Below the pieces are notes generated by a model that made no database searches, was not told the origin of the DNA, and was given only the letters and a program-made list of their open reading frames with translations. The position numbers were made by a program, and so were the translations under genes. Source: Isoetes taiwanensis (taxonomy: Eukaryota > Streptophyta > Lycopodiopsida > Isoetales > Isoetaceae). From it: a stretch of DNA of 64,000 nt. The stretch is taken from contig JAJEKV010000114.1 of the NCBI GenBank assembly GCA_021234155.1, positions 248,001 through 312,000 on the forward strand, in the 5' to 3' direction. Of the stretch, positions 1 through 64,000 are shown piece after piece; the stretch's first letter is position 1; each line of letters opens with the position of its first letter.

Positions 1-1532
1 GGATATAATCCAATTAGTATATCCATTCATCCTTTGTACCATTGAAACAACACGAAAGTAATAATCACCACGCATGGTGTCTTAGTATGATCATCACAAT
101 TTACAACTCCACCTTAAATAATCAATTTATAGGGCTCGCCCTTATTGAATCAACTTCAATCACTTATATGGCGCACTATTTTTGGATCGGTCATGTTTGT
201 TACATATTTTTAGTGCAAGCGCAGTAAATAGAACAGACAGCTATGGTTCGCTATGATTCGCAAACTCAGTAAATAGGACATATGTTTTTGTCAGCTATAA
301 TTAGTTGGCACCTACATACTTATTCTGATAACACAATCCAATCATAGTTCTAAGATGGTCGATGGTCTTATGCATATCAGTGACAAAGTATATTGCATCA
401 TTTACCATGGCAGTCCTATCTCTCTGCAAAATTCAAATGAAAATGCAACCAACTCACATCAAATAAGGCAATACAAAAAGACCATGAATCAGAAAACATC
501 AGTTAGATGCTACAGACGTTATATATGGCTTCAAAAAACATCTGGGTTTCAGAGGCATAACATAAAGAAAAGGCGAAATGGTCTGAGAATATTGAGGAAT
601 GGAAAGTCCAGGGAATTTTGCCAAATTCGTCAATACACAAATTTTAAACTATTGGCTGCTGTCAGAACTACGGAGAGAAAAATGGGCATAACAAATACCA
701 TGAATAATTTTCTTACAGCACAGCAGAGGATCTAACTGCTCCTAAAAATAATGTGCAAGTGCAGCGTGAGATCTTGCTTATAGTGCATGCTTCGTAATAC
801 TGTATATCCAAGTTATATGATAGCCAACAATTACTTATGACGTGACTTTAAAATGCACAACTTTGTATTCATCAATATTAAATAGGGATATATGGACCAC
901 CACAAATACCCAAACTTCTATATACTACATAACATGGCAGTGATTTTGAAACTGAAAATCAACAAAATGAAGATCTTAGAGTGTTGCCATGGAATGTTAA
1001 AAAAGGGATTTTGATCTTTGGCTCGAGCTTCTAAAATGCCAATGCATAAGCCTTGATGTTGAAACGTCACTCCATCTCTGAACATAGCAATCCACTGCCA
1101 GCTATAACTACCGAAAGCTAATTCATGCTCAAATATTACTACCTCTGTGCAACTGCTTTTGAAATCTTGCTTTCACTTCAAAGTCATCTGTCCTACCTAT
1201 TTTGAAAAGAACTTGATAATCAAATGAAGCAATCTAAAGCAAAATATTATGTACATGCTACAGATGGCTTCAAAAAACATATGGGGTTTCAGAGGCATAG
1301 CATAAAGAAAAGGCAAGGATAAGAAATGGTCTGAGAATATTGTAACAAATAAAATAGAACTCAAGAGATGGATCTATGAAAAGATATGCAGAACTGAGGC
1401 ATAATGTAAGTTTAAAATATGTAGAATGCAGTGACAAAATGAAGAAAAAAATAAATGTGTGGCGCTCCCAGTTTAATCAATGATTCCATGTGTTCTGTGT
1501 GACACAGAAACCCTTATGTTTTCTAGATTCAA

Positions 1533-1736
1533 ATGGGCATCAAGAAAGCAGATTTGATGAACCAGTTCTGTTGCCGTTGCTGTCGTTCATCCTTTAAAGA
1601 CCAAATGACCTTTAGGATTGTAAATCCACTAAAAGCATCGGATTTTGTTCCATCCCTTGCTAAAGCTTTAAAATCCTTGATCCGATTTCGAAAAAAATGG
1701 AGTTGTTTCCTTGTTCCAATTGATAATATAAGGTAG
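1533..1736 (+). CDS. Small Cys-rich reading frame conserved in both copies
   Basis: A 67-residue frame with a CCRCCRSSF cluster near residues 13-21 and a basic second half. Copy 2 has the same frame at 7416-7607, with CCRCYRSSF and a frameshift in an A-run near its end. It lies about 300 bp upstream of the transposase-like frame. It could be an N-terminal exon of that gene or an unrelated open frame preserved only because the two copies are young. I do not recognise it. Confidence 0.3.
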   Translation: MGIKKADLMNQFCCRCCRSSFKDQMTFRIVNPLKASDFVPSLAKALKSLIRFRKKWSCFLVPIDNIR

Positions 1737-2133
1737 CTTCAAAGAAACTTACTGCAAACGTCGGTAAAACCCTATCTGTGGCAATTTCGATGCTGGGGAA
1801 AAAGCCACAGAATTCCTGTAATGGAGTCGCAGGCAAAGGATTCCGCCATAGCTAGCGCACAACGATGGCTAACAGATCCTTGTAGAAAAAGGGACGGCTG
1901 TGGAATTTTATGCTTGAAGACCACGATACTTTTCTTACCATTGAATAGCTAGATCAAAACATGGCTGTCTAGATTAGGGCTCCATGGAAGACACGCATCA
2001 AAATTTTATAAAATTGTGGTCGAGCAGATGGTGAAGAATTTGAAGGAAACAATGCAAGAACATAAGTATGAGAGAAATTATGACATGCTTCATGCAAAAA
2101 AGTCCACCTTGATAATGGTAGCAGTAGGTACAA

Positions 2134-2454
2134 GGGTAAAAGCATGTTAGGGTGTCCCTTAAAAAGTATTATTTAGTGACCAAAAAAGTACCTAAAAAGG
2201 TACCCAGGACTGGGTACTGGGTACCTGTGTAATATCCCAATAAAAGGTACATTCTAGAACTTTTATATATATTTTGGTCTCCGATAGCATTATCTTTATC
2301 TTAAGTTTGAATATTAATGCGTCCTTGACTTGTATTTTGGACATTTGTACTAGTTTTAATGAAACTAAAAATGAGAAAGTACCCAGTTCTGAAGTACCTA
2401 GTGTATGTACTTTTGCAGGTTCCAAAAGTGGTACACCCTAACATGCTTTTACCC
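2134..2454. mobile_element. 321-bp MITE with 22-bp TIRs and ACAA target duplication
   Basis: It begins GGGTAAAAGCATGTTAGGG and ends with the exact reverse complement; the perfect inverted repeat is 22 bp. ACAA flanks it at 2130-2133 and 2455-2458, and copy 2 at 8014-8020 shows the empty site with one ACAA, so the ends are certain. There is no coding capacity; open frames inside are chance. A near-identical 321-bp sister sits at 61294-61614 with TAGA duplications. The TIR matches about 20 of 24 bases of the left end of the large transposon at 42148, which suggests that element's family mobilises it. Confidence 0.95.
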
Positions 2455-3069
2455 ACAAATGGTTCCAAGCTGATGAACCAAACGAAAGTAGCCAGATTAC
2501 TCAGCATCCCCAGAAAAACAATTTCAAATGCTTTTCAAAAAAGGGTTCAAGCTAACAAAGGGGATGGACCTTGGCCAATGTTCAGAAGGAGGAAATGGAT
2601 GGATAACATGTTAGATTACAATAGAGAAGCTGTTATCAAGTTTTGGGCAGAGAATACAAGAGTATCTCCATACAAGAAAGACGTGAGGAGATGTATATCA
2701 GAGACAGAAATAAAGATGGAACATCCAATTCATTTTCTTGAAGTCAGCCAAGCAAGTATTCATCCAATATTCTAGGTCCATTATATGTGGCAATTATGTG
2801 ATATTCACACAAATTCCTTGTAGTTGCAGTTCTACCTCAGATTCAAAGAGGAGAATTCTGGTATCAGAATTGCATCGTGACTTTTGAGAGGTTTGAAACC
2901 GAGTTTTATAAGGAGGATGCGTAATGGGCATACATGCTGTTATATCTACCAATTGAAGTATGAATACATCTTGCAAGGATTGAACAACATTAGGAAATCA
3001 GGTGCTCATGACAATTGCAACCGCCGTTGTGACATTTGTGGCCCTAACAAAGAATGTGCAGTCAAGAAG

Positions 3070-3177
3070 CAAATATTTAAGTGCACCAATGAATTATGGA
3101 GACGAGGATTATGGAGACGTCTGCAAATATTTAAGTGCACCAGTGAATTATGGAGACCAGTGTTTTGCCGCAAAGGT
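3070..3177 (+). repeat. In-frame 54-bp tandem duplication inside the transposase-like gene
   Basis: The segment beginning CAAATATTTAAGTGCACCA occurs at 3070 and again at 3124, 54 bp (18 codons) apart. The phrase QIFKCT.ELWR is therefore repeated in the protein. Copy 2 has the same duplication (about 11094 and 11148), so it predates the split of the two copies. Confidence 0.85.
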
Positions 3178-4259
3178 GATGACGGGGAGTGGTTTGATCA
3201 TAACTGTTTGATGTTGGCGTGTAAAAAATGTGGCTTGATAAAATCAAAAAATGTCCACAGGAAATGGATGGCACAGGTTCACTACTGTTTATTTGGAAGA
3301 CATTTGAAAAGCCACCTGTGGACCAAGATAGAGAATTCAGAAATCCAAGAAAAGGCTTTGAGGGAGAAACCTGTCTTAAGATTAGTACAGAAAGAAAGAA
3401 GTCCTAGAGATTTTCAAGAGGATATGAAGAAGGTAATATCAGATTTTATTCCACACAATTACACGACACATTGGCAGGCCAATCGGTTTAAGCAGTTTGT
3501 GTCATCTTTTCCAGAAGCTACAATTGTATCTGTTATTGACTTTGTAAACAATTATAGCATCAAGATCCAAAATGAGCCCCAGTCAATGCATTGGCACACA
3601 GACCAAGTTTCTATACTCGTTCACATAACATATATGACAAGAGTGCTAATATTCATGTTTCTGTGCATTTAGAGGAAGACTGTCCAAAGAAGAAAAAAAG
3701 AACACAAGATTAAAGCTAATCAGGAATAGACTCAACAATGGTAGGAAGATTATAAAAGAGATTCACTTTTACATTTTTGATGGTAAAGTGCATGACTCAT
3801 TATTTGTGGAGCACTGCCTACAAAAGCATGTTGCATGACTTAGGGAGCAGGGAATAGAGTATAAGAAGCATAGGGTATAGAGTGATGGCTGCTCATCACA
3901 ATTCAAGTCAGAAAAACCCTTTTTTTTCTTAGGAAGCTATTACACAATGAATGATAAGGCTGTAATGTGGAACTACTTTGTCACTACTGGTAAAGGTGAA
4001 CATGATGGTGTAGGTGCTGTTATCAAAAGGCTGCTAAGTAAAGAACAACTCAAACCCAGTGGTGAACAACTGAGGCATGCTAAAGATGTAATATTTCGCT
4101 GGAAGATATTTTTGTGAAATTGAACCTGCTGTTGTGGCAAACATGAAGGAATATGAAATTGAAACACTCAAGGGCACTAAGAAAATTCACTGTATCAGAC
4201 CTATCAACAGAAGTAGATCAAACAGGCTTGATCTTGAACCTTCTCCTACACCAATGAAC

Positions 4260-5246
4260 ATGGCTCGTACCCACGGTTTTGTATATTATTGTAACCTCAG
4301 CATCCACCAGATCTTTGTCGAGCTTGGCGAGCAGCTTGCCGATGACTCGGAAAAGGTCGACCTCCTCCTAGATGAGTTGGTTCAGCAGTTTGCTGCCGAA
4401 CATAGGGTACCCTACCCTATCTGCCACCCGTCGTCGGAGTGCTTCCTCTTAAAGTTGAATGCCTTGGGGGAGCCATACATTTTGGTGGAACAACCAGACC
4501 GGGTTTTGATGCTGGTCAGGTTTTACCCCCCCTCCCCCCCACCATATGTGGAGGTTGCCGAAGATGAGGCCATCCGGGCTGAGGCCGAAAATCGCCTCGC
4601 AAAGGTGGAAGAGTGCATGGCAACTGCACACATGCCGCACAACAGGAGCTTGAATGGGCAGAGCAGCAACGAGCAGAGGAGCTTGCCAAGTGAAATGAGG
4701 ATCAACAACAGATCCAACAAAACGAAGAGCTTAACACGCAGAGGGCTCCTAACCATACCGAAGCCCCTATTTTTTTAAATGGAGGCGGAAGTTCACGGCC
4801 CATAAGTCGGGGAGCGCCTAATAAGGAGAAGCTCAAGACAGTTGGGGGCATTGGCAAAGCCACGAGCTCTGCCCTCGACAGGACTGACGCTGCCCGACCT
4901 CATCCGGTGTCGAGGGCAAGACCCTGCCCAAGAAGCCCACTCAGCCGAAGAAGCCGCACAGGTATAGGCCAGGTACCATGGCGTTGAGGAAGATCCGGAA
5001 GTATTAGAAGACAATAGAGCTTCTGCTACGGAAGCTTCCCTTCCAGCGCCTGGTCCGAGAGATAGCACAAGAGCATCAGACAGATCTTCAGTTCCAAACC
5101 TTTGTTATGCTCGCCCTACAGGAGCCGAAGACTACCTGATAGCTCTTTTTGGGGGTGCTAACCTCTGTGCTATCCATGCTAAGAGGATTACCATCATGAC
5201 AAAAGAATTGGCCCTCGCAAGGAGAATTCGGGGAGACCAAAATTAG
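4260..5246 (+). pseudogene. Decayed retrocopy of a histone H3-like protein with a long N-terminal extension
   Basis: The 3' half encodes an H3 fold: [29 protein letters not shown], then after a frameshift [12 protein letters not shown] and LARRIRG before TAG at 5244-5246. Breaks are an in-frame TAG just after IRKY (the Gln of H3 'KYQK'), a one-base shift after 'ALQE', and shifts near 4630 and 4915. Upstream the frame starts MARTHG at 4260 and runs through an unrecognised ~110-residue region into a Glu/Gln-rich, coiled-coil-like segment (about 4640-4740) and a basic tail that reaches the H3 fold. The whole is intronless and is followed 70 bp later by an A-rich tract, as in retrocopies. The composition is GC-richer than its surroundings. 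Loop 1 has no insertion, so it is not a typical CENH3. Whether the N-terminal part is one gene with the H3 fold is inference. Confidence 0.7.
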
Positions 5247-5313
5247 CTTTCTTATCAAGTATTTTGTTGTACAAATTTTGTATAGAAATATAAAAATCTT
5301 GGTTGCCTAATTT

Positions 5314-5340
5314 AAAAAAAAAAAAGAAAAAGGAAAAAAA
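5314..5340 (+). other. A-rich tract, probable poly(A) tail of the H3 retrocopy
   Basis: An almost pure A tract begins 68 bases after the H3 stop codon and follows a typical AT-rich 3' end. I could not identify a matching target duplication at the 5' end near 4230. Confidence 0.55.
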
Positions 5341-5842
5341 GTATGGAGTATTTATTTAATTATTGATTACTAGTAATGGTGCCCAGCACTGCTGGGCATA
5401 AGTTGGGTAAATGCAGTTGATCAGAGAGAAGAAAAGAGTGAGACATAAAGTTGAAGACGCGACATTACATAATAGTCGCTAATTTTGCTTTTTTTTTTTT
5501 GTGTATATTGGAGGAGCAGGTCTTAGTATGAAGGACTCGAATGAATTTTGTGTCGTGACAATTATGGCATATGAAATTGCTAGACTTTTTGTAATGTAAT
5601 TTCCTAGCTTTTCTATGCATATAACCTCAACTATTCATGCCATCTCCAAGGCCATAAATAAAGGGAATAAATGGCATTGTTTTAAACAAAGGGCATAAAT
5701 GGCATTGCTTTGTTGATATACACGTATGATTTGGGGTACGAAAATGTTTTGTGCTGATTTACACATATGGTTTAGGGTACAAAAATGATTAGTTGCTGTA
5801 ACTTCCTATTTTAAAATCACGCCTCCATAGTAATGTTCCATT
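5341..5842. other. Non-coding spacer between the two unit copies
   Basis: AT-rich with no coding evidence. It contains two imperfect short duplications: 'AAATGGCATTG' phrases near 5665-5705, and two ~32-bp phrases near 5716 and 5756 that include TTTGGGGTAC/TTTAGGGTAC. Copy 2 of the large unit starts at 5843. Confidence 0.5.
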
Positions 5843-7415
5843 GGATATAATCCAATTAGTATATCCATTCATCCTTTGTACCATTGAAACAAGACGAAAG
5901 TAATAATCACCACGCATGGTGTCTTAGTATGATCATCACAATTTACAACTCCACCTTAAATAATCAATTTATAGGGTTATTGAATCAACTTCAATCACTT
6001 ATATGGCGCACCATTTCTGGATCGGCCATGTTTGTTACATATTTTTAGAGCAAGCACAGTAAATAGAATAGACAGCTATGGTTCGCTATGATTCGCAAAC
6101 TCAGTAAATAGGACATATGTTTTTGTCAGCTATAGTTAGTTGGCACCTACATACTTATTCTTATAACACAACACAATCCAATCATAGTTCTAAGATGGTC
6201 GATGGTCTTATGCATATCAGTGACAAAGTATATTGCATCATTTACCATGGTAGTCCTATCTCTATGCAAATTTCAAATGAAAATGCAACCAACTCACATC
6301 AAATAAGGCAATACAAAAAGACCATGAATAAGAAAACATCAGTTAGATGCTATAGACATTATATATGGCTTCAAAAAACATCTGGGTTTCAGAGGCATAA
6401 CATAAAGAAAAGGCAAGAATAAGAAATGGTCTGAGAATATTGAGGAATGGAAAGTCCAGGGAATTTTGCCAAAGTCGTCAATACACAAATTTTAAACTAT
6501 TGGCTGCTGTCAGAACTACGGAGAGAAAAATGGGCATAAAAAATACCATGAATAATTTTCTTACAGCACAGCAGAGGATCTAACTGCTCCTAAAAATAAT
6601 GTGCAAGTGCAGCGTGAGATCTTGCTTATAGTGCATGCTTCGTGATACTGTATATCCAAGTTATATGATAGCCAACAATTACTTATGACATGACTTTAAA
6701 ATGCACAACTTTGTATTCATCAATATTAAATAGCCCAAGTAATATAGTAAATGTAACTTGATCACATGTGCTTGACATATGGACCACCACAAATACCCAA
6801 ACTTCTATATACTACCTAACATGACAGTGATTTTGAAACTGAAAATCAACAAAATGAAGATCTTAGAGTGTTGCCATGGAATGTTAAAAAAGGGATTTTG
6901 ATCTTTGGCTCGAGTAAAATGCCAATGCATAAGCCTTGATGTTGAAACGTCACTCCATCTCTGAACATAGCAATCCACTGCCAGCTATAACTACCGAAAG
7001 CTAATTCATGCTCAAATATTATTACCTCTGTGCAACTGCTTTTGAAATCTCGCTTTCACTTCAAAGTCATCTGTCCTACCTATTTTGAAAAGAACTTGAT
7101 AATCAAATGAAGCAATCTAAAGCAAAATATTATGTACATGCTACAGATGGCTTCAAAAAACATATGGGGTTTCAGAGGCATAGCATAAAGAGAAGGCAAG
7201 GATAAGAAATGGTCTGAGAATATTGTAACAAATAAAATAGAACTCAAGAGATGGATCTATGAAAAGATATGCAGAACTGAGGCATAATGTAAGTTTAAAA
7301 TATGTAGAATGCAGTGACAAAATGAAGAAAAAAATAAATGTGTGGAGCTCCCAGTTTAATCAATGATTCCATGTGTTCTGTGTGACACAGAAACCCTTAT
7401 GTTTTCTATATTCAA

Positions 7416-7607
7416 ATGGGCATCAAGAAAGCAGATTTGATGAACCAGTTCTGTTGCCGTTGCTATCGTTCATCCTTTAAAGACCAAATGACCTTTAGGA
7501 TTGTAAATCCACTAAAAGCATCAGATTTTGTTCCATCCCTTGCTAAAGCTTTAAAATCCTTGATCCGATTTCAAAAAAAAATGGAGTTGTTTCCTTGTTC
7601 CAATTGA
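7416..7607 (+). CDS. Small Cys-rich reading frame, copy 2
   Basis: Counterpart of 1533-1736, with one Cys changed to Tyr in the cluster and a different tail after an A-run length change. Function unknown; it lies upstream of the transposase-like frame, as in copy 1. Confidence 0.3.
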   Translation: MGIKKADLMNQFCCRCYRSSFKDQMTFRIVNPLKASDFVPSLAKALKSLIRFQKKMELFPCSN

Positions 7608-8378
7608 TAATATAAGGTAGCTTCAAAGAAACTTACTGCAAACGTCGGTAAAACTCTATCTGTGGCAATTTCAATGCTGGGGAAAAAGCCACAGAATTCC
7701 TATAATGGAGTCGCAGGCAAAGGATTCCGCCATAGCTAGCGCACAACGATGGCTAACATATCCTTGTAGAAAAAGGGATGGCTGTGGAATTTTATGCTTG
7801 AAGACCACGATACTTTTCTTACCATTGAATAGCTAGATCAAAACATGGCCGTCTAAATTAGGGCTCCATGGAAGACACGCATCAAAATTTTATAAAATTG
7901 TGGTCGAGCAGATGGTGAAGAATTTGAAGGAAACAATGCAAGAACATAAGTATGAGAGAAATTATGATATGCTTCATGCAAAAAAGTCCACCTTGATAAT
8001 GGTAGCAGTAGGTACAAATGGTTCCAAGCTGATGAACCAAACGAAAGTAGCCAGATTACTCAGCATCCCCAGAAAAACAATTTCAAATGCTTTTCAAAAA
8101 AGGGTTCAAGCTAACAAAGGGGATGGACCTTGGCCAATGTTCAGAAGGAGGAAATGGATGGATAACATGTTAGATTACAATAGAGAAGCTGTTATCAAGT
8201 TCTGGGCAGAGAATACAAGAGTATCTCCATACAAGAAAGACGTGAGGAGATGTATATCAGAGACAGAAATAAAGATGGAACATTCAATTCACCTTCTTGA
8301 AGTCAGCCAAGCAAGTATTCATCCAATATTCTAGGTCCATTATATGTGGCAATTATTTGATATTCACACAAATTCCTT

Positions 8379-9340
8379 ATATGCCAAATCAAGCAAAGAT
8401 CTATTCCTCCTTTACAGAAGGACTGGATTTTGGACTCAGGAGCCACGGTTCATCTTATCGGAGATTCAGATGTATTTTCTGAACTTGAACCTCGATCAGG
8501 AGGTGATGTGAAGATGGATGATGGATATTCTCTTTCTATCACAGGAAAGGGGATTGTAGCTTTTCAATTGCATGGACGTGATGTAGTTAGTAAGGTGAGG
8601 AATGTCATGTTTGCTCCCGGATTACAGTCTAATACCATGTCTGTTGCTGAATTTGATAATGCAGGCCATCACATTGTTCTCGGAAATGGCAAAGCCTATC
8701 TGCTGGGCAGGAATCCACTTGAAGGAATTGACTTGAAAAGTCTGCAGTTCATGGCAGAGTGGACGCTGCAGAATAGCTTGTATGTCTTTGATGGTTCAGT
8801 TCATAAGACTGAACATGGTCTTGTATGTACTGATTTGACTGCTGAGCATCTGTGGCATGCTCGTTTTGGTCATGTTGGAGGCACTGCTGTACATGCTTTG
8901 TACAAGAACAAGATGGTTACAGGTATTCCCTCTCTGAAATGTGTCAAGCTTGAGTGTGCTGCGTGCCATCTCGGAAAGCAATCTCAACAGCCTTTTCCAC
9001 AGCAGGCTCTTCATCGAGCAACTCAACCTCTTGAGCTACTGCATTCTGATTTGTGCTATATGCCTGATGTTTCGCTAGGTGGAAAGAGGTATTTCTTAAC
9101 CCTGATTGATGATTTCAGTAGGTACACTTGCGTGTATACTTTGCACTGCAAATCTGAGGTGCTTGGCAAGTTCAAGGCCTTCAAAGCAGCAGTCAAAAAG
9201 CAGACAGGGTTAGTAATTAAAAAGTTGAGAAGTGACAATGGAGGTGAATATGTTTCTAATGCCTTTGATGAGTTTCTCATGGAAGAAGGTATTGAAAGAC
9301 AGTTAATCATCCTTATGCTCATCCACAAAATGATGTAGGT
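8379..9340 (+). pseudogene. Ty1/copia pol fragment: protease and integrase
   Basis: The frame begins 'QKDWILDSGATVHL', the aspartic protease DSGA motif. It then has a GAG-pre-integrase zinc region (HLWHARFGH with CAAC about 35 residues on) and the integrase core: Asp in LLHSDLCY, LIDDFSRYTCVY, and RSDNGGEY. After a one-base shift near 9305 the sequence reads 'NHPYAHPQNDV', close to the usual YTPQQNGV. Reverse transcriptase and RNase H are absent. At about 9340 it joins, in opposite orientation, to the gag end of a Copia element. There is no LTR on its left side. Confidence 0.85.
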
Positions 9341-10168
9341 GCTGGCCGCTACTGCAAGATTCAGATATTCAGCATCAAAAGTGGCACATGCAACAGCACT
9401 TGTCTCTCCCTTAGAGTTGACTGTTGTGCTTCTCGTGTCAGTACCCTTTGAGCTTTTCTTCTCCTTCTTACAATTCGAACTGTAGTGACCCTTTTCACCA
9501 CAATTCCAGCACTTGAACTCCTTGGATTTCTTACATTCAGACTTCACATTTTCTGACTTCCTAGAGTCTTTGCTATCAGCAAACTTCTTCTTGGTGTCTG
9601 CCCGAGAAGTAGATACAAAATTAGCATGGTCCACTCTCCCATCCCTTTGCTTCTGCACCAACTCCTCTTGTTGCAGTAGAATGGTTACTTTGGCTATATC
9701 AATCTTCTCCTTGTATCTGATCTTCGAAGAGATAATAATATACGAAGGAGGAAGACCAACCAAGATATCTTGAATCAGTTGTTTTTCAGACAACACTCCA
9801 CCAGCAGCCATGTAATCCAAGCGCCATGATTTGAAGTCACCTAGTTGGGCATGTCTCATTTTGTTCTGGATCAGCATTTGGGTAGCCATACCCTTGCTAT
9901 CAAGAGACTTCTCCAAACGAGACCACATCTCCTTAAACTCAGTAAAATGGTTGATTTCATGACCAATTGTCTCTTCAGCCAACATTTTGACAAGAGCACA
10001 AGTTTTCTGGTTTATCCTGCCAGCATCTGCTGACTTGGTGCTGATAAAGTCTTCATCAAACACCGCTCCCATGTCACTAAATATCAAATAATTCACCATA
10101 AACTTCTTCCAAGCATGGTAATTATTATTAGTGAGCTTTGCATTCTGTGAGAACTTGAATGGATCCAT
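9341..10168 (-). CDS. Ty1/copia gag fragment
   Basis: It starts MDPFKFSQNAKLTNNNYHAW, the usual N-terminus of plant Copia gag (UBN2/DUF4219 type), followed by the UBN2 region with LILVGLPPSY-like text near residues 132-143. A canonical CCHC zinc knuckle CWNCGEKGHYSSNC has Cys220, Cys223, His228 and Cys233. About 275 residues are open and in frame, ending at the inversion junction near 9340. Upstream on this strand are a primer-binding site and an LTR, so this is the 5' end of a Copia element inverted relative to the adjacent pol fragment. Confidence 0.88.
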
Positions 10169-10490
10169 GAATTTCTCCTGCTTTCAGCAGCCAAAAAGAT
10201 GGTTGAGAAAACAAATTTGTCACCAAATAAAGCACCCACTAGAAAAGTTGAATCTTGAATTTTGTCGCCAAAAAGGTCTTGGAAAACTCGAATCTCACAC
10301 CAGAACTTGCTGGAAAATCCGAATCACTCTCCCAAAACACTTCCTCCAGGCCAAAAAACAAGAATCTTCTCCAATTCTGCAAATGAGATTTTCCACCACC
10401 AAATCTCAGCCAAAGAACTTCTGGAAACGATGACCAATCCAATTTGGATGTTCTCCAATAGCTTGCTCTATTCTTCGCTCAAGAAAGCGT

Positions 10491-10499
10491 CTGATACCA
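10491..10499 (-). other. Copia primer-binding site (initiator Met-tRNA type)
   Basis: On the minus strand TGGTATCAG follows the LTR end directly. This is the usual plant Copia primer site complementary to the 3' end of initiator methionyl-tRNA. It fixes the inner LTR boundary. Confidence 0.75.
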
Positions 10500-10847
10500 T
10501 GATAGAACTAGTGCAAAACCAGCACAAACCCGCAAGATCGACTCAAGAGATAGAATAGAAGAACAAGAATAACTCTATTGAGAAAGCAATGGGAAATACA
10601 ATCTCTACTTCTGAGCATTACATAGTACATAACGTACAATCAATATATACAACCGGGGAGACTATGAATAGTAGTCTATCGTTTAACCACCGCCCATTAA
10701 TTACGGCACTAATTTAGGGTCGGTGCTTTCGATCTTGACAAAGTGTTTATTCGTACATTTCAAGCACCTTCTCAAGACTGCGCTAAGTGCTTTGAACCAT
10801 CGTTGTTTCAGCACATTATGCTTAGTCAGCATATTTATATTCCAACA
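10500..10847 (-). mobile_element. Copia LTR, 348 bp
   Basis: On the minus strand it starts TGTTGGAATA and ends TATCA, giving canonical TG..CA ends, with the primer site next to its inner end. The outer end (10847) is exactly where similarity to copy 1 resumes (GCAGTTCTACC). Only one LTR exists in this insertion. Confidence 0.8.
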
Positions 10848-12571
10848 GCAGTTCTACCTCAGATTCAGAGAGGAGAATTCTGGTATCAGAATTGCATTGC
10901 AGACTTTTGAGAGGTTTGAAACCGAGTTTTGTAAGGAGGATGCGTAATGGGCATACATGCTGTTATATCTACCAATTGAAGTTTGAATACATCATGCAAG
11001 GATTGAACAACATTAGGAAATCAGGTGCTCATGACAATTGCAACCGCCATTGTGACATTTGTGGCCCTGACAAAGAATGTGCAGTCAAGAAGCAAATATT
11101 TAAGTGCACCAATGAATTATGGAGACGAGGATTATGGAGACGTCTGCAAATATTTAAGTGCACCAGTGAATTATGGAGACTAATGTTTTGCCGCAAAGGT
11201 GATGACGGGGAGTGGTTTGATCATAACTGTTTGATGTTGGCGTGTAAAAAATGTGGCTTGATAAAATCAAAAAATGTCCACAGGAAATGGATGGCATAGG
11301 TTCACTACTGGTTATTTGAAAGACATTTGAAAAGCCACCTGTGGACCAAGATAGAGAATTCAGAAATCCAAGAAAAGGCTTTGAGGGAGAAACCTGTCTT
11401 AAGATTAGTACAGAAAGAAAGAAGTCCTAGAGATTTTCAAGAGGATATGAAGAAGGTAATATCAGATTTTATTCCACACAATTACACGACACATTGGCAG
11501 GCCAATCAGTTTAAGCAATGCGTGTCATCTTTTCCAGAAGCTACAATTGTATCTGTTATTGACTTTGTAAAAAATTATAGCATTAAGATCCAAAATGAGC
11601 CCCAGTCAATGCATTGGCACACAGACCAAGTTTCTATACTCGTTCACATAACATATAGACATGACAAGAGTGCTAATATTCATGTTTCTGTGCAGATAGA
11701 GGAAGACTGTCCAAAGAAGAAAAAAAGAACACAAGATTAAAGCTGATCAGGAATAGACTCAACAATGGTAGGAAGATTATAAAAGAGATTCACTTTTACA
11801 TTTTTGATGGTAAAGTGCATGACTCATTATTTGTGGAGCACTGCCTACAAAAGCATGTTGCATGGCTTAGGGAGCAGGGAATAGAGTATAAGAGGCATAG
11901 GGTATAGAGTGATGCCTGCTCATCACAATTCAAGTCAGAAAAACCCTTTTTTTCTTAGGAAGCTATTACACAATGAATGATAAGGCTGTAATGTGGAACT
12001 ACTTTGTCACTGCTGGTAAAGGTGAACATGATGGTGCAGGTGCTGTTATCAAAAGGCTGCTAAGTAAAGAACAGCTCAAACCCAGTGGTGAACAACTGAG
12101 GCATGCTAAAGATGTTGTAACATTTCGCTGGAAGATATTTTTGTGAAATTGAACCTGCTGTTGTGGCAAACATGAAGGAATATGAAATTGAAACACTCAA
12201 GGGCACTAAGAAAATTTACTGTATCAGACCTATCAACAGGAGTAGATCAAACAGGCTTGCTAACTTTGAATGGATCAAAATTGGAACTCGTGCATCAATA
12301 TTGGTAGATTTAGAAAGTGGGAGGTAACTGACTTGAAACCAGGAGTTGAGAAGAGAACGGAGACTCTTGAACAAGCTAATGAATAGATCAGTAATTTGGT
12401 TGAGGTAGGTGACAATTTTGCAGTGAATGCTAACATAGACAATTCAGAAGGTGTGGACTTCTACATCCTCAAGTGCATAGAACCCAAATGTACACTTGAA
12501 GATTCATACAAAGATGGATGGGTTCAAAAATTTGGAGTGCATGAGGTTATCTTAAGTGGACACTATTATTA

Positions 12572-12866
12572 ATTCTTGGGGAATTTCAACTACATACTAC
12601 ATACTAAACAACCCGAAGCCTCTTGCATAGCCATGTGGTAAGATATCCTAAAATTGATATGGAAAAAATAGAAGGCACTGACACGTACAAAATTTCACAG
12701 GAGACCCATAAAAAAATTATGGCCAATCTTCCAATAACCTTGTAATTCTTTGACACTTGATAAATTGGTTTAGTTCTTTGCAAGTGATTTGTCTTTTCAG
12801 CACCTAAGCACGTAAGCACATTTTGAATGCTAAATGTATACATGGACACACACTTCGACACATGTT
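12572..12866. other. Non-coding stretch after copy 2
   Basis: No supported gene. The last part (about 12810-12855, ending ATGGACACACACTTCG) resembles 40160-40202, so a dispersed repeat edge is present here. Confidence 0.4.
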
Positions 12867-12983
12867 AATATGTAGCATAATAACAGGGGGTTTTCTTTGT
12901 GTTTTTGTACGCTTTTCACTAAGGTTTTCCTATGATTTCGTGATGTATTCAAATGGATGTACTAATGCGTACATCTAGAGTGC
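12867..12983 (+). repeat. 117-bp direct repeat, left copy
   Basis: It matches 14267-14383 in the same orientation (AATAT.TAGCAT.ATAACAGGG at the start, GTACATCTAGAGTGC at the end). The two are offset by exactly 1,400 bp. They could be terminal repeats of a small LTR-like element or a local duplication; no TG..CA ends or target duplication were found. Confidence 0.7.
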
Positions 12984-13025
12984 ACCATTTCTGAGCCATT
13001 GATTTTAGCCCTTTTTTTTTTCAAT

Positions 13026-13196
13026 GGTCAACAACCAATGGCTCACAACAAAAGCCCTTTTTTTGTGCGTGTGGTGCATAATGGTCAACAACCAATGGCT
13101 CACAACCAAAGCCATTTTTTTGTGCGTGTGGTGCATAATAGTCAACAACCAATGGCTCACAACAAAAGCCCTCTTTTTGTGTGTGTGGTGCATAAT
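13026..13196 (+). repeat. Three tandem copies of a 57-bp unit
   Basis: Units start at 13026, 13083 and 13140 (TCAACAACCAATGGCTCAC in each). Because 57 is a multiple of three, all frames stay open across it on both strands. These are not genes. Confidence 0.9.
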
Positions 13197-13894
13197 GGGC
13201 ACATGAAGGGCTTGAAGGGCGCATGTAGTGCAGTTCCCCGCCGGCAACACATTTCTTATCATAACTTTTGATCCAGAGCTCTCTTTCAGATGATTTTTAT
13301 TGCGTTGGAAAGCACTCTCCGAGATCTTTTTGATAGTGTATGATATGGATATGTTTGGTTAAGTTATCTATGCTAAAACAGCAATTTTTCGGCCGGGTTT
13401 GGCAGGCTTTCACATCCTACCAGCTGATTAATACAGGATTGCACTATTGGATATTGTTTTATGGCTCATTCCGAATGAAGCTTGCAAAAAATTACCATGC
13501 ATTTTTAGATTTTGAAGCAGTTATTAAGTAAATTCCAAGGCTTCTAGATCTTTGTGTTAACAAGCAGAAAAGTTTCCCACTTTGGTTTCTCACCACAAGA
13601 ATCCATGGAGGCCAAAGGCTGCTGTTAAATTCCAGTTGAAAAATGTTTGTGTATGGGTGTGCAAACTTTATGACTTTCAGAATAATGGGATCAATCTGCT
13701 CTATCTTTATGGTAACTTTTACTTATGATGTTCTATTTGTTTTATTGTGATGAAATACAAAAGCTACAGGTGATGAAAGCCTCAAATGAATTCTACTTTT
13801 TTCTGGTTTGAATTCTAAAATTTTTGTCACACCCCCTGAGGGGGACATCTCTAAGGCCCTAAAGGGGCCAAAAAATTTTTTTTGCAACACAAAC

Positions 13895-14240
13895 CATTAA
13901 CATCCAACATATAAAAATTAAATCCCCCAACACATAACAACCAACACATAACAACCATTGACATTAACAACCAACACATTAACTACCATTGACATTAATT
14001 AACACAACCATTGGGTCCAACACATTTAAATTAAAATCCCCCTTAAACCCCCTTTGGTTTGGGTGCATGTTCACACGGGGGGTGACGTAGGGCAGCGAGA
14101 GCCCTCGTAATTGTATTTTACACGTACGAAATCAACACCATATAGTATTCCGCTTGAAATCTTATAGTATTTTGCGAATCTTGTTATACAGTATAGCAAA
14201 TTTTGTACTTGCATACCCCACAAACGAGGAACTTTACGTA
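13895..14240 (+). repeat. Dispersed repeat family, copy A
   Basis: It shares with 39834-40135 the run ACATTTAAATTAAAATCCCC, then the words CCCCTTTGGTTTGGGTGCAT, CACGGGGGG, ACGTAGGGCAG, and near the end GCATACCCCACAAACGAGGA. It lies between the two 117-bp direct repeats. The unit has no coding evidence. Confidence 0.7.
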
Positions 14241-14266
14241 CGGTATAGATTAAGGAATAAGGGGTG

Positions 14267-14383
14267 AATATCTAGCATTATAACAGGGGGTTTCTTTTGT
14301 ATTTTTGTACGTTTTTCCCTATGGTTTTTATATGATTTCGTGGTGTATTGTCGTGGATGTACTAATGCGTACATCTAGAGTGC
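14267..14383 (+). repeat. 117-bp direct repeat, right copy
   Basis: Partner of 12867-12983 at an offset of exactly 1,400 bp, with scattered substitutions. It is followed by A/T-rich sequence and then by the DDB1-like gene fragment. Confidence 0.7.
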
Positions 14384-14697
14384 GCATACGCATTTTTTAT
14401 TTTTTATGGCACTTGCTAATGGTTTAACCCCTTAACAGAAAAAAAAACCCCAATTCATCGCATGCAAATCTCGAGAGGTTTTGCTTTAGGGTTCCTTCCA
14501 CTCTTCCACTGGGGTATTTTAGGGTGCCCTCGATTCTCCGGCTGGAATAGCATATGATGATCAATAAAAACGGCGGGTCTCTGGCAGATGAAGAAAATTG
14601 GAAGCCCCGAAATAGGGTTTCTGTCAGATTTTGAAGGAGTTTTTCTGTCGCGTTGGCTTTAGGCATTTAGTGAATCTTTGTTCTTTTTCACCTGCAG

Positions 14698-14827
14698 GTG
14701 CCTTATCTTCTATGTGCTTTTGGAGATGGCCATCTATTCAATATGTTGATACGGGACTTCTATCAGATAGGAAAAAGATATCCTTCGGAACTCAGCCAAT
14801 CAGCAATAAGAAGCTGCTTTACAGTAA
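14698..14827 (+). pseudogene. DDB1: DDB1-like exon fragment
   Basis: After a good 3' splice site (CACCTGCAG) the sequence reads VPYLLCAFGDGHLFN and, one frame over, LSDRKKISFGTQPIS then NKKLLYSNV. These are consecutive conserved phrases of DDB1, the damaged-DNA-binding/CUL4 adaptor beta-propeller protein. A one-base shift and an internal deletion between TQPIS and NKKLL make it non-functional. It ends at a T-run that marks a LINE 3' end. The retained splice acceptor suggests DNA-level capture or duplication. Confidence 0.7.
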
Positions 14828-14829
14828 TG

Positions 14830-14909
14830 TTTTTTTTTTTTTTTTTTTTTTTTAAGGTAAGAAGTTATTGTATTGATCAGATAGGAAAAATTACAATACA
14901 ATACAAAGA
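14830..14909 (-). mobile_element. Very short L1-type LINE 3' end with poly(A)
   Basis: A 24-base T-run (poly(A) on the minus strand) is followed by AAGGTAAGAAGTTATTG and ATTACAATACAA, similar in style to the sequence beside the T-run of the large LINE at 17320. This looks like a severely 5'-truncated minus-strand LINE insertion. The right limit is set only by where the peptidase fragment begins. Confidence 0.5.
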
Positions 14910-15027
14910 TCCCCCAAAGCTGTGGTTTATATTGATTTGAGCTGTCCTGAGTCTAATTATTCTCCAGAGGCAACAGTGCTATCCAACATGTTTGTGAAGC
15001 TTCTCCTTGATTACCTTAATGAATATG
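14910..15027 (+). pseudogene. M16 peptidase (insulin-degrading-enzyme type) exon fragment
   Basis: The frame reads SPKAVVYIDLSCPES, NYSPEATVLSNMFVKLL and LDYLNEY, then a GT donor at 15028. This matches the exon of plant IDE/PXM16-like zinc metallopeptidases with the pattern 'PKA.....FNCP...SP.A.VL..IF..LL.DYLNEY'. Only this piece is present, with no zinc-binding HxxEH region in the window. It is a captured or relic exon beside the DDB1 fragment, same strand. Confidence 0.7.
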
Positions 15028-15109
15028 GTATTGTGTCTATCCCCCGTTTTCATAAGTGTATAAATGTCAAACTATATTGTTGTAGGTTTTATGGGCTTGT
15101 TTTCTGCGG

Positions 15110-15720
15110 TATTACTTGAAATACCAAGCTTTCCCTTTGTTGTCAGCCCTCAAGACAGGACCTTGTTTCTTAGGCTGTCTGACTGGATTATCTACATACT
15201 GATATACATTTCTCCTTAACTTAGCATGTAAGGTAGGATCCATAGGAGCATAAGTGAAGCAATGAGCATATAAGAAGGCAGATTTTCCTTTTGAGTCCTT
15301 TTTGGGTTCTTTGGCAGCCCAAATGTGGAATTATGCAACGAGCATAATTAGTGGCTTCTTTTTGTGCGTACTCTTTGCATGTAGCCGAGCCATCGAACAT
15401 TTAGATTAGCGTTTCTGGGAGATGAGGAGTGATGGTTGCATGCTCATGGACAACTAGTTGCATCCACATGGATGTTGGGCATTCATTAATATACAATGAA
15501 TGGTAGAAAAAACTTCTGGATGATCATTCTTACCTTGCAAGGTTCTCTTCTCGTTATCTTTAGGTCCTTTCCATGTTCTATTGCAGGGGACATGATGCCA
15601 CAATATTCTTCTTATCTTCATGATTTCAATCACATTATTTGTACTTTTCAAAGGCTGGTCAATGCTAATTGAAGCAGAAATGGAAGGTGTATTGCTATCA
15701 TCCACAGGTGCAAGATCCAT
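15110..15720 (-). pseudogene. Unrecognised coding relic on the minus strand
   Basis: One frame starts MDLAPVDDSNTPSISAS and includes KGPKDNEKRTLQGKNDHPE. Lower down, in shifted frames, are MFDGSATCKEYAQKEATNYA and KEPKKDSKGKSAFLYAHC followed by YVDNPVRQPKKQGP. Codon-like text persists across frames, as in a decayed gene, perhaps a transposon protein. I cannot assign a family. Confidence 0.35.
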
Positions 15721-15727
15721 ATAGTAT

Positions 15728-17313
15728 CTGGCTGTTGTATCTTCTTTGAAGGAGTCGGGCTTGGCAAGTCACTCATGAATAGGGCAGAGGCATATTATAT
15801 TATAATCCAGCCACTATCACGCATGGAAATGCTGGATTAGAAGGTCTATTCTGTAATTCTATTATCTCATTTATGGTGATTACTTACAATTCTATTGCTT
15901 CTCTTTAGAGAAATTTTACTTTGAGTATTTGCAAAATCTTTTTCCTACTACCTCCATATGGTTCTAGCTTTGCATATTCTGCCCGACCTAAATTTGGACA
16001 ATGAGACTAGTGATGGTAGAAACATGCCCTTTATTTCTAGTAAGGGCATTGCAATTACTTAAATTGTCTATATCTACACCCCTACACCATAAATTTTTTT
16101 TTTTAGTTAACACAAACTATTAACACACAACTAACATTACTAACACTAACCATTGCATTTGACACATTTAAATTAAAATCCCCCTTAAACCCCTTCTTGG
16201 CTAACGTGTGACTGGTTTTGCTGCAGGTAACACATCAAACCTACCTTTAGGATGTTTGGGTTGTGCAAACTAATGGAGCGATTCAAAAATGGGGAGCAGA
16301 TCTGATACACTGCCTCTGGAAACTCTCCTTTTTCATGCTTATATTGCTAAATATCTTCTATTTCAAGTGTAGGATTATACTGTTTAATGGTGTGAAACAG
16401 AAAAGAACACCACTCTTGTATTACCTACACGGCCCTATTATATAGTCTGCTGAAAAACAAGGGACAAAGACATTGGTCCTTTACAGCATGTCTCAAATTG
16501 AAAAAATAAAAAATGAAAAACCATTTTGGAAAAAAGGTCTAGCTCTGAAAAGGTGGCTGATTCTCTCCTTATTTGTCTGATTCTTTAAACAGCTTGGTAA
16601 TTGCTCTTGTCTCAGACTTATTAGTTAGGAATAGACTCTGTTTATTATAGAGTACGCACTCATTTCTTAATTGGGCTACTAACTAGTTGCTTCTCTAAGA
16701 CATCTTTTCCCGAATAAAGAGTGCATTTTGATTGCACTGTTTTAGGAATTTGTGTTATTTCAATTGGACAGCATACAGGCCCAAATCCCAGACCTGTATT
16801 AGCATAGCCTTACACACTTGGAAATATTTCTCATTAACAAGACTTATGGACTTTTGATCCGGTACTGCCTACACTAAAAACATTTTACTTAATTAACACC
16901 ACTCGGTAACCTTTGATAGACAAGTGAGTTTCCCTTGCTCGTTTAGATTTGGTATGCTTTTGTTTGGCCATAACTACATAGCTACAGTTGTCTGATCTTA
17001 TTTATTATTTATTATTTATTATAAATTGTCATGACTTATTCCACCTTGGGAACAATTATTTTGAGGTAAAATTTTCTGCCTTCTTATACTTGAGACCGTG
17101 GTGGATAAATACAAAAATTTGTATTAGAAAATAATGGATCCTTTTTAACCATGAAGTTGGTGTTGCATGGTATTGGGGCTTGGAATCTCAGCTCCCTACT
17201 TGGAACATCCTCTCAATGGGTGCAAATACACAGTACCTAAGTATTTCCTTCTGCCAGTTTGAGTTTTGGGCCTGGGTAAAACCAGGGCAGACCACGTCTC
17301 AAATTCTAACTAA

Positions 17314-17319
<6 letters not shown>
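15728..17319. other. Intergenic stretch with one dispersed-repeat copy
   Basis: No gene is supported. A copy of the dispersed repeat sits at 16106-16195 (listed separately). The rest is ordinary AT-rich sequence with a TTATT microsatellite-like patch near 17002-17022. Confidence 0.5.
16106..16195 (+). repeat. Dispersed repeat family, copy B (partial)
   Basis: Almost identical to 39831-39920: AGTTAACACAAACTATTAAC through ACATTTAAATTAAAATCCCC. It breaks off before the TTTGGTTTGGG part present in copies A and C. Confidence 0.85.
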
Positions 17320-17344
<25 letters not shown>

Positions 17345-17346
17345 TT
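17320..17346 (-). other. Poly(A) tail of LINE A
   Basis: A 27-base T-run on the plus strand at the 3' end of the minus-strand LINE. The neighbouring GAAAGTAAGAG resembles the sequence beside the T-run at 14830. Confidence 0.85.
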
Positions 17347-17996
17347 GAAAGTAAGAGTTGGTTTTGTCATTAATTATAAAATCTCAGATACATTGTAGTT
17401 GTATGCTTTTATAGATAAGCATACCAAAATGTGTATCAGAATCAACAAATAGCAACAAGACACTGGAAATAAGTTTGTGTCCAATGACAGGTATAAGCAG
17501 CTACAATTAAGAAGATCCGATAGTATTCACGTTCTTGGAGAGCAGAAAAATTTTGTAACTTCCACAATGCATAGTAGAAATTGTGGACCTTGAAAGAAAA
17601 CTGATAACCTGCCAAAATTGAATCCACCAAAAAGGTAAGCCAGCACTAAATTAAATAAGAGCAAAAGCGTGTTTCCTGGAGGATAGGCCAAGAGCATGGA
17701 TATATCAAGTCTGAGATGAGAAAACAGAGTTGAAGTATGCATTGAAGCCGTCTGTAGTTCCAAAAAGATAATGATTGGGGGCCCAATTATTGTGGTAGAA
17801 TAAGCGGAACATGTCCCTTCCTTCCAGAAGTAAAAGCAGTGACCCATAAAGATCTCCTAATAATCTGTGATTGTAGTACATAGATCTGTACCTTGTCAGC
17901 TGAGCTTCATTGAGAATGAAGTTGTTGATTGACAAAAAATTCCAAAGGCAATAGATTTGAACAACCTCTCTGCAAAAAATGCCAGCCCACAAATCT

Positions 17997-18611
17997 TCAC
18001 TGCCCTTTTAGGAGTCTCATATGCCCTTTCTTCATGAGAAATGATTCCATGCTGGTGGCAATGTCATTCTTCATAATATGGTCATGTGAAGTCTGACTGA
18101 AGGGAGAGTGGCTGCTGTCGAATTTACTGCTCCCCTCTCCACGCAGGAATTCAAGATACTCTAGGATCATCAGAGAGAAACAAGTTAGAATCCACCACAT
18201 TAAGATTTGAAGCAAATAAATTGTAATGTCCCCTAAACTGTCCAAAGGCCTCCCATTTCCTGTCAAAGTTAGCTCCAAATTTCTTTTTATGAGCAGTTGC
18301 AATAGTCTCAAAATCAAACTGAAAGTGCATCTTTATCCAGAAATTGGAAGGATTCTTATGACCATATAACACTCGATTTCTTGCTTTCCAAATATTCCAT
18401 AGAGCAATGTAAATAATGGAGTTTATAAATATATCATTATATTGCACAAGGAAGAGAAGATCTCCATTAGTCACAATATCAAATTTAGCAGCAATCCAGG
18501 TCCAAAAATCATCCAACTTACAGCAAAAGAAAATATGAGACATGTCCTCAGGACTGCTACAATTTAAAGGGCAATTTGCTGAGATGTTGGGATTTCTTTG
18601 GATCTAAACCA
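17997..18611 (-). pseudogene. LINE A ORF2 C-terminus, zf-RVT-like
   Basis: In a frame shifted from the RT, the minus strand reads CPLNCSSPEDMSHIFFCC, the Cys/His pattern of the zf-RVT domain at the end of plant LINE ORF2. It continues IIYIALWNIWKARNRVLYG, also typical of that C-terminus. Stops near 18605 separate it from the RT frame, so the protein would end early. Below about 18150 the frame becomes the 3' region. Confidence 0.7.
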
Positions 18612-18613
18612 GA

Positions 18614-21001
18614 TTATTCGTGATCGCCATTAGCAAGAAGCCAGATAAAATAGGAAATTTTTGGGGGACAATAAGAATTCCAAATATTATCAAAAAGACT
18701 CCTAAGCTGATCATGAGAAATAGACCATTTCAGCATAGCTTTGCAATGATCCATATTAGAGGACATAGCATTATAGACATTCTTCACTTTGTAAACTCCT
18801 TTTCCCTTTATGGTCCAATCAATACCATCTGGATTGAGGGATAAGTTTGAGAGAAAAGGTTTAATGAGAGAATAGATTTTCTTATCAGATGAGGTACCTC
18901 TAATAATACCCTTCAATCTAGTCCAAGAGATAACTCTCCCATCAATAATCAAGTCTTTAAGATATAAAAATCCAGCCTCATACCACTTCTTATAAATTCT
19001 AGGATGCTTAATAGCAAGAACAGGAGAATTCTGCTCAACCAATATTGGATTCCAGAAAATTGTAGTATCACCATGAATTTTATCCCTAGAAATGAATTGA
19101 AAGTTAGGAGAGATAGCATTCCAGGCCTTGATAAGATTACACATAAGAGGGGAGATATTAGTGGCTGGTCTCAGCTGATTGAAGGCAGAATGAGGGAGCA
19201 AGTGCTGAATAGAAGGATGTCCATATGGATGACTCAGAGAGATCCAATATCTGATGAAATTGCAGGCAGGAGAAGGATTTCCATGAATGGTTTTCCAAAT
19301 AAACTTCCCAGCAAGAGCTTGTGCTTGTCTGAACAGATTTTTGCATCCTAAACCACCAGAAGATTTTGGTTTGCAGATAGAATTCCAGTTGACCAAATGA
19401 CTACCCTTCCAAATAAAGTTCCTAAGGATTTTCTCAAGCTCCAAATAAACACATTTTGGAGCCGCTAAGGCTGTTGAAAAGTACACATGAGAGCTAGCAA
19501 GAACAGCATTAGCAATAATAGTTCTGCCTGCAAGAGAGAGATAATTCCTGTAATTATTCAGCTTCTTTTTTATTCTCAAGAGAATAGGGTCCCAAAGACC
19601 TTTGATGCTATGATCCATAGCAAGAGGCATACCTAGTAATTTGGTTGCCTGATTGGAAGGAAGAACATTTATTCCAGCTAAAGTTGGTGTATTGATATCC
19701 CCAATAATCATACTCTTGTTCAAGTTCAAATGAATACCAGAGGCAGCAGAAAACTGACCTAGAATCTTGAGGAAAAGATTGATATTCAGAAGATCAGCAT
19801 CAAGAAAGGAGAAAGTGTCATCAGTATATTGGAGAATGGTAATGCTATCATTGGAATTTGGAAGTTTTAAGCCTTTTAATTGAGAAGTATTCTGATAATG
19901 CATGATGACCTTAGTAAGAAGCTCAGCAGCCACTAAGAATAAGTAAGGAGCAAGAGGACATCCTTGTCTCACCCCACAAGAAAGAGGAAAGAAACCTGAA
20001 GGGACACCATTGATAAGAACAGCAGAGTTCGATCTAGCATTCAGACCATGAATAAGACTAATAAGTTTAGGAGGGAAACCAATTTTGGACATAGCGAAAT
20101 TTAAGAAATCCCATCTTACATAATCAAAAGCTCTCTTGAAGTCCAATTTGAGGAGAATGCAATTTTGATTAGAGATTTTATTCCAATGCAAACCCTCCAT
20201 AGCAGCCACATAATTATCCAAAATATATCTATTTGGAAGAAAAGCAGATTGATTTGGGCTAATATTTCTTTGAAGAAAGCTTTTAATTCTGAGAGCAATA
20301 ATCTTGGCACAAAGTTTATAGGTAGTGTTTGTGAGAGAGATTGGTCTCCAGTCTTGAAATTTCGAGGGGTGGTCAACCTTAGGAATCAAGGAGATCAGGC
20401 CACTGGAAATAGAAGGATGTAGATGATTAGAATTCCAGAAGGCAGTAACTAAGGAGATCAAGTCATTTCTGAAAGTATCCCAGAATTTGATATAAAATTC
20501 AGCTGGAAAACCATCAGGACCAGGAGATTTACCATTACTAAAGGATTTGAGAGTATCAAAAATCTCATTATGAGAAGGAATGGCAGTAAGAGATTCATCC
20601 ATGGTTTCAAGAGGATCAGGTAAAATATTATTGACAGTGGAGTAAAAGTCATTAGCATCCGAGATCTCATTGGGAGGAATTGGTTTGCCTTTAAAAAGGT
20701 CCATGTATCTACTCTTGAAGAAGTTTGCAATGTCAGAATGAGAATTATATTTAATATCCTGATCATCAATAGTCTCAGTAATGGAATTTCTAAGGACCCT
20801 ACTCTTAGCTACCCTGAAAAAGAATCCAGAAGAGCCTGAGTCCATATCAGTAGTATATTTGATCTTGCATCTAATAGCAGAGCCTTTAGCTTCAATCTCC
20901 TCAATATTTTTAATATTTCTCTCAAGAATTTCTTCCCCCACTTGGAGGTTAGAATTGGAAGGATTATTTTGAAATAAGGATCTAATTTCCTTCATATACA
21001 T
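18614..21001 (-). CDS. LINE A ORF2: reverse transcriptase
   Basis: A 795-codon open stretch with the non-LTR RT motifs in order: SPGPDGFPAEFY (about residues 159-170), LISLIPK..DWRPISLTN (about 202-225), motif A KLDFKRAFDYVRWDF with Asp287, motif B CGVRQGCPLAPYLF (342-355), motif C LQYTDDTF with Asp394-395, and HLNLNKS after it. Motif C is normally F/YADD; YTDD is an unusual substitution. It would copy LINE RNA at the nicked target. The frame begins within an overlap with the endonuclease frame, caused by a slip in an A8 run (about 21013), so originally they were one ORF2. Confidence 0.92.
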   Translation of the reverse strand: MYMKEIRSLFQNNPSNSNLQVGEEILERNIKNIEEIEAKGSAIRCKIKYTTDMDSGSSGFFFRVAKSRVLRNSITETIDDQDIKYNSHSDIANFFKSRYMDLFKGKPIPPNEISDANDFYSTVNNILPDPLETMDESLTAIPSHNEIFDTLKSFSNGKSPGPDGFPAEFYIKFWDTFRNDLISLVTAFWNSNHLHPSISSGLISLIPKVDHPSKFQDWRPISLTNTTYKLCAKIIALRIKSFLQRNISPNQSAFLPNRYILDNYVAAMEGLHWNKISNQNCILLKLDFKRAFDYVRWDFLNFAMSKIGFPPKLISLIHGLNARSNSAVLINGVPSGFFPLSCGVRQGCPLAPYLFLVAAELLTKVIMHYQNTSQLKGLKLPNSNDSITILQYTDDTFSFLDADLLNINLFLKILGQFSAASGIHLNLNKSMIIGDINTPTLAGINVLPSNQATKLLGMPLAMDHSIKGLWDPILLRIKKKLNNYRNYLSLAGRTIIANAVLASSHVYFSTALAAPKCVYLELEKILRNFIWKGSHLVNWNSICKPKSSGGLGCKNLFRQAQALAGKFIWKTIHGNPSPACNFIRYWISLSHPYGHPSIQHLLPHSAFNQLRPATNISPLMCNLIKAWNAISPNFQFISRDKIHGDTTIFWNPILVEQNSPVLAIKHPRIYKKWYEAGFLYLKDLIIDGRVISWTRLKGIIRGTSSDKKIYSLIKPFLSNLSLNPDGIDWTIKGKGVYKVKNVYNAMSSNMDHCKAMLKWSISHDQLRSLFDNIWNSYCPPKISYFIWLLANGDHE

Positions 21002-21956
21002 GAGAAGCTGGTTTTTTTTCCTTGCTGCACTGATCCTTAATAAGCTTTGACCAATTCTTAATCCATCTTTTGACTTCCTTAATTTTAGAATAAAAAAGCT
21101 TCATAGGAGGCATATGATTGTCAGCAAACCTATTAGTAAGCTCATCATAGAAAGTTTTGAATTGGGAGCAGAAATTTTCATTCTCAAGAAGAGAAGAATT
21201 AAATTTGTAAGGAGTGCTCCCTTCTCTTTGAATCCTGATAACATGGGAGGTATGAAGGAACTGAGGCTGGTGGTCAGAAATAGAGGTTCCTTCATCACTT
21301 GTTATATAACTATTATCCCAAAAGGCTGTAGATGGATTGGAAACATAAAATCTGTCAAGAGTACAGTAAACCCTTGCTCTATCTTTTTGCTTATTAGACC
21401 AAGTGTAGGTAGCAGTAGAAGAGGGAATATAAATCAAATTATTATCTGCGATAAGCAGGTCCCAGTTCTCTTTTTCAGTTTTGGACATATTAATTTTATT
21501 TCCCAGCTTAAGATCCCAAGAGGGGGTATTATTGAAATCTCCAGCAACAATCCAATTGTCTAGAGTTTGAGATTCCAACCAGCTATTAATTTCACTCCAA
21601 ATAGGTTCTCTATCTTTTGGAGAAGTAGGAGCATAAATATTAATGATTCCAAAGCTGGAATTTGATACTGAGCAGATCATGGCCTGCCAAGCTCTAGAAG
21701 GGCTGTTATAAAAGGAGGAATGCTTGATGTCTTTTTTCCAGACAATGGCCAAACCACCACTAGCTCCAGAGGAGTTAATCCAAATTGAGGAAGAAGAAGG
21801 GTAGATCCAATCTCCCAAATTGCTACACTCAAAAGAGGGAAGTTTAAGTTCTTGCAGAAGGATTATATCAGTATTATACATCCTGATTTGAGCAATAGCC
21901 CTTCTCCTCTTCAAAGGACCTTTTATACCTCTAAGGTTCCAAGAAAGAATCTTCAT
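20982..21956 (-). CDS. LINE A ORF2: APE-type endonuclease
   Basis: It starts MKILSWNLRGIKGPLKRR at 21956. The catalytic signatures of exonuclease-endonuclease-phosphatase nucleases are visible: Asn7, Glu36 in LLQELKL, IYAPTSP, AGDFNNTP (about 138-145) and SDHQ (227-230). The domain nicks target DNA to prime reverse transcription. The frame ends at an A8 run beyond which the RT frame continues in another register. 28 bp upstream on this strand is the ORF1 stop codon (21985-21987). Confidence 0.92.
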   Translation of the reverse strand: MKILSWNLRGIKGPLKRRRAIAQIRMYNTDIILLQELKLPSFECSNLGDWIYPSSSSIWINSSGASGGLAIVWKKDIKHSSFYNSPSRAWQAMICSVSNSSFGIINIYAPTSPKDREPIWSEINSWLESQTLDNWIVAGDFNNTPSWDLKLGNKINMSKTEKENWDLLIADNNLIYIPSSTATYTWSNKQKDRARVYCTLDRFYVSNPSTAFWDNSYITSDEGTSISDHQPQFLHTSHVIRIQREGSTPYKFNSSLLENENFCSQFKTFYDELTNRFADNHMPPMKLFYSKIKEVKRWIKNWSKLIKDQCSKEKKPASHVYEGN

Positions 21957-21984
21957 TACAAAGAGATATATGGAAAGGGAAGAT

Positions 21985-22740
21985 TTATAATCTAGTCTTT
22001 CTTGATTTTCTCTTACTTCTGGTATTTTGAGCAGGAGTTTTATTGAGACCAGACAAGACCAATCCTAATTTATCCCCATCCTTCTTAGTAGGTTTTTTTA
22101 CAGAGTGACTCTTCTCAGGCTTAGGATCAATGCTAAGATTTTCATTTAAATATCCCTCTTTACCCCAATTCTCTTTCCAGGCCTGTCCGGCGTACGAGCA
22201 TATCCGGGCTCGGTATGCTCGGTTAGTTGTGCCCCATCAGGCCTTGCATGAGCTACTGAGCACTACTCTCAGAGGCTTGTTGGGATCAGACCTCCCGGAG
22301 GTAATGGATACGCTTTACTCGCTTATGCCCCCTCGTCCGGGCATTAACCTCACCTGCATTTGTGATTATGTATATAATCGCGCAAAGATGTGTCGGATCC
22401 TTATTGCTACTAAGGTTTTTCCCCAAACCCTTCGGTGGGGGTTTTTAATCCTCGTAGTAATACCGCTGCTTTCTCTCTTTTGTACTTGGGTCCCATAGGC
22501 CAGTTGGTCTCCGTGGACGATAAAATCATATTCTATTCTATTCTATTCTATTCTTTATCACTCCCAAAACCTTCATTATCACTATAGTCAGAACACCCTC
22601 CAGGAAAGAATTGAAACATAGGATTTGTGCGCAGCAGATAAAACTGAATCATAAGGCAAATAAATCCGGGAAATGGTTTTGGAAAAGATTATCCCCCCCC
22701 TTCTAAAGAGCTGCCATCAGGGTAATAAAGAGAGGCTAAA
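21985..22740 (-). pseudogene. LINE A ORF1 C-terminal remnant
   Basis: Minus-strand frames read PFPGFICLM and FQFFPGGCSDYSDNEGFGSD (about 22690-22560), then after the inserted fragment NWGKEGYLNENLSIDPKPEK and a basic end TRSKRKSRKTRL* at 21985. The insertion of a plus-strand LINE piece at 22182-22555 splits it. Upstream, beyond about 22740, similarity to coding sequence stops abruptly, which is the 5' truncation point. Confidence 0.6.
22182..22555 (+). mobile_element. Short 5'-truncated LINE insertion with (TTCTA)n tail
   Basis: It encodes the end of a different LINE ORF2 (CPAYEHIRARYARLVVPHQ...), then a 3' end and a (TTCTA)n microsatellite at 22531-22555 in place of poly(A). It interrupts the ORF1 remnant of LINE A on the opposite strand. 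Host words on each side (TTCTCTTT and TTCTTT) suggest a short, imperfect target duplication. Confidence 0.7.
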
Positions 22741-23462
22741 ACTCGCCAAATGGCGATTTTTTAGACCTTTACTAAAATTTCGTGGCTAAACTTTATAAGG
22801 GTCGTTTCTTAAAAAAAATAAAAAATTAGCCATTCCAAAAGGGGGAAAATTTTGGACGTTCAAGGTTTAGCCGAGATTGACTGCGGCATTGGAGTGCTGA
22901 ATCGCCTTCCCTGAAGCTGATTAGGCGCGCCGAGATCAATTCAAATAGCCATGTCTAATCTATTCAGATACATCTTTCATTTAGGAATCGCCATATTGAA
23001 GAACCACACGACCATTACACTATTGCAATGTTAACATTGAAAAAAAAACTCCCACCTTTTTATTATGTTTGCTATTTCCATTCACATAGCATACAATGTA
23101 GTTCGGTCTGAATACGGAAGATTGTCGGACCTAACCCCATGGTTAGATATGCACCAAAGATCATCATCTTTTTTATTGTTGTTGGTACCCACGGATACAT
23201 GCACATTATCACTTCTCTTTAAATATATCAACTAAAATAATGATGATAACTTGCTTAGTTCAACAAATGCCGTTTAGCTACCACCAACAAAGACAAAATT
23301 GCCAACATAAAAATTTTTAAATTATACGAACTTTATAATTTCGCCAAGTGGGAAGAAAACTAAAGGGCTTGATCAGATCACATTTCGCCAAAAAAAATAT
23401 CACTGACTCTTGTTTTATAGCTTTAGCCAACCTTTATTTGGATACGAAAACATTTAGGGTCC
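22741..23462. other. Non-coding stretch, possible small element
   Basis: AT-rich with no gene. Both edges contain CGCCAA words (CTCGCCAAATGGCGAT near 22743; TTCGCCAA near 23340 and 23384), which might mark a degenerate element, but I could not define terminal repeats. Confidence 0.3.
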
Positions 23463-23484
23463 TTAAAATTTACCCCGCCCGCCA

Positions 23485-24460
23485 TTGACAGACTTGCATG
23501 TATGGCAGACATACGCCATACATTTGTACTTTAAGGGAGAGGACAAGTTATGTTTACCCACAGAAGCTTTTTCTAGCTTTGTGGTTTCTCTTGACGATGT
23601 CAAGAACGGTATTGATGGGCTGGCTTGTGGCAAAGCCCTGGATATTGATGGACTTGCAGCCAGAAAGCACCTCAAGGATGGCGGATCGTAACTAGCTACC
23701 TTTATTTCTGAAATTTTTAACCAAGCTATTAAAGAAGGGTTTCTGAAGCCTGGACCACCAGTTTGATCCATCCTATATATAAACAAGGTGATGCGCTGTT
23801 ACCAAGCAATTATAGGACTATTATGATTGGTCCAATTCTTGCCAAGCTCTTTGGCAAGGTTTTTGACGCTAAACTTACTGCTTGGGCGGATGATCATGGA
23901 GCAAGAGCTCGAGGGGCGTTTGGTTTTAGACGTGGCTCCTCCACCTTAGATCACTTGATCACTCTTCGCACTATGATAGATGAGGCTAGATCACAGGGGA
24001 AACCATTGCTTTGCTGCTTCATTGATTTTGCTAAAGCATTCGATACAGTTCCCAGACAGAAATTATTGAACCGGCTAACTCAGCTTGGTGTTCCATGTGA
24101 ATGGGTTCACGCTATTGGGAGGCTTTACGAATCAGTCCGTGGCGGGGGTTATCACCGTCCCGGTATGACCGATTTAGTCACCAAATGACGGGGAGTTAAA
24201 CAAGGGTGCACGCTTTTCGCCAACTTTATTCGGACTTTATATCGATCAATTGGAGGAGTTTCTCAAACAATCTGGCTTCTGCTTCCCTCGTCTCTTCCAT
24301 GAACTGGTAATTCTCCTTTTATTTGCTGATGATCTACTCCTATGCTCCCATACGAAGTGAAGACTTACAAAGGCAATTAGATGTGCTAAGCAATTTCTGC
24401 TCACAGTTTGGTTTGACAGTTAATATGAGTAAGACTAAGGTCCTAGGCTTTGGAATACAG
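23485..24460 (+). pseudogene. LINE C reverse transcriptase, broken
   Basis: A non-LTR RT distinct from LINE A. The frame 23763-24188 has LLPSNYRTIMIGPILAKLF, FRRGSSTLDHLITLR and motif A CFIDFAKAFDTVPR; then in shifted frames RGVKQGCTL (motif B, about 24190) and LLLFADDLLLCSH (motif C, about 24310). Stops and shifts separate the pieces, so no active enzyme. The N-terminal endonuclease is missing, so the copy is 5'-truncated. Confidence 0.85.
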
Positions 24461-24471
24461 AATGCTACCTA

Positions 24472-25502
24472 ATGTACCAGGGGAATATGATAGATCAAAC
24501 TCAATCCTATAAATATTTAGGACATGAAATTTTTACGGGACGTAAATCCTGGACAAAGGGTGTTGATCTCGAATGCAGTGAAGCTGACTTTAAAAGCGTT
24601 TTCGCCATGGCAAATATGTGCGAGACATTCTCACATCACCTATTGGCCACTTGAAGAGACTTTTGAGACTCTAGTCATGCCAAGAATTTCATATGCTAGT
24701 GAAATATGGGGACCATCACTTTCTCGCTTCTAAATGGCGAGAAGTTGAAGCAATTCAAAAGACCTGGCTGCATATGGTTTTGAAAGTGAAAAGGGCGGTT
24801 CCATATGAACTGCTGTTATTTGAGTGTGAATCATTTCCCTTGGAGATACACTCTATGAGCAACACGCTTAGATACCTTGATCAGAAACATCAAGCAAATG
24901 AGAACTCCTTGATTCGGCTTGCTCTTAAGGCAAATGAGAAACTCGAAACAGATGGGCAGAACTGCTGGTACAAAGATGTGCATGGATGGTTATCCCGATG
25001 GGGGCTTATGCTCCCTTTTACAGATAAATTTAAGGCTCATGCCTTTCTTGCATATTATCAGAGGCATCCGATAAAAAAGAAACTCCAATATTATATTAGA
25101 TATTTTAATCCAGAGCGTAGTCATGCTATCCAGCCATATCTGTGTCTTCACGGCATGTTCCCAGGACAAATCAGGGCCATTGCTCGCCTCCGTGTGAGTT
25201 CTCACTGCCTAATGATTGAGAAGGGGAGATGGTTGAAAATTGAGGAGAGCCAGAGGATTTGTGCGTGCAAGGAGGATATAGAAACAGAGAAACATGCCAT
25301 ATACGTTTGTCATAGACATGACACCCTTCGCGCCAAATATTCCAGGATTGATTGGACTCTACACACTCACCCCGGTTTTTGGTCCACTGTTGAAAACAAC
25401 AGTTTTGGTAGGTCTACATGTCCTGTTTTCAAAGAATCCTACATGTGGATTTGTGAAGGTATGGTTTTGTTCGATAATGGTGTTCTTTTTTCAGTGGACT
25501 AA
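24472..25502 (+). pseudogene. LINE C ORF2 C-terminal region
   Basis: YKYLGHEIF and then, in another frame from 24693, a 269-codon stretch with RISYASEIWG-like text and KWREVEAIQKTWLH. It ends with a Cys/His region, RICACKEDIETEKHAIYVC, of the kind found at the end of this LINE type. It continues the RT at 23763-24460 and is followed directly by the 25.5-26.1 kb tandem array. Confidence 0.8.
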
Positions 25503-25519
25503 AACATCCACTGTTGTTT

Positions 25520-26060
25520 TGTAGTTTCTTCTATTGTGACATGTCATTTTATAATACAATCCACTGTAGGAAAGAGTACTTGAATTTCTACATGTCTAAT
25601 AATTCTATTGTCACATGTCTTTATAGATGTAGAAAAGAATATTTGATTCTCTACATGTCCTATACTTCCATTCACATGTCTTTATAGTAGTAGGACAGAG
25701 TACTTTATTTGCTAAGGCATTGTAGGAAAGAATACATGAATTACGACATGTGTAATACTTCTATTGTCACATGTCTTTATAGAAGCCTGAAAGAATACTT
25801 GATTCTCTACATGTCATATGCTTCCATGTCACATGTCTTTATAGTAGTAGGACAGAGTACTTTTATTTGCTAAGGCATTGTAGGAAAGAATACATGAATT
25901 ACGACATGTGTAATACTTCTATTCTCACATGTCTTTATAGAAGTAGGAAAGAGTACTTGATTCTCTACATGTCCCATCCTTCCATATCACGGCCCTTTAT
26001 AGTGGTAGGACAGAGTACTTGATTTGCTACATGTGATGCACGCACGATCACATGTTCTTA
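25520..26060 (+). repeat. Degenerate tandem array after LINE C
   Basis: Repeated blocks of the form ACATGTCTTTATAG, TAGGA(A/C)AGAGTACTTGATT and CTACATGTC recur with spacing of roughly 60-80 bp. It starts right after the LINE C stop codon, so it may be the LINE 3' region expanded in tandem. Confidence 0.7.
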
Positions 26061-26129
26061 TACTAGTATTCCATGTAACACAAGTTACTTCAACTACTTC
26101 AATTACTTAACACCTATTTTTGCATAACG

Positions 26130-27727
26130 TGGCACCAACATGCCAAGGTGGCTCTAACATGCCACCTAGGCTCAAACATGCCAAGGTGGCTCCAACATGC
26201 CACCTAGGCTCCAACATGACAAAATGGCTCAAACATGCCACCTAGGCTCCAACGTGTCAAACATGCCACGCAGGCTCCAACATGCCACCTATGTCCAACT
26301 TGCCAAGGTGGCTCAAATATGCCACGGGCTCCAACATGCCACCTAGGGCTCCAACATTCCTAGGTGGCTCAAACATGCCACATAGGCTCAAACATGCCAT
26401 GCCTCACTTAGGGTTCCAACATGCCAAGGTGGCTCCAACATGCCACCTAGGCTCAAACATGCCAAGGTGGCTCAAACATGCCACCTAGGGCTCCCAACAT
26501 GCCACCTAGGCTCAAACATGCCAGTGGCTCAAACATGCCAAGGTGGGCTCAAACATGCCACCTAGGCTCCAACATGCCACCTAGGCTCAAACATGCCAAG
26601 GTGGCTCAAACATGCCACGGGGCTCCACCATGCCACCTAGCTCTCCAACATGCCAAGGTGGCTCACAACATGCCACCTAGGCTTAAATATGCCAAGTTGG
26701 CTCAAACATGCCACCTAGGCTCCAACATGCCACCGCGGCTCTAACCCCGCCACCTAGGCTCAAACATGCCACGGGGCTCCAACATGCCACGCGCCAAGGT
26801 GGCTCCAACATGCCACCTAGGCTCCAACATGCTCAAACATGCCACGCTGGCTCTAACATGCCACCTATGCTCCAACTTGCCAAGGTGGCTCAAATATGCC
26901 ACGCGGTCCAAATATGCCAAGGTGGCTCACATGCCACACAAAGCTCCAACATGCCACCTAGGCTCTAACATGGCAAGGTGGCTCAAACATGCCACGTGGT
27001 CTTCAAACATGCCACCTAGGCTCCAACATGCCAAGGTGGCTCCAACATGCCAAGGTGGCTCAAACATGCCACCTAGGCTCCAACGTGCTCAAACATGCCA
27101 AGGTGGCTCAAACATGCCACGGGGCTCCAACATGCCAAGGTGGCTCAAACATGCCACCTAGGCTCAAACATGCCAAGGTGGTTCCCACATGCCAAGGTGG
27201 CTCCAACATGCCACCTAGGCTCAAACATGCCAAGGTGGCTCAAACATGCCACCTAGGTCGCAACATGACAAAATGGCTCAAACATGCCACCTAGGCTCCA
27301 ACGTGCTCAAACATGCCACGCGGGCCCAACATACCACCTATGTCCAACTCTTGCCAAGGTGGCTCAAATATGCCACGGGCTCCAACATGCCACCTAGGCT
27401 CCAACATTCCTAGGTGGCTCAAACATGCCATCTAGGTTCCAACATGCCACCCAGCTCAAACATGCCAGTGGCTCAAACATGCCAAGGTGGGTTTCAAACA
27501 TGCCACCTAGGCTCCAACATGCCAAGGTGGCTCAAACATGCCACGTGGACTCCATAATGCCACGTGGGCTCCAACATGCCAAGGTGGCTCAAACATGCCA
27601 CCTAGGCTCAAACATGCCAAGGTGGCTCCAACATGCCATGCAGGCTCCAACATGCCAAGGTGGCTCAGGCATGCCACCTAGTCTCAAGCATGCCACCTAG
27701 GCACCCCAAGTGGTGACATGGCATGCC
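26130..27727 (+). repeat. 19-bp satellite-like array, plus orientation
   Basis: Repeats of CAACATGCCACCTAGGCTC, mixed with the variant CAAACATGCCAAGGTGGCT, fill about 1.6 kb. Both variants are 19 bp. Length changes break frames often, so the open frames with MPPRLKHA-like repeats are by-products. The array ends in a unique 33-base tail at 27691-27723 (TGCCACCTAGGCACCCCAAG...). Confidence 0.95.
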
Positions 27728-27761
27728 AAGTAAGCAAGGTCAAGTTTTGACTAGGGTTAAA

Positions 27762-27783
27762 ACCAAAGATGTCCATCTTTGGT
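27762..27783. other. Short perfect hairpin
   Basis: ACCAAAGATG and its exact reverse complement separated by 2 bases, just past the end of the 19-bp array. Function unknown. Confidence 0.6.
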
Positions 27784-27924
27784 CTTTTCATTGGGTGATG
27801 TTGGCAAATTTTAGGTGACATGGCTAGATGATGGTGACATGGACCTTGGATGTGCTGCAAACACCGGGTAGGCACCTCGACGGCGGCCCCTTTCTTGTGA
27901 AGGGGAGTCTCCGAAAGGTATATA

Positions 27925-30765
27925 TGCTGGTGCATTTTCTTCTTGATGCATGCAGCGCCATGCCGCACATCCCGCCAAGATTTCACCTTTTTCGAGACCC
28001 GGATTTTTATCCGCGGCTTTTCTTTGTGTTTATGTCCCGGAAATTCATAATTAATGCATGGGGCGGAAAAAATCCCGGTTTTCAGCCAGCTGGCTTGCCA
28101 AGTGGCCCCGAGAGTACAGGAAAATCCCCTGTATTTTCGGATGAGTTTTAGACCCTCGATTTTTATTGGGATGGCCACCGCTGGCCCCGACAAGATTTAG
28201 ACCACGCTTTCGATTTTGGGGCATGGAGGAGGCCCCGGATTGCCGATCCGACCTCGCCGCCGTCGTCCTGAACGGGCTAAATTACCCTAGGGGACAAGTT
28301 CCACGGCGAAGTTTTCCCAGTGGGATCAATCACTTACCCCTCACTAGGAGGTATTCAAAGATCCACCTCCATGCCAATTGACTACAAGTGTGTAGTAAAC
28401 CCACCTACTTTGGCGCTTCTTGGAGAGGGGGTGGTCTTCCGCCCACCTAAACTTGGTCCCCTAGGTAATGGGGATGTTCCGGGTCCATTGGCGAGCCAGC
28501 CTTCGGTTCCTGAGTGGGGGTCCAACCCGGCCCCAGCCCCCAACTTGGACTAGCCTCATGAGAACAAGATACTTGGGGTTCACCCCGAGGCCCCGGGTAG
28601 AAGATTGAAGTGAGAATAGCAAAGACTAGGGACTGCTAGGTGGTATACATGTGACCACGAGAAGCAAAGCTAGCTCCACTACCTAGTAGGACGCTACCGA
28701 CCCTGGTCTCCCAAGGGGTTGGCTCCTGAAGCTCGCCTCATGCCTCTGCCAGTGCTTCTATTGCCGGTGCATTTTTTTCTTGCAGTGTGCGGCCATGTCG
28801 CACATCCCGCCAAGATTTCACCTTTTTCGAGACCCGAATTTTTATCCGTGGCTTTTCTTTGTGTTTATGCTCCGAAATTCATAATTAATGCATGGGGCAG
28901 GGAAAAATCCTGGTTTTCAGCCAGCTGGCTTTGCCAAGTGGCCCCGAGAGTATAGGAAAATCCCCTTATTTCCTGGATGAGTTTTAGACCCTCGATTTTT
29001 GATTGGGATGGCCACCGCTGGTCCTTGGACAGTGGTTTAGACCACGTTTTCAATTTTGGGGCATGGAGGAGGCCCCGGATTGGCAATCCGACCTCGCCCT
29101 GCCGTCCGAACGGCCAAATTACCCTAGGGGACAAGTTCCACTACGAAGTTTTCCTGTGGATCAATCACTTACCCCTCACTAGGAGGTATTCAAAGATCCA
29201 CCTCCATGCCAATTGACTACAAGTGTGTAGTAAACCACCTACTTTGGAGAGAGGGGTGGTCTTCCACCACCTAAACTTGGTCCCCTAGGTAATGGGGATG
29301 TTCCGGGTCCATTGGCGGAGCCGCTTCTGCCCTGAGTGGGGGTCCAGCCTGCCCTCACCCCCAAATTTTGGATTAGCCCCAAGAAGAATAAGATACTTGG
29401 GGTTCACCCCGAGGCCCCGTAGAAGATTGAAGTGACAATAGGAGCACTAGGACTGCTAGGTGGTATACATGTGACCACGAGAAGAAAAGCTAGCTCCACC
29501 GCCAAGAGGGACGTTCCGACCTCGGTGGCCTCCGAAAGGGGTTGGCTCGAAGCTCGCCTCATGCCTCTGCTTGTGCTTCTATTGTCGGTGCATTTTCTCT
29601 TGCGTGTGCAGCCATGTTGCATATCCAGCCAAGATTTCACCTTTTTCGAGACCCGGATTTTTATCCGTGTTTTTTTTGTGTTTATGTCCGAAATTCATAA
29701 TTAATGCATGGGGCGGGGAAAAATCCTGATTTTCAGCCAGCTGGTTTGCCAAGTGGGTCCGCAGCGCATGGGAAAATCCCCCGGTATTTTCTTGGGCGAG
29801 CTTTAGACCCTCGATTTTTATTGGGATGGCCACCGCTGGCCTCGACAGTGGTTTAGACCACGCTTTCATTTTGGGGCATGGAGGAGGCCCCGGATTGGCG
29901 ATCCGACCTTCCACATCGTCCGAACGCCAAATTACCCTAGAGGACAAGTTCCACTACCAGTTTCCTGTGGGATCAATCACTTACCCCCACTAGGAGGTAT
30001 TCAAAGATCCACCTCCATGCCAATTGACTACAAGTGTGTAGTAAAACGACCTACTTTGGCGTTTCTTGGAGAGGGGTGGTCTTCCGCCCACCTAAACTTG
30101 GTCTCCTAGGTAATGGGGATGTTCCGGTCCATTGGCGAGCTTCCTAGTTCCTGAGTGGGGTCCAGCCCGCCCTCAGCCCCAAATTTGACTAGCTCATGAG
30201 AACAAGATACTTGGGGTCACCCCGAGGCCCCGTAGAAGATCGAAGTGAGAATAGCAGCACTAGGACTGCTAGGTGGTATACATGTGACCACGGAGAAGCA
30301 AAGCTAGCTCCACCGCCAAAGGGACGCTATCGACCGGGTGGCCTCCTGAAGGGGTTGGCTCGAAGCTCGCCTCATGCCTCCGCTTGTGCTTCTATTGCCG
30401 GTGCATTTTCTTTTCATGCAGCGCCATGCCGCACATCCCGCCAAGATTTCACCTTTTTTCGAGACCCGAATTTTTATCCGTGCTTTTCTTTTGTGTTTAT
30501 GATCCCGAAATTCATGATTAATGCATGGGCGGAAAAATCATGGTTTTCAGCCAGCTGGCTTGCCAAGTGGCCCCGAAATCAGAAAATCCCCGGATTTCCC
30601 GTGAGCTTTAGACCCTCGATTTTTGATTGGGATGGCCACCGCTGGCCTCCGACAGTGGTTTAGACCACGTTTTTGATTTTGGGGCATGGAGGAGGCCCCG
30701 ATTGGCGATCCGACTCTCCATGTCATCCGAATGCCGAAATTACCCTAGGGGACAAGTTCCACGGC
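27925..30765 (+). repeat. About 3.4 tandem copies of an ~820-bp GC-richer unit
   Basis: The landmark GCCAAGATTTCACCTTTTT recurs at 27974, 28809, 29628 and 30440, giving units of 835, 819 and 812 bp. Other landmarks (GGTTTAGACCACG, CTGCTAGGTGGTATACATG, CACTTACCCCTCACTAGGAG) recur at matching places. Open frames inside are not conserved in length between copies, so I see no gene. Copies differ mostly by small indels. Confidence 0.93.
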
Positions 30766-31104
30766 CCTCTTGATCGAGGAGCATCCCCAGATCAAATCCT
30801 ACCAAACCCTAGGGTTTGGTAGGGTTTACATCTCGAAAGGCCAAGACGGAGACTAACACATCCAAAACTTTGCATGGAGTTCTCTGTATGCTCGGGGACC
30901 ATGCCCGAGATGGGGTCAAATCCCCTCAAAAGATAAAGCCTGCACTCCCCTCACCGGAAAGGGGCTTGTGAAGGGAGTCTCCGAAAGGTATGTCGCACCG
31001 AAATTTGGCTCGCCTCCCAAAGCCATGAGGGTAATCCAAAGACGGGTATTCCACGCCGATCCTCGGGCCCTCTCGGGTCATCTGAGCATCCCCGCACGTA
31101 AACC
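30766..31104. other. Unique stretch after the 820-bp array
   Basis: No gene. It holds a perfect 20-base palindrome at 30801-30820 and a phrase (GTGAAGGGAGTCTCCGAAAGGTAT near 30967) that also occurs near 27896, so it is related to the left flank of the 820-bp array. Confidence 0.5.
30801..30820. other. Perfect 20-bp palindrome containing a head-to-head telomere-type word
   Basis: ACCAAACCCTAGGGTTTGGT equals its own reverse complement. Its centre is AAACCCT joined to AGGGTTT, two plant telomere-type heptamers head to head. A single pair only; not a telomere array. Confidence 0.85.
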
Positions 31105-31310
31105 CTATCAAACCTAGGCTCCAACGTGCTCAAACGCGCCAAGGTGGCTCAAACATGCCACGGGCTCCAACATGCCACATAGGCTCCAACATGCCATGTG
31201 GGCTCCAACATGCCAAGGTGGCTCAAACATGCCACCTAGGCTCAAACATGCCAAGGTGGCTCCCACATGCCAAGTTGGCACCTAGGCTCGCATGCCACCT
31301 AGGCATGTGT
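31105..31310 (+). repeat. Small outlying block of the 19-bp satellite
   Basis: About ten units of the same CATGCCACCTAGG / CATGCCAAGGTGG repeat, plus orientation, separated from the main arrays. Confidence 0.9.
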
Positions 31311-32270
31311 GTTTAGCAAAGGTGCACCTAGCTATCCGAGAAAACGATCACATTTTGGCCTCCTCAAACGTTTTTGGATTTACCCTCCTCCCAAAGTCGC
31401 AATTAGAAGTCAAGAACACATTTTGTAGTAGCAATTTTTTTTGAATGATTCGATCGCCAATAGATCCAAACTCGTTATTTCAGTTGCCATGGCTCCGCAT
31501 ACATGTTTGAAAAGGTACACCAGTGTCCCAAGCGCAATCGACCACGTTTTGGCCTCCATAACGAAACCCTACAATAACCCTCGCAAGGCAATGTGGTTTA
31601 CGCTTTGGAGGCCATACCCCAGCCGATTGGACCGTGATCTTGCACAATGTCATGAGGTAGTGGGAGGGCGCTGACGCCGAAGATGGAGCCCTAAAACTTC
31701 CGTAAGGCAGGCCGACCCAAAATGTCCTCTCCGAAGGTCCCCGCCACGGATGGGCAACTCTCCCACCCCGAACTATGATCCGACCGCCAACTTAACTCGA
31801 AACATCGACATTACCCAGAGACCAAGTTTCGGGGCGTAAGACCACCCCCGCCCGTGAAGCCAAAGTAGCTCATGTCCAACACGCTCATAGTGAATTGGCC
31901 TTAGCGGGGTGCGTAATACCGCCATGTAGAGGGTTCATGCTTCTTTGCTGCAAAAAATGACCGCGGTAACTTGGTCCCTAGGGTAATTTCGCCGCTTTGA
32001 CGATATGGCTAAGTCAAATCTCCATTCCCGAGCCTTTGTATCCCTAAACGACAAAGCACGCGGGCTTTCTACATGGTCGATCGCAGACACTTTGCGGTTT
32101 GATATGTTCTCTGACAGATCTTGAATTTTTGATACTTGAAGAGTGGATTCAAAGGTCGGATGGGAAACCGGGCTCCCGAAGGGAGGCATTGGCATTTGCC
32201 CTCCCTGAGGAGCACTAGTAGGAAAGCCCCGCCTTCTGAACCTTTGTGATGTCCGGCCTCCCTGGGGTCC
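31311..32270. other. Unique GC-richer stretch between satellite blocks
   Basis: No gene family recognised. Short frames on both strands show no conserved motif. Satellite repeats resume immediately after. Confidence 0.4.
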
Positions 32271-33500
32271 GCCACCTAGGCTCCAACGTGCCACCTAGGG
32301 CTCCAACATCCACCTAGGCTCCAACATGCCACCTAGGCTCAAGTGTGCCAAGGTGGCTCAAATATGCCACCTAGGCTCCAACATGCCACGAGGGCTCCAA
32401 CATGCCACCTAGGCTCCAACATGCCACGGGGCTCCAACATGCCACCTAGCATGCCACCTAGCCTCCAACATGCCACGTGAGCTCCAACATGCCACATAGG
32501 CTCCAACATGCCAAGTTGGCTCCAATGTGCCACCTAAGCTCAAGCATGCAAGGTGGCTCAAATATGCCACCTAGGCTCCAACATGCCACCAAGGCTTTAA
32601 CATGCCACGAGGGCTCCAACATGCCACCTAGGCTCCAACATGCCTCGTGAGCTCTCCAGCATGCCACCTAGGCTCCAACGTACCACCTAGGCTCCAACAT
32701 GCCAAGGTGGCTCCAACATGCCACCTAGGCTCAAGCGCCAAGGTGGCTCAAACATGCCACCTAGGCTCAACATGCCACGAGGGCTCCAACATGCCATCTA
32801 GGCCCAACTTGCCAACTACGCCCAACATGCCACGCGGGCTCCAACATGCCACCTAGCATGCCACCAAGGCTCCAACATGCCACCAAGGCTTCAACATGCC
32901 ACGTGAGGCTCCAACATGCCACCTAGGCTCCAACATGCCTCGTGAGCTCTAGCATGCCACCTAGGCTCCAACGTGCCACCTAGGCTCCAACATGCCAAGG
33001 TGGCTCCAACATGCCACCTAGGCTCAAACATGCCACCTAGGCTCCAACATGCCACGTAGGCTCCAACATGCCAACTAGGCTCCAACATGCCACCTACGCC
33101 CCAGGCATGCCACGTGGGCTCCAACATGCCACCTAGCATGCCACATAGGCTCCAACATTGCCACCTAGGCTCCAACATGCCACCTGAGCTCCAACATGCC
33201 AAGTTGGCTCCAACGTGCCACCTAGGCTCCAACATGCCAAGGTGGCTCACAACATGCCACCTAGGCTGAAATATGCCAAGTTGGCTCAAACATGCCACCT
33301 AGGCTCCAACATGCCATCGTGGCTCAACATGCCACCCTAGACTCAAACATGCCAAGGTGGCTAAACATGCCACCCAGGCTCCAACATGACAAGTGGCTCA
33401 AACATGCCACCTAAGCTTCAACATGCCACCTAGGCTCCAACATGCCAAGGTTGGCTTCAACATGCCAAGTTGGCTTCAACATGCCACCTAGGCTCCAACA
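32271..33500 (+). repeat. 19-bp satellite array, plus orientation (left arm of inverted structure)
   Basis: The same unit as 26.1-27.7 kb, with CTAGGCTCCAACATGCCAC dominant. It ends at 33500, where the array tail appears in reverse and the satellite continues on the opposite strand. Confidence 0.93.
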
Positions 33501-34590
33501 TGCCATGTCACCACTTGGAGTGCCTAGGTGGCATGCCCGTGCCTATTGGAGCCCAGCGTGGGATGTTGGAGCCTGGAGGTGGCGTGTAACATGTTGGAGC
33601 ATGCAGCCACCTTAGCATGTTGGAGCCCAGGTGGCATGGAGTCCACGTGGAGTTTGAGCCACCTTGGCATGTTGGAGCCTAGGTGGCATGTTGGAGCCAA
33701 CTTGGCATGTTTGAACCACCTTGTGATGCCTGAGCCACCTTAGCATGTTGGAGCCCACATGGCATGTTGGAGTCCACGTGGCATGTTTGAGCCACCTTGG
33801 CATGTTGGAGCCTAGGTGGCATGTTGGAGCCAACTTGGCATGTTTGAACCACCTTGTGATGCCTGAGCCACCTTGGCATGTTGGAGCATAGGTGGCATGT
33901 TGGAGCCCAAGTGGCATGTTTAAAAGGTGGCATGTTGGAGTCTAGGTGGCATGTTGGAGCCCATGTGGCATGTTTGAGACACCTTGGCATGTTTGAGCCA
34001 ACGTGGCATGTTTGAGCCAACGAGGTGGCATGTTGGAGCCCATGTGGAATGTTTGAGCCACTTAGGCATGTTGGAGTCTAGGTGGCATGTTGGAGCCCAC
34101 GTGGCATGTTTGAGCCACCTTGGAATGCTTGAGCCTAGGTGGCATGTTTGAGCCACCTTGGCATGTTGGACCCTAGGTGGCATGTTTGAGCCACCTCGTC
34201 CATGTTGGAGCCCACATGGAATGTTTGAGCCAACTAAGTGGCATGTTGCAGCCCATGTGGCATGTTTGAGCCACCTTGGCATGTTGGAGCCTAGGTGGCA
34301 TGTTTGAGCCACCTTGGAATGTTGGAGCCTAGGTGGCATGTTGGAGCCCGCGTGGCATTTTGTAGCCTAGGTGGCATGCTTGAGCCACCTTGGCATGTTT
34401 GACCCTATGTGGCATGTTGGAGCCTAGGTGGCATGTTTCAGCCACCTTGGCATGTGGAGCCTAGGTGGCATGGTAGAGCCCACGTGGCATCGCGCAACCA
34501 CCTTGGCATGTTGGAGCCCGCATGGCATGTTAGATCCTGCTTGGCATGTTAGAGCCCACATGACATGCTGGAGCCAAACAGCTGGCATGA
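33501..34590 (-). repeat. 19-bp satellite array, minus orientation (right arm)
   Basis: Repeats read GTTGGAGCCTAGGTGGCAT, the reverse complement of the unit in the left arm. The first 33 bases (33501-33533) are the reverse complement, with one mismatch, of the array tail at 27691-27723. With 32271-33500 this makes a palindrome-like structure with arms of about 1.1-1.2 kb. Confidence 0.93.
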
Positions 34591-36690
34591 ATCATGATGG
34601 ATCCTAGGGGCACAACGTTTGAACCATAAAAATGAACATATGAATTAAACCATTAAAAAAATATTTCATATAACCAAGATGGACGACTAAGATGTTGATC
34701 CCCATCCTATTATATTATTGGCCCTTAGAACGGCGGGGAAATGATTCACGATGATATCAACGGCCGATATTGATCCGGGTCCTCTCCTTTCATTGGCTCT
34801 AGCAGTTTGGGATTAATGGCCTGTATTTTTCATTTCCCTCCATTATGGCGATGGTGGGGCTTCTTTGCGCCCTGTATTTTTTCATTCCCTCCCTTAGCTA
34901 TGACGATGCCGGAGCTCCTTCCGGTTATGGCTTGCAGCTTCCAGTTATGGTTCCGGTTATGGTTTGTTATGGTGAGGAGGAGCGAGAGGTTATGATCCCG
35001 CCGCCAGTAGCGGCATCTCGCCGATCCGGCATTTTTCTCAGAAGAGATCTTTCTTTCAAAGATCTTTCGGCCAAATCCATAGCAGCATCTCGGCCAGATC
35101 CGCATCGCTTAGAGCGGATCTTTCTTTCAGCATCTTTCGGCCAGATCCGTAGCAGCATCTCGGCCAGATCCGTAGTAGGCGCTTTTGTAGGTTACATGCA
35201 AAGCAAGGGAGAAATAATCAGGTCTGCTTTTGTTTGAACTCTATTTGCTGCTTTCTACTTCGGTGAAATGAAAGCTGCTATTTTGTTTCTCAGATTTCTC
35301 TTTTTTCTTCATATTTTGCTTTCCCCCATTTTTCTCTTTAGGGACCGTTCTATTATCAGCGGAGTTAGGGTTTCGAAGCGGCTAGGCGCAGCTGATTAGC
35401 CTGCAAAGAACACATGAGGTCCACTCAAGCTTTTCATCTTCTTTGATTTTTTTTCCAGATAAATCACAGCATGACTCATTTCTTTGATTTTTCTTCAGAT
35501 AGGAATTGCTGCTGGTGCTCGTGTTTTTGCCTTGACTTGATGATATGCTGCTTTCCTACCAAAGCAGTAGTTTTTCTCCCTTCAAAACCTTCACTATTTG
35601 TACATGCATCTTATTTCCAGTTTATGGCATCTTATTTTGTTGATACAGCTGTTAAGCTATGATATGATTAATGGAAATAAAATCATTCATTTCTTCAACT
35701 TCAGTTGTACAGTTTATGGTTTATTGTCTAAATTTTGTGTGTTCATCTTTTCCATCCAATCTCATGGTTGTAATGACACATTTATTTGTTGACAATGATC
35801 TATCAATCAAAAGATAAAACAAAAGATAAAATAAAATAACTTTGATAGGGAAGCACTTACAATTAATGATTCAAACCAAACGACAATAAATTACAATGCC
35901 AAACGACAATAAACTACAATATGATCCTATTGTTTTTTTAATTGTGGTATATATTAGTTTTTATTTGAATGTATGCCACGTACCAATATATGATTAGTTA
36001 GAAGTTATATTAGAAACAACACCTTGTTTTTTCTATATGTGCTAATAATGTTTTTATTTGAAAAAGTAAGCCACGTGTCGATACTTGATTAGTTAAAATA
36101 CCATTTTATTATTTATAAAATATGCCACGCCAAATATTTCATTAGTTAAAGGCAATTGAAAACAACACCTTGTTTTTTCTATATGTTATTATAATAATTT
36201 TTTACATGTCCGTAATTTAGAAAAACAATACTTAATAGCATAAAAAACAACATCAAGATTTCAAAACACACGTGGGTACTTTGTTAAATAACATGTAACT
36301 ATTTTTAAAAACAATCTTACTTTCATGTTGTAATTTAGCTTTCCACATATGGTAATATGAAGACCTACATATGTAATTTTGAAGATAAACAACGATGGTT
36401 CTATTAAAAACAACAAAGGAATGAAAAAAAAAAACACGCTGATAAAAAATCACAAAAACCATGTCAATTTTTTCTACGCGTGGATTTTTCTGCCAAAAAA
36501 CCACTGTCTCTTTGTGCAAATCCGGATAAACAGGCCACGTGGACTTTTGGGGCCATTTTGGTGTTGTTTTTGGCATAAAACAACACTTCCGTACAACTAA
36601 AAAACAACTGTGGACCAAAATTCGAAATCGATTAGTGCTACCTATGCACGAAATTTTGTTCGACACCTTCCCTCACTCCCTCACCTAGGG
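34591..36690. other. AT-rich non-coding region
   Basis: No gene is supported. It contains a small local repeat of CATCTCGGCCAGATCCG at about 35085-35170 and pyrimidine-rich, 5'-leader-like sequence with GTTAGGGTTTCG near 35365. AT-rich DNA with short duplicated phrases (CAACACCTTGTTTTTTCTATATG near 36018 and 36162) follows. Confidence 0.5.
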
Positions 36691-36778
36691 AATTTTCTTT
36701 GAGAGCTTTTGAACAATGTTGGACTCTGCTAGTGTTTTTATTATCTGCAGATAGAGTTTTGATCAGCTCTCTCTTACT

Positions 36779-39030
36779 CTACCTCATTGATTGTACTAGA
36801 CATGTATCTTTCTTGTCCCATAGCCTTCGGGCTTCCGAGGACGTTAATATATTATTATTATTATTATTATTAATAGGACTTATATTAATATTTGAAGGAG
36901 CAGAAGCAAGAACTTGCCTGGTATTTTCTTTTTCTTTTTCTTGAAGCTCCACAATTTGAGTATCCTCAGGGGTATCAGGAACAAAATCAGGAACAGTCTC
37001 AGGAGCAGCTACAGAATCATTTCCCAGCTCATTTATTGCAGATCCTTCCAGAAGTGAAGTTTGTGAGATGTGATTTTGCAGAGAGGCCATCTGCTCAGCA
37101 AACTTATCTGATATTTTGGAAGGGCTCATAAGGTAATCAACCACTGGAGAGTCAAGGTCAATTAGGGAAGGCAAATCTACCAGGTTTGCACCAGCAGATT
37201 GAGAATGGAGATGTGGAATGGCTAAGGGATGGATAGATGAGGGACAAGCCTGGGAAACACATTTTTTGTTTTTATTTAATTCAGAATCTAGATTACCATT
37301 AAGGTCAGATAATACCTGGAAAAGATTAGAGCAGTTGACTTTGAAGTTGACTTGCTGCTGTGCTGACTCTTGAGTCAAGTCTGCAGTGCTATGATCAGAG
37401 ATATTGGACAAATGAGTGTCCATTTTAGGCTCATCTGATTTTTTGTCCTGCTGATTCAAATTTGCTGACACAGATATTTTAACATGTGAATTCATCTGAG
37501 AGGAATTCAGCTGAAACTTTTTGTAGTTAATGACCCACTCTTACTTTTGTTTTTGACAGGATAATCCATAAGACTGTAGGAACATTGACCTTTTTCCTGA
37601 TTTTTGGCCTCTTTGATTATTTCACTCAGAGTGAAATTTAACTTATCAGTTGCCTGAGAAGCTTTTCCAGTCATAGTACCTTTGACTAGAAGCTTTGGCT
37701 CACCAATTGTTAGAGCTCGAGCTTTTGTAGGAATTGAGAACTCATCTTCACAAATTTTGCCTTTGCCTCTCATTTCATCTCGTGCAACCTTGTTTTTCTG
37801 GATTCTCTTGTAACTTCCATTTACTTTTGTCCATTTGAATCTGTCATTTTCTGGCAGCCTTTGAAACTGGGAATCACTGTTTTCATTTATGGCATTGCTT
37901 TTTTCAGACTGATCCATTTGATTTTCCCATAGAGTTTGCTGATTGGAATCCTTATCTGGAACCTGAGCTACTTGATGAAATCTGTTGACTTCAGGATTCT
38001 CTGTTAACAATTTGCAATCCGAGTACCAGAAATGCCTATGAGAGCATTTCTGACATTGTGAGGGCAGTCCAGACCATCTAAGACTTAATAGAGATTCATG
38101 GCCAAAAGCATCTGTAAAAGGAATGGACAGGGGTATATCTTTGGAGAGATCAAGCTGAACAAAGCTTCTGGGAGGTTTGGCAGGGGAATATTCAGTGGAA
38201 ATATAAGTTCCAATGGAGTTAAATAAGAGCTTAAAGCATTCTTCATCCCAGTAGATTGGATTGAGGCCAAATAAAGATGTGGAAGCAATGCATAAGTTAT
38301 TCATTTGATCGATGTCAAGCTTTGGATGCCATTTAAGGAAGGTCAATTGAGATGTCTCATAAGTTAGAGGGCCAAAATTCAGAAAGAAATTGGCTGATTT
38401 AGAATTCCCACATTCAAGCATAATGTAGGGAAAATTAAGCCAATATATGGCCTGAATAAGGATACCTTTATGAAGGCTGAGAAGAAAGGCCCACAATTTA
38501 TCTAATTTCATACCACATTTTTGAACTTTAATAATCACATCAGAGTTTGATAAAGCATCAATTTTTGAATGGACAATCGGAAGATTCAAAGAAATACCAT
38601 GGTAGATGTTCATCTTCCGGTCGCTGAGATGTGGAATTGTGGTGCGCTTAAGCCTTTCATCCAAATCATTGTTTGAACGGATCTCCTGATGGCCTCTAGC
38701 AACTCCGTAAGGAACAGGGGCTTGAGTAGCGGGGGTTATGGGATGGAGGATACCCCTGTGATCAAGATCAACAGATAAATTGTCCCAATGAGGAACACCA
38801 TGAGAAATTGGATCCATTGGAGAAGAAGAAGGCAGCAAATTGTCAAAGTTTCCAAAAAGGATAGTGTCTGAAGGTTGATCCTGAAAGGAAATCAGATTTT
38901 GAAGCACTGAGGATCGATCAGAGGCGGAAAGGTTCGCGAATGCGTGCAGAAGGGCCAAATGTTTAGGGTGTTTTGGTAAATTAGAGACCATTGCGAAAAA
39001 TTCAGGTGGAAACAACAAAAGTTCATGCAA
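36779..39030 (-). pseudogene. L1-type LINE (B) ORF1
   Basis: From 39030 a 507-codon frame (start MHELLLFPPEFFAM) contains a DUF4283-like central region (LSLHKGILIQAIYWLNFPY, LTFLKWHPKLD) and a zinc-knuckle-like CQKCSHRHFWYSDC near residues 329-342. The Cys/His spacing is off by one from the usual CCHC. After a stop at 37507 the coding text continues in another frame to 36779 (start MNSHVKISVSANLNQQDKK), ending in an Asn run. In LINEs this protein binds the element RNA. ORF2 does not follow; the element is cut off near 36700. ORF1 is disabled by the frameshift. Confidence 0.75.
36848..36877. repeat. (ATT)n microsatellite in LINE B ORF1
   Basis: About ten ATT/AAT triplets, encoding an Asn run on the minus strand near the end of the ORF1 frame. 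Confidence 0.85.
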
Positions 39031-39179
39031 ATTTTTAACAATTGGAAAGGGGAAAAAGATAACAGGAAACAGAGGACAGAAACTAATAGCATGAAACAGA
39101 ATTAACCCAAAGAGATCTGGATGCCATACACAATGAATTAATCGAATGCCAAAGTGACCTGATACAATTCAAAAGAATT

Positions 39180-39506
39180 TTAGGGGGAAATTCCACTGAA
39201 TTGAGCAGGATCTTGAGGAGAGTAGACTTCGACAGAAATCATGTAGTCCAACCAATCACAATGAACTCGACAATTCCCTGCTGGACCGAATGCACTTGAA
39301 CCCACAAATTCTTCTAGCCACGAATTTGTGATTTGAACTTCAAATTCAACAGTGCTTGGCACAAAGGAGTGCTCAGAGAAGAACAAATTGTCCGGGAAGA
39401 ACTGATGGATAATTAAGGAGTTCCAAAGATCAGAAGTCGAGCCTTTCAAAAATCCACATGAAATTCTAGTTTTCTCCCTTATAATTGTGAAAACTGAGGT
39501 TTCCAT
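39180..39506 (-). pseudogene. LINE B ORF1 N-terminal piece
   Basis: A 108-codon frame starting METSVFTIIREKTRISCGFL, on the same strand and just upstream of the ORF1 frame at 39030. The two are separated by stops over ~150 bp. By position it is the start of ORF1; I do not recognise a separate domain. Confidence 0.5.
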
Positions 39507-39823
39507 GAATCAAACGAAAGAAAAGGTGATGCTGCTGCATAAGTATAGTAAAAAGGTAGTCAATTTGAAGAACAGAATGTGAAGAATCCAACTGTAGCTA
39601 CCCTTCTACAAGGGCAGCAGATTGATCCACAAAAATTCTGCTTCAAATCTCAGAGAATTCAAATTTCCCCATATTTTGAACCAAGAAAATGCTTGTAACA
39701 GAAAATATGGGAAAAAGACAAAAAAGGCAAGAAAATAGGCGCACGTCCATTTTCTATTCAGGTTTAGTTTTTGGAGTATTGTATTTGCTAGATGAGATCC
39801 TAGCAAGTATTTTGTAAAATGTT

Positions 39824-40140
39824 TTTTAGTTAACACAAACTATTAACACACAACTAACATTACTAACACTAACCATTGCATTTGACACATTTAAATTAAA
39901 ATCCCCCTCAAACCCCCTTTGGTTTGGGTGCATATTCACACGGGGGGTTACGTAGGGCAGTGAGAGCCTCAAAAAATTTACAATACATGTACAAAATTAA
40001 TACCATTAAGTATATTCTCTCAAACCTTATAGTATTTTGTAAACCTTAATATACAGTATACAAAAACTTGTACATGCATACCCCACAAACGAGGATCGCT
40101 ATGTACGGTCCAGATCTTGGAATAAAGGGCAAATATGCCC
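39824..40140 (+). repeat. Dispersed repeat family, copy C (longest)
   Basis: It includes everything seen in copies A (13895-14240) and B (16106-16195). It is followed by ATGGACACACACTTCG at about 40187-40202, also found near 12840, so the family's full unit may extend to about 40205. No coding capacity. Confidence 0.75.
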
Positions 40141-40525
40141 ATCCGACAGCTCTCATTGCACATTTTAAATGTTAAGGGTGGTATGCATGGACACACACTT
40201 CGTAAGACAATGGAATAACATTAAATTATTCTGGTCACATTATCAATCATTATCCCAACATTCTTGGCAGTAATATATTGTGAAGGCATTTTGTGGATGA
40301 CATGTGTCAATTCCAAACGCGAGACGAAAATATTTACTCATGACTCCGCAATTATTATTCTGATGCGTATAGGATTTTCGTACACTGAGGCGCCTAAGCA
40401 TATGATTTAAGCACTAGCCTTCTCCAAAGCTAGCTTCTTCCACACTTAAGCTTCCGCCTCCTTACTCCCCTTCCGCTCTTAATCCGTCCTCAAGCTATTA
40501 ATTCTCAAGCTCTTATTCCTTAAGC

Positions 40526-40929
40526 ATGGACTCAAGCGCATGTAGCCTGAACTTGGAACCCGAGTACGTGGTTAAGCAAATGCCTGAGGTTGGGGACGTA
40601 GCTCCGCAATACAAAGGCTTATTTTTCTTTGAGCCAACTAATGCGGAAGAACCGACGGAGACTGAAGACCGGGAAGATGTGAAAGGTAATTACCGTTTTT
40701 TTTTTACTCATGCTTAATGCTTCTTTTTTTTCTTTGCCTGATTAATTATTTTTTTGTTGCAGAAGAGGATACCGCAGCAACTGGTGGAAACCTGGCGGAG
40801 GAGGAGGAGGAGGAGGAGGAGGAGGAGTCCGAGGACATCATGCACTCGGAGGAGGAGAAGCAGTACCTTTACGGGAGCTGCTATAATGAAGAACCGGAGG
40901 AGAATGTGTGGTCTTCACCAAGCCCCTGA
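40526..40929 (+). CDS. Small two-exon gene for an acidic protein
   Basis: Exon 1 40526-40685, intron 40686-40762 (GTAATT..TTGTTGCAG), exon 2 40763-40929. Joined, it is 327 nt, 108 residues, with the phase kept across the intron. It starts MDSSACSLNLEPEYVVKQM and has two acidic stretches: one before the splice site and a run of ten Glu followed by SEDIMHSEEEK in exon 2. The Glu run is a (GAG)n microsatellite. A pyrimidine-rich leader precedes the ATG. No known domain is recognised. It is not inside any transposon boundary I can define. It could be a real small gene or a captured fragment. Confidence 0.55.
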
Positions 40930-42143
40930 ACTAACCCTTGGACAGACTCACCTGAACCCACCCTGGACAGACTCACCCTGAACCCATCTTGAACAGAAGG
41001 CCTTCTGGCCATTTTTTTTTGTAAAAAAGTTTTTTTGTATATGAATATAATGGAATGATCGGCTTCTAATTCACTTCTTTTTTGTCATTCTTAGTTCTTT
41101 CAATATGAAAGTCATCTGTTTATCTTACTTCTACATAAACTTTGTGCTTCTTTGAATTCTGTTGAATGGAATAGTGATGTCTCTCAAACACTAAGCACTT
41201 TCAGCGGTGTTCTATCTCAAACACTAAGCACTTCCAAAAGTTGCAGCAGTGCATCTTAGTACACTGCTACCTTTAAGCAATTACATACTTAGTAACTGTC
41301 AAATTAGCAGCACCCTATGCACATTTTATATTAGGTTAGGAAATGTCATATGATTCATATTTTCCACCAAATCCTTATGTCATGTCTACACATAGATTGC
41401 CGCATCCGACTGGTCTATTGCTATATCATTTGGATGTCCATGCCAAACCAAAACATAATCAACCGAGTTATAGCGTTGGCAATGTTGCCATGTGGTTTGG
41501 AGAGCAAGATGGTTACATAGACGATGACAACGCTGCAGTATCAATGCGATGTGAACATTGATTCGAGGAATAATTATCTTCGATTTCAAAGAAAAAATGG
41601 GAGACTGTATTGTTGTTTCATAATAAGATTAACAATTTTAATTTATTTTTAGAGCCACTATACAAAGTTTCCATTCAAAAGGATGGCACTAAAAAAGTCC
41701 ATCATGACTCCAACAGGCATTATGTGTATTAAGAAGAATGAATGGCAAAGGCAAATACCATGTATTTCTTAATAGTTTATTTTCAAATGGGGATTGCATA
41801 TACGTGCCCCCTATTGTAGTGCATGGTCGCCCCTTGAGATCAGGACACTTCCACTTCTTTTGTAGATTTCTTCACACTATCTTGCTGCTCTTACTTGTGT
41901 TTGAGACAGTTCATGAGAGGGGGACGAAAACCTTTGAAATTAAATTGCAAATGTGAAAACTATGAGAATTGCATGTCCATGTAGTACCTGCTGATCTTGA
42001 AAATGGAATGCTCAAAGTCATTAACTCATGGGCTAAAAATTTAAAACTGAATGGCACAGCAAATTCTAATATTATCAAAATTGAATATATATCCAATGCG
42101 CATTGTACATCATCTCCAATGTACAGGACAATGAAAACAAGAG
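40930..42143 (+). other. Stretch with weak coding relics left of the large transposon
   Basis: A frame at 41343-41561 (MSYDSYFPPNPYVMSTHRL...) and another at 41969-42147 (MHVHVVPADLENGMLKVIN...) look codon-like. The latter loosely resembles the His-region of Ulp1-type proteases ('H..VVP.DL'), but this is weak. Nothing joins them cleanly. Confidence 0.3.
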
Positions 42144-42147
42144 TAAA
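42144..42147. other. Left target-site duplication TAAA
   Basis: TAAA directly precedes the left terminal repeat and recurs at 59903-59906 directly after the right one. Confidence 0.85.
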
Positions 42148-42734
42148 GGGTAGATGCATGAAAGGGTGTCCAATATTATTTGTATAATGATGTAAAAATA
42201 TACACTAGCCTAAAGTGATTATAAGGTAAAATTTAAATTCTACATTAGTTGCCCACAATTAATGCAACTTGTCCACGTGAGAGGTTTTCGCCATTATTAT
42301 TGGCAACCCACAAATTTGACGCAATTTTGAACTCCCCCAAACGGATTGAAACTATTCCTAAACGGTTTCTTGAGGAATTGGAATCCTCTTTCTTCACGAC
42401 AGATTGATCTTTGCATATGGAAGAAATAATTTCGGATCATATGGAAGAAACAATTTCGGAAGCATCGAATTCTAATCCTTTTCTTGATGAGGACTAGTAT
42501 CATGCATTTCTCGGGACAGCCAAAGAAGATCGAAAAAAAAGGAATTGTGAGGGTCGGATATGGGACAAAAAAAAAACAGATTAGAAGGAAGGTGAATCAC
42601 CACATCGATCACATAGTAAAGCAAGTTTCCAAGTTGAATCCAAAACAACAAAATACATTTGTTTGAAAGATTGCTACAGATCATCATAGATTAAACTTCT
42701 TATTTGACCCCTCATTATTGGAAAGCCTAAAGAG

Positions 42735-45336
42735 GCTATTGTAAAGAGAAATTTATTGGAAAACCTTAAGGATGGCCTTCAAGAAGTGAAAGCTGCTAAT
42801 AGCAATGATAAACTTGCAGCCAAACACTCTGTTCTTGCCATGGTGGTTGGAAAGGAAGGAGAATTACAACAGACTTCATTGGCAGCCAAACTGCTCAAAT
42901 TACATCCTAGAAATATGAAGCTAGCAAAGAAAAGAAGAAAAAAAGATGTCATTGTGTGGAGCAAATTTATGGGCATTGGCAAAAATCGAAAGCCAATAAG
43001 AAATGCCATAGATCAAGCTATGAAGGACAGAGTTGCTCAATTCTGGTTAGATAATACAAAAGTGTCACCAAAAGTCAGAGATGTCATGAAGAAGAGGACT
43101 GAATCGATTCAATACATTGACATTACACAGGTATGGTAGTATTTTTAGTCTAAATAGAATTCTAGGTTAGGAATGTAAAAGTCAAGTAGATCTGTTTGCA
43201 TTCAAATCCAAAGAACATCAAATGTACTCTAGTTATGATCAAGCAGAAGTCATGTAGATCTATCCTACATTTCTTGTAGTGTAAATGCAAATGTTTTTTT
43301 CTCAGAAATAACTTTTAAGATGTGCTCAAGATGTAGGCATACGAATATGTAAAAAAGTGTAGGATTGTAGTAGATGTCAATGTTGATATGATTTACATTT
43401 AGTCCAACTTGAAAACAAATTACAAAATGTGTTATAGATGTAAGCATGAGAAAGTGATGTACAATAATGTAGGACTGTAGATGTCAAGAAAATATGTGAA
43501 TTCTTCCTATGGAGTACATTTTATGTAAGGATGTGAGGTTTTGGGAGATAATTTACATAGATGTGAAATTTTCAAAATGTGTGAATGATTCTAACCTTGT
43601 AATTTTGCAGGCTGAACTATACCAGAGCTTTGTTGATCAAAGATCCGTAAGTCAAGATCGGCATTAGACGCTTCAATACTTAAAACCCTCTTGCATACGA
43701 AAAGCTAAAGGAGAGAAATACATGTTGTTGTGTGAAGCACGAAAGCGATTTATTCAAGAAGGCATTCAATATGATGAGGTCAAAATTTCACGAGAATTGT
43801 TTTTGCAATTGCATTGTGTGTGCTTCGTAAGCTAATGCTGGAATTTGTCAAGCCAAGAAGAAAAAAATTTTGATAATGTGAGCACGCTTTGGAGAGCCAT
43901 GGTATGCCGAGGGGGCGCCGGTGAGGGAGTGGCACAAGCTAGCATGTATCAACTCAAAATGTGAAAGTTGTGGGAAAAATTAATTGAGTTGTGTCCTAGA
44001 GAAAAGGATGAAAGCGCTGAAGAATCAAGGATTGGCAAGTTTATAATTATGTAAATGAACCTTCAAGAAGGAACTTCCCGGCTGAAGTTAATTGACAAGA
44101 ATGGCAAAGGTAAAGGATATGTTGGACAAAGATGTTTGATCATATGTCCAAGTTTATATATCACAACTTTGTGGCACATTGGCAAAGCAAGCGCTTTAAG
44201 GAATCCATACGAACACTTCGTGGATGATTCAAGCTATCGCTTGTTGATTTCTCGAGAATTATACCTTGAAGCCATTTAATGAGATTCAAGCACAACATTG
44301 GTACAATGAACAAATTAGTATTTTGGTTCATATTACCATGTTCAAGGTAAATGGAAAATTGAGGAAATGTGTGCATTCGCTTATTTCGTGATGACAAGAT
44401 TCATGATACACACTTCGCACAAGATGCATTCAAGATGCACCTCAAATGGTTGCAAGAGAATGGTGCTGGCCATATGAAATATCATTTGGTTTGGTCCGAT
44501 GGGTGTGCAGCCCAATTTAAGTCAAGACGAAGCATTCTATCATGTAACAAGATATCATCAACAACATAAAATAAGAATGCAAAGTGGAATTTCTTTGGTT
44601 CGTGACATGGGAAAGGCACACACGATGGAGAAGGGGCAATTGATAAACCGTGGCTTGAAGCGAACAAAGAAAAAAAAGGATGGAAAGGTAGTAAAAAATG
44701 CAAAGAATCGCTTGTGAGGTCTTGAGGGAGAAAAAAATCAGATGTGGAGAGGGTATTTTGGGAGGTGATCGACATTGATCGATCCCAAAGATTTGATGTG
44801 CTTCCAAAAAAAGGGTGCAATCAATTCATTGCGTGTCGCCAATAGATGCAAATGACCCAACAAAGTTATTGTGCGTGCCTCTTTCATGTTTTTGCAAGGC
44901 ATGCATAAATTTTGATTGGCCTCGCTTTTTGTGAGGTCACACCATTGTGGCAAGTGGGAGTTGAGAAAAAACTAGAGCCTACTAATAGGATCGATCTTGG
45001 AGATGGTGAGAATGAGGTGGAGGGATTTATGGGCAAATGACATCGACAATATCGATGAGACACTTGCAGGTTGGTGATTATTTTGGAGCATTCACAGCCC
45101 GCATAATCATGAGGGGGTCCCTTATTATATCCTCCAATGCACGTATGAAACATGCACTTGAAGCGTATACTATGGATGACTATGGAAACTTATTTTATAG
45201 TGGTAATGAGGTTATTACGGGTAACTACTTTGAGCCGATACCGGCCGCCATCGGGTACAAGTTACTAAAAGGCAAGCAGTGTTTTGTCCATCCCGAAGTC
45301 GGTAATAGGGGTGAGATTTGCATTACAAACGCTTAA
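42735..45336 (+). pseudogene. Transposase-like gene of the large transposon, decayed
   Basis: First frame 42756-43139 (MENLKDGLQEVKAANSNDKL) has FWLDNTKVSPKVRDVMKKR, matching FWAENTRVSPYKKDVRR of the 2-4 kb copy. Further frames hold QISILVHITMF (about 44310), YHLVWSDGCAAQFKSR (about 44480; the SDG motif with its Trp intact), a region matching after a frameshift, and from 45037 a C-terminal domain (LQVGDYFGAF ... GNEVITGNYFEPI) equivalent to VGDNFAV ... HEVILSGHYY of copy 2. Many stops and shifts separate the parts, and the GKGxxDG motif is not intact. It would act at the TIRs of its own family if functional. Confidence 0.7.
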
Positions 45337-46814
45337 ACACAAGATAAAAGGTGTTGCTTATGCATATGAACTGCCTCAATACCGCACGAGATGCTACTAG
45401 GAAGTCTCGCCGAGATTGTAGATGTTATGTGAACTCGCTTTTACATCGATTTACATAGTTAGATATTTCTCAATTTTTTTAGTAGTCCGCCATCGATCAG
45501 AGTCTTATGTAATGTAATTAAGTGCATGCAACTCTATAATTCTCAGAATTAAGAGATGTTGACTGTTGTACACCCTTAATATTTTTGGAATTGGCTCTAG
45601 GGCAGAAGAAAGAGTTATTATTTAAAAAGAGTTGCTTGATTGTTGTACAAGGCAAACCCATAGTGAGGACATATTTATATGCAAATATGAAGATGCTGCA
45701 AAAGACAATAGTGTATTTATATATTGATATTCAATAGAAAAAAGATGTTCACATTGATTGTAGATTGTTATGAATATTACACAACTCTTGCATGCATGTA
45801 CATATCATCCCATGGACCTAGCCTTAGCCGTGGACCTGCATCATAAGAATACAACATGAAGGATAGAAGATATAAATTGCATATGCACTTATGAAAATAC
45901 TCAAATACCTTGCTTTATGAAAACATGTCAAGGCGATGAAAGTGTGTCCAATAATGCATCTACAACAGCAACCTCTTCATCATGTAATCCATGAAATGCC
46001 TGAGTCCGAGGATGAGAGGTTGCCTCCGGGTTTCCTCGTAACCATCACACTCTCAAATACAAGTGTTGGGGATTTTAGCAAGCACCCATGTCATGAAGGC
46101 TTGTTGATTTAGCAAGCATGAAGACATGTTGGGGATTTAGCAAGCAAGAGAGTCTTGTAGATGGAAGTATGGTCAATTAGAGCAACCAACATCTACTTCT
46201 ATCAATAACACAATTGGGTGCTTCATGATCTATCTTCGATTGAAGCCGACTAAAAGGTTGGCTTGGTTTGATAGCATAAAATGATGGAGAATAAGTGTAA
46301 ATGCAATTTTTGTGGCTTTCAATGACAACACATTGACAAGAAGAAAAAAAAAGTGCAAGCTTGGGACAAGAACATCAACTTGATATATTCTGATAGGTGC
46401 AAGTCAAATGTTAAGAACTAAATACATACAACATTTTGATCCCTTTGTGAATCTCTTTTTATAGTTTAAGCATTGCAGGTGCAATTACATTCAAATTGAA
46501 CCGAGTATTGAGATAAGTGTATGGCGAGCCAAATTTATAACCCGCTACATGGTAGCAGCATTATCAAACAAGGTAGCAAGTTATAGCCTTTAACATGGCA
46601 ACAAATCTATCTCTATAACAATCTATCAAATACAATGGCAAAGATCCAAGTAAGATTCAACTACCACTGGTCCCTTTGAATAGCATCTCCATCTTCACAA
46701 GCTTAAGTAGAGCATCCGCCAAAAAACTTCTCGCCGTGAGAGAGCGATAACGATGTGAAATCCAGCTAGATGTAACCTATGAAATAAGCAATAAATAATA
46801 CACCAATGTTCGAA
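45337..46814. other. Region between the convergent genes of the large transposon
   Basis: No coding evidence. A short phrase, TTGGGGATTT(T)AGCAAGCA, is repeated near 46067 and 46128. Confidence 0.5.
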
Positions 46815-47270
46815 TCAGTTCCCTACATGAAGCGTACGCAAGTTGAGAAAAGAACTTACTTTCAATTCCCTTCCAGAGACAAGACAGTTGACAAATTTAT
46901 GCATGAAGCCCATCACATACAACCCGCAAGACGTCAAGTCGGGCTGTTGAGGTACTTCGAGATGGTCAATCCCCTTCACATTGTTTCTCCTCACAAAATC
47001 CATGCCATTGAGGTTTGACTCATTGATATAGTCAATATTTGTGTATGCAATCGCATATGTAAAAGCATTCATGTAAAATGGAAAAGAATAATTCGAAAGA
47101 AAAGAAGGTTGAAACATACCCTCTAATTGCCTTTTCGCTTATTCGGATAGCCTTTCAGTGCTCTTAAGATGTAAATTGATGGTGCATGGAGAATTTTATC
47201 ATTACCTTTCTCTCATGAAAGCAATATGGCCAAAGACAAAGTGCTCATTCTCAAGTACGTAGAAGAATAT
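46815..47270 (-). pseudogene. Ulp1/C48-type cysteine protease C-terminal region
   Basis: The minus strand at about 47270-47200 reads ENEHFVFGHIAF, similar to the catalytic-His strand, followed by GT (GTAATG), an apparent intron donor. From 47117 an open frame contains VPQQPDLTSCGLYVMGFM, the Gln-x-x-Asp-x-x-x-Cys-Gly signature with the active Cys of Ulp1/SENP proteases. Ulp1-family enzymes cleave SUMO-like modifiers. Similar protease domains are known as passengers in plant MULE/CACTA elements and in KDZ transposons. The N-terminal part of the protein would come from the minus-strand exons upstream. Functional status unknown. Confidence 0.7.
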
Positions 47271-48638
47271 AATCGCACTTTAGCCATAACTAGCCCTTTA
47301 GTTCCCCTGCTTTACTATGTCTATAATAGATCTTGACGTGTCAATTCTTCTCTTATTTCCCGTAGCCTCCTTTGAAGCGTAAATAGTTATAAGATGGGTA
47401 AAATAAATCTTACTTTTCCATTCCAAAGGCAAAGTATCATACAGTACCTAGTAACAAGAGAATAAGTTACATAAAGAATACAGTAACTTAATTACATAAT
47501 TACATACTCTATTCTAAAGCAAAAGGCCAACCTTATTTTCTAAAACCTACTTACCCTTTTATCCCCTATCCCCGCACATTTAAACACTATCAAAACCCCG
47601 CTTCTACCCCTCTCAGCCTAGCAACACCTAAGGCAAGACAGGTTAGCTTAGCAGCCTATTCTATCTCTAACCTCTCAAGAAGCTAACCTATTCTAGCCTA
47701 CAAGGCAAAAGCACAAAGATATTACCTCGCCATAGAGTTCCACAAGGCGACTAGTCATTTTTGATTTGGTTGTACACAAATCTTGCACGCCAATATCCAC
47801 CACTTTCATTGAGGATCGAGGACTGTTATTGAATGGCACAAAAGGAGTGTAGGAAGACAACTTCTTCGTCACATCTCTACAATGAAGGATCAAAGTGTAA
47901 GTGTCAAATAATGCATGATCAATAGCATAAATATATTAATACCTTGACCAATTGTCGCTTTCACCGATTTATGCCTATAAAAAGAAGTATGAGTTATTAA
48001 TCCCTGCCAAGAATATAGCTAGAAACCATTCAACTAGCATGTATGCTTTATTAATATGCTATAAGTGCATGTCTAGCAGTTTATGCAACACACCTTTTAG
48101 TAGATGTTGCCTCCTTTCTATCTCGAGGATTTTTTTAGTCTTTGGGGTAGCATCCTCCGCCTCCATAAACTTTTGTGTGGCCTTGGCTACAGCCTCCAAG
48201 GCCCCTTCTACATCAAGACTCTTATCTTCATCTGCTATTGATTCAAATTACAACCTTGAATATAAGTTGTTGCAAAGCTGAGAGTACTAAGAAACACGCA
48301 TTTCGCTGCCATAGAATCTTCAATAGGTACTTTTTTCAACTTCAGAAAAAGATTAGGAAAAATTTTGTCATCATTCTTGCAAGCTAATTCAGCTTTGATC
48401 TTGAAAGTAACAACCTCAAATTTAAAAAATTATCACACGGTAAAAAAGATAATGAATGTGATCACTCACCGATGGGCTCTTTTCCTTAACAATGAAGCCA
48501 ACTTTCGGTTTCCACATCCGATATCCGCTGAGTTATGCTCTCACCGCAATCACACATTTTCCCAATTAGTTTATCTAAAATACAAATGGAGCTTATAGTC
48601 AAACTTATAATACAAGAACTTACCTAGTATGGTTTTTG
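47271..48638. other. Intron-like stretch of the minus-strand gene region
   Basis: Only short frames in all registers. It could contain further small exons of the protease gene; none is convincing. Confidence 0.35.
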
Positions 48639-48845
48639 TCATCTCCTCATGTTGTCCTCAATACGTTTACGCTTTCTCATTGTGATACGACGCTGTTTTC
48701 GAGATGACATGGATGTGGATGGACTCAAGAGACAAATGGCGCTATCTTTAGTTGATTTTTCAGCTCTTGAGACCTCTGAAAATGATAACTTCAACCCTTT
48801 TCCAGCAAAAAGATACTCTTTACACCGCATTATGACAAAGGGCAT
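48639..48845 (-). CDS. Basic exon-like segment of the minus-strand gene
   Basis: Frame containing SSRKQRRITMRKRKRIEDN, a strongly basic, nuclear-localisation-like run. It lies between the RING/coiled-coil frames and the Ulp1 region on the same strand. Its membership of that gene is inferred from order and strand only. Confidence 0.35.
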   Translation of the reverse strand: MPFVIMRCKEYLFAGKGLKLSFSEVSRAEKSTKDSAICLLSPSTSMSSRKQRRITMRKRKRIEDNMRR

Positions 48846-49405
48846 GAACGTAAGTCACTTCTCATTTTATCCTATATGTTGTTTACATTACCGCCATCAG
48901 TAGCTTCGTGTTTCTTGATGCTACCAAGATCCGCAATTGAGATAGTAAATGCAATAAGAAACAATGAGAAATGTAAATTAGAGATAATCATAACAATAAT
49001 CAGAAAACAGATGTAAACATACATAATCATAGCATTAATCGTGAAATGATGTAAGACAACCGTGAATCAAATGCAATCAAAAGCAATGTAAGTAAATTTG
49101 AGAAATGCAAGAAATGTAAGGTAGATGTACCTAAAAAGAAGAAAGCAAAATATCATCCACAAATGTAAAGTGGAAACTTAGAAAGTACATTCATATGCAT
49201 TATAATATGTCCTAATGTTATATGTAAATGTAACAAGCAAATTCATAAGGTATTTATGACAGAAGATATGTACAAAATATGAAATGAATGTGTTCATGGG
49301 GTTACATCAAATTACACCGACCTTCAAATACATTTACTTTAAGGACAACAAAGATAAATCCATGTAAAAGCTGAATGCCAATTTGGACTTTTACCTAACA
49401 AGCAA
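48846..49405. other. AT-rich intron-like stretch
   Basis: Long AT-rich sequence with many ATGTAAAT-like words and no coding evidence. Confidence 0.4.
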
Positions 49406-49822
49406 CTAGATGTCTAGATAGTAATGAAAATCACACATGTTCAAATCAAAGCAGTTAAGTACAAAGAGAATAGTAAAACAAATGTAATTAGTGAAGATAA
49501 CATAATTAAAAATACCTTGTTGAGTAGAGAGTCCCATGATTTGACGCAGATCTTCAGGCCACAAACACTCATGTATACACTGGTTTGTTGTGGAAACCTT
49601 GTATGATAGACAAAATAGACAATAGGGATGTCCACAACATGGTAAAACCAGCAGTATAGAGTCGAGGCACTCATTGCAATTGCTACATGTATTCACATGG
49701 CCGGTTAATGCCCTTGATTCTGATGCAAGTAGAGGAGTAGGATGCAAGGAAATTACATCAGATTTTTCTACATATAATATCATTTCCTTTATTCTACTCT
49801 CACTAGCATCATTTGCCTCCAA
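49406..49822 (-). CDS. RING-like Cys/His domain segment of the minus-strand gene
   Basis: A frame with NTCSNCNECLDSILLVLPCC, then GHPYCLFCL and, later, CIHEC. This is the C..C, C-x-H-x-x-C-x-x-C arrangement of RING fingers, though the spacing is irregular. It directly follows the coiled-coil frame on the same strand. RING domains usually act as ubiquitin or SUMO ligases; placed beside a Ulp1-like protease this hints at a modifier-related function, which is inference. Confidence 0.5.
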   Translation of the reverse strand: MEANDASESRIKEMILYVEKSDVISLHPTPLLASESRALTGHVNTCSNCNECLDSILLVLPCCGHPYCLFCLSYKVSTTNQCIHECLWPEDLRQIMGLSTQQGIFNYVIFTNYICFTILFVLNCFDLNMCDFHYYLDI

Positions 49823-50138
49823 ATCCTCGCTGATTTTCTTGGATGGCAGCCTCTAATGCATGCAATTCATTTGTCAAACTCTCAATTGGCATCTTTAAGC
49901 CATTCATTTCTTCAATGAAACTAGATTTTTCCTCTTCAAAGTGGGAGGCCAAGGCCATTTGCAAATCAGTTGGCTGCCCTGTCGAGCGTAAAGTCATCAG
50001 TTTGTTTAACTGAGTGTTGATCTGTGCATCCTTGCTTTGCACAAACCTATTCAAGGTATTTCTCTCACCTTCTAACTTGCATAAATCAGATTCTAATGTT
50101 TTCCTTTTCTCTTTCATATCCTTCATTTTGCTCATCAA
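49809..50138 (-). CDS. Coiled-coil segment of the minus-strand gene
   Basis: 109 codons, rich in Lys/Glu/Leu with heptad-like spacing (MKDMKEKRKTLESDLCKLEG and SLTNELHALEAAIQEN). It overlaps the RING-like frame by 14 bases, so a splice or frameshift must join them if they are one protein. Confidence 0.5.
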   Translation of the reverse strand: MMSKMKDMKEKRKTLESDLCKLEGERNTLNRFVQSKDAQINTQLNKLMTLRSTGQPTDLQMALASHFEEEKSSFIEEMNGLKMPIESLTNELHALEAAIQENQRGFGGK

Positions 50139-50248
50139 GGTAGCAAAGATCCATTGCTTCTTTCAATCAACTTCTTCATTGCATCTATCTGCCGCCCAAT
50201 CGACTTGCACCTTAGTTGTTTTACATTGATGATCTCAAGGTAACAACA

Positions 50249-50590
50249 TCACCAAATCGAATCCTTTTGTTCCTTCTTTGCATGTACAAAGGCACTCTCT
50301 TTCACCTCTTCCCAATCAATTTTGATGCCTTTATAGTGGAGTGCATAAGCTCGAGCAAAGTATAGAGGAATGTGATGGTTTGCAATGTCTTTCCCCGCTA
50401 AAAACATGCTCATAGATTGTATAAAAATCCCGTGATCCAAATTGGCTTGATCCTGTTGTCTTGGTAACCTCTCACTGCTGGTGCTTCAGAACCCCAGACT
50501 TCTTGGACCACTTGCAAAAGCCCTGGGTAAATAGTATCAAAGTTATTGGTTCTAAGCTGCTTAATGCTAACCTTATCAAACTCGGGCTGC
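50249..50590 (-). CDS. N-terminal coding segment of the minus-strand gene, cut by CACTA
   Basis: Two overlapping frames read PEFDKVSIKQLRTNNFDTIY ... VQEVWGSEAPAVRGYQD, then after a shift LDHGIFIQSMSMFLAGKDIA ... IPLYFARAYALHYKGIKIDW. The region starts exactly at the CACTA insertion site. On the minus strand the joint reads TTGCAG|CCCGAG when the CACTA is removed, like a 3' splice site. It resembles the N-terminal portion of transposon-encoded Ulp1 proteins only loosely. Confidence 0.45.
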
Positions 50591-50607
50591 ACACTACAAG
50601 AGAATGA

Positions 50608-51100
50608 CTACTAAGAGTCAGTTAAATCGTCAGAGGGTCGAAAACTCTATATGAGATGTCTATCTACCGAATATAGTGACGAATATCATGACGAAAAAAA
50701 CTGACGTTTATCTCTGACTAAATAGCTGACTAACATGCTGACTAATTACATATTGACGATTTATTTGACGAATAATTTGACTAAAATCATGACTATTAAA
50801 GTGTTGATTGTAATGACTATTACATTGACTAACATGCTGACGTTTTTTTTCTAACGAAATGGCTGACTATCAATTTGACTAAAATTCATAACTAATAGTC
50901 TGACTATAAGGGTGACTAAAAATATTACTAATATGTTGACTAATACACTGACTTATTGTTTGACGAGATGTCTAACTAAAAATTTGACTAAAATTACTGA
51001 CTAATAGTTAAACTAAGCAAGTGACTAAGAATCTGACTAATATATTGACTAATATTGTGACTACTTGAATGACTTATATAGTGACTAACATTATATACTC
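50608..51100 (+). repeat. CACTA subterminal repeats, left end
   Basis: Dozens of TGACTAA, TGACGAA and TGACTAT words spaced about 10-20 bp apart, all readable on the plus strand. In CACTA elements such motifs bind the TNPA-type protein. Confidence 0.85.
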
Positions 51101-51480
51101 ATTCGAGAACATTCGGTCATATATGATATCAATTCTCCAATATCATGTCTCCTTTATCCAATATCATGTTTACCACTTATAATTATCCCAAGTGTGTTTT
51201 CTAGTGTGAGAACATGTTCAACAACTCCATTGTAAGGAATTTTTTTTTTTCTTCTATCAATGTAACTTTAAACATGAAAACAATATAGGAATATAAAAAT
51301 AATTCGAGCACTAGGAAATACATGCTTAAAAACAAAAAGTAAATTGTGATAATGTGATAGAACACAGAGTTTGAAATATGATCTCTAGCTAGTCTAAAAT
51401 CATATGAAATCCTCATCCAAGATATCATCTTGTATGTCATTCCATTCATCATCGCCTAGTTGTAAAAGCAAAATTAGTCA

Positions 51481-54086
51481 TTATTTTGGCATTTGAAGGT
51501 CAACGTCTTCCTCCTCTTCAATATAATCTTCTGCCATTGGGGAGTGCATTGGTGATCTCAATTCTTCATTGGTGGTTTGTCTTTGAGCTTCATAATCTTC
51601 TAGACTTTGTGTCTCCAAAAATTCCAATTCTTGCTCATGCTCTATATCTTCCTCACATTCCACAAATTCCAATTCTTGGCTATGCTCTAAATCTTCCTCA
51701 TGTTCCTCCTCTTCTTCCTCAAGGGTTATATTAGGAACGTCGGTTTATGATGTTGGTTCTGTAGGGATTACGATCCACCATGTACTGTTTTGAGGGTTGA
51801 CATGGAAAAATACTTGTTGAACTTGTTGTGGATACACAAACGGTTCACTTACATCTACTAATACATGCGTGGAATCAACTTCAAAAAAACCAGATGGATG
51901 TGGCCGCACTGTTTGATTTCTTCCGCGGTATAGAGGCTTGAACCATTTCGCTTTTAGAATGGTCTGTCGAAATGAACGAAAATCCACATCAATAATATCA
52001 GTAATAACTCCGACATATTCAAGCTCTCCATCAACAGGATTATCATCTCTAGCGCTTGCTCGACTTTTTTGGTCAAATGAGGCAATTATTCCAGAATCAC
52101 AAGTGACACGAGCTTTGTCAATGCTATCAATTCGAAAATGTTGACCATAGGCCCACATAGAATTATGGAACCTAGCCTGCAAATTGAATAAAAACTCAAG
52201 TGTCAATACATATTATGAATGCAATAACAATAACAATAACAATAACAATAACAATAACAATAACAATAACAATAACAATAACAATAGCAATAACAAATTC
52301 AGACTTACTGATCTGTTACACCCAAGAGCAATGTTGAGATCATCTTCTTGTATTTTTTCTCCATTGCCTTCGGCCTCCCAAAGCTTTTCAGATAGCCACC
52401 AAGAGGGGGGATTCTCCGGCATGGGCCTTAGTTCTGGAGGATATTGTACTCTCCTATGACGTCCTCGACGATTCCTTGCAGCATATGCTTTTCTATCACT
52501 ATCTCTTTGTGCCTTTTCAACTTTATATAGTTCCACCCACCTAGTGAGACCATCTGCATTGTTCAATACGAATTTGTTGATGCCTTCAAACATCTCGTCA
52601 CTTAACCTTCGTTGCTTACCCTGACCTTGTAAAATTTCACCTTCTAACCAATCAGGAGCCTCCTTCTTCCAAATCTTTGGTGCATTTGGATCTATTGATG
52701 TTGTGGCATCTGTTAAGAAAAATAATGTCTCTTGAACAAGGTGTCCTTCTGCCATACATCCCTCAGGCCTAGCCATCTGGCGCACAAATCCTTTTAAGAC
52801 CTTCATATATCTCTCCAAAAAGAACATCCATCTAGAGGGGTTTGGACCCACGAGCAAAATCTCTTGTGGCAAATGCACCAACAAGTGTACCTGATGATCA
52901 CATTTAGTATGTGTAATTGCCAATGTGTGACTTATTCAACTAGCTACGTACCTGAAGGTCAAAAAAGCTAGTTGGAAATAAGTGTTCTAACTGGCATAAT
53001 ATCTCTGCAATCTCTATCTCCATGGTGGGAATATCCGCAACTACAATCTCCTTAGAAGACACCCACCTAGAAAAGCTAGCGAGTCTATATATGACCTTCC
53101 GAATAGAAGGCGTGAGGCAATTCTCTAAGGCACACCAAACACCATCAACACAGTCGAGTGTCCAGATGGGACCTTCACGTGCTCCATTATGTACAAACCC
53201 CTTCCAGCTTCTGGTATTTCTAAAGAAGGTGCAATCATGTACTTGTGACCCCAATATATAAACTCTTTCAACATTGGAGGCAGTTCCCCTTCCCAACAGC
53301 CTAGGGATGATCGAACAAATGGAACAATAGAGGCTCTAAGGTGAGGGGGGAGTTGTTCAGCCATGTCGTCTTTTGTTTCACATGCATGAACAAGGCTATG
53401 CAAGCTTTTCTTGAAATGGTTCTTAAGTTTTGTAGCCACTGTACTTCCCCTCGTGCGACCTCTCTCAACTTCCTGAGTCTCTTTTGAACTAGAACTAGAA
53501 CTTCTAGAATACCAGGGTAGCGGACTCGATGATCTAGATGACCTGGGGCTATCTGATGTCTCAGCAAGTTCTGGATTTTTGCGAAGCATGTCCAAATACT
53601 ATGACAAGTCGTATATAGTAAAAGAGGATTAGAATATTGTATGAAATAAATAATAGAAATGCGTAATACATACTTTTACCTCATCTGCTTCTTGTCGTGC
53701 ATTTAACTCAAGGTCGGACAGAGGTGGAGCATTTGGCATCAAACCGTACTTCATTTTGTGATCTCGTCTCGTGGTATACATTCTTCTGCTAGTGCCTTTG
53801 CATTGTTTGCACCAACAGTTGTCGTACTGCCTAGCAAGTCGCTCCAATGGATCATCTCGAAGCCAAGTTTTTGTTGCTTGTCTTTTTCTTGATGCGGAAG
53901 ATGAAGAAGTTTCATTTCTATAGGCAAAAGATAAATACCCAAGTGATCAAATGGCTGCCCAAACCAAAAATGAGAGAGAAAGAGTTAGAGAGATCAAAAC
54001 CTTAATGCTCGAAGCTCATCAATAGACGGCGTTGAAGATTTATTGGTCGACGAAGTGGAGCCACTGGGATGCTCGGAGGTGCTCAT
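51481..54086 (-). pseudogene. CACTA TNP2-like gene with DUF4218 and DUF4216, catalytic domain missing
   Basis: Start at 54086 (MSTSEHPSGSTSSTNKSS). An intron joins ...DELRAL to RNETSSSSASRKRQATKTW, then a Cys-rich CWCKQCKG motif (about 53820). From 53595 come basic and Ser-rich regions, then MEIEIAEILCQLEHLFP and, across an intron near 52930, VHLLVHLPQEILL and RWMFFLERYMKVLKGFVR with ARPEGCMAEGH: the DUF4218 signature. A further intron (52181-52306, containing a microsatellite) leads to the DUF4216-like segment FHNSMWAYGQHFRID ... ELEYVGVITDIIDVDF. An in-frame TAA at 51745 interrupts the end; in-frame coding continues to 51481 with an acidic, duplicated ELEFVECEEDIEHEQELEF tail. No Transposase_21 DDE domain is seen. 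Confidence 0.85.
52222..52296. repeat. (CAATAA)n microsatellite in a CACTA intron
   Basis: About twelve CAATAA hexamers with one substitution, lying between donor GTAAGT (minus strand, about 52306) and acceptor TTTGCAG (about 52181). The long poly-Leu and poly-Asn frames here are artefacts. Confidence 0.95.
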
Positions 54087-54758
54087 AGCGGAGTTGCTAG
54101 GTTGCTCGGAGGTGCCCAGATGCATTCATTGCAGAGGCACTGGGGTGCTCATGACGGAGTCATTGAATGTGCGCAGATATAAGCCCTGCAAAAAACCCAA
54201 TAGTACATAACCCACTAACACACACATAACAATAAAAAAATACAAGCATTTTAACAATGAACACACATATATAACAATAATAAAATACAAGCATTTTAAT
54301 ATTGGACACGTGTTTAGCAACTAGGTATTTTGTTGATCAACAGCTGACGTTACGCAATACATAGGTGGCATGGCGCAATCGCCAGGACAATTTGCAAAGC
54401 AAGCATGCCAGGCCAATTACAAATTCCTAGTGCAATTTTCTTTACACTAGAATGGCACAACTTTGGTACAACTATGGGGAACATGTAATGCTAGTTAGCC
54501 TTATGGGGAACATCTTGTGAACATATTTATGCAAAAGCTTGGCTTGATGCATAAAACCAGTGTGTTATATTTGTCAAACCCATTAGAATAACATATAAGT
54601 ACTTCAATAGTTGTAGTGATAAAACTGTAATAGAATGGATAGTGACGAATTTGGTGTCTAATAAAACGTCAGATAAAAAAGGGGATAAAAAATAAAAAAG
54701 GGGATAAAAAAAGTGACGTTCTTTAATCTTCATTTTCTCTTACCTAAAATAATCCGCC
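54087..54758. promoter_or_regulatory. Divergent promoter region of the CACTA genes
   Basis: It separates the minus-strand start (54086) from the plus-strand start (54759). No coding. It holds TGACGAATTTGG and GTGACGTT words near 54642 and 54713, related to the subterminal motif, and a duplicated GGGGATAAAAAA phrase near 54680-54710. The promoter role is inferred from geometry only. Confidence 0.4.
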
Positions 54759-57700
54759 ATGGAAATTCACCAGGCGTTTGCTTTCTTGATGGAGATCGAG
54801 GCTACGATCGAGATTAAGCTTGAGAGAGAGACAGCGCCCAATCTCGAACAAGAATACTTGAGCAAGGTTAAGCTAGAAAGAGAAAGAGGAGACGTAATAA
54901 GTAAGCATTTTTAACCCTAAGTTATTTTTTTTTTCTCGCCTTCCCTTCCAAATAGCGCCTTCCATCTCTTTCATTGAAGAAATACCCAATGAATAAGAGG
55001 TCTCAAGGATTCGTATGGATGCATTCGATCTAGATCCGAGCTTCAGTTCTTCAAGATTGCTTGTTCTAAGTGTTGTATTATCTGCTTCCACCTAACACTA
55101 TGAAAAGACCCGTTCCTTAACCGGCATCAACGATGGAGTCAATTTAGTATTATATATCTTTAATGGCGCAGGCTTTTGGAGATATGGAAATGAGCTTACC
55201 TAGTGCCCCGACCGACCTCTGGAAAATTCTAGTGGACCATATGGGAATTCTTGAAAGGTGTGTTGCAAACTTCAATAGCATGCCATTCACATACAAATAC
55301 AATTCCGTAAGCTTATGAGATATGGATGTAGCTCCATTTAGACAGAGAAATAACCCTGAGATTTGAACTGCAGAATTAATCTGCCACATACCAAAACCCA
55401 ATCAGGTAAACTATCTAACTCTAATTTAAATAAAAATACACACTTACAAATAGGCCAATGGGCTTTGAAAGTTGAGATTTTCGGGAGATGATAAGGAGAA
55501 GCATAAGGAATACAACCCGAAAGGCAAAGAATGGTAAGTAAAGAGAGAGTCGAGGAAAAGGCACTCGGCCGGCGATCTTGTTTAGCTGGTGTCTTATCTG
55601 CATATATTCTGCTAGAAGAATATGGCGCATCCTTTGTTTCTGATAGCATGTTAAGAAAACCATCGAGGTGCAATGTTTGAAGAGAGCACATGAGGCTATG
55701 CTTGTAGAAGTCTTCTGCAAAGTTAACTATCTAGTAACAGTAAAACTGCTGGAGGCTTTTACTTACAAGATTAAGTCATTTCCTTCAAGATTATATGCAC
55801 TTATCTTGTCCACTTATCCTTCCAGATGCACTTATCTTGTCCACTTATTTGTTCAGCAGACTTTTTCTTAATCTAACTATTGGCTTATGTTTTTTAGTGG
55901 CTCCAAGGGAGAGCTCAAAAAACAGGGGGGAAACCTCACGAACAAGACATGAGGATAGTGAGGAAGAGGATTCTATGGACATCACTAGAATCGTTGGAGA
56001 AATGGAGCATTCAGACTTGATTAAATTTAAGGCAGCCCCCTTGACAAGCGGCTTGCACATATTGGTACTCCGTCATGAGACCTCTAATGGAAGGCGAGGT
56101 TCAGCTTGTCCAAAACCGAGAAGATCAAGGTATTTGGTGAACCACTTCATGTTTTAAAGATGCACTTGCTAACCTGTCCTTTCATTTGTTGTCGCGTTGA
56201 GAAATCCAATGAAGTGTAAGATCCATTAATGCGCCAGCAAGTGAGAATGAAGAAGAAGATGAAAAAACAGATGATAGCGCAAGTGATGAGGGGGACGAGG
56301 AGCCAAATGAAGATTATGAAGTTACTTTTCGTCGTCTTCCTAAAGAGGAAAAGGTAGATGCTTATTTGCATTTTGTGAATGCATTGTTGGACAGTATTAT
56401 TATATTTTATTGTGCATTATTATTAATAACTATTCGTTGTATATTATAGGTGACTATGGTGCAAGGAGGGGAGATACATCTAGATGAGAATGGACAGACA
56501 TGGAAGACAGCCCTCGGCCATGCGGTGAAAGTATTTTGCACAGAGATTGATAAAGATTGGAAGAAGGTGGATGAGATCTCCAAAAAGAGACTAGTGAGAC
56601 ACATGGAGAAGCGTTTTGGTAAAGGTTTATTTGCTTCTGATATACTAAAGAGGGCAGCTCGAATATTCAATCATTGGAAGTAAGCTACTATTGTATTTTA
56701 TCATGTTTTATTTTTTTCTTCATTATTTAACATTGTTGTCATGTTGTGTAGGGATTGGTTGCGTAGGAGTAATAAGAAAATAGCCCCAAACCACGTTAAA
56801 GATGCTGTGTGGGACAGATTTCTTGCAGATAAAAAGAAGCCACGTCACCAACAGAAAAAGGCAGCGGCAGCAAGAAAACCTAATGGCGAAAGAATAGGAC
56901 GGCGGGGACATGCTGGAATCGCTGCGGATTATGTAAGTACTATGTTTCTTTGCAAATACATTGACTGAATACCATGTTTCTTTGCAAATAACATGCTTCA
57001 TTCTTCATTTACTAGCTTCTGCTGTCCTCTCCTAAAGCTTTTGTCTTTATATAATCCAAAATGTTTTAGTAATGGAAGCTCGAGATCCTCGCATAAAGGC
57101 TACTGTAAATGTGCAAAGAACTCACCGTCGGCTTCCATGCAAGTGGATTCTCTTCAAGGACAGCCCAAGAAAATTGGCCAAACTCAAAAGAGACCATGAG
57201 ATCCCATATGTGTGAGCTTAGGTTGCCTATCTCGTGTCACAAGATGCATTCCATATGCCTTACTTATGTGTTCAAGCATCATCACACCCCCTCTCCTTTC
57301 AAGCCAATCTCTAAATAATGAGTCTCTTCGACCGCCTATCTCTGCTTTACACCGGTCGTATGAACTTGAGCAGAAGAGTTATTATTCAAAAAAATATCTG
57401 GCCCAAGATCATCTGCTTGAGGTTCTCCACTCAGCTGGCAGAATTCTGCATACTCCATAGATCTTCCTTTTTTATTCATAAATGGTTTCACAACAAATGG
57501 TGCTGGTTTATAGCATGAGTCTGCTACAAGGTAAGGCTGTATTTCCATATTCTTAACCTGTACTTTTGGCCATGCAAGAACTTCCCGTGCACAAAGCTTT
57601 TGCCACAGTGGACTGTAACTAAAGTCTCAGTTCTTTGGATCTGTCTTCTAACATGTTAACTGGCAGAATTTCAAGTTGGCTTGGAAATCTTACTTTACTT

Positions 57701-58670
57701 AATCTCATTGCATCAGACAATGGCTAATATCTCCCCTCGGAATTTAGATGAGAAGAACGATATGTTAACAAAGATTGGATCAAAGATTTTTCTTGACTAA
57801 CTCTATTTTTTTATCTTATGTAGTTCCGAGATTGGGGTGCTTACCCTTCTGCAACAACTATGGCAGCGATAAAGAAGAAGAGATCATACAGGGCATATCG
57901 AGAATCTCTAATTGCCGAAGGGAGAATTCCTGGAAATGTAAGCTTTTGTATTCGTTTTGTTTAGTTCTAATTTCTGATTTTTTTTGTTCTTTCTGATCAA
58001 ATGTGAGAGCTCAAAATTTCTGATTTTTTTGTTCTTTTGTAGTTTGAGGCGTTGCATTTCTTAGGGAAGAAGGGCGAGAGGAAGAATAAGCAGCGAAGAA
58101 GAAAACAATTGAAGGTAATTTCTACTTTGTAGCATTCTGATATATTCGCTCTCTCATCTTAAACAACTTCTTTTTAGAAGCAAACACCAAGGCGCCGAAG
58201 ATCGAAGGGAAGAAGAAGCACTAGCTCATGTGGATCTAGAAAGGCGCCAGCCCATGTCGTTGAGGAAGGCGAGAATGCCCATGTAATTGATGGAGGTGAG
58301 CAAGAAGTGGAAGGAGTAGAGGAGATTAGAGCGAAGATGTGGAAGATGATGTGGGATTAAGGTGGAGTTAAATTGTCGCGTAGATGCTCCCGATTTGCCA
58401 CATGAAGATGTCGGCGACATTGATGCCTTCTACGACGCAGTTATGGAGAAGGGATTGGAGAGTGCAAGGAGTATGGAAGAGATGATTATGAAGAAGAGAA
58501 ATGATGTGGAGGAGGGCAGCAAGAGAAGTGATAATGCATCCACATCGAGACAAAAAGGGAAGAAGAGCAAGACTCGAGGACTTAGCAGAAATTTGGGTTC
58601 TGAATTTGTAGATGGGACTATTGCACGGAACATTGCGCAATATAAGTCACTTCGAAAGACAAGAGGCTGA
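54759..58670 (+). pseudogene. CACTA second gene, TNPA/Transposase_24-like, multi-exon
   Basis: A likely first exon at 54759 (MEIHQAFAFLMEIEATIEIK). Later exons: about 55898-56130 (APRESSKNRGETSRTRHEDS, acidic); 56450-56681 (VQGGEIHLDENGQTWKTALG ... IDKDWKKVDEISKKRLVRHM ... RIFNHWK); 56752-56935 (DWLRRSNKKIAPNHVKDAVW ... GRRGHAGIAADY); 57825-57940 (FRDWGAYPSATTMAAIKKKR); 58043-58115; 58178 onward with basic and acidic runs to TGA at 58668-58670. The order 'Trp-rich linker, FNHWK, DWLR, GRRGHAG' is reminiscent of Transposase_24 (Ptta/En/Spm). Exon borders have GT/AG. A frame break near 58347 suggests decay. Confidence 0.6.
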
Positions 58671-58939
58671 CATGAGTACTTGCAAAATGTGAACTCTTCA
58701 AGTTTTGATGTGTTTCTAACACTTTGCTCTTACTATCTTTAATGACTACTGATTTGTATTCAAGTCTTAAGTTTTGACTACTTGTAATGACTACTTATTT
58801 GTAATCAAGTCTTTATCTTTACATTTTGTCTTTTATTCAATTGTATCTGTTGTTCACAAATGTCAATCGCATTTTATTCGATTTTATCTGTTGTAACAAA
58901 TATTAATTGCTGTTATCTCTATTGTAACGAATGTTAATA

Positions 58940-59433
58940 GAATTATATCTTGACTGTTATTCTGACTAATAACTAATGTCGTGGCCAAATAACCTGACTG
59001 ATTGTCTGACTATTGCCTGACCAACTGTCTGACTAATAATTGACCCATATTCTAACTATTTCTATGACGAATTTTTTGACTAAGGATTTGACTAAGTATC
59101 TGACTAATATCATGACTAAATATCTAAGTAATACATTGACTAATTACGTACCTAATTAGCTGACTAATTAGCTATTTAATAAACTGACTAAGTAACTGAC
59201 TAACAAAATAAGATTCTGTCTATTACATTGACTAGTCATCTGACTAAATTGTTGACTAAGAAACTGACTAAACATATAACTAATAACATGACTTTTTACT
59301 TTCGACTAATCTTGACTAATATTCGACTAATATTCGTCGGATAAAACTCGTCACTTCATTAAAATTGAGAATATGGTTTGGGCACTTGTCTATTTTACAA
59401 AGGCTCTCTGACTAATGTTATGACGTTTAACCA
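58940..59433 (+). repeat. CACTA subterminal repeats, right end
   Basis: The same TGACTAA-type words as the left end, again mainly on the plus strand rather than inverted. They run up to the right TIR at 59434. Confidence 0.85.
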
Positions 59434-59452
59434 TCATTCTCTTGTAGTGGCA

Positions 59453-59590
59453 ATGGAGGTCTTTCGCCCACAAGAGTCTTGATTTCCTCATTGCCGGCTT
59501 AGGAGACCTCGCCATGGGCTTCAAGGGCTTATTTCTTGGTGATTTCCGGGGGCGCCCTTGTTGCCGGGCTTCCGTCATGATGCTCCTCAA
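59453..59590 (-). CDS. AT-hook-like first exon of the minus-strand gene of the large transposon
   Basis: Frame starting MTEARQQGRPRKSPRNKPLK; GRPRK is the core of an AT-hook, which binds the minor groove of AT-rich DNA. It lies just outside the CACTA insertion, in line with the coding segments at 50590 and below, but in a different frame. It is therefore linked to them either by splicing or across a frameshift. About 310 bp lie between it and the right TIR. Confidence 0.45.
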
Positions 59591-59878
59591 AAAGCTTCAA
59601 AAATGGCCTCGGGGTTTTGCTCTATCCGGCTATGGCAAGGAAGGTACAGAGTTTTGGGGATAGAGATGTGCTTTCTGTTTGGCTATGGCGGAAGTACAAA
59701 GTCTTGGGGAATGAGCGGGGAGGAGCTAAACCTCGAAAGGGATTTCCCTACGTTCGAATTTTGAAACCCACCAAACCAATTAAGACATTCTAAAAATTAA
59801 TGATAATATAATAAATATGGTAGTAGGGATATTGTTTACATTTTGCATTTGTAAATGTATAAAAGTGTCCCTTTTTTT

Positions 59879-59906
59879 GCCACCCCTTTCATGCTTCTAC
59901 CCTAAA
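59879..59906. other. Right TIR of the large transposon and TAAA target duplication
   Basis: 59879-59902 is the inverted counterpart of 42148-42171 (one-base length difference and a few substitutions). TAAA at 59903-59906 repeats 42144-42147. Confidence 0.85.
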
Positions 59907-59940
59907 AATACAGGAATGAAGCCAACATCAACTGCGGGCC

Positions 59941-61010
59941 AACATGCGTACAACAACTCTAAAAACTAAAGTACGTATAATGCTAGACCTTCTGCAAGTG
60001 CTATACTTTTTATGCCTGATTATGTCTTTGTGGTCTGCTTAGGTGCATGAGGAACTTGCTGACCATTGACAGATATTGTTGTCAATGCGGTAAAATTATT
60101 GTGCACTTTTTTCCCTGAAGCATCATTTTTGCAGTTATTTTGACGGATGCATCATTATGCGAATTCTCGATTATAAATTTGCTGTAATAATTTGGCAGTA
60201 GATTTGTCTTCTCCTAAAAGAAGGGAGATCATCACATCATAAGAAAGCAGAGATTAGGAATTTGGTTCTGACTGGATGCTGCATGTACTTTTAGGTTCTT
60301 TGTATCAGGAAGCCAGAGGAATCGATTGACCTATTCATGGTGGAAATCATGCACATGAAACACAAAGTTGAAAACTGTTACATTTTGACATGCAACGTAT
60401 CACTCGAATATGAGAAGAGGTAAGTGATTGTCTCACATGGTTAACATTTGACCATTCACACTGTACTGGAAAACTCTACGATTCATTTTTTAATTTTTAA
60501 AAGCTTTACTCTTGCTACTGTTTTGTGGAATAATCAAGTCTCTGCGATATTTCTTATTCCTTGTGACGGTTTTGTTTGGCAGTGAGATCAATGCAGGCTT
60601 CTTCTATCAGAATGCAGAACAAAGGAAAAAAATGGTTGCTGCTGAACGGAGACAGGTTGATGAAAAGGTCATGAAGATAATTGCTCTAAAGAAGAAGGTA
60701 AAAATGTTTTCATGTTCTGCACTGTTTGTGACACGTGATGAGAAGCTAACTGGATGTTCATGGCTTTTCAAGGTCTGCGATGGAACCGACAAGAACTTTG
60801 TTGTTATCAATCATAAAGAAATTGATCCCATGTCACTCGACTTATTTGCACGGGAGGGGGTAATATTCTTATGCCATTGGATTTGTTCTCTGTGAATCTT
60901 TTTACTTATAGTGCCTAGGAACATCAGGTTACACAACAGAAAATTGGGGTATTATGGTTTCACTTATTTTGTTTGTCTTCTCTCAGATTGTGGCTCTAAG
61001 AAGAGCAAAA
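59941..61010 (+). pseudogene. CCT6: CCT6 (TCP-1 zeta chaperonin subunit) gene fragment
   Basis: Six exon pieces with matching GT/AG borders: RTTTLKTK (59941-59970), HEELADH/LTDIVVNA (60043-60089, one-base deletion between the two phrases), [20 protein letters not shown] (60295-60419, continuing to [13 protein letters not shown]), EINAGFFYQNAEQRKKMVAA (60583-60697), CDGTDKNFVVINHKEIDPMS (60773-60859) and IVALRRAK (60987-61010). These are consecutive in CCT6, a subunit of the cytosolic TRiC folding complex. About 28 codons are missing in frame between MHMKHK and ENCYILT. The 5' and 3' parts of the gene are absent. Introns are retained, so this is DNA-level duplication, not retroposition. Confidence 0.88.
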
Positions 61011-62570
61011 CTTTCCCTTAGACCTTATGAAGATTTCCTTAGATTCCCCTATATTGTAAGAGATTCCCTTAGACTTGTAAATATTTTTCTAGATTCTCTT
61101 ACATTTTATGAGATTTTCTTAGATTCTCATAGATTCCTTTACATTCTAGAACATTCTAGGACTTTCTGGAACATTCTGAAACTTTCAAACATCCTAGAAC
61201 TTTCTGGAAGTATTTCCCTAGATTCCCTTACATTCTCGTAGATTCCCCTACATATAAGAACAATTTGGAACTTTTTGGAAGGATTCTCTTAGAGGGTAAA
61301 AGCATGTTAGGGTGTCCCTTAAAAAGTATTATTTAGTGACAAAAAAAGTACCTAAAAAGGTACCCAGGACTGGGTACTGGGTACCTGTGTAATATCCCAA
61401 TAAAAGGTACATTCTAGAACTTTTATATATATTTTGGTCTCCGATAGCATTATCTTTATCTTAACTTTGAATATTAATGCGTCCTTGACTTTTATTTTGG
61501 ATATTTGTACTAGTTTTAATGAAAATAAAAATGAGAAAGTACCCAGTTCTGAAGTACCTAGTGTATGTACTTTTGCAGGTTCCAAAAGTGGTACACCCTA
61601 ACATGCTTTTACCCTAGATTCCCCTAGATTCTCTTATATTCTAAAATTTTCTAGAATATTCTGGAACTTTCTAGAACATTCTAGAAGATACTACGTTTTT
61701 CGTCGTATTGTTCCAGCTTTAGCATTTTAGCATGTTCTTATGGTGCAAGTTCCTATCGTGCCCTACATTGTAAAGAAGCTCTTGGGAATACTCTAGATTT
61801 ATAGATTCTCTAAGATTCTATCAAGGTTCTCTTAGAGGTTTCATGAAGATTCCTCTAAATTTTATAAGACTCCATGAGATTCCCTTAGATTTTATAACGT
61901 TCCTTGCATTCTATGAAGATTCCGTCTAGATTCCATTAGATTTCCCTAGATTCTCCAAGGTTCTATAAAGATCCCCTTAGATTCCCTTAGATCCCTTTAG
62001 ATTTTATGAGATTGCCCTAGGTTATATGAGATTCAAAGAGATTCTATAAAGATTTCTCTAGATACTCTAAGGTTTCATCAAGATTTTCTTAGATTCCCTT
62101 AGATATTATGAAGATTCCCTTAGATTCCCCTAGATTTAAGAGATTCCCTTAGACTTGTAAATATTTTCCTAGATTCTCTTACATTTTATGAGATTTCCTT
62201 AGATTCCCTTAAATTCTCCGAGATTCCTGTACATTCTAGAACTTTCTAGAACATTCGAGGACTTTCTAGAACATTCTGAAACTTTCAAAACATCCACGAA
62301 CTTTCTAGAAGTATTTCCCTATTCCGTTACATTCCCGAAGATTCCCCTACATTCTAGAACATTCTAGAACTTATTAGAACAATTTGGAACTTTTTGGAAG
62401 GATTCTCTTAGATTCCCCCTAGATTCTCTTATATTCCAAAACTTTTTAGAATTTTGGGGCTTTCCAGAACACTCTAGAAGGTTTTAGAACTTTCTAGAGC
62501 CTCTAGAACATTCTAGAACTTTCTCGAACTATCTAGAATGTTATACTCTATTTTATCTTAATTACCCTTA
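61011..62570 (+). repeat. Degenerate GATTCCCTTAGATT / TTCTAGAACATTC array
   Basis: Two intermingled short themes: (C)TTAGATTCCC(T/C)TAGATTTTATGAGATT and TTCTAGAACATTCTAGAAC. The second produces long perfect runs of alternating TTC and GAA every 5 bp (for example 61144-61176 and 62506-62528). The MITE at 61294-61614 is inserted in it. No coding. Confidence 0.8.
61294..61614. mobile_element. 321-bp MITE, second copy, TAGA target duplication
   Basis: It has the same length and the same 22-bp TIRs as 2134-2454 and only a handful of internal differences. TAGA at 61290-61293 and 61615-61618 flanks it. It is inserted in the degenerate TTAGATT array. Confidence 0.95.
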
Positions 62571-62759
62571 AGTATACTTGAAACATACAAAATAAATTGA
62601 ATTAATGCTTGATCTAGTGCTTAGATTGAAGGGTTGAGGGATTAATGACTAGGGTTCCAATCCCCCACACAACGTAAAAATTTTAAAAGCCTCTCCTTAA
62701 GAGACGAGCATTCAACATGAGCCTTAGGATCTTAGACCCGATCAAGGATCGAGATCTCA

Positions 62760-63120
62760 CCACATGACAATAATGAAAGCAATATGAGCCGTAGGATCTA
62801 TTACATATAATTCCCAAAGCCATGTGGACCGTATAATATGTCCCCAAGCAACATGAGCCGTAGGATCTCAGACCGACGATCAGGATCAAGAACAACCTGG
62901 ACCGTATGATCTATTATATGTAATTCCCAAAGCCATGTGGACCGTATGATATGTCCCCAAGCAACGTGAGCCGTAGGATCTTGGACCGACGATCAGGATC
63001 AAATCAACCTGGACCGTAGGATCGTCTATATAGAATCTATATAGAAACTCCCAAGCCATCTGGGCCGTAGGACACGTCCCAAGACACGTGAGCCGTAGGA
63101 TCTCGGATGGACGGTCGGAT
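62760..63120 (+). repeat. Tandem repeat of ~112-125-bp units
   Basis: GAGCCGTAGGATCT recurs at about 62786, 62857, 62969 and 63089. GCCATGTGGACCGTA (or variants) recurs at about 62819, 62932 and 63055. Roughly three units plus a partial. No coding supported; open frames arise from the repeat. Confidence 0.8.
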
Positions 63121-63406
63121 AAGCGCGACAAACATAAGAACATATATATGTTAGATAGATAGATATATTGATAAACTCTAATAGTTCAGCATGCACAAAA
63201 AACAGTTTTTTTTAATAAACCTTTTTTTCCCAACAAGAAAAAATTATAAAAACTATTTGCCAAAATATGCACTCCAATTGGGTAAAATTAAGAACAGACC
63301 ATCTTGAGAGTTGGTTATGCACCAGAATAATGGTTAGATATATGTAACTAGGTGAATGAACTTAAAGATGAATAATCCATATCGCATGCCTAACTGTAAA
63401 GCTTGT

Positions 63407-63511
63407 TTGGAGTTTCAATGTATCAATGGACATCCAACATAGAAGTTTTTCTCATTACCTTTGGAGTTTTAATGTATCAATGGACATCCAACATAGAAGT
63501 TTTTCTCATTT
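63407..63511 (+). repeat. Two tandem copies of a 54-bp unit
   Basis: TTGGAGTTTCAATGTATCAA at 63407 recurs as TTGGAGTTTTAATGTATCAA at 63461; the rest matches nearly perfectly. Confidence 0.9.
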
Positions 63512-64000
63512 CCTGATGATTTACTTGGACATGTGTTGACATCTGGCGATGTCCAAAGGGGCACATGTTATCAAAGACCATAAAACAACTTCCAGTAAAA
63601 TTAAAACAAATTTCAACCATGTGTATTTTTTACCTTGGTCTCAATGCCTCTCTTCCATGTCGCACATGGTGCACAACAAAAGCTTTGTACTATTTAATCA
63701 AAGGGTTGATTAATTTGCATCTGTGGTGCCCATGTAGAGTACAATGATTGTCAACTATAGCATATAAGAAATGCAATCAAACATGTTTAGCATATATGAA
63801 ATGCAATCAAACATGTTTAACATCTTGACACAATTCTCCCGCCATTTAACAAAATATGTAATCAGCTATTTTTTGTCCTCGTGTTTGAATATAAATCAGC
63901 ATTGTCTAGCTAGATGATTATTAAATTGCACTTGTTGTGGTGCCCATATATGAATTAGAATATATGAAACGCAATCCAGCACGTTTAACATCTTCATATA
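63512..64000. other. Non-coding right end of the window
   Basis: AT-rich with no gene. It contains two tandem 30-bp units at 63759-63818 (AGCATATAAGAAATGCAATC...) and a related phrase near 63960. Confidence 0.6.

Follow-up and report, generated by a model that had tools for sequence, protein, structure and literature searches.

Sola transposons (Sola1-3), which have been reported from moss and ferns, are described as DNA elements with terminal inverted repeats (TIRs), a DDD transposase, a 4-bp target-site duplication (TSD) and a size of 2-9 kb (PMC10741241, PMC9033089, PMC6786969, PMC6890710). In one account the size can exceed 9 kb and the TIRs range from 11 to 1124 bp (PMC10741241). Here and below, published systems are characterized as they appear in excerpts of the papers cited. 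The Sola2-Fanzor elements of dictyostelids share with the locus reported here a 4-bp TSD, short TIRs (12-21 bp), a large transposase and a second protein that varies among elements with a common transposase end, but the partner there is Fanzor (TnpB-like) and the TSD is AT-rich, with an AWWT target for Sola2 in one dictyostelid (PMC3627910). Ulp1 domains are known from other transposons. Ginger1 elements have a 4-bp TSD and carry a Ulp1 or OTU domain; they differ from our locus in a CCGG/CCGT target, TGTNR ends, a Gypsy-type integrase and a Ulp1 domain fused to the transposase (PMC2836005). The Vandal/KIU (Kaonashi) elements are likewise plant DNA transposons with a Ulp1-bearing accessory protein, but they are non-TIR members of the MULE group with Ulp1 lying within VANC (PMC13317346), and MULE TSDs are longer (7-12 bp; PMC10741241). 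The precise function of Ulp1 in MULEs has been called unknown (PMC13317346). A preliminary description of our locus had placed Ulp1 domains in several plant and KDZ-type transposons; such domains are known from MULEs and Ginger1 (PMC13317346, PMC2836005), but KDZ elements did not appear among the literature matches listed, as far as the excerpts go.

The locus lies in a window of 64,000 nucleotides (the whole stretch of DNA that was analysed) from the lycophyte Isoetes taiwanensis. Its features are as follows.

42144..42147, no strand: left TSD, TAAA, exactly 4 bp and matching 59903-59906
42148..59902, plus: whole element including a nested CACTA element; 8,897 bp without it
42148..42171, plus: left TIR, beginning GGGTAGATGCATGAAAGGGTG; other copies in the genome start at this base too
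42417..43130, plus: transposase exon 1, placed by homology (start inferred; donor CACAG^GTATGG, the same donor in relatives)
43608..45420, plus: transposase exon 2, frameshifted and interrupted, with the DDD core (tblastn of an open-frame relative; element positions 1461-3273)
44492..44503, plus: WSDG motif with the presumed second catalytic Asp; SDG invariant in alignment A3
44606..44626, plus: HGKGTHD motif with the presumed third catalytic Asp; HGKG and Asp invariant in A3
46839..47441, minus: Ulp1/Peptidase_C48-like domain (PF02902; tblastn; family HMM)
49409..50591, minus: coiled-coil/RING-like protein, C-terminal part (family HMM; ORF 49406-49852)
50592..59449, minus: nested CACTA/EnSpm element, 8,858 bp, with TSD GCA at 50589-50591 and 59450-59452
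59450..59596, minus: basic N-terminal part of the coiled-coil/RING-like protein, containing QQGRPRKSPR (family HMM pieces; translation)
59879..59902, minus: right TIR (sequence and right-end search)
59903..59906, no strand: right TSD, TAAA, pairing with the left TAAA

The interval from 42148 to 59902 measures 17.75 kb, and removal of the nested CACTA leaves an element proper of about 8.9 kb, the size given in the preliminary description; the matching TIRs flanked by TAAA that it reported are present at both ends. When the first 253 bases were used to query the genome, 10 further copies at 98-99% identity were found. Since these match from query base 1 or 2 through to the query end, we take the TIRs to be the true ends of the element; a right-end query also finds partner copies. 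The claimed 4-bp duplication is exact in all 11 full-length copies whose two ends are intact (the window copy and L001-L010), a set selected by both ends pairing at 7-10 kb. Nine further end pairs were read by eye: five show a matching 4-bp duplication next to two recognisable ends, one (C1086) has both ends in mutated form and no matching duplication, and three are missing a recognisable end. In a sister GGGTAAAA group, a 4-bp TSD was seen in 6 of 7 pairs of ~9.1-9.3 kb, drawn from at least 8 such pairs among the TIR-pattern matches listed, and in 4 of 5 MITEs. Short MITEs carry the same ends as full elements. The TIR pattern has 1,495 exact matches (736+759) in the 1.66-Gb genome and none in the control. 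Chance agreement of TIRs and TSD around unrelated repeats can thus be dismissed as vanishingly improbable, given these matches, the 11 exact TSDs and the copies elsewhere with the same ends.

Excluding nested insertions, elements are 7.0-9.6 kb long with TIRs of about 21-26 bp. Across all the sets of pairs and pieces described here, 29 TSDs are exact; their A+T content is 66%, and the commonest base at position 1 (14/29) and position 4 (15/29) is T. Among the first five 10-kb pieces, both ends were seen only in L031 (TSD TATA), the left end in L029 and L030, the right end in L032 and neither in L033. Five distant 10-kb pieces yielded a convincing TIR pair in L094 and L098 and none in L095-L097; an exact 4-bp TSD was among the requirements for choosing those two pairs, which therefore lend no independent support to the TSD length.

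The transposase gene is split by a GT-AG intron whose splice signals recur at the corresponding position in several relatives. The plus-strand, decayed transposase carrying WSDGCAAQFKSR is present as originally proposed: the motif begins at 44492, with a stop ahead of HGKG and frameshifts nearby. A catalytic-motif pattern has 2,774 matches in the genome (1407+1367) and 1 in the control; a motif pattern used to search other databases matches 34 of 92 loci. Transposase dN/dS between families is 0.11-0.16. The window copy belongs, in decayed form, to a very large and varied group of DNA transposons.

In alignment A3, the Asp of DF[AS][ED]N[YF] is found in 19 of 19 rows covering it, and the Asp of SDG and that of HGKGx[HY]DG are each present in 23 of 23. 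An AlphaFold2 model of the transposase core (pLDDT 78.1, pTM 0.82) shows the succession b-b-b-a-b-a-b-a. Of the three Asp, one sits on b1, one comes after b4 and one precedes the helix following b5; conservation and position in the model point to a presumptive DDD triad. A model of the whole of exon 2 was poor (pLDDT 49.8). The structural neighbours of the core model include Argonaute-type proteins (Z 8.8), retroviral integrases (Z 8.6) and the Mos1 transposase (Z 8.3, 157 aligned, rmsd 3.6); VIA Z values of 8-9 lie at the edge of the tool's informative range. The predicted structure and its neighbours thus indicate, at modest scores, the RNase H-like fold for which a structure prediction had been suggested.

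The minus strand holds coding segments for partner protein(s), in agreement with the preliminary description. The Ulp1 Cys motif QQPDLTSCGLYV is readable in the window copy, and PF02902 matches both the window ORF (E=2.9e-4, 21.2 bits, cut-off 20.7) and copy L003 (E=1.1e-7), upholding the Ulp1 claim; relatives show the His (NEHF) and have Asn where Asp is usual. The coiled-coil and RING-like Cys/His patterns reported earlier are present, but none of the RING models in Pfam matched the protein. Its N-terminal basic part has been severed by the CACTA insertion. An AT-hook had also been proposed, and the window copy does read QQGRPRKSPRNKP; however, GRP occurs in the window copy alone among the 9 copies readable there, the others having TSPRKSPRNKP or GRISP[RV]KSPR, and there is therefore no conserved AT-hook.

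The family HMM detected the coiled-coil/RING-like protein in 18 of 21 elements or pieces, weakly in L094 (2e-3) and not in L029, L030 or L098. The accompanying domain varies with lineage: NIF/FCP1-like in distant elements, NIF plus Ulp1 in nearer ones, and Ulp1 alone in the window's own family. Mapped on the transposase tree, this distribution needs no more than the minimum number of changes (midpoint root; A3 rows L073 and L005 dropped, L094 in no group, and L034 standing for the 97% identical L031, in which alone the partner genes were read). The NIF domain cannot be essential, because the window's family lacks it. L032 retains short, decayed pieces of Ulp1, and the Ulp1 piece at 9389-9956 of L030 may lie outside the element, because the right end was not seen there.

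The partner domains might instead be fragments of host genes that were captured passively (transduplication) and do nothing for transposition, which would be compatible with a Sola transposase. NIF and Ulp1 do come and go between lineages, and the NIF pieces are without the usual DxD pair in all 4 cases where the region is open. Against it, the RING-like protein recurs in most elements, as counted above, and its dN/dS between families is 0.19-0.22, with 0.23 for one Ulp1 piece and a weak 0.41 (upper bound 0.88) for another; these values come from chosen open pieces of copies, 6 of 7 comparisons giving a value and L030 versus L033 being saturated. We consider passive capture unlikely. The RING-like component of the partner is under purifying selection.

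Taken together, our preferred reading, to which we give a probability of roughly 0.7, is that the element is a decayed cut-and-paste transposon of the Sola type with a helper region in which one domain has been swapped between lineages; membership in Sola is judged from published descriptions rather than from Sola sequences. The 4-bp TSD, the DDD core, the size of 7-9.6 kb, the short TIRs and the seed-free plant host agree with what has been published on Sola (PMC10741241). RING-like, Ulp1 and NIF partner domains go unmentioned in the Sola excerpts compared, and neither the GGGT...ACCC ends nor the absence of a firm target consensus was matched to any Sola group as described. A partner region of this kind is not apparent for Sola in the titles and abstract openings of CC-licensed papers among the matches listed, and the same kind of search for a NIF domain with a transposase returned only unrelated work. 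The minus-strand partner region with its exchangeable domain looks new.

Given the Ulp1 domains of Ginger1 and MULEs, one could imagine that a Ginger, KDZ or Mutator-type element had captured such a domain. TSD length and ends contradict it: the varied TSDs and GGGT ends are not those of Ginger1 described above, the 4-bp TSD is too short for a MULE, and Kyakuja has a 7-bp TSD and CA..TG ends without TIRs (PMC12730594). The transposase also gave no Pfam match to integrase, KDZ (PF18758) or MULE models at E<=1. A KDZ model search of the genome was empty, as were its controls. We regard this origin as highly improbable.

The preliminary description had favoured an undescribed superfamily of non-seed plants. 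This is unsupported, because the 4-bp TSD, DDD core and size fit Sola. In addition, a homologous protein of 705 aa (E=4.6e-26) lies on L093, a contig from outside this genome, and the transposase is therefore not a plant invention. L093 has no clear TIR pair and a very long branch in the transposase tree, and is perhaps eukaryotic in origin, having been placed in a bacterial bin. The motif pattern that matches 34 of 92 loci found 1 GTDB contig (L093) and 0 viral contigs. No relatives were seen among 64 pattern matches in IMG/VR and 61 in GTDB contigs with alignment A1 as query, or among 3 in IMG/VR with L093 as query; each scan relied on two to six short patterns and cannot demonstrate absence, and the A1 scan missed L093 itself.

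A DDE/D superfamily near but outside Sola, marked by GGGT...ACCC ends, a 4-bp TSD, a transposase gene split by an intron and a RING-like partner, nevertheless has points in its favour. The transposase has no model in any library searched, with no convincing match in Pfam, PHROGs, NCBIfam or PDB sequences, and the GGGT start recurs in lineages whose transposases are about 36-45% identical (L094, L098), set beside Sola ends described as very variable (PMC10741241). Gross features equal to those of Sola (PMC10741241) and the homologue outside the plant weigh against it, and we hold such a separate superfamily to be unlikely. Only slightly less unlikely is the broader version, an undescribed superfamily or deep branch beside Sola with thousands of lycophyte copies, a RING-like partner that is kept and a SUMO-protease- or phosphatase-type domain that is repeatedly traded. 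If true, these elements would form a natural series in which to study the part played by Ulp1 in transposons.

Under the Sola-type reading, the intron-containing transposase would bind the GGGT...ACCC terminal repeats, its RNase H-like DDD core would cut the element ends, and joining to staggered target cuts 4 bp apart would leave the 4-bp duplication. The opposite strand would supply the helper, a coiled-coil/RING-like protein beside a domain exchanged between lineages (NIF-like, NIF plus Ulp1, or Ulp1). The helper would most likely be an accessory factor that promotes transposition, or expression within the host, perhaps by countering silencing in the manner suggested for the Ulp1-bearing VANC/KIU genes of Vandal MULEs. 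Sola is said to be uncommon in flowering plants (PMC10741241); the Sola-like group described here is abundant and diverse in a lycophyte. A single transposase lineage that swaps partner domains and mostly keeps the RING-like protein provides a comparative handle on why Ulp1 is gained by unrelated transposons.

The insertion that interrupts the partner region is itself recognisable as a plant CACTA element, having CACTA ends, a 3-bp TSD and EnSpm domains: DUF4218 at E=5.2e-18 and DUF4216 at E=4e-6 (27.7 bits, under the Pfam cut-off of 30.6).

We searched the genome of Isoetes taiwanensis (quillwort, a lycophyte; 1,658,258,908 bases, the window being G000:C924:248001-312000) with the ends of the transposon at 42148-59902, the window copy. 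These ends pair as inverted repeats and are flanked on either side by TAAA. The first 253 bases gave 41 genome matches, the copy's own place counted among them; 10 other copies, at 98-99% identity, spanned query base 1 or 2 through 253, and a right-end query found partner matches. Ten two-ended copies were taken: six belong to the window's family (7.2-8.8 kb), the other four to a sister family (9.0-9.6 kb). The flank repeat was exactly 4 bp in the window copy and in all ten, bearing out the preliminary description, which had given a 4-bp target duplication (TSD) and suggested looking for same-ended copies elsewhere. Nine additional end pairs comprised five agreeing with a 4-bp duplication, three without an end, and one with mutated ends and no 4-bp agreement. 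No firm consensus for target preference was seen among 29 exact TSDs (66% A+T). The window copy measures 8,897 bp when one insertion is excluded:

50592-59449, nested CACTA/EnSpm element with CACTA ends and the 3-bp TSD GCA

The insertion carries the plant EnSpm domains DUF4218 and DUF4216 (the latter below its cut-off), and 12-bp TGACTAA-type repeats lie close to each of its ends.

The string GGGTARAAGCATGMWAGGGTG occurred exactly 736+759 times in the genome (reversed control, 0), and a nucleotide pattern encoding HGKGx[HYCR]DG matched 1407+1367 times (control, 1). Among the matches listed (100 places), GGGTARAAGCATGMWAGGGTG pairs were spaced at 9.13-9.30 kb and at 252-265 bp. An exact 4-bp TSD was present in 6 of 7 long pairs fetched and in 4 of 5 of the short ones, which are MITEs:

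L054-L058, MITEs of 252-265 bp with GGGTAAAAGCATGAAAGGGTG ends in common

The transposase of the window copy contains frameshifts and stops. Its exons 1 and 2 are separated by GT-AG splice signals at an identical place in several lineages. In alignments of 7, 21 and 23 sequences, all from this genome, few core residues were invariant: the Asp of DF[AS][ED]N[YF], present in all 19 rows covering it, the Asp of SDG, and HGKG-x-[HY]-D-G, which holds the third Asp. Spacings between the Asp residues were 84 and 41 residues in L030, a related element. A predicted core model (pLDDT 78.1, pTM 0.82) showed the strand/helix order of the RNase H-like fold for which structure prediction had been suggested, with the three Asp on strand 1, after strand 4, and before the helix following strand 5. 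Structural-neighbour scores were modest: a retroviral integrase was the one Foldseek match under 0.001, and VIA-align ranked Argonaute-type proteins, integrases and Mos1 highest (Z 8-9). A whole-exon model was poor.

In its mode of action the window element resembles a DDE/D cut-and-paste transposon whose target cuts are staggered by 4 bp. Sola elements are characterized, in published accounts, by a DDD transposase, a 4-bp TSD and lengths of 2-9 kb (some longer), and occur in moss and ferns (PMC10741241, PMC9033089, PMC6786969, PMC6890710). Judged against such descriptions rather than against Sola sequences, the group belongs to the Sola superfamily with a probability of about 0.68; by the same yardstick a separate superfamily, possibly an undescribed one as earlier proposed, seems unlikely. 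Ginger1, KDZ and MULE identities disagree with the element in TSD, ends or domain; Ginger1 and MULE elements are noted in the literature to bear Ulp1 domains.

A motif search of GTDB contigs turned up a single protein, L093, of 705 aa (contig JAAEPJ010000558.1, catalogued as a bacterial MAG). Because a profile built only from Isoetes sequences matched it at E=4.6e-26 (best of 1,000 shuffles, 0.29), the transposase family extends beyond this plant. L093 is a single ORF, and its contig is possibly stray eukaryotic DNA. Similar proteins probably occur in animal genomes.

On the strand opposite the transposase, the window copy encodes a Ulp1/C48-like domain. Closer to its right end it also encodes a basic protein with a coiled coil and, at the terminus, a RING-like Cys/His pattern; the CACTA insertion splits the gene of this protein. 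The AT-hook earlier ascribed to this partner did not extend to other copies, the GRPRK string being found in one of nine readable copies, the window's own. We scanned 21 elements or pieces, translated in six frames, with family HMMs; 12 of these came from the window's family or the sister family close to it. The RING/coiled-coil protein was detected in 18 of the 21, with a weak match in L094, but not in L029, L030 or L098. Neither L029 nor L030 showed a right end, and L029 is seemingly interrupted by other sequence. At about 4000-9600, where the partner region is expected, L029 has other long ORFs, perhaps a different insertion.

The same HMMs found Ulp1 without NIF in the window copy, in the full-length copies L001-L010 and in L033, pieces of both in L030, L031 and L032, NIF without Ulp1 in L095-L098, and neither in L094 and L029. 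Pfam NIF (PF03031) matched L031 at 5.9e-18 and L030 just below cut-off. L095-L097, from distant lineages, contain pieces of transposase, NIF and RING-like protein, and no ends were found within 10 kb. NIF/Ulp1 states on the midpoint-rooted transposase tree required three changes, the minimum possible. Under this root the simplest reading is that NIF is old, that Ulp1 was gained basally in the clade (support 100/99) uniting the window's family with L030-L034, and that NIF was lost in the window's clade. The NIF phosphatase is probably dead, because the usual DxD is altered in the four readable pieces (DxN, DxN, ExQ, ExE). Ulp1 pieces retain His and Cys, with Asn at the usual Asp place, at what we take to be the catalytic triad positions.

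Vandal elements have Ulp1-bearing VANC genes (KIU), linked in one report to methylation loss at related copies (PMC13317346), and the window element likewise has an Ulp1-like partner on the opposite strand. By this analogy the partner may act as an anti-silencing or transposition-helper factor.

Comparison of the two families gave dN/dS values of 0.11-0.16 in the transposase and 0.19-0.22 in the RING protein; two Ulp1 pieces gave 0.23 and 0.41, the latter with a wide interval (0.15-0.88). The partner proteins were therefore maintained at the protein level during the divergence of the families.
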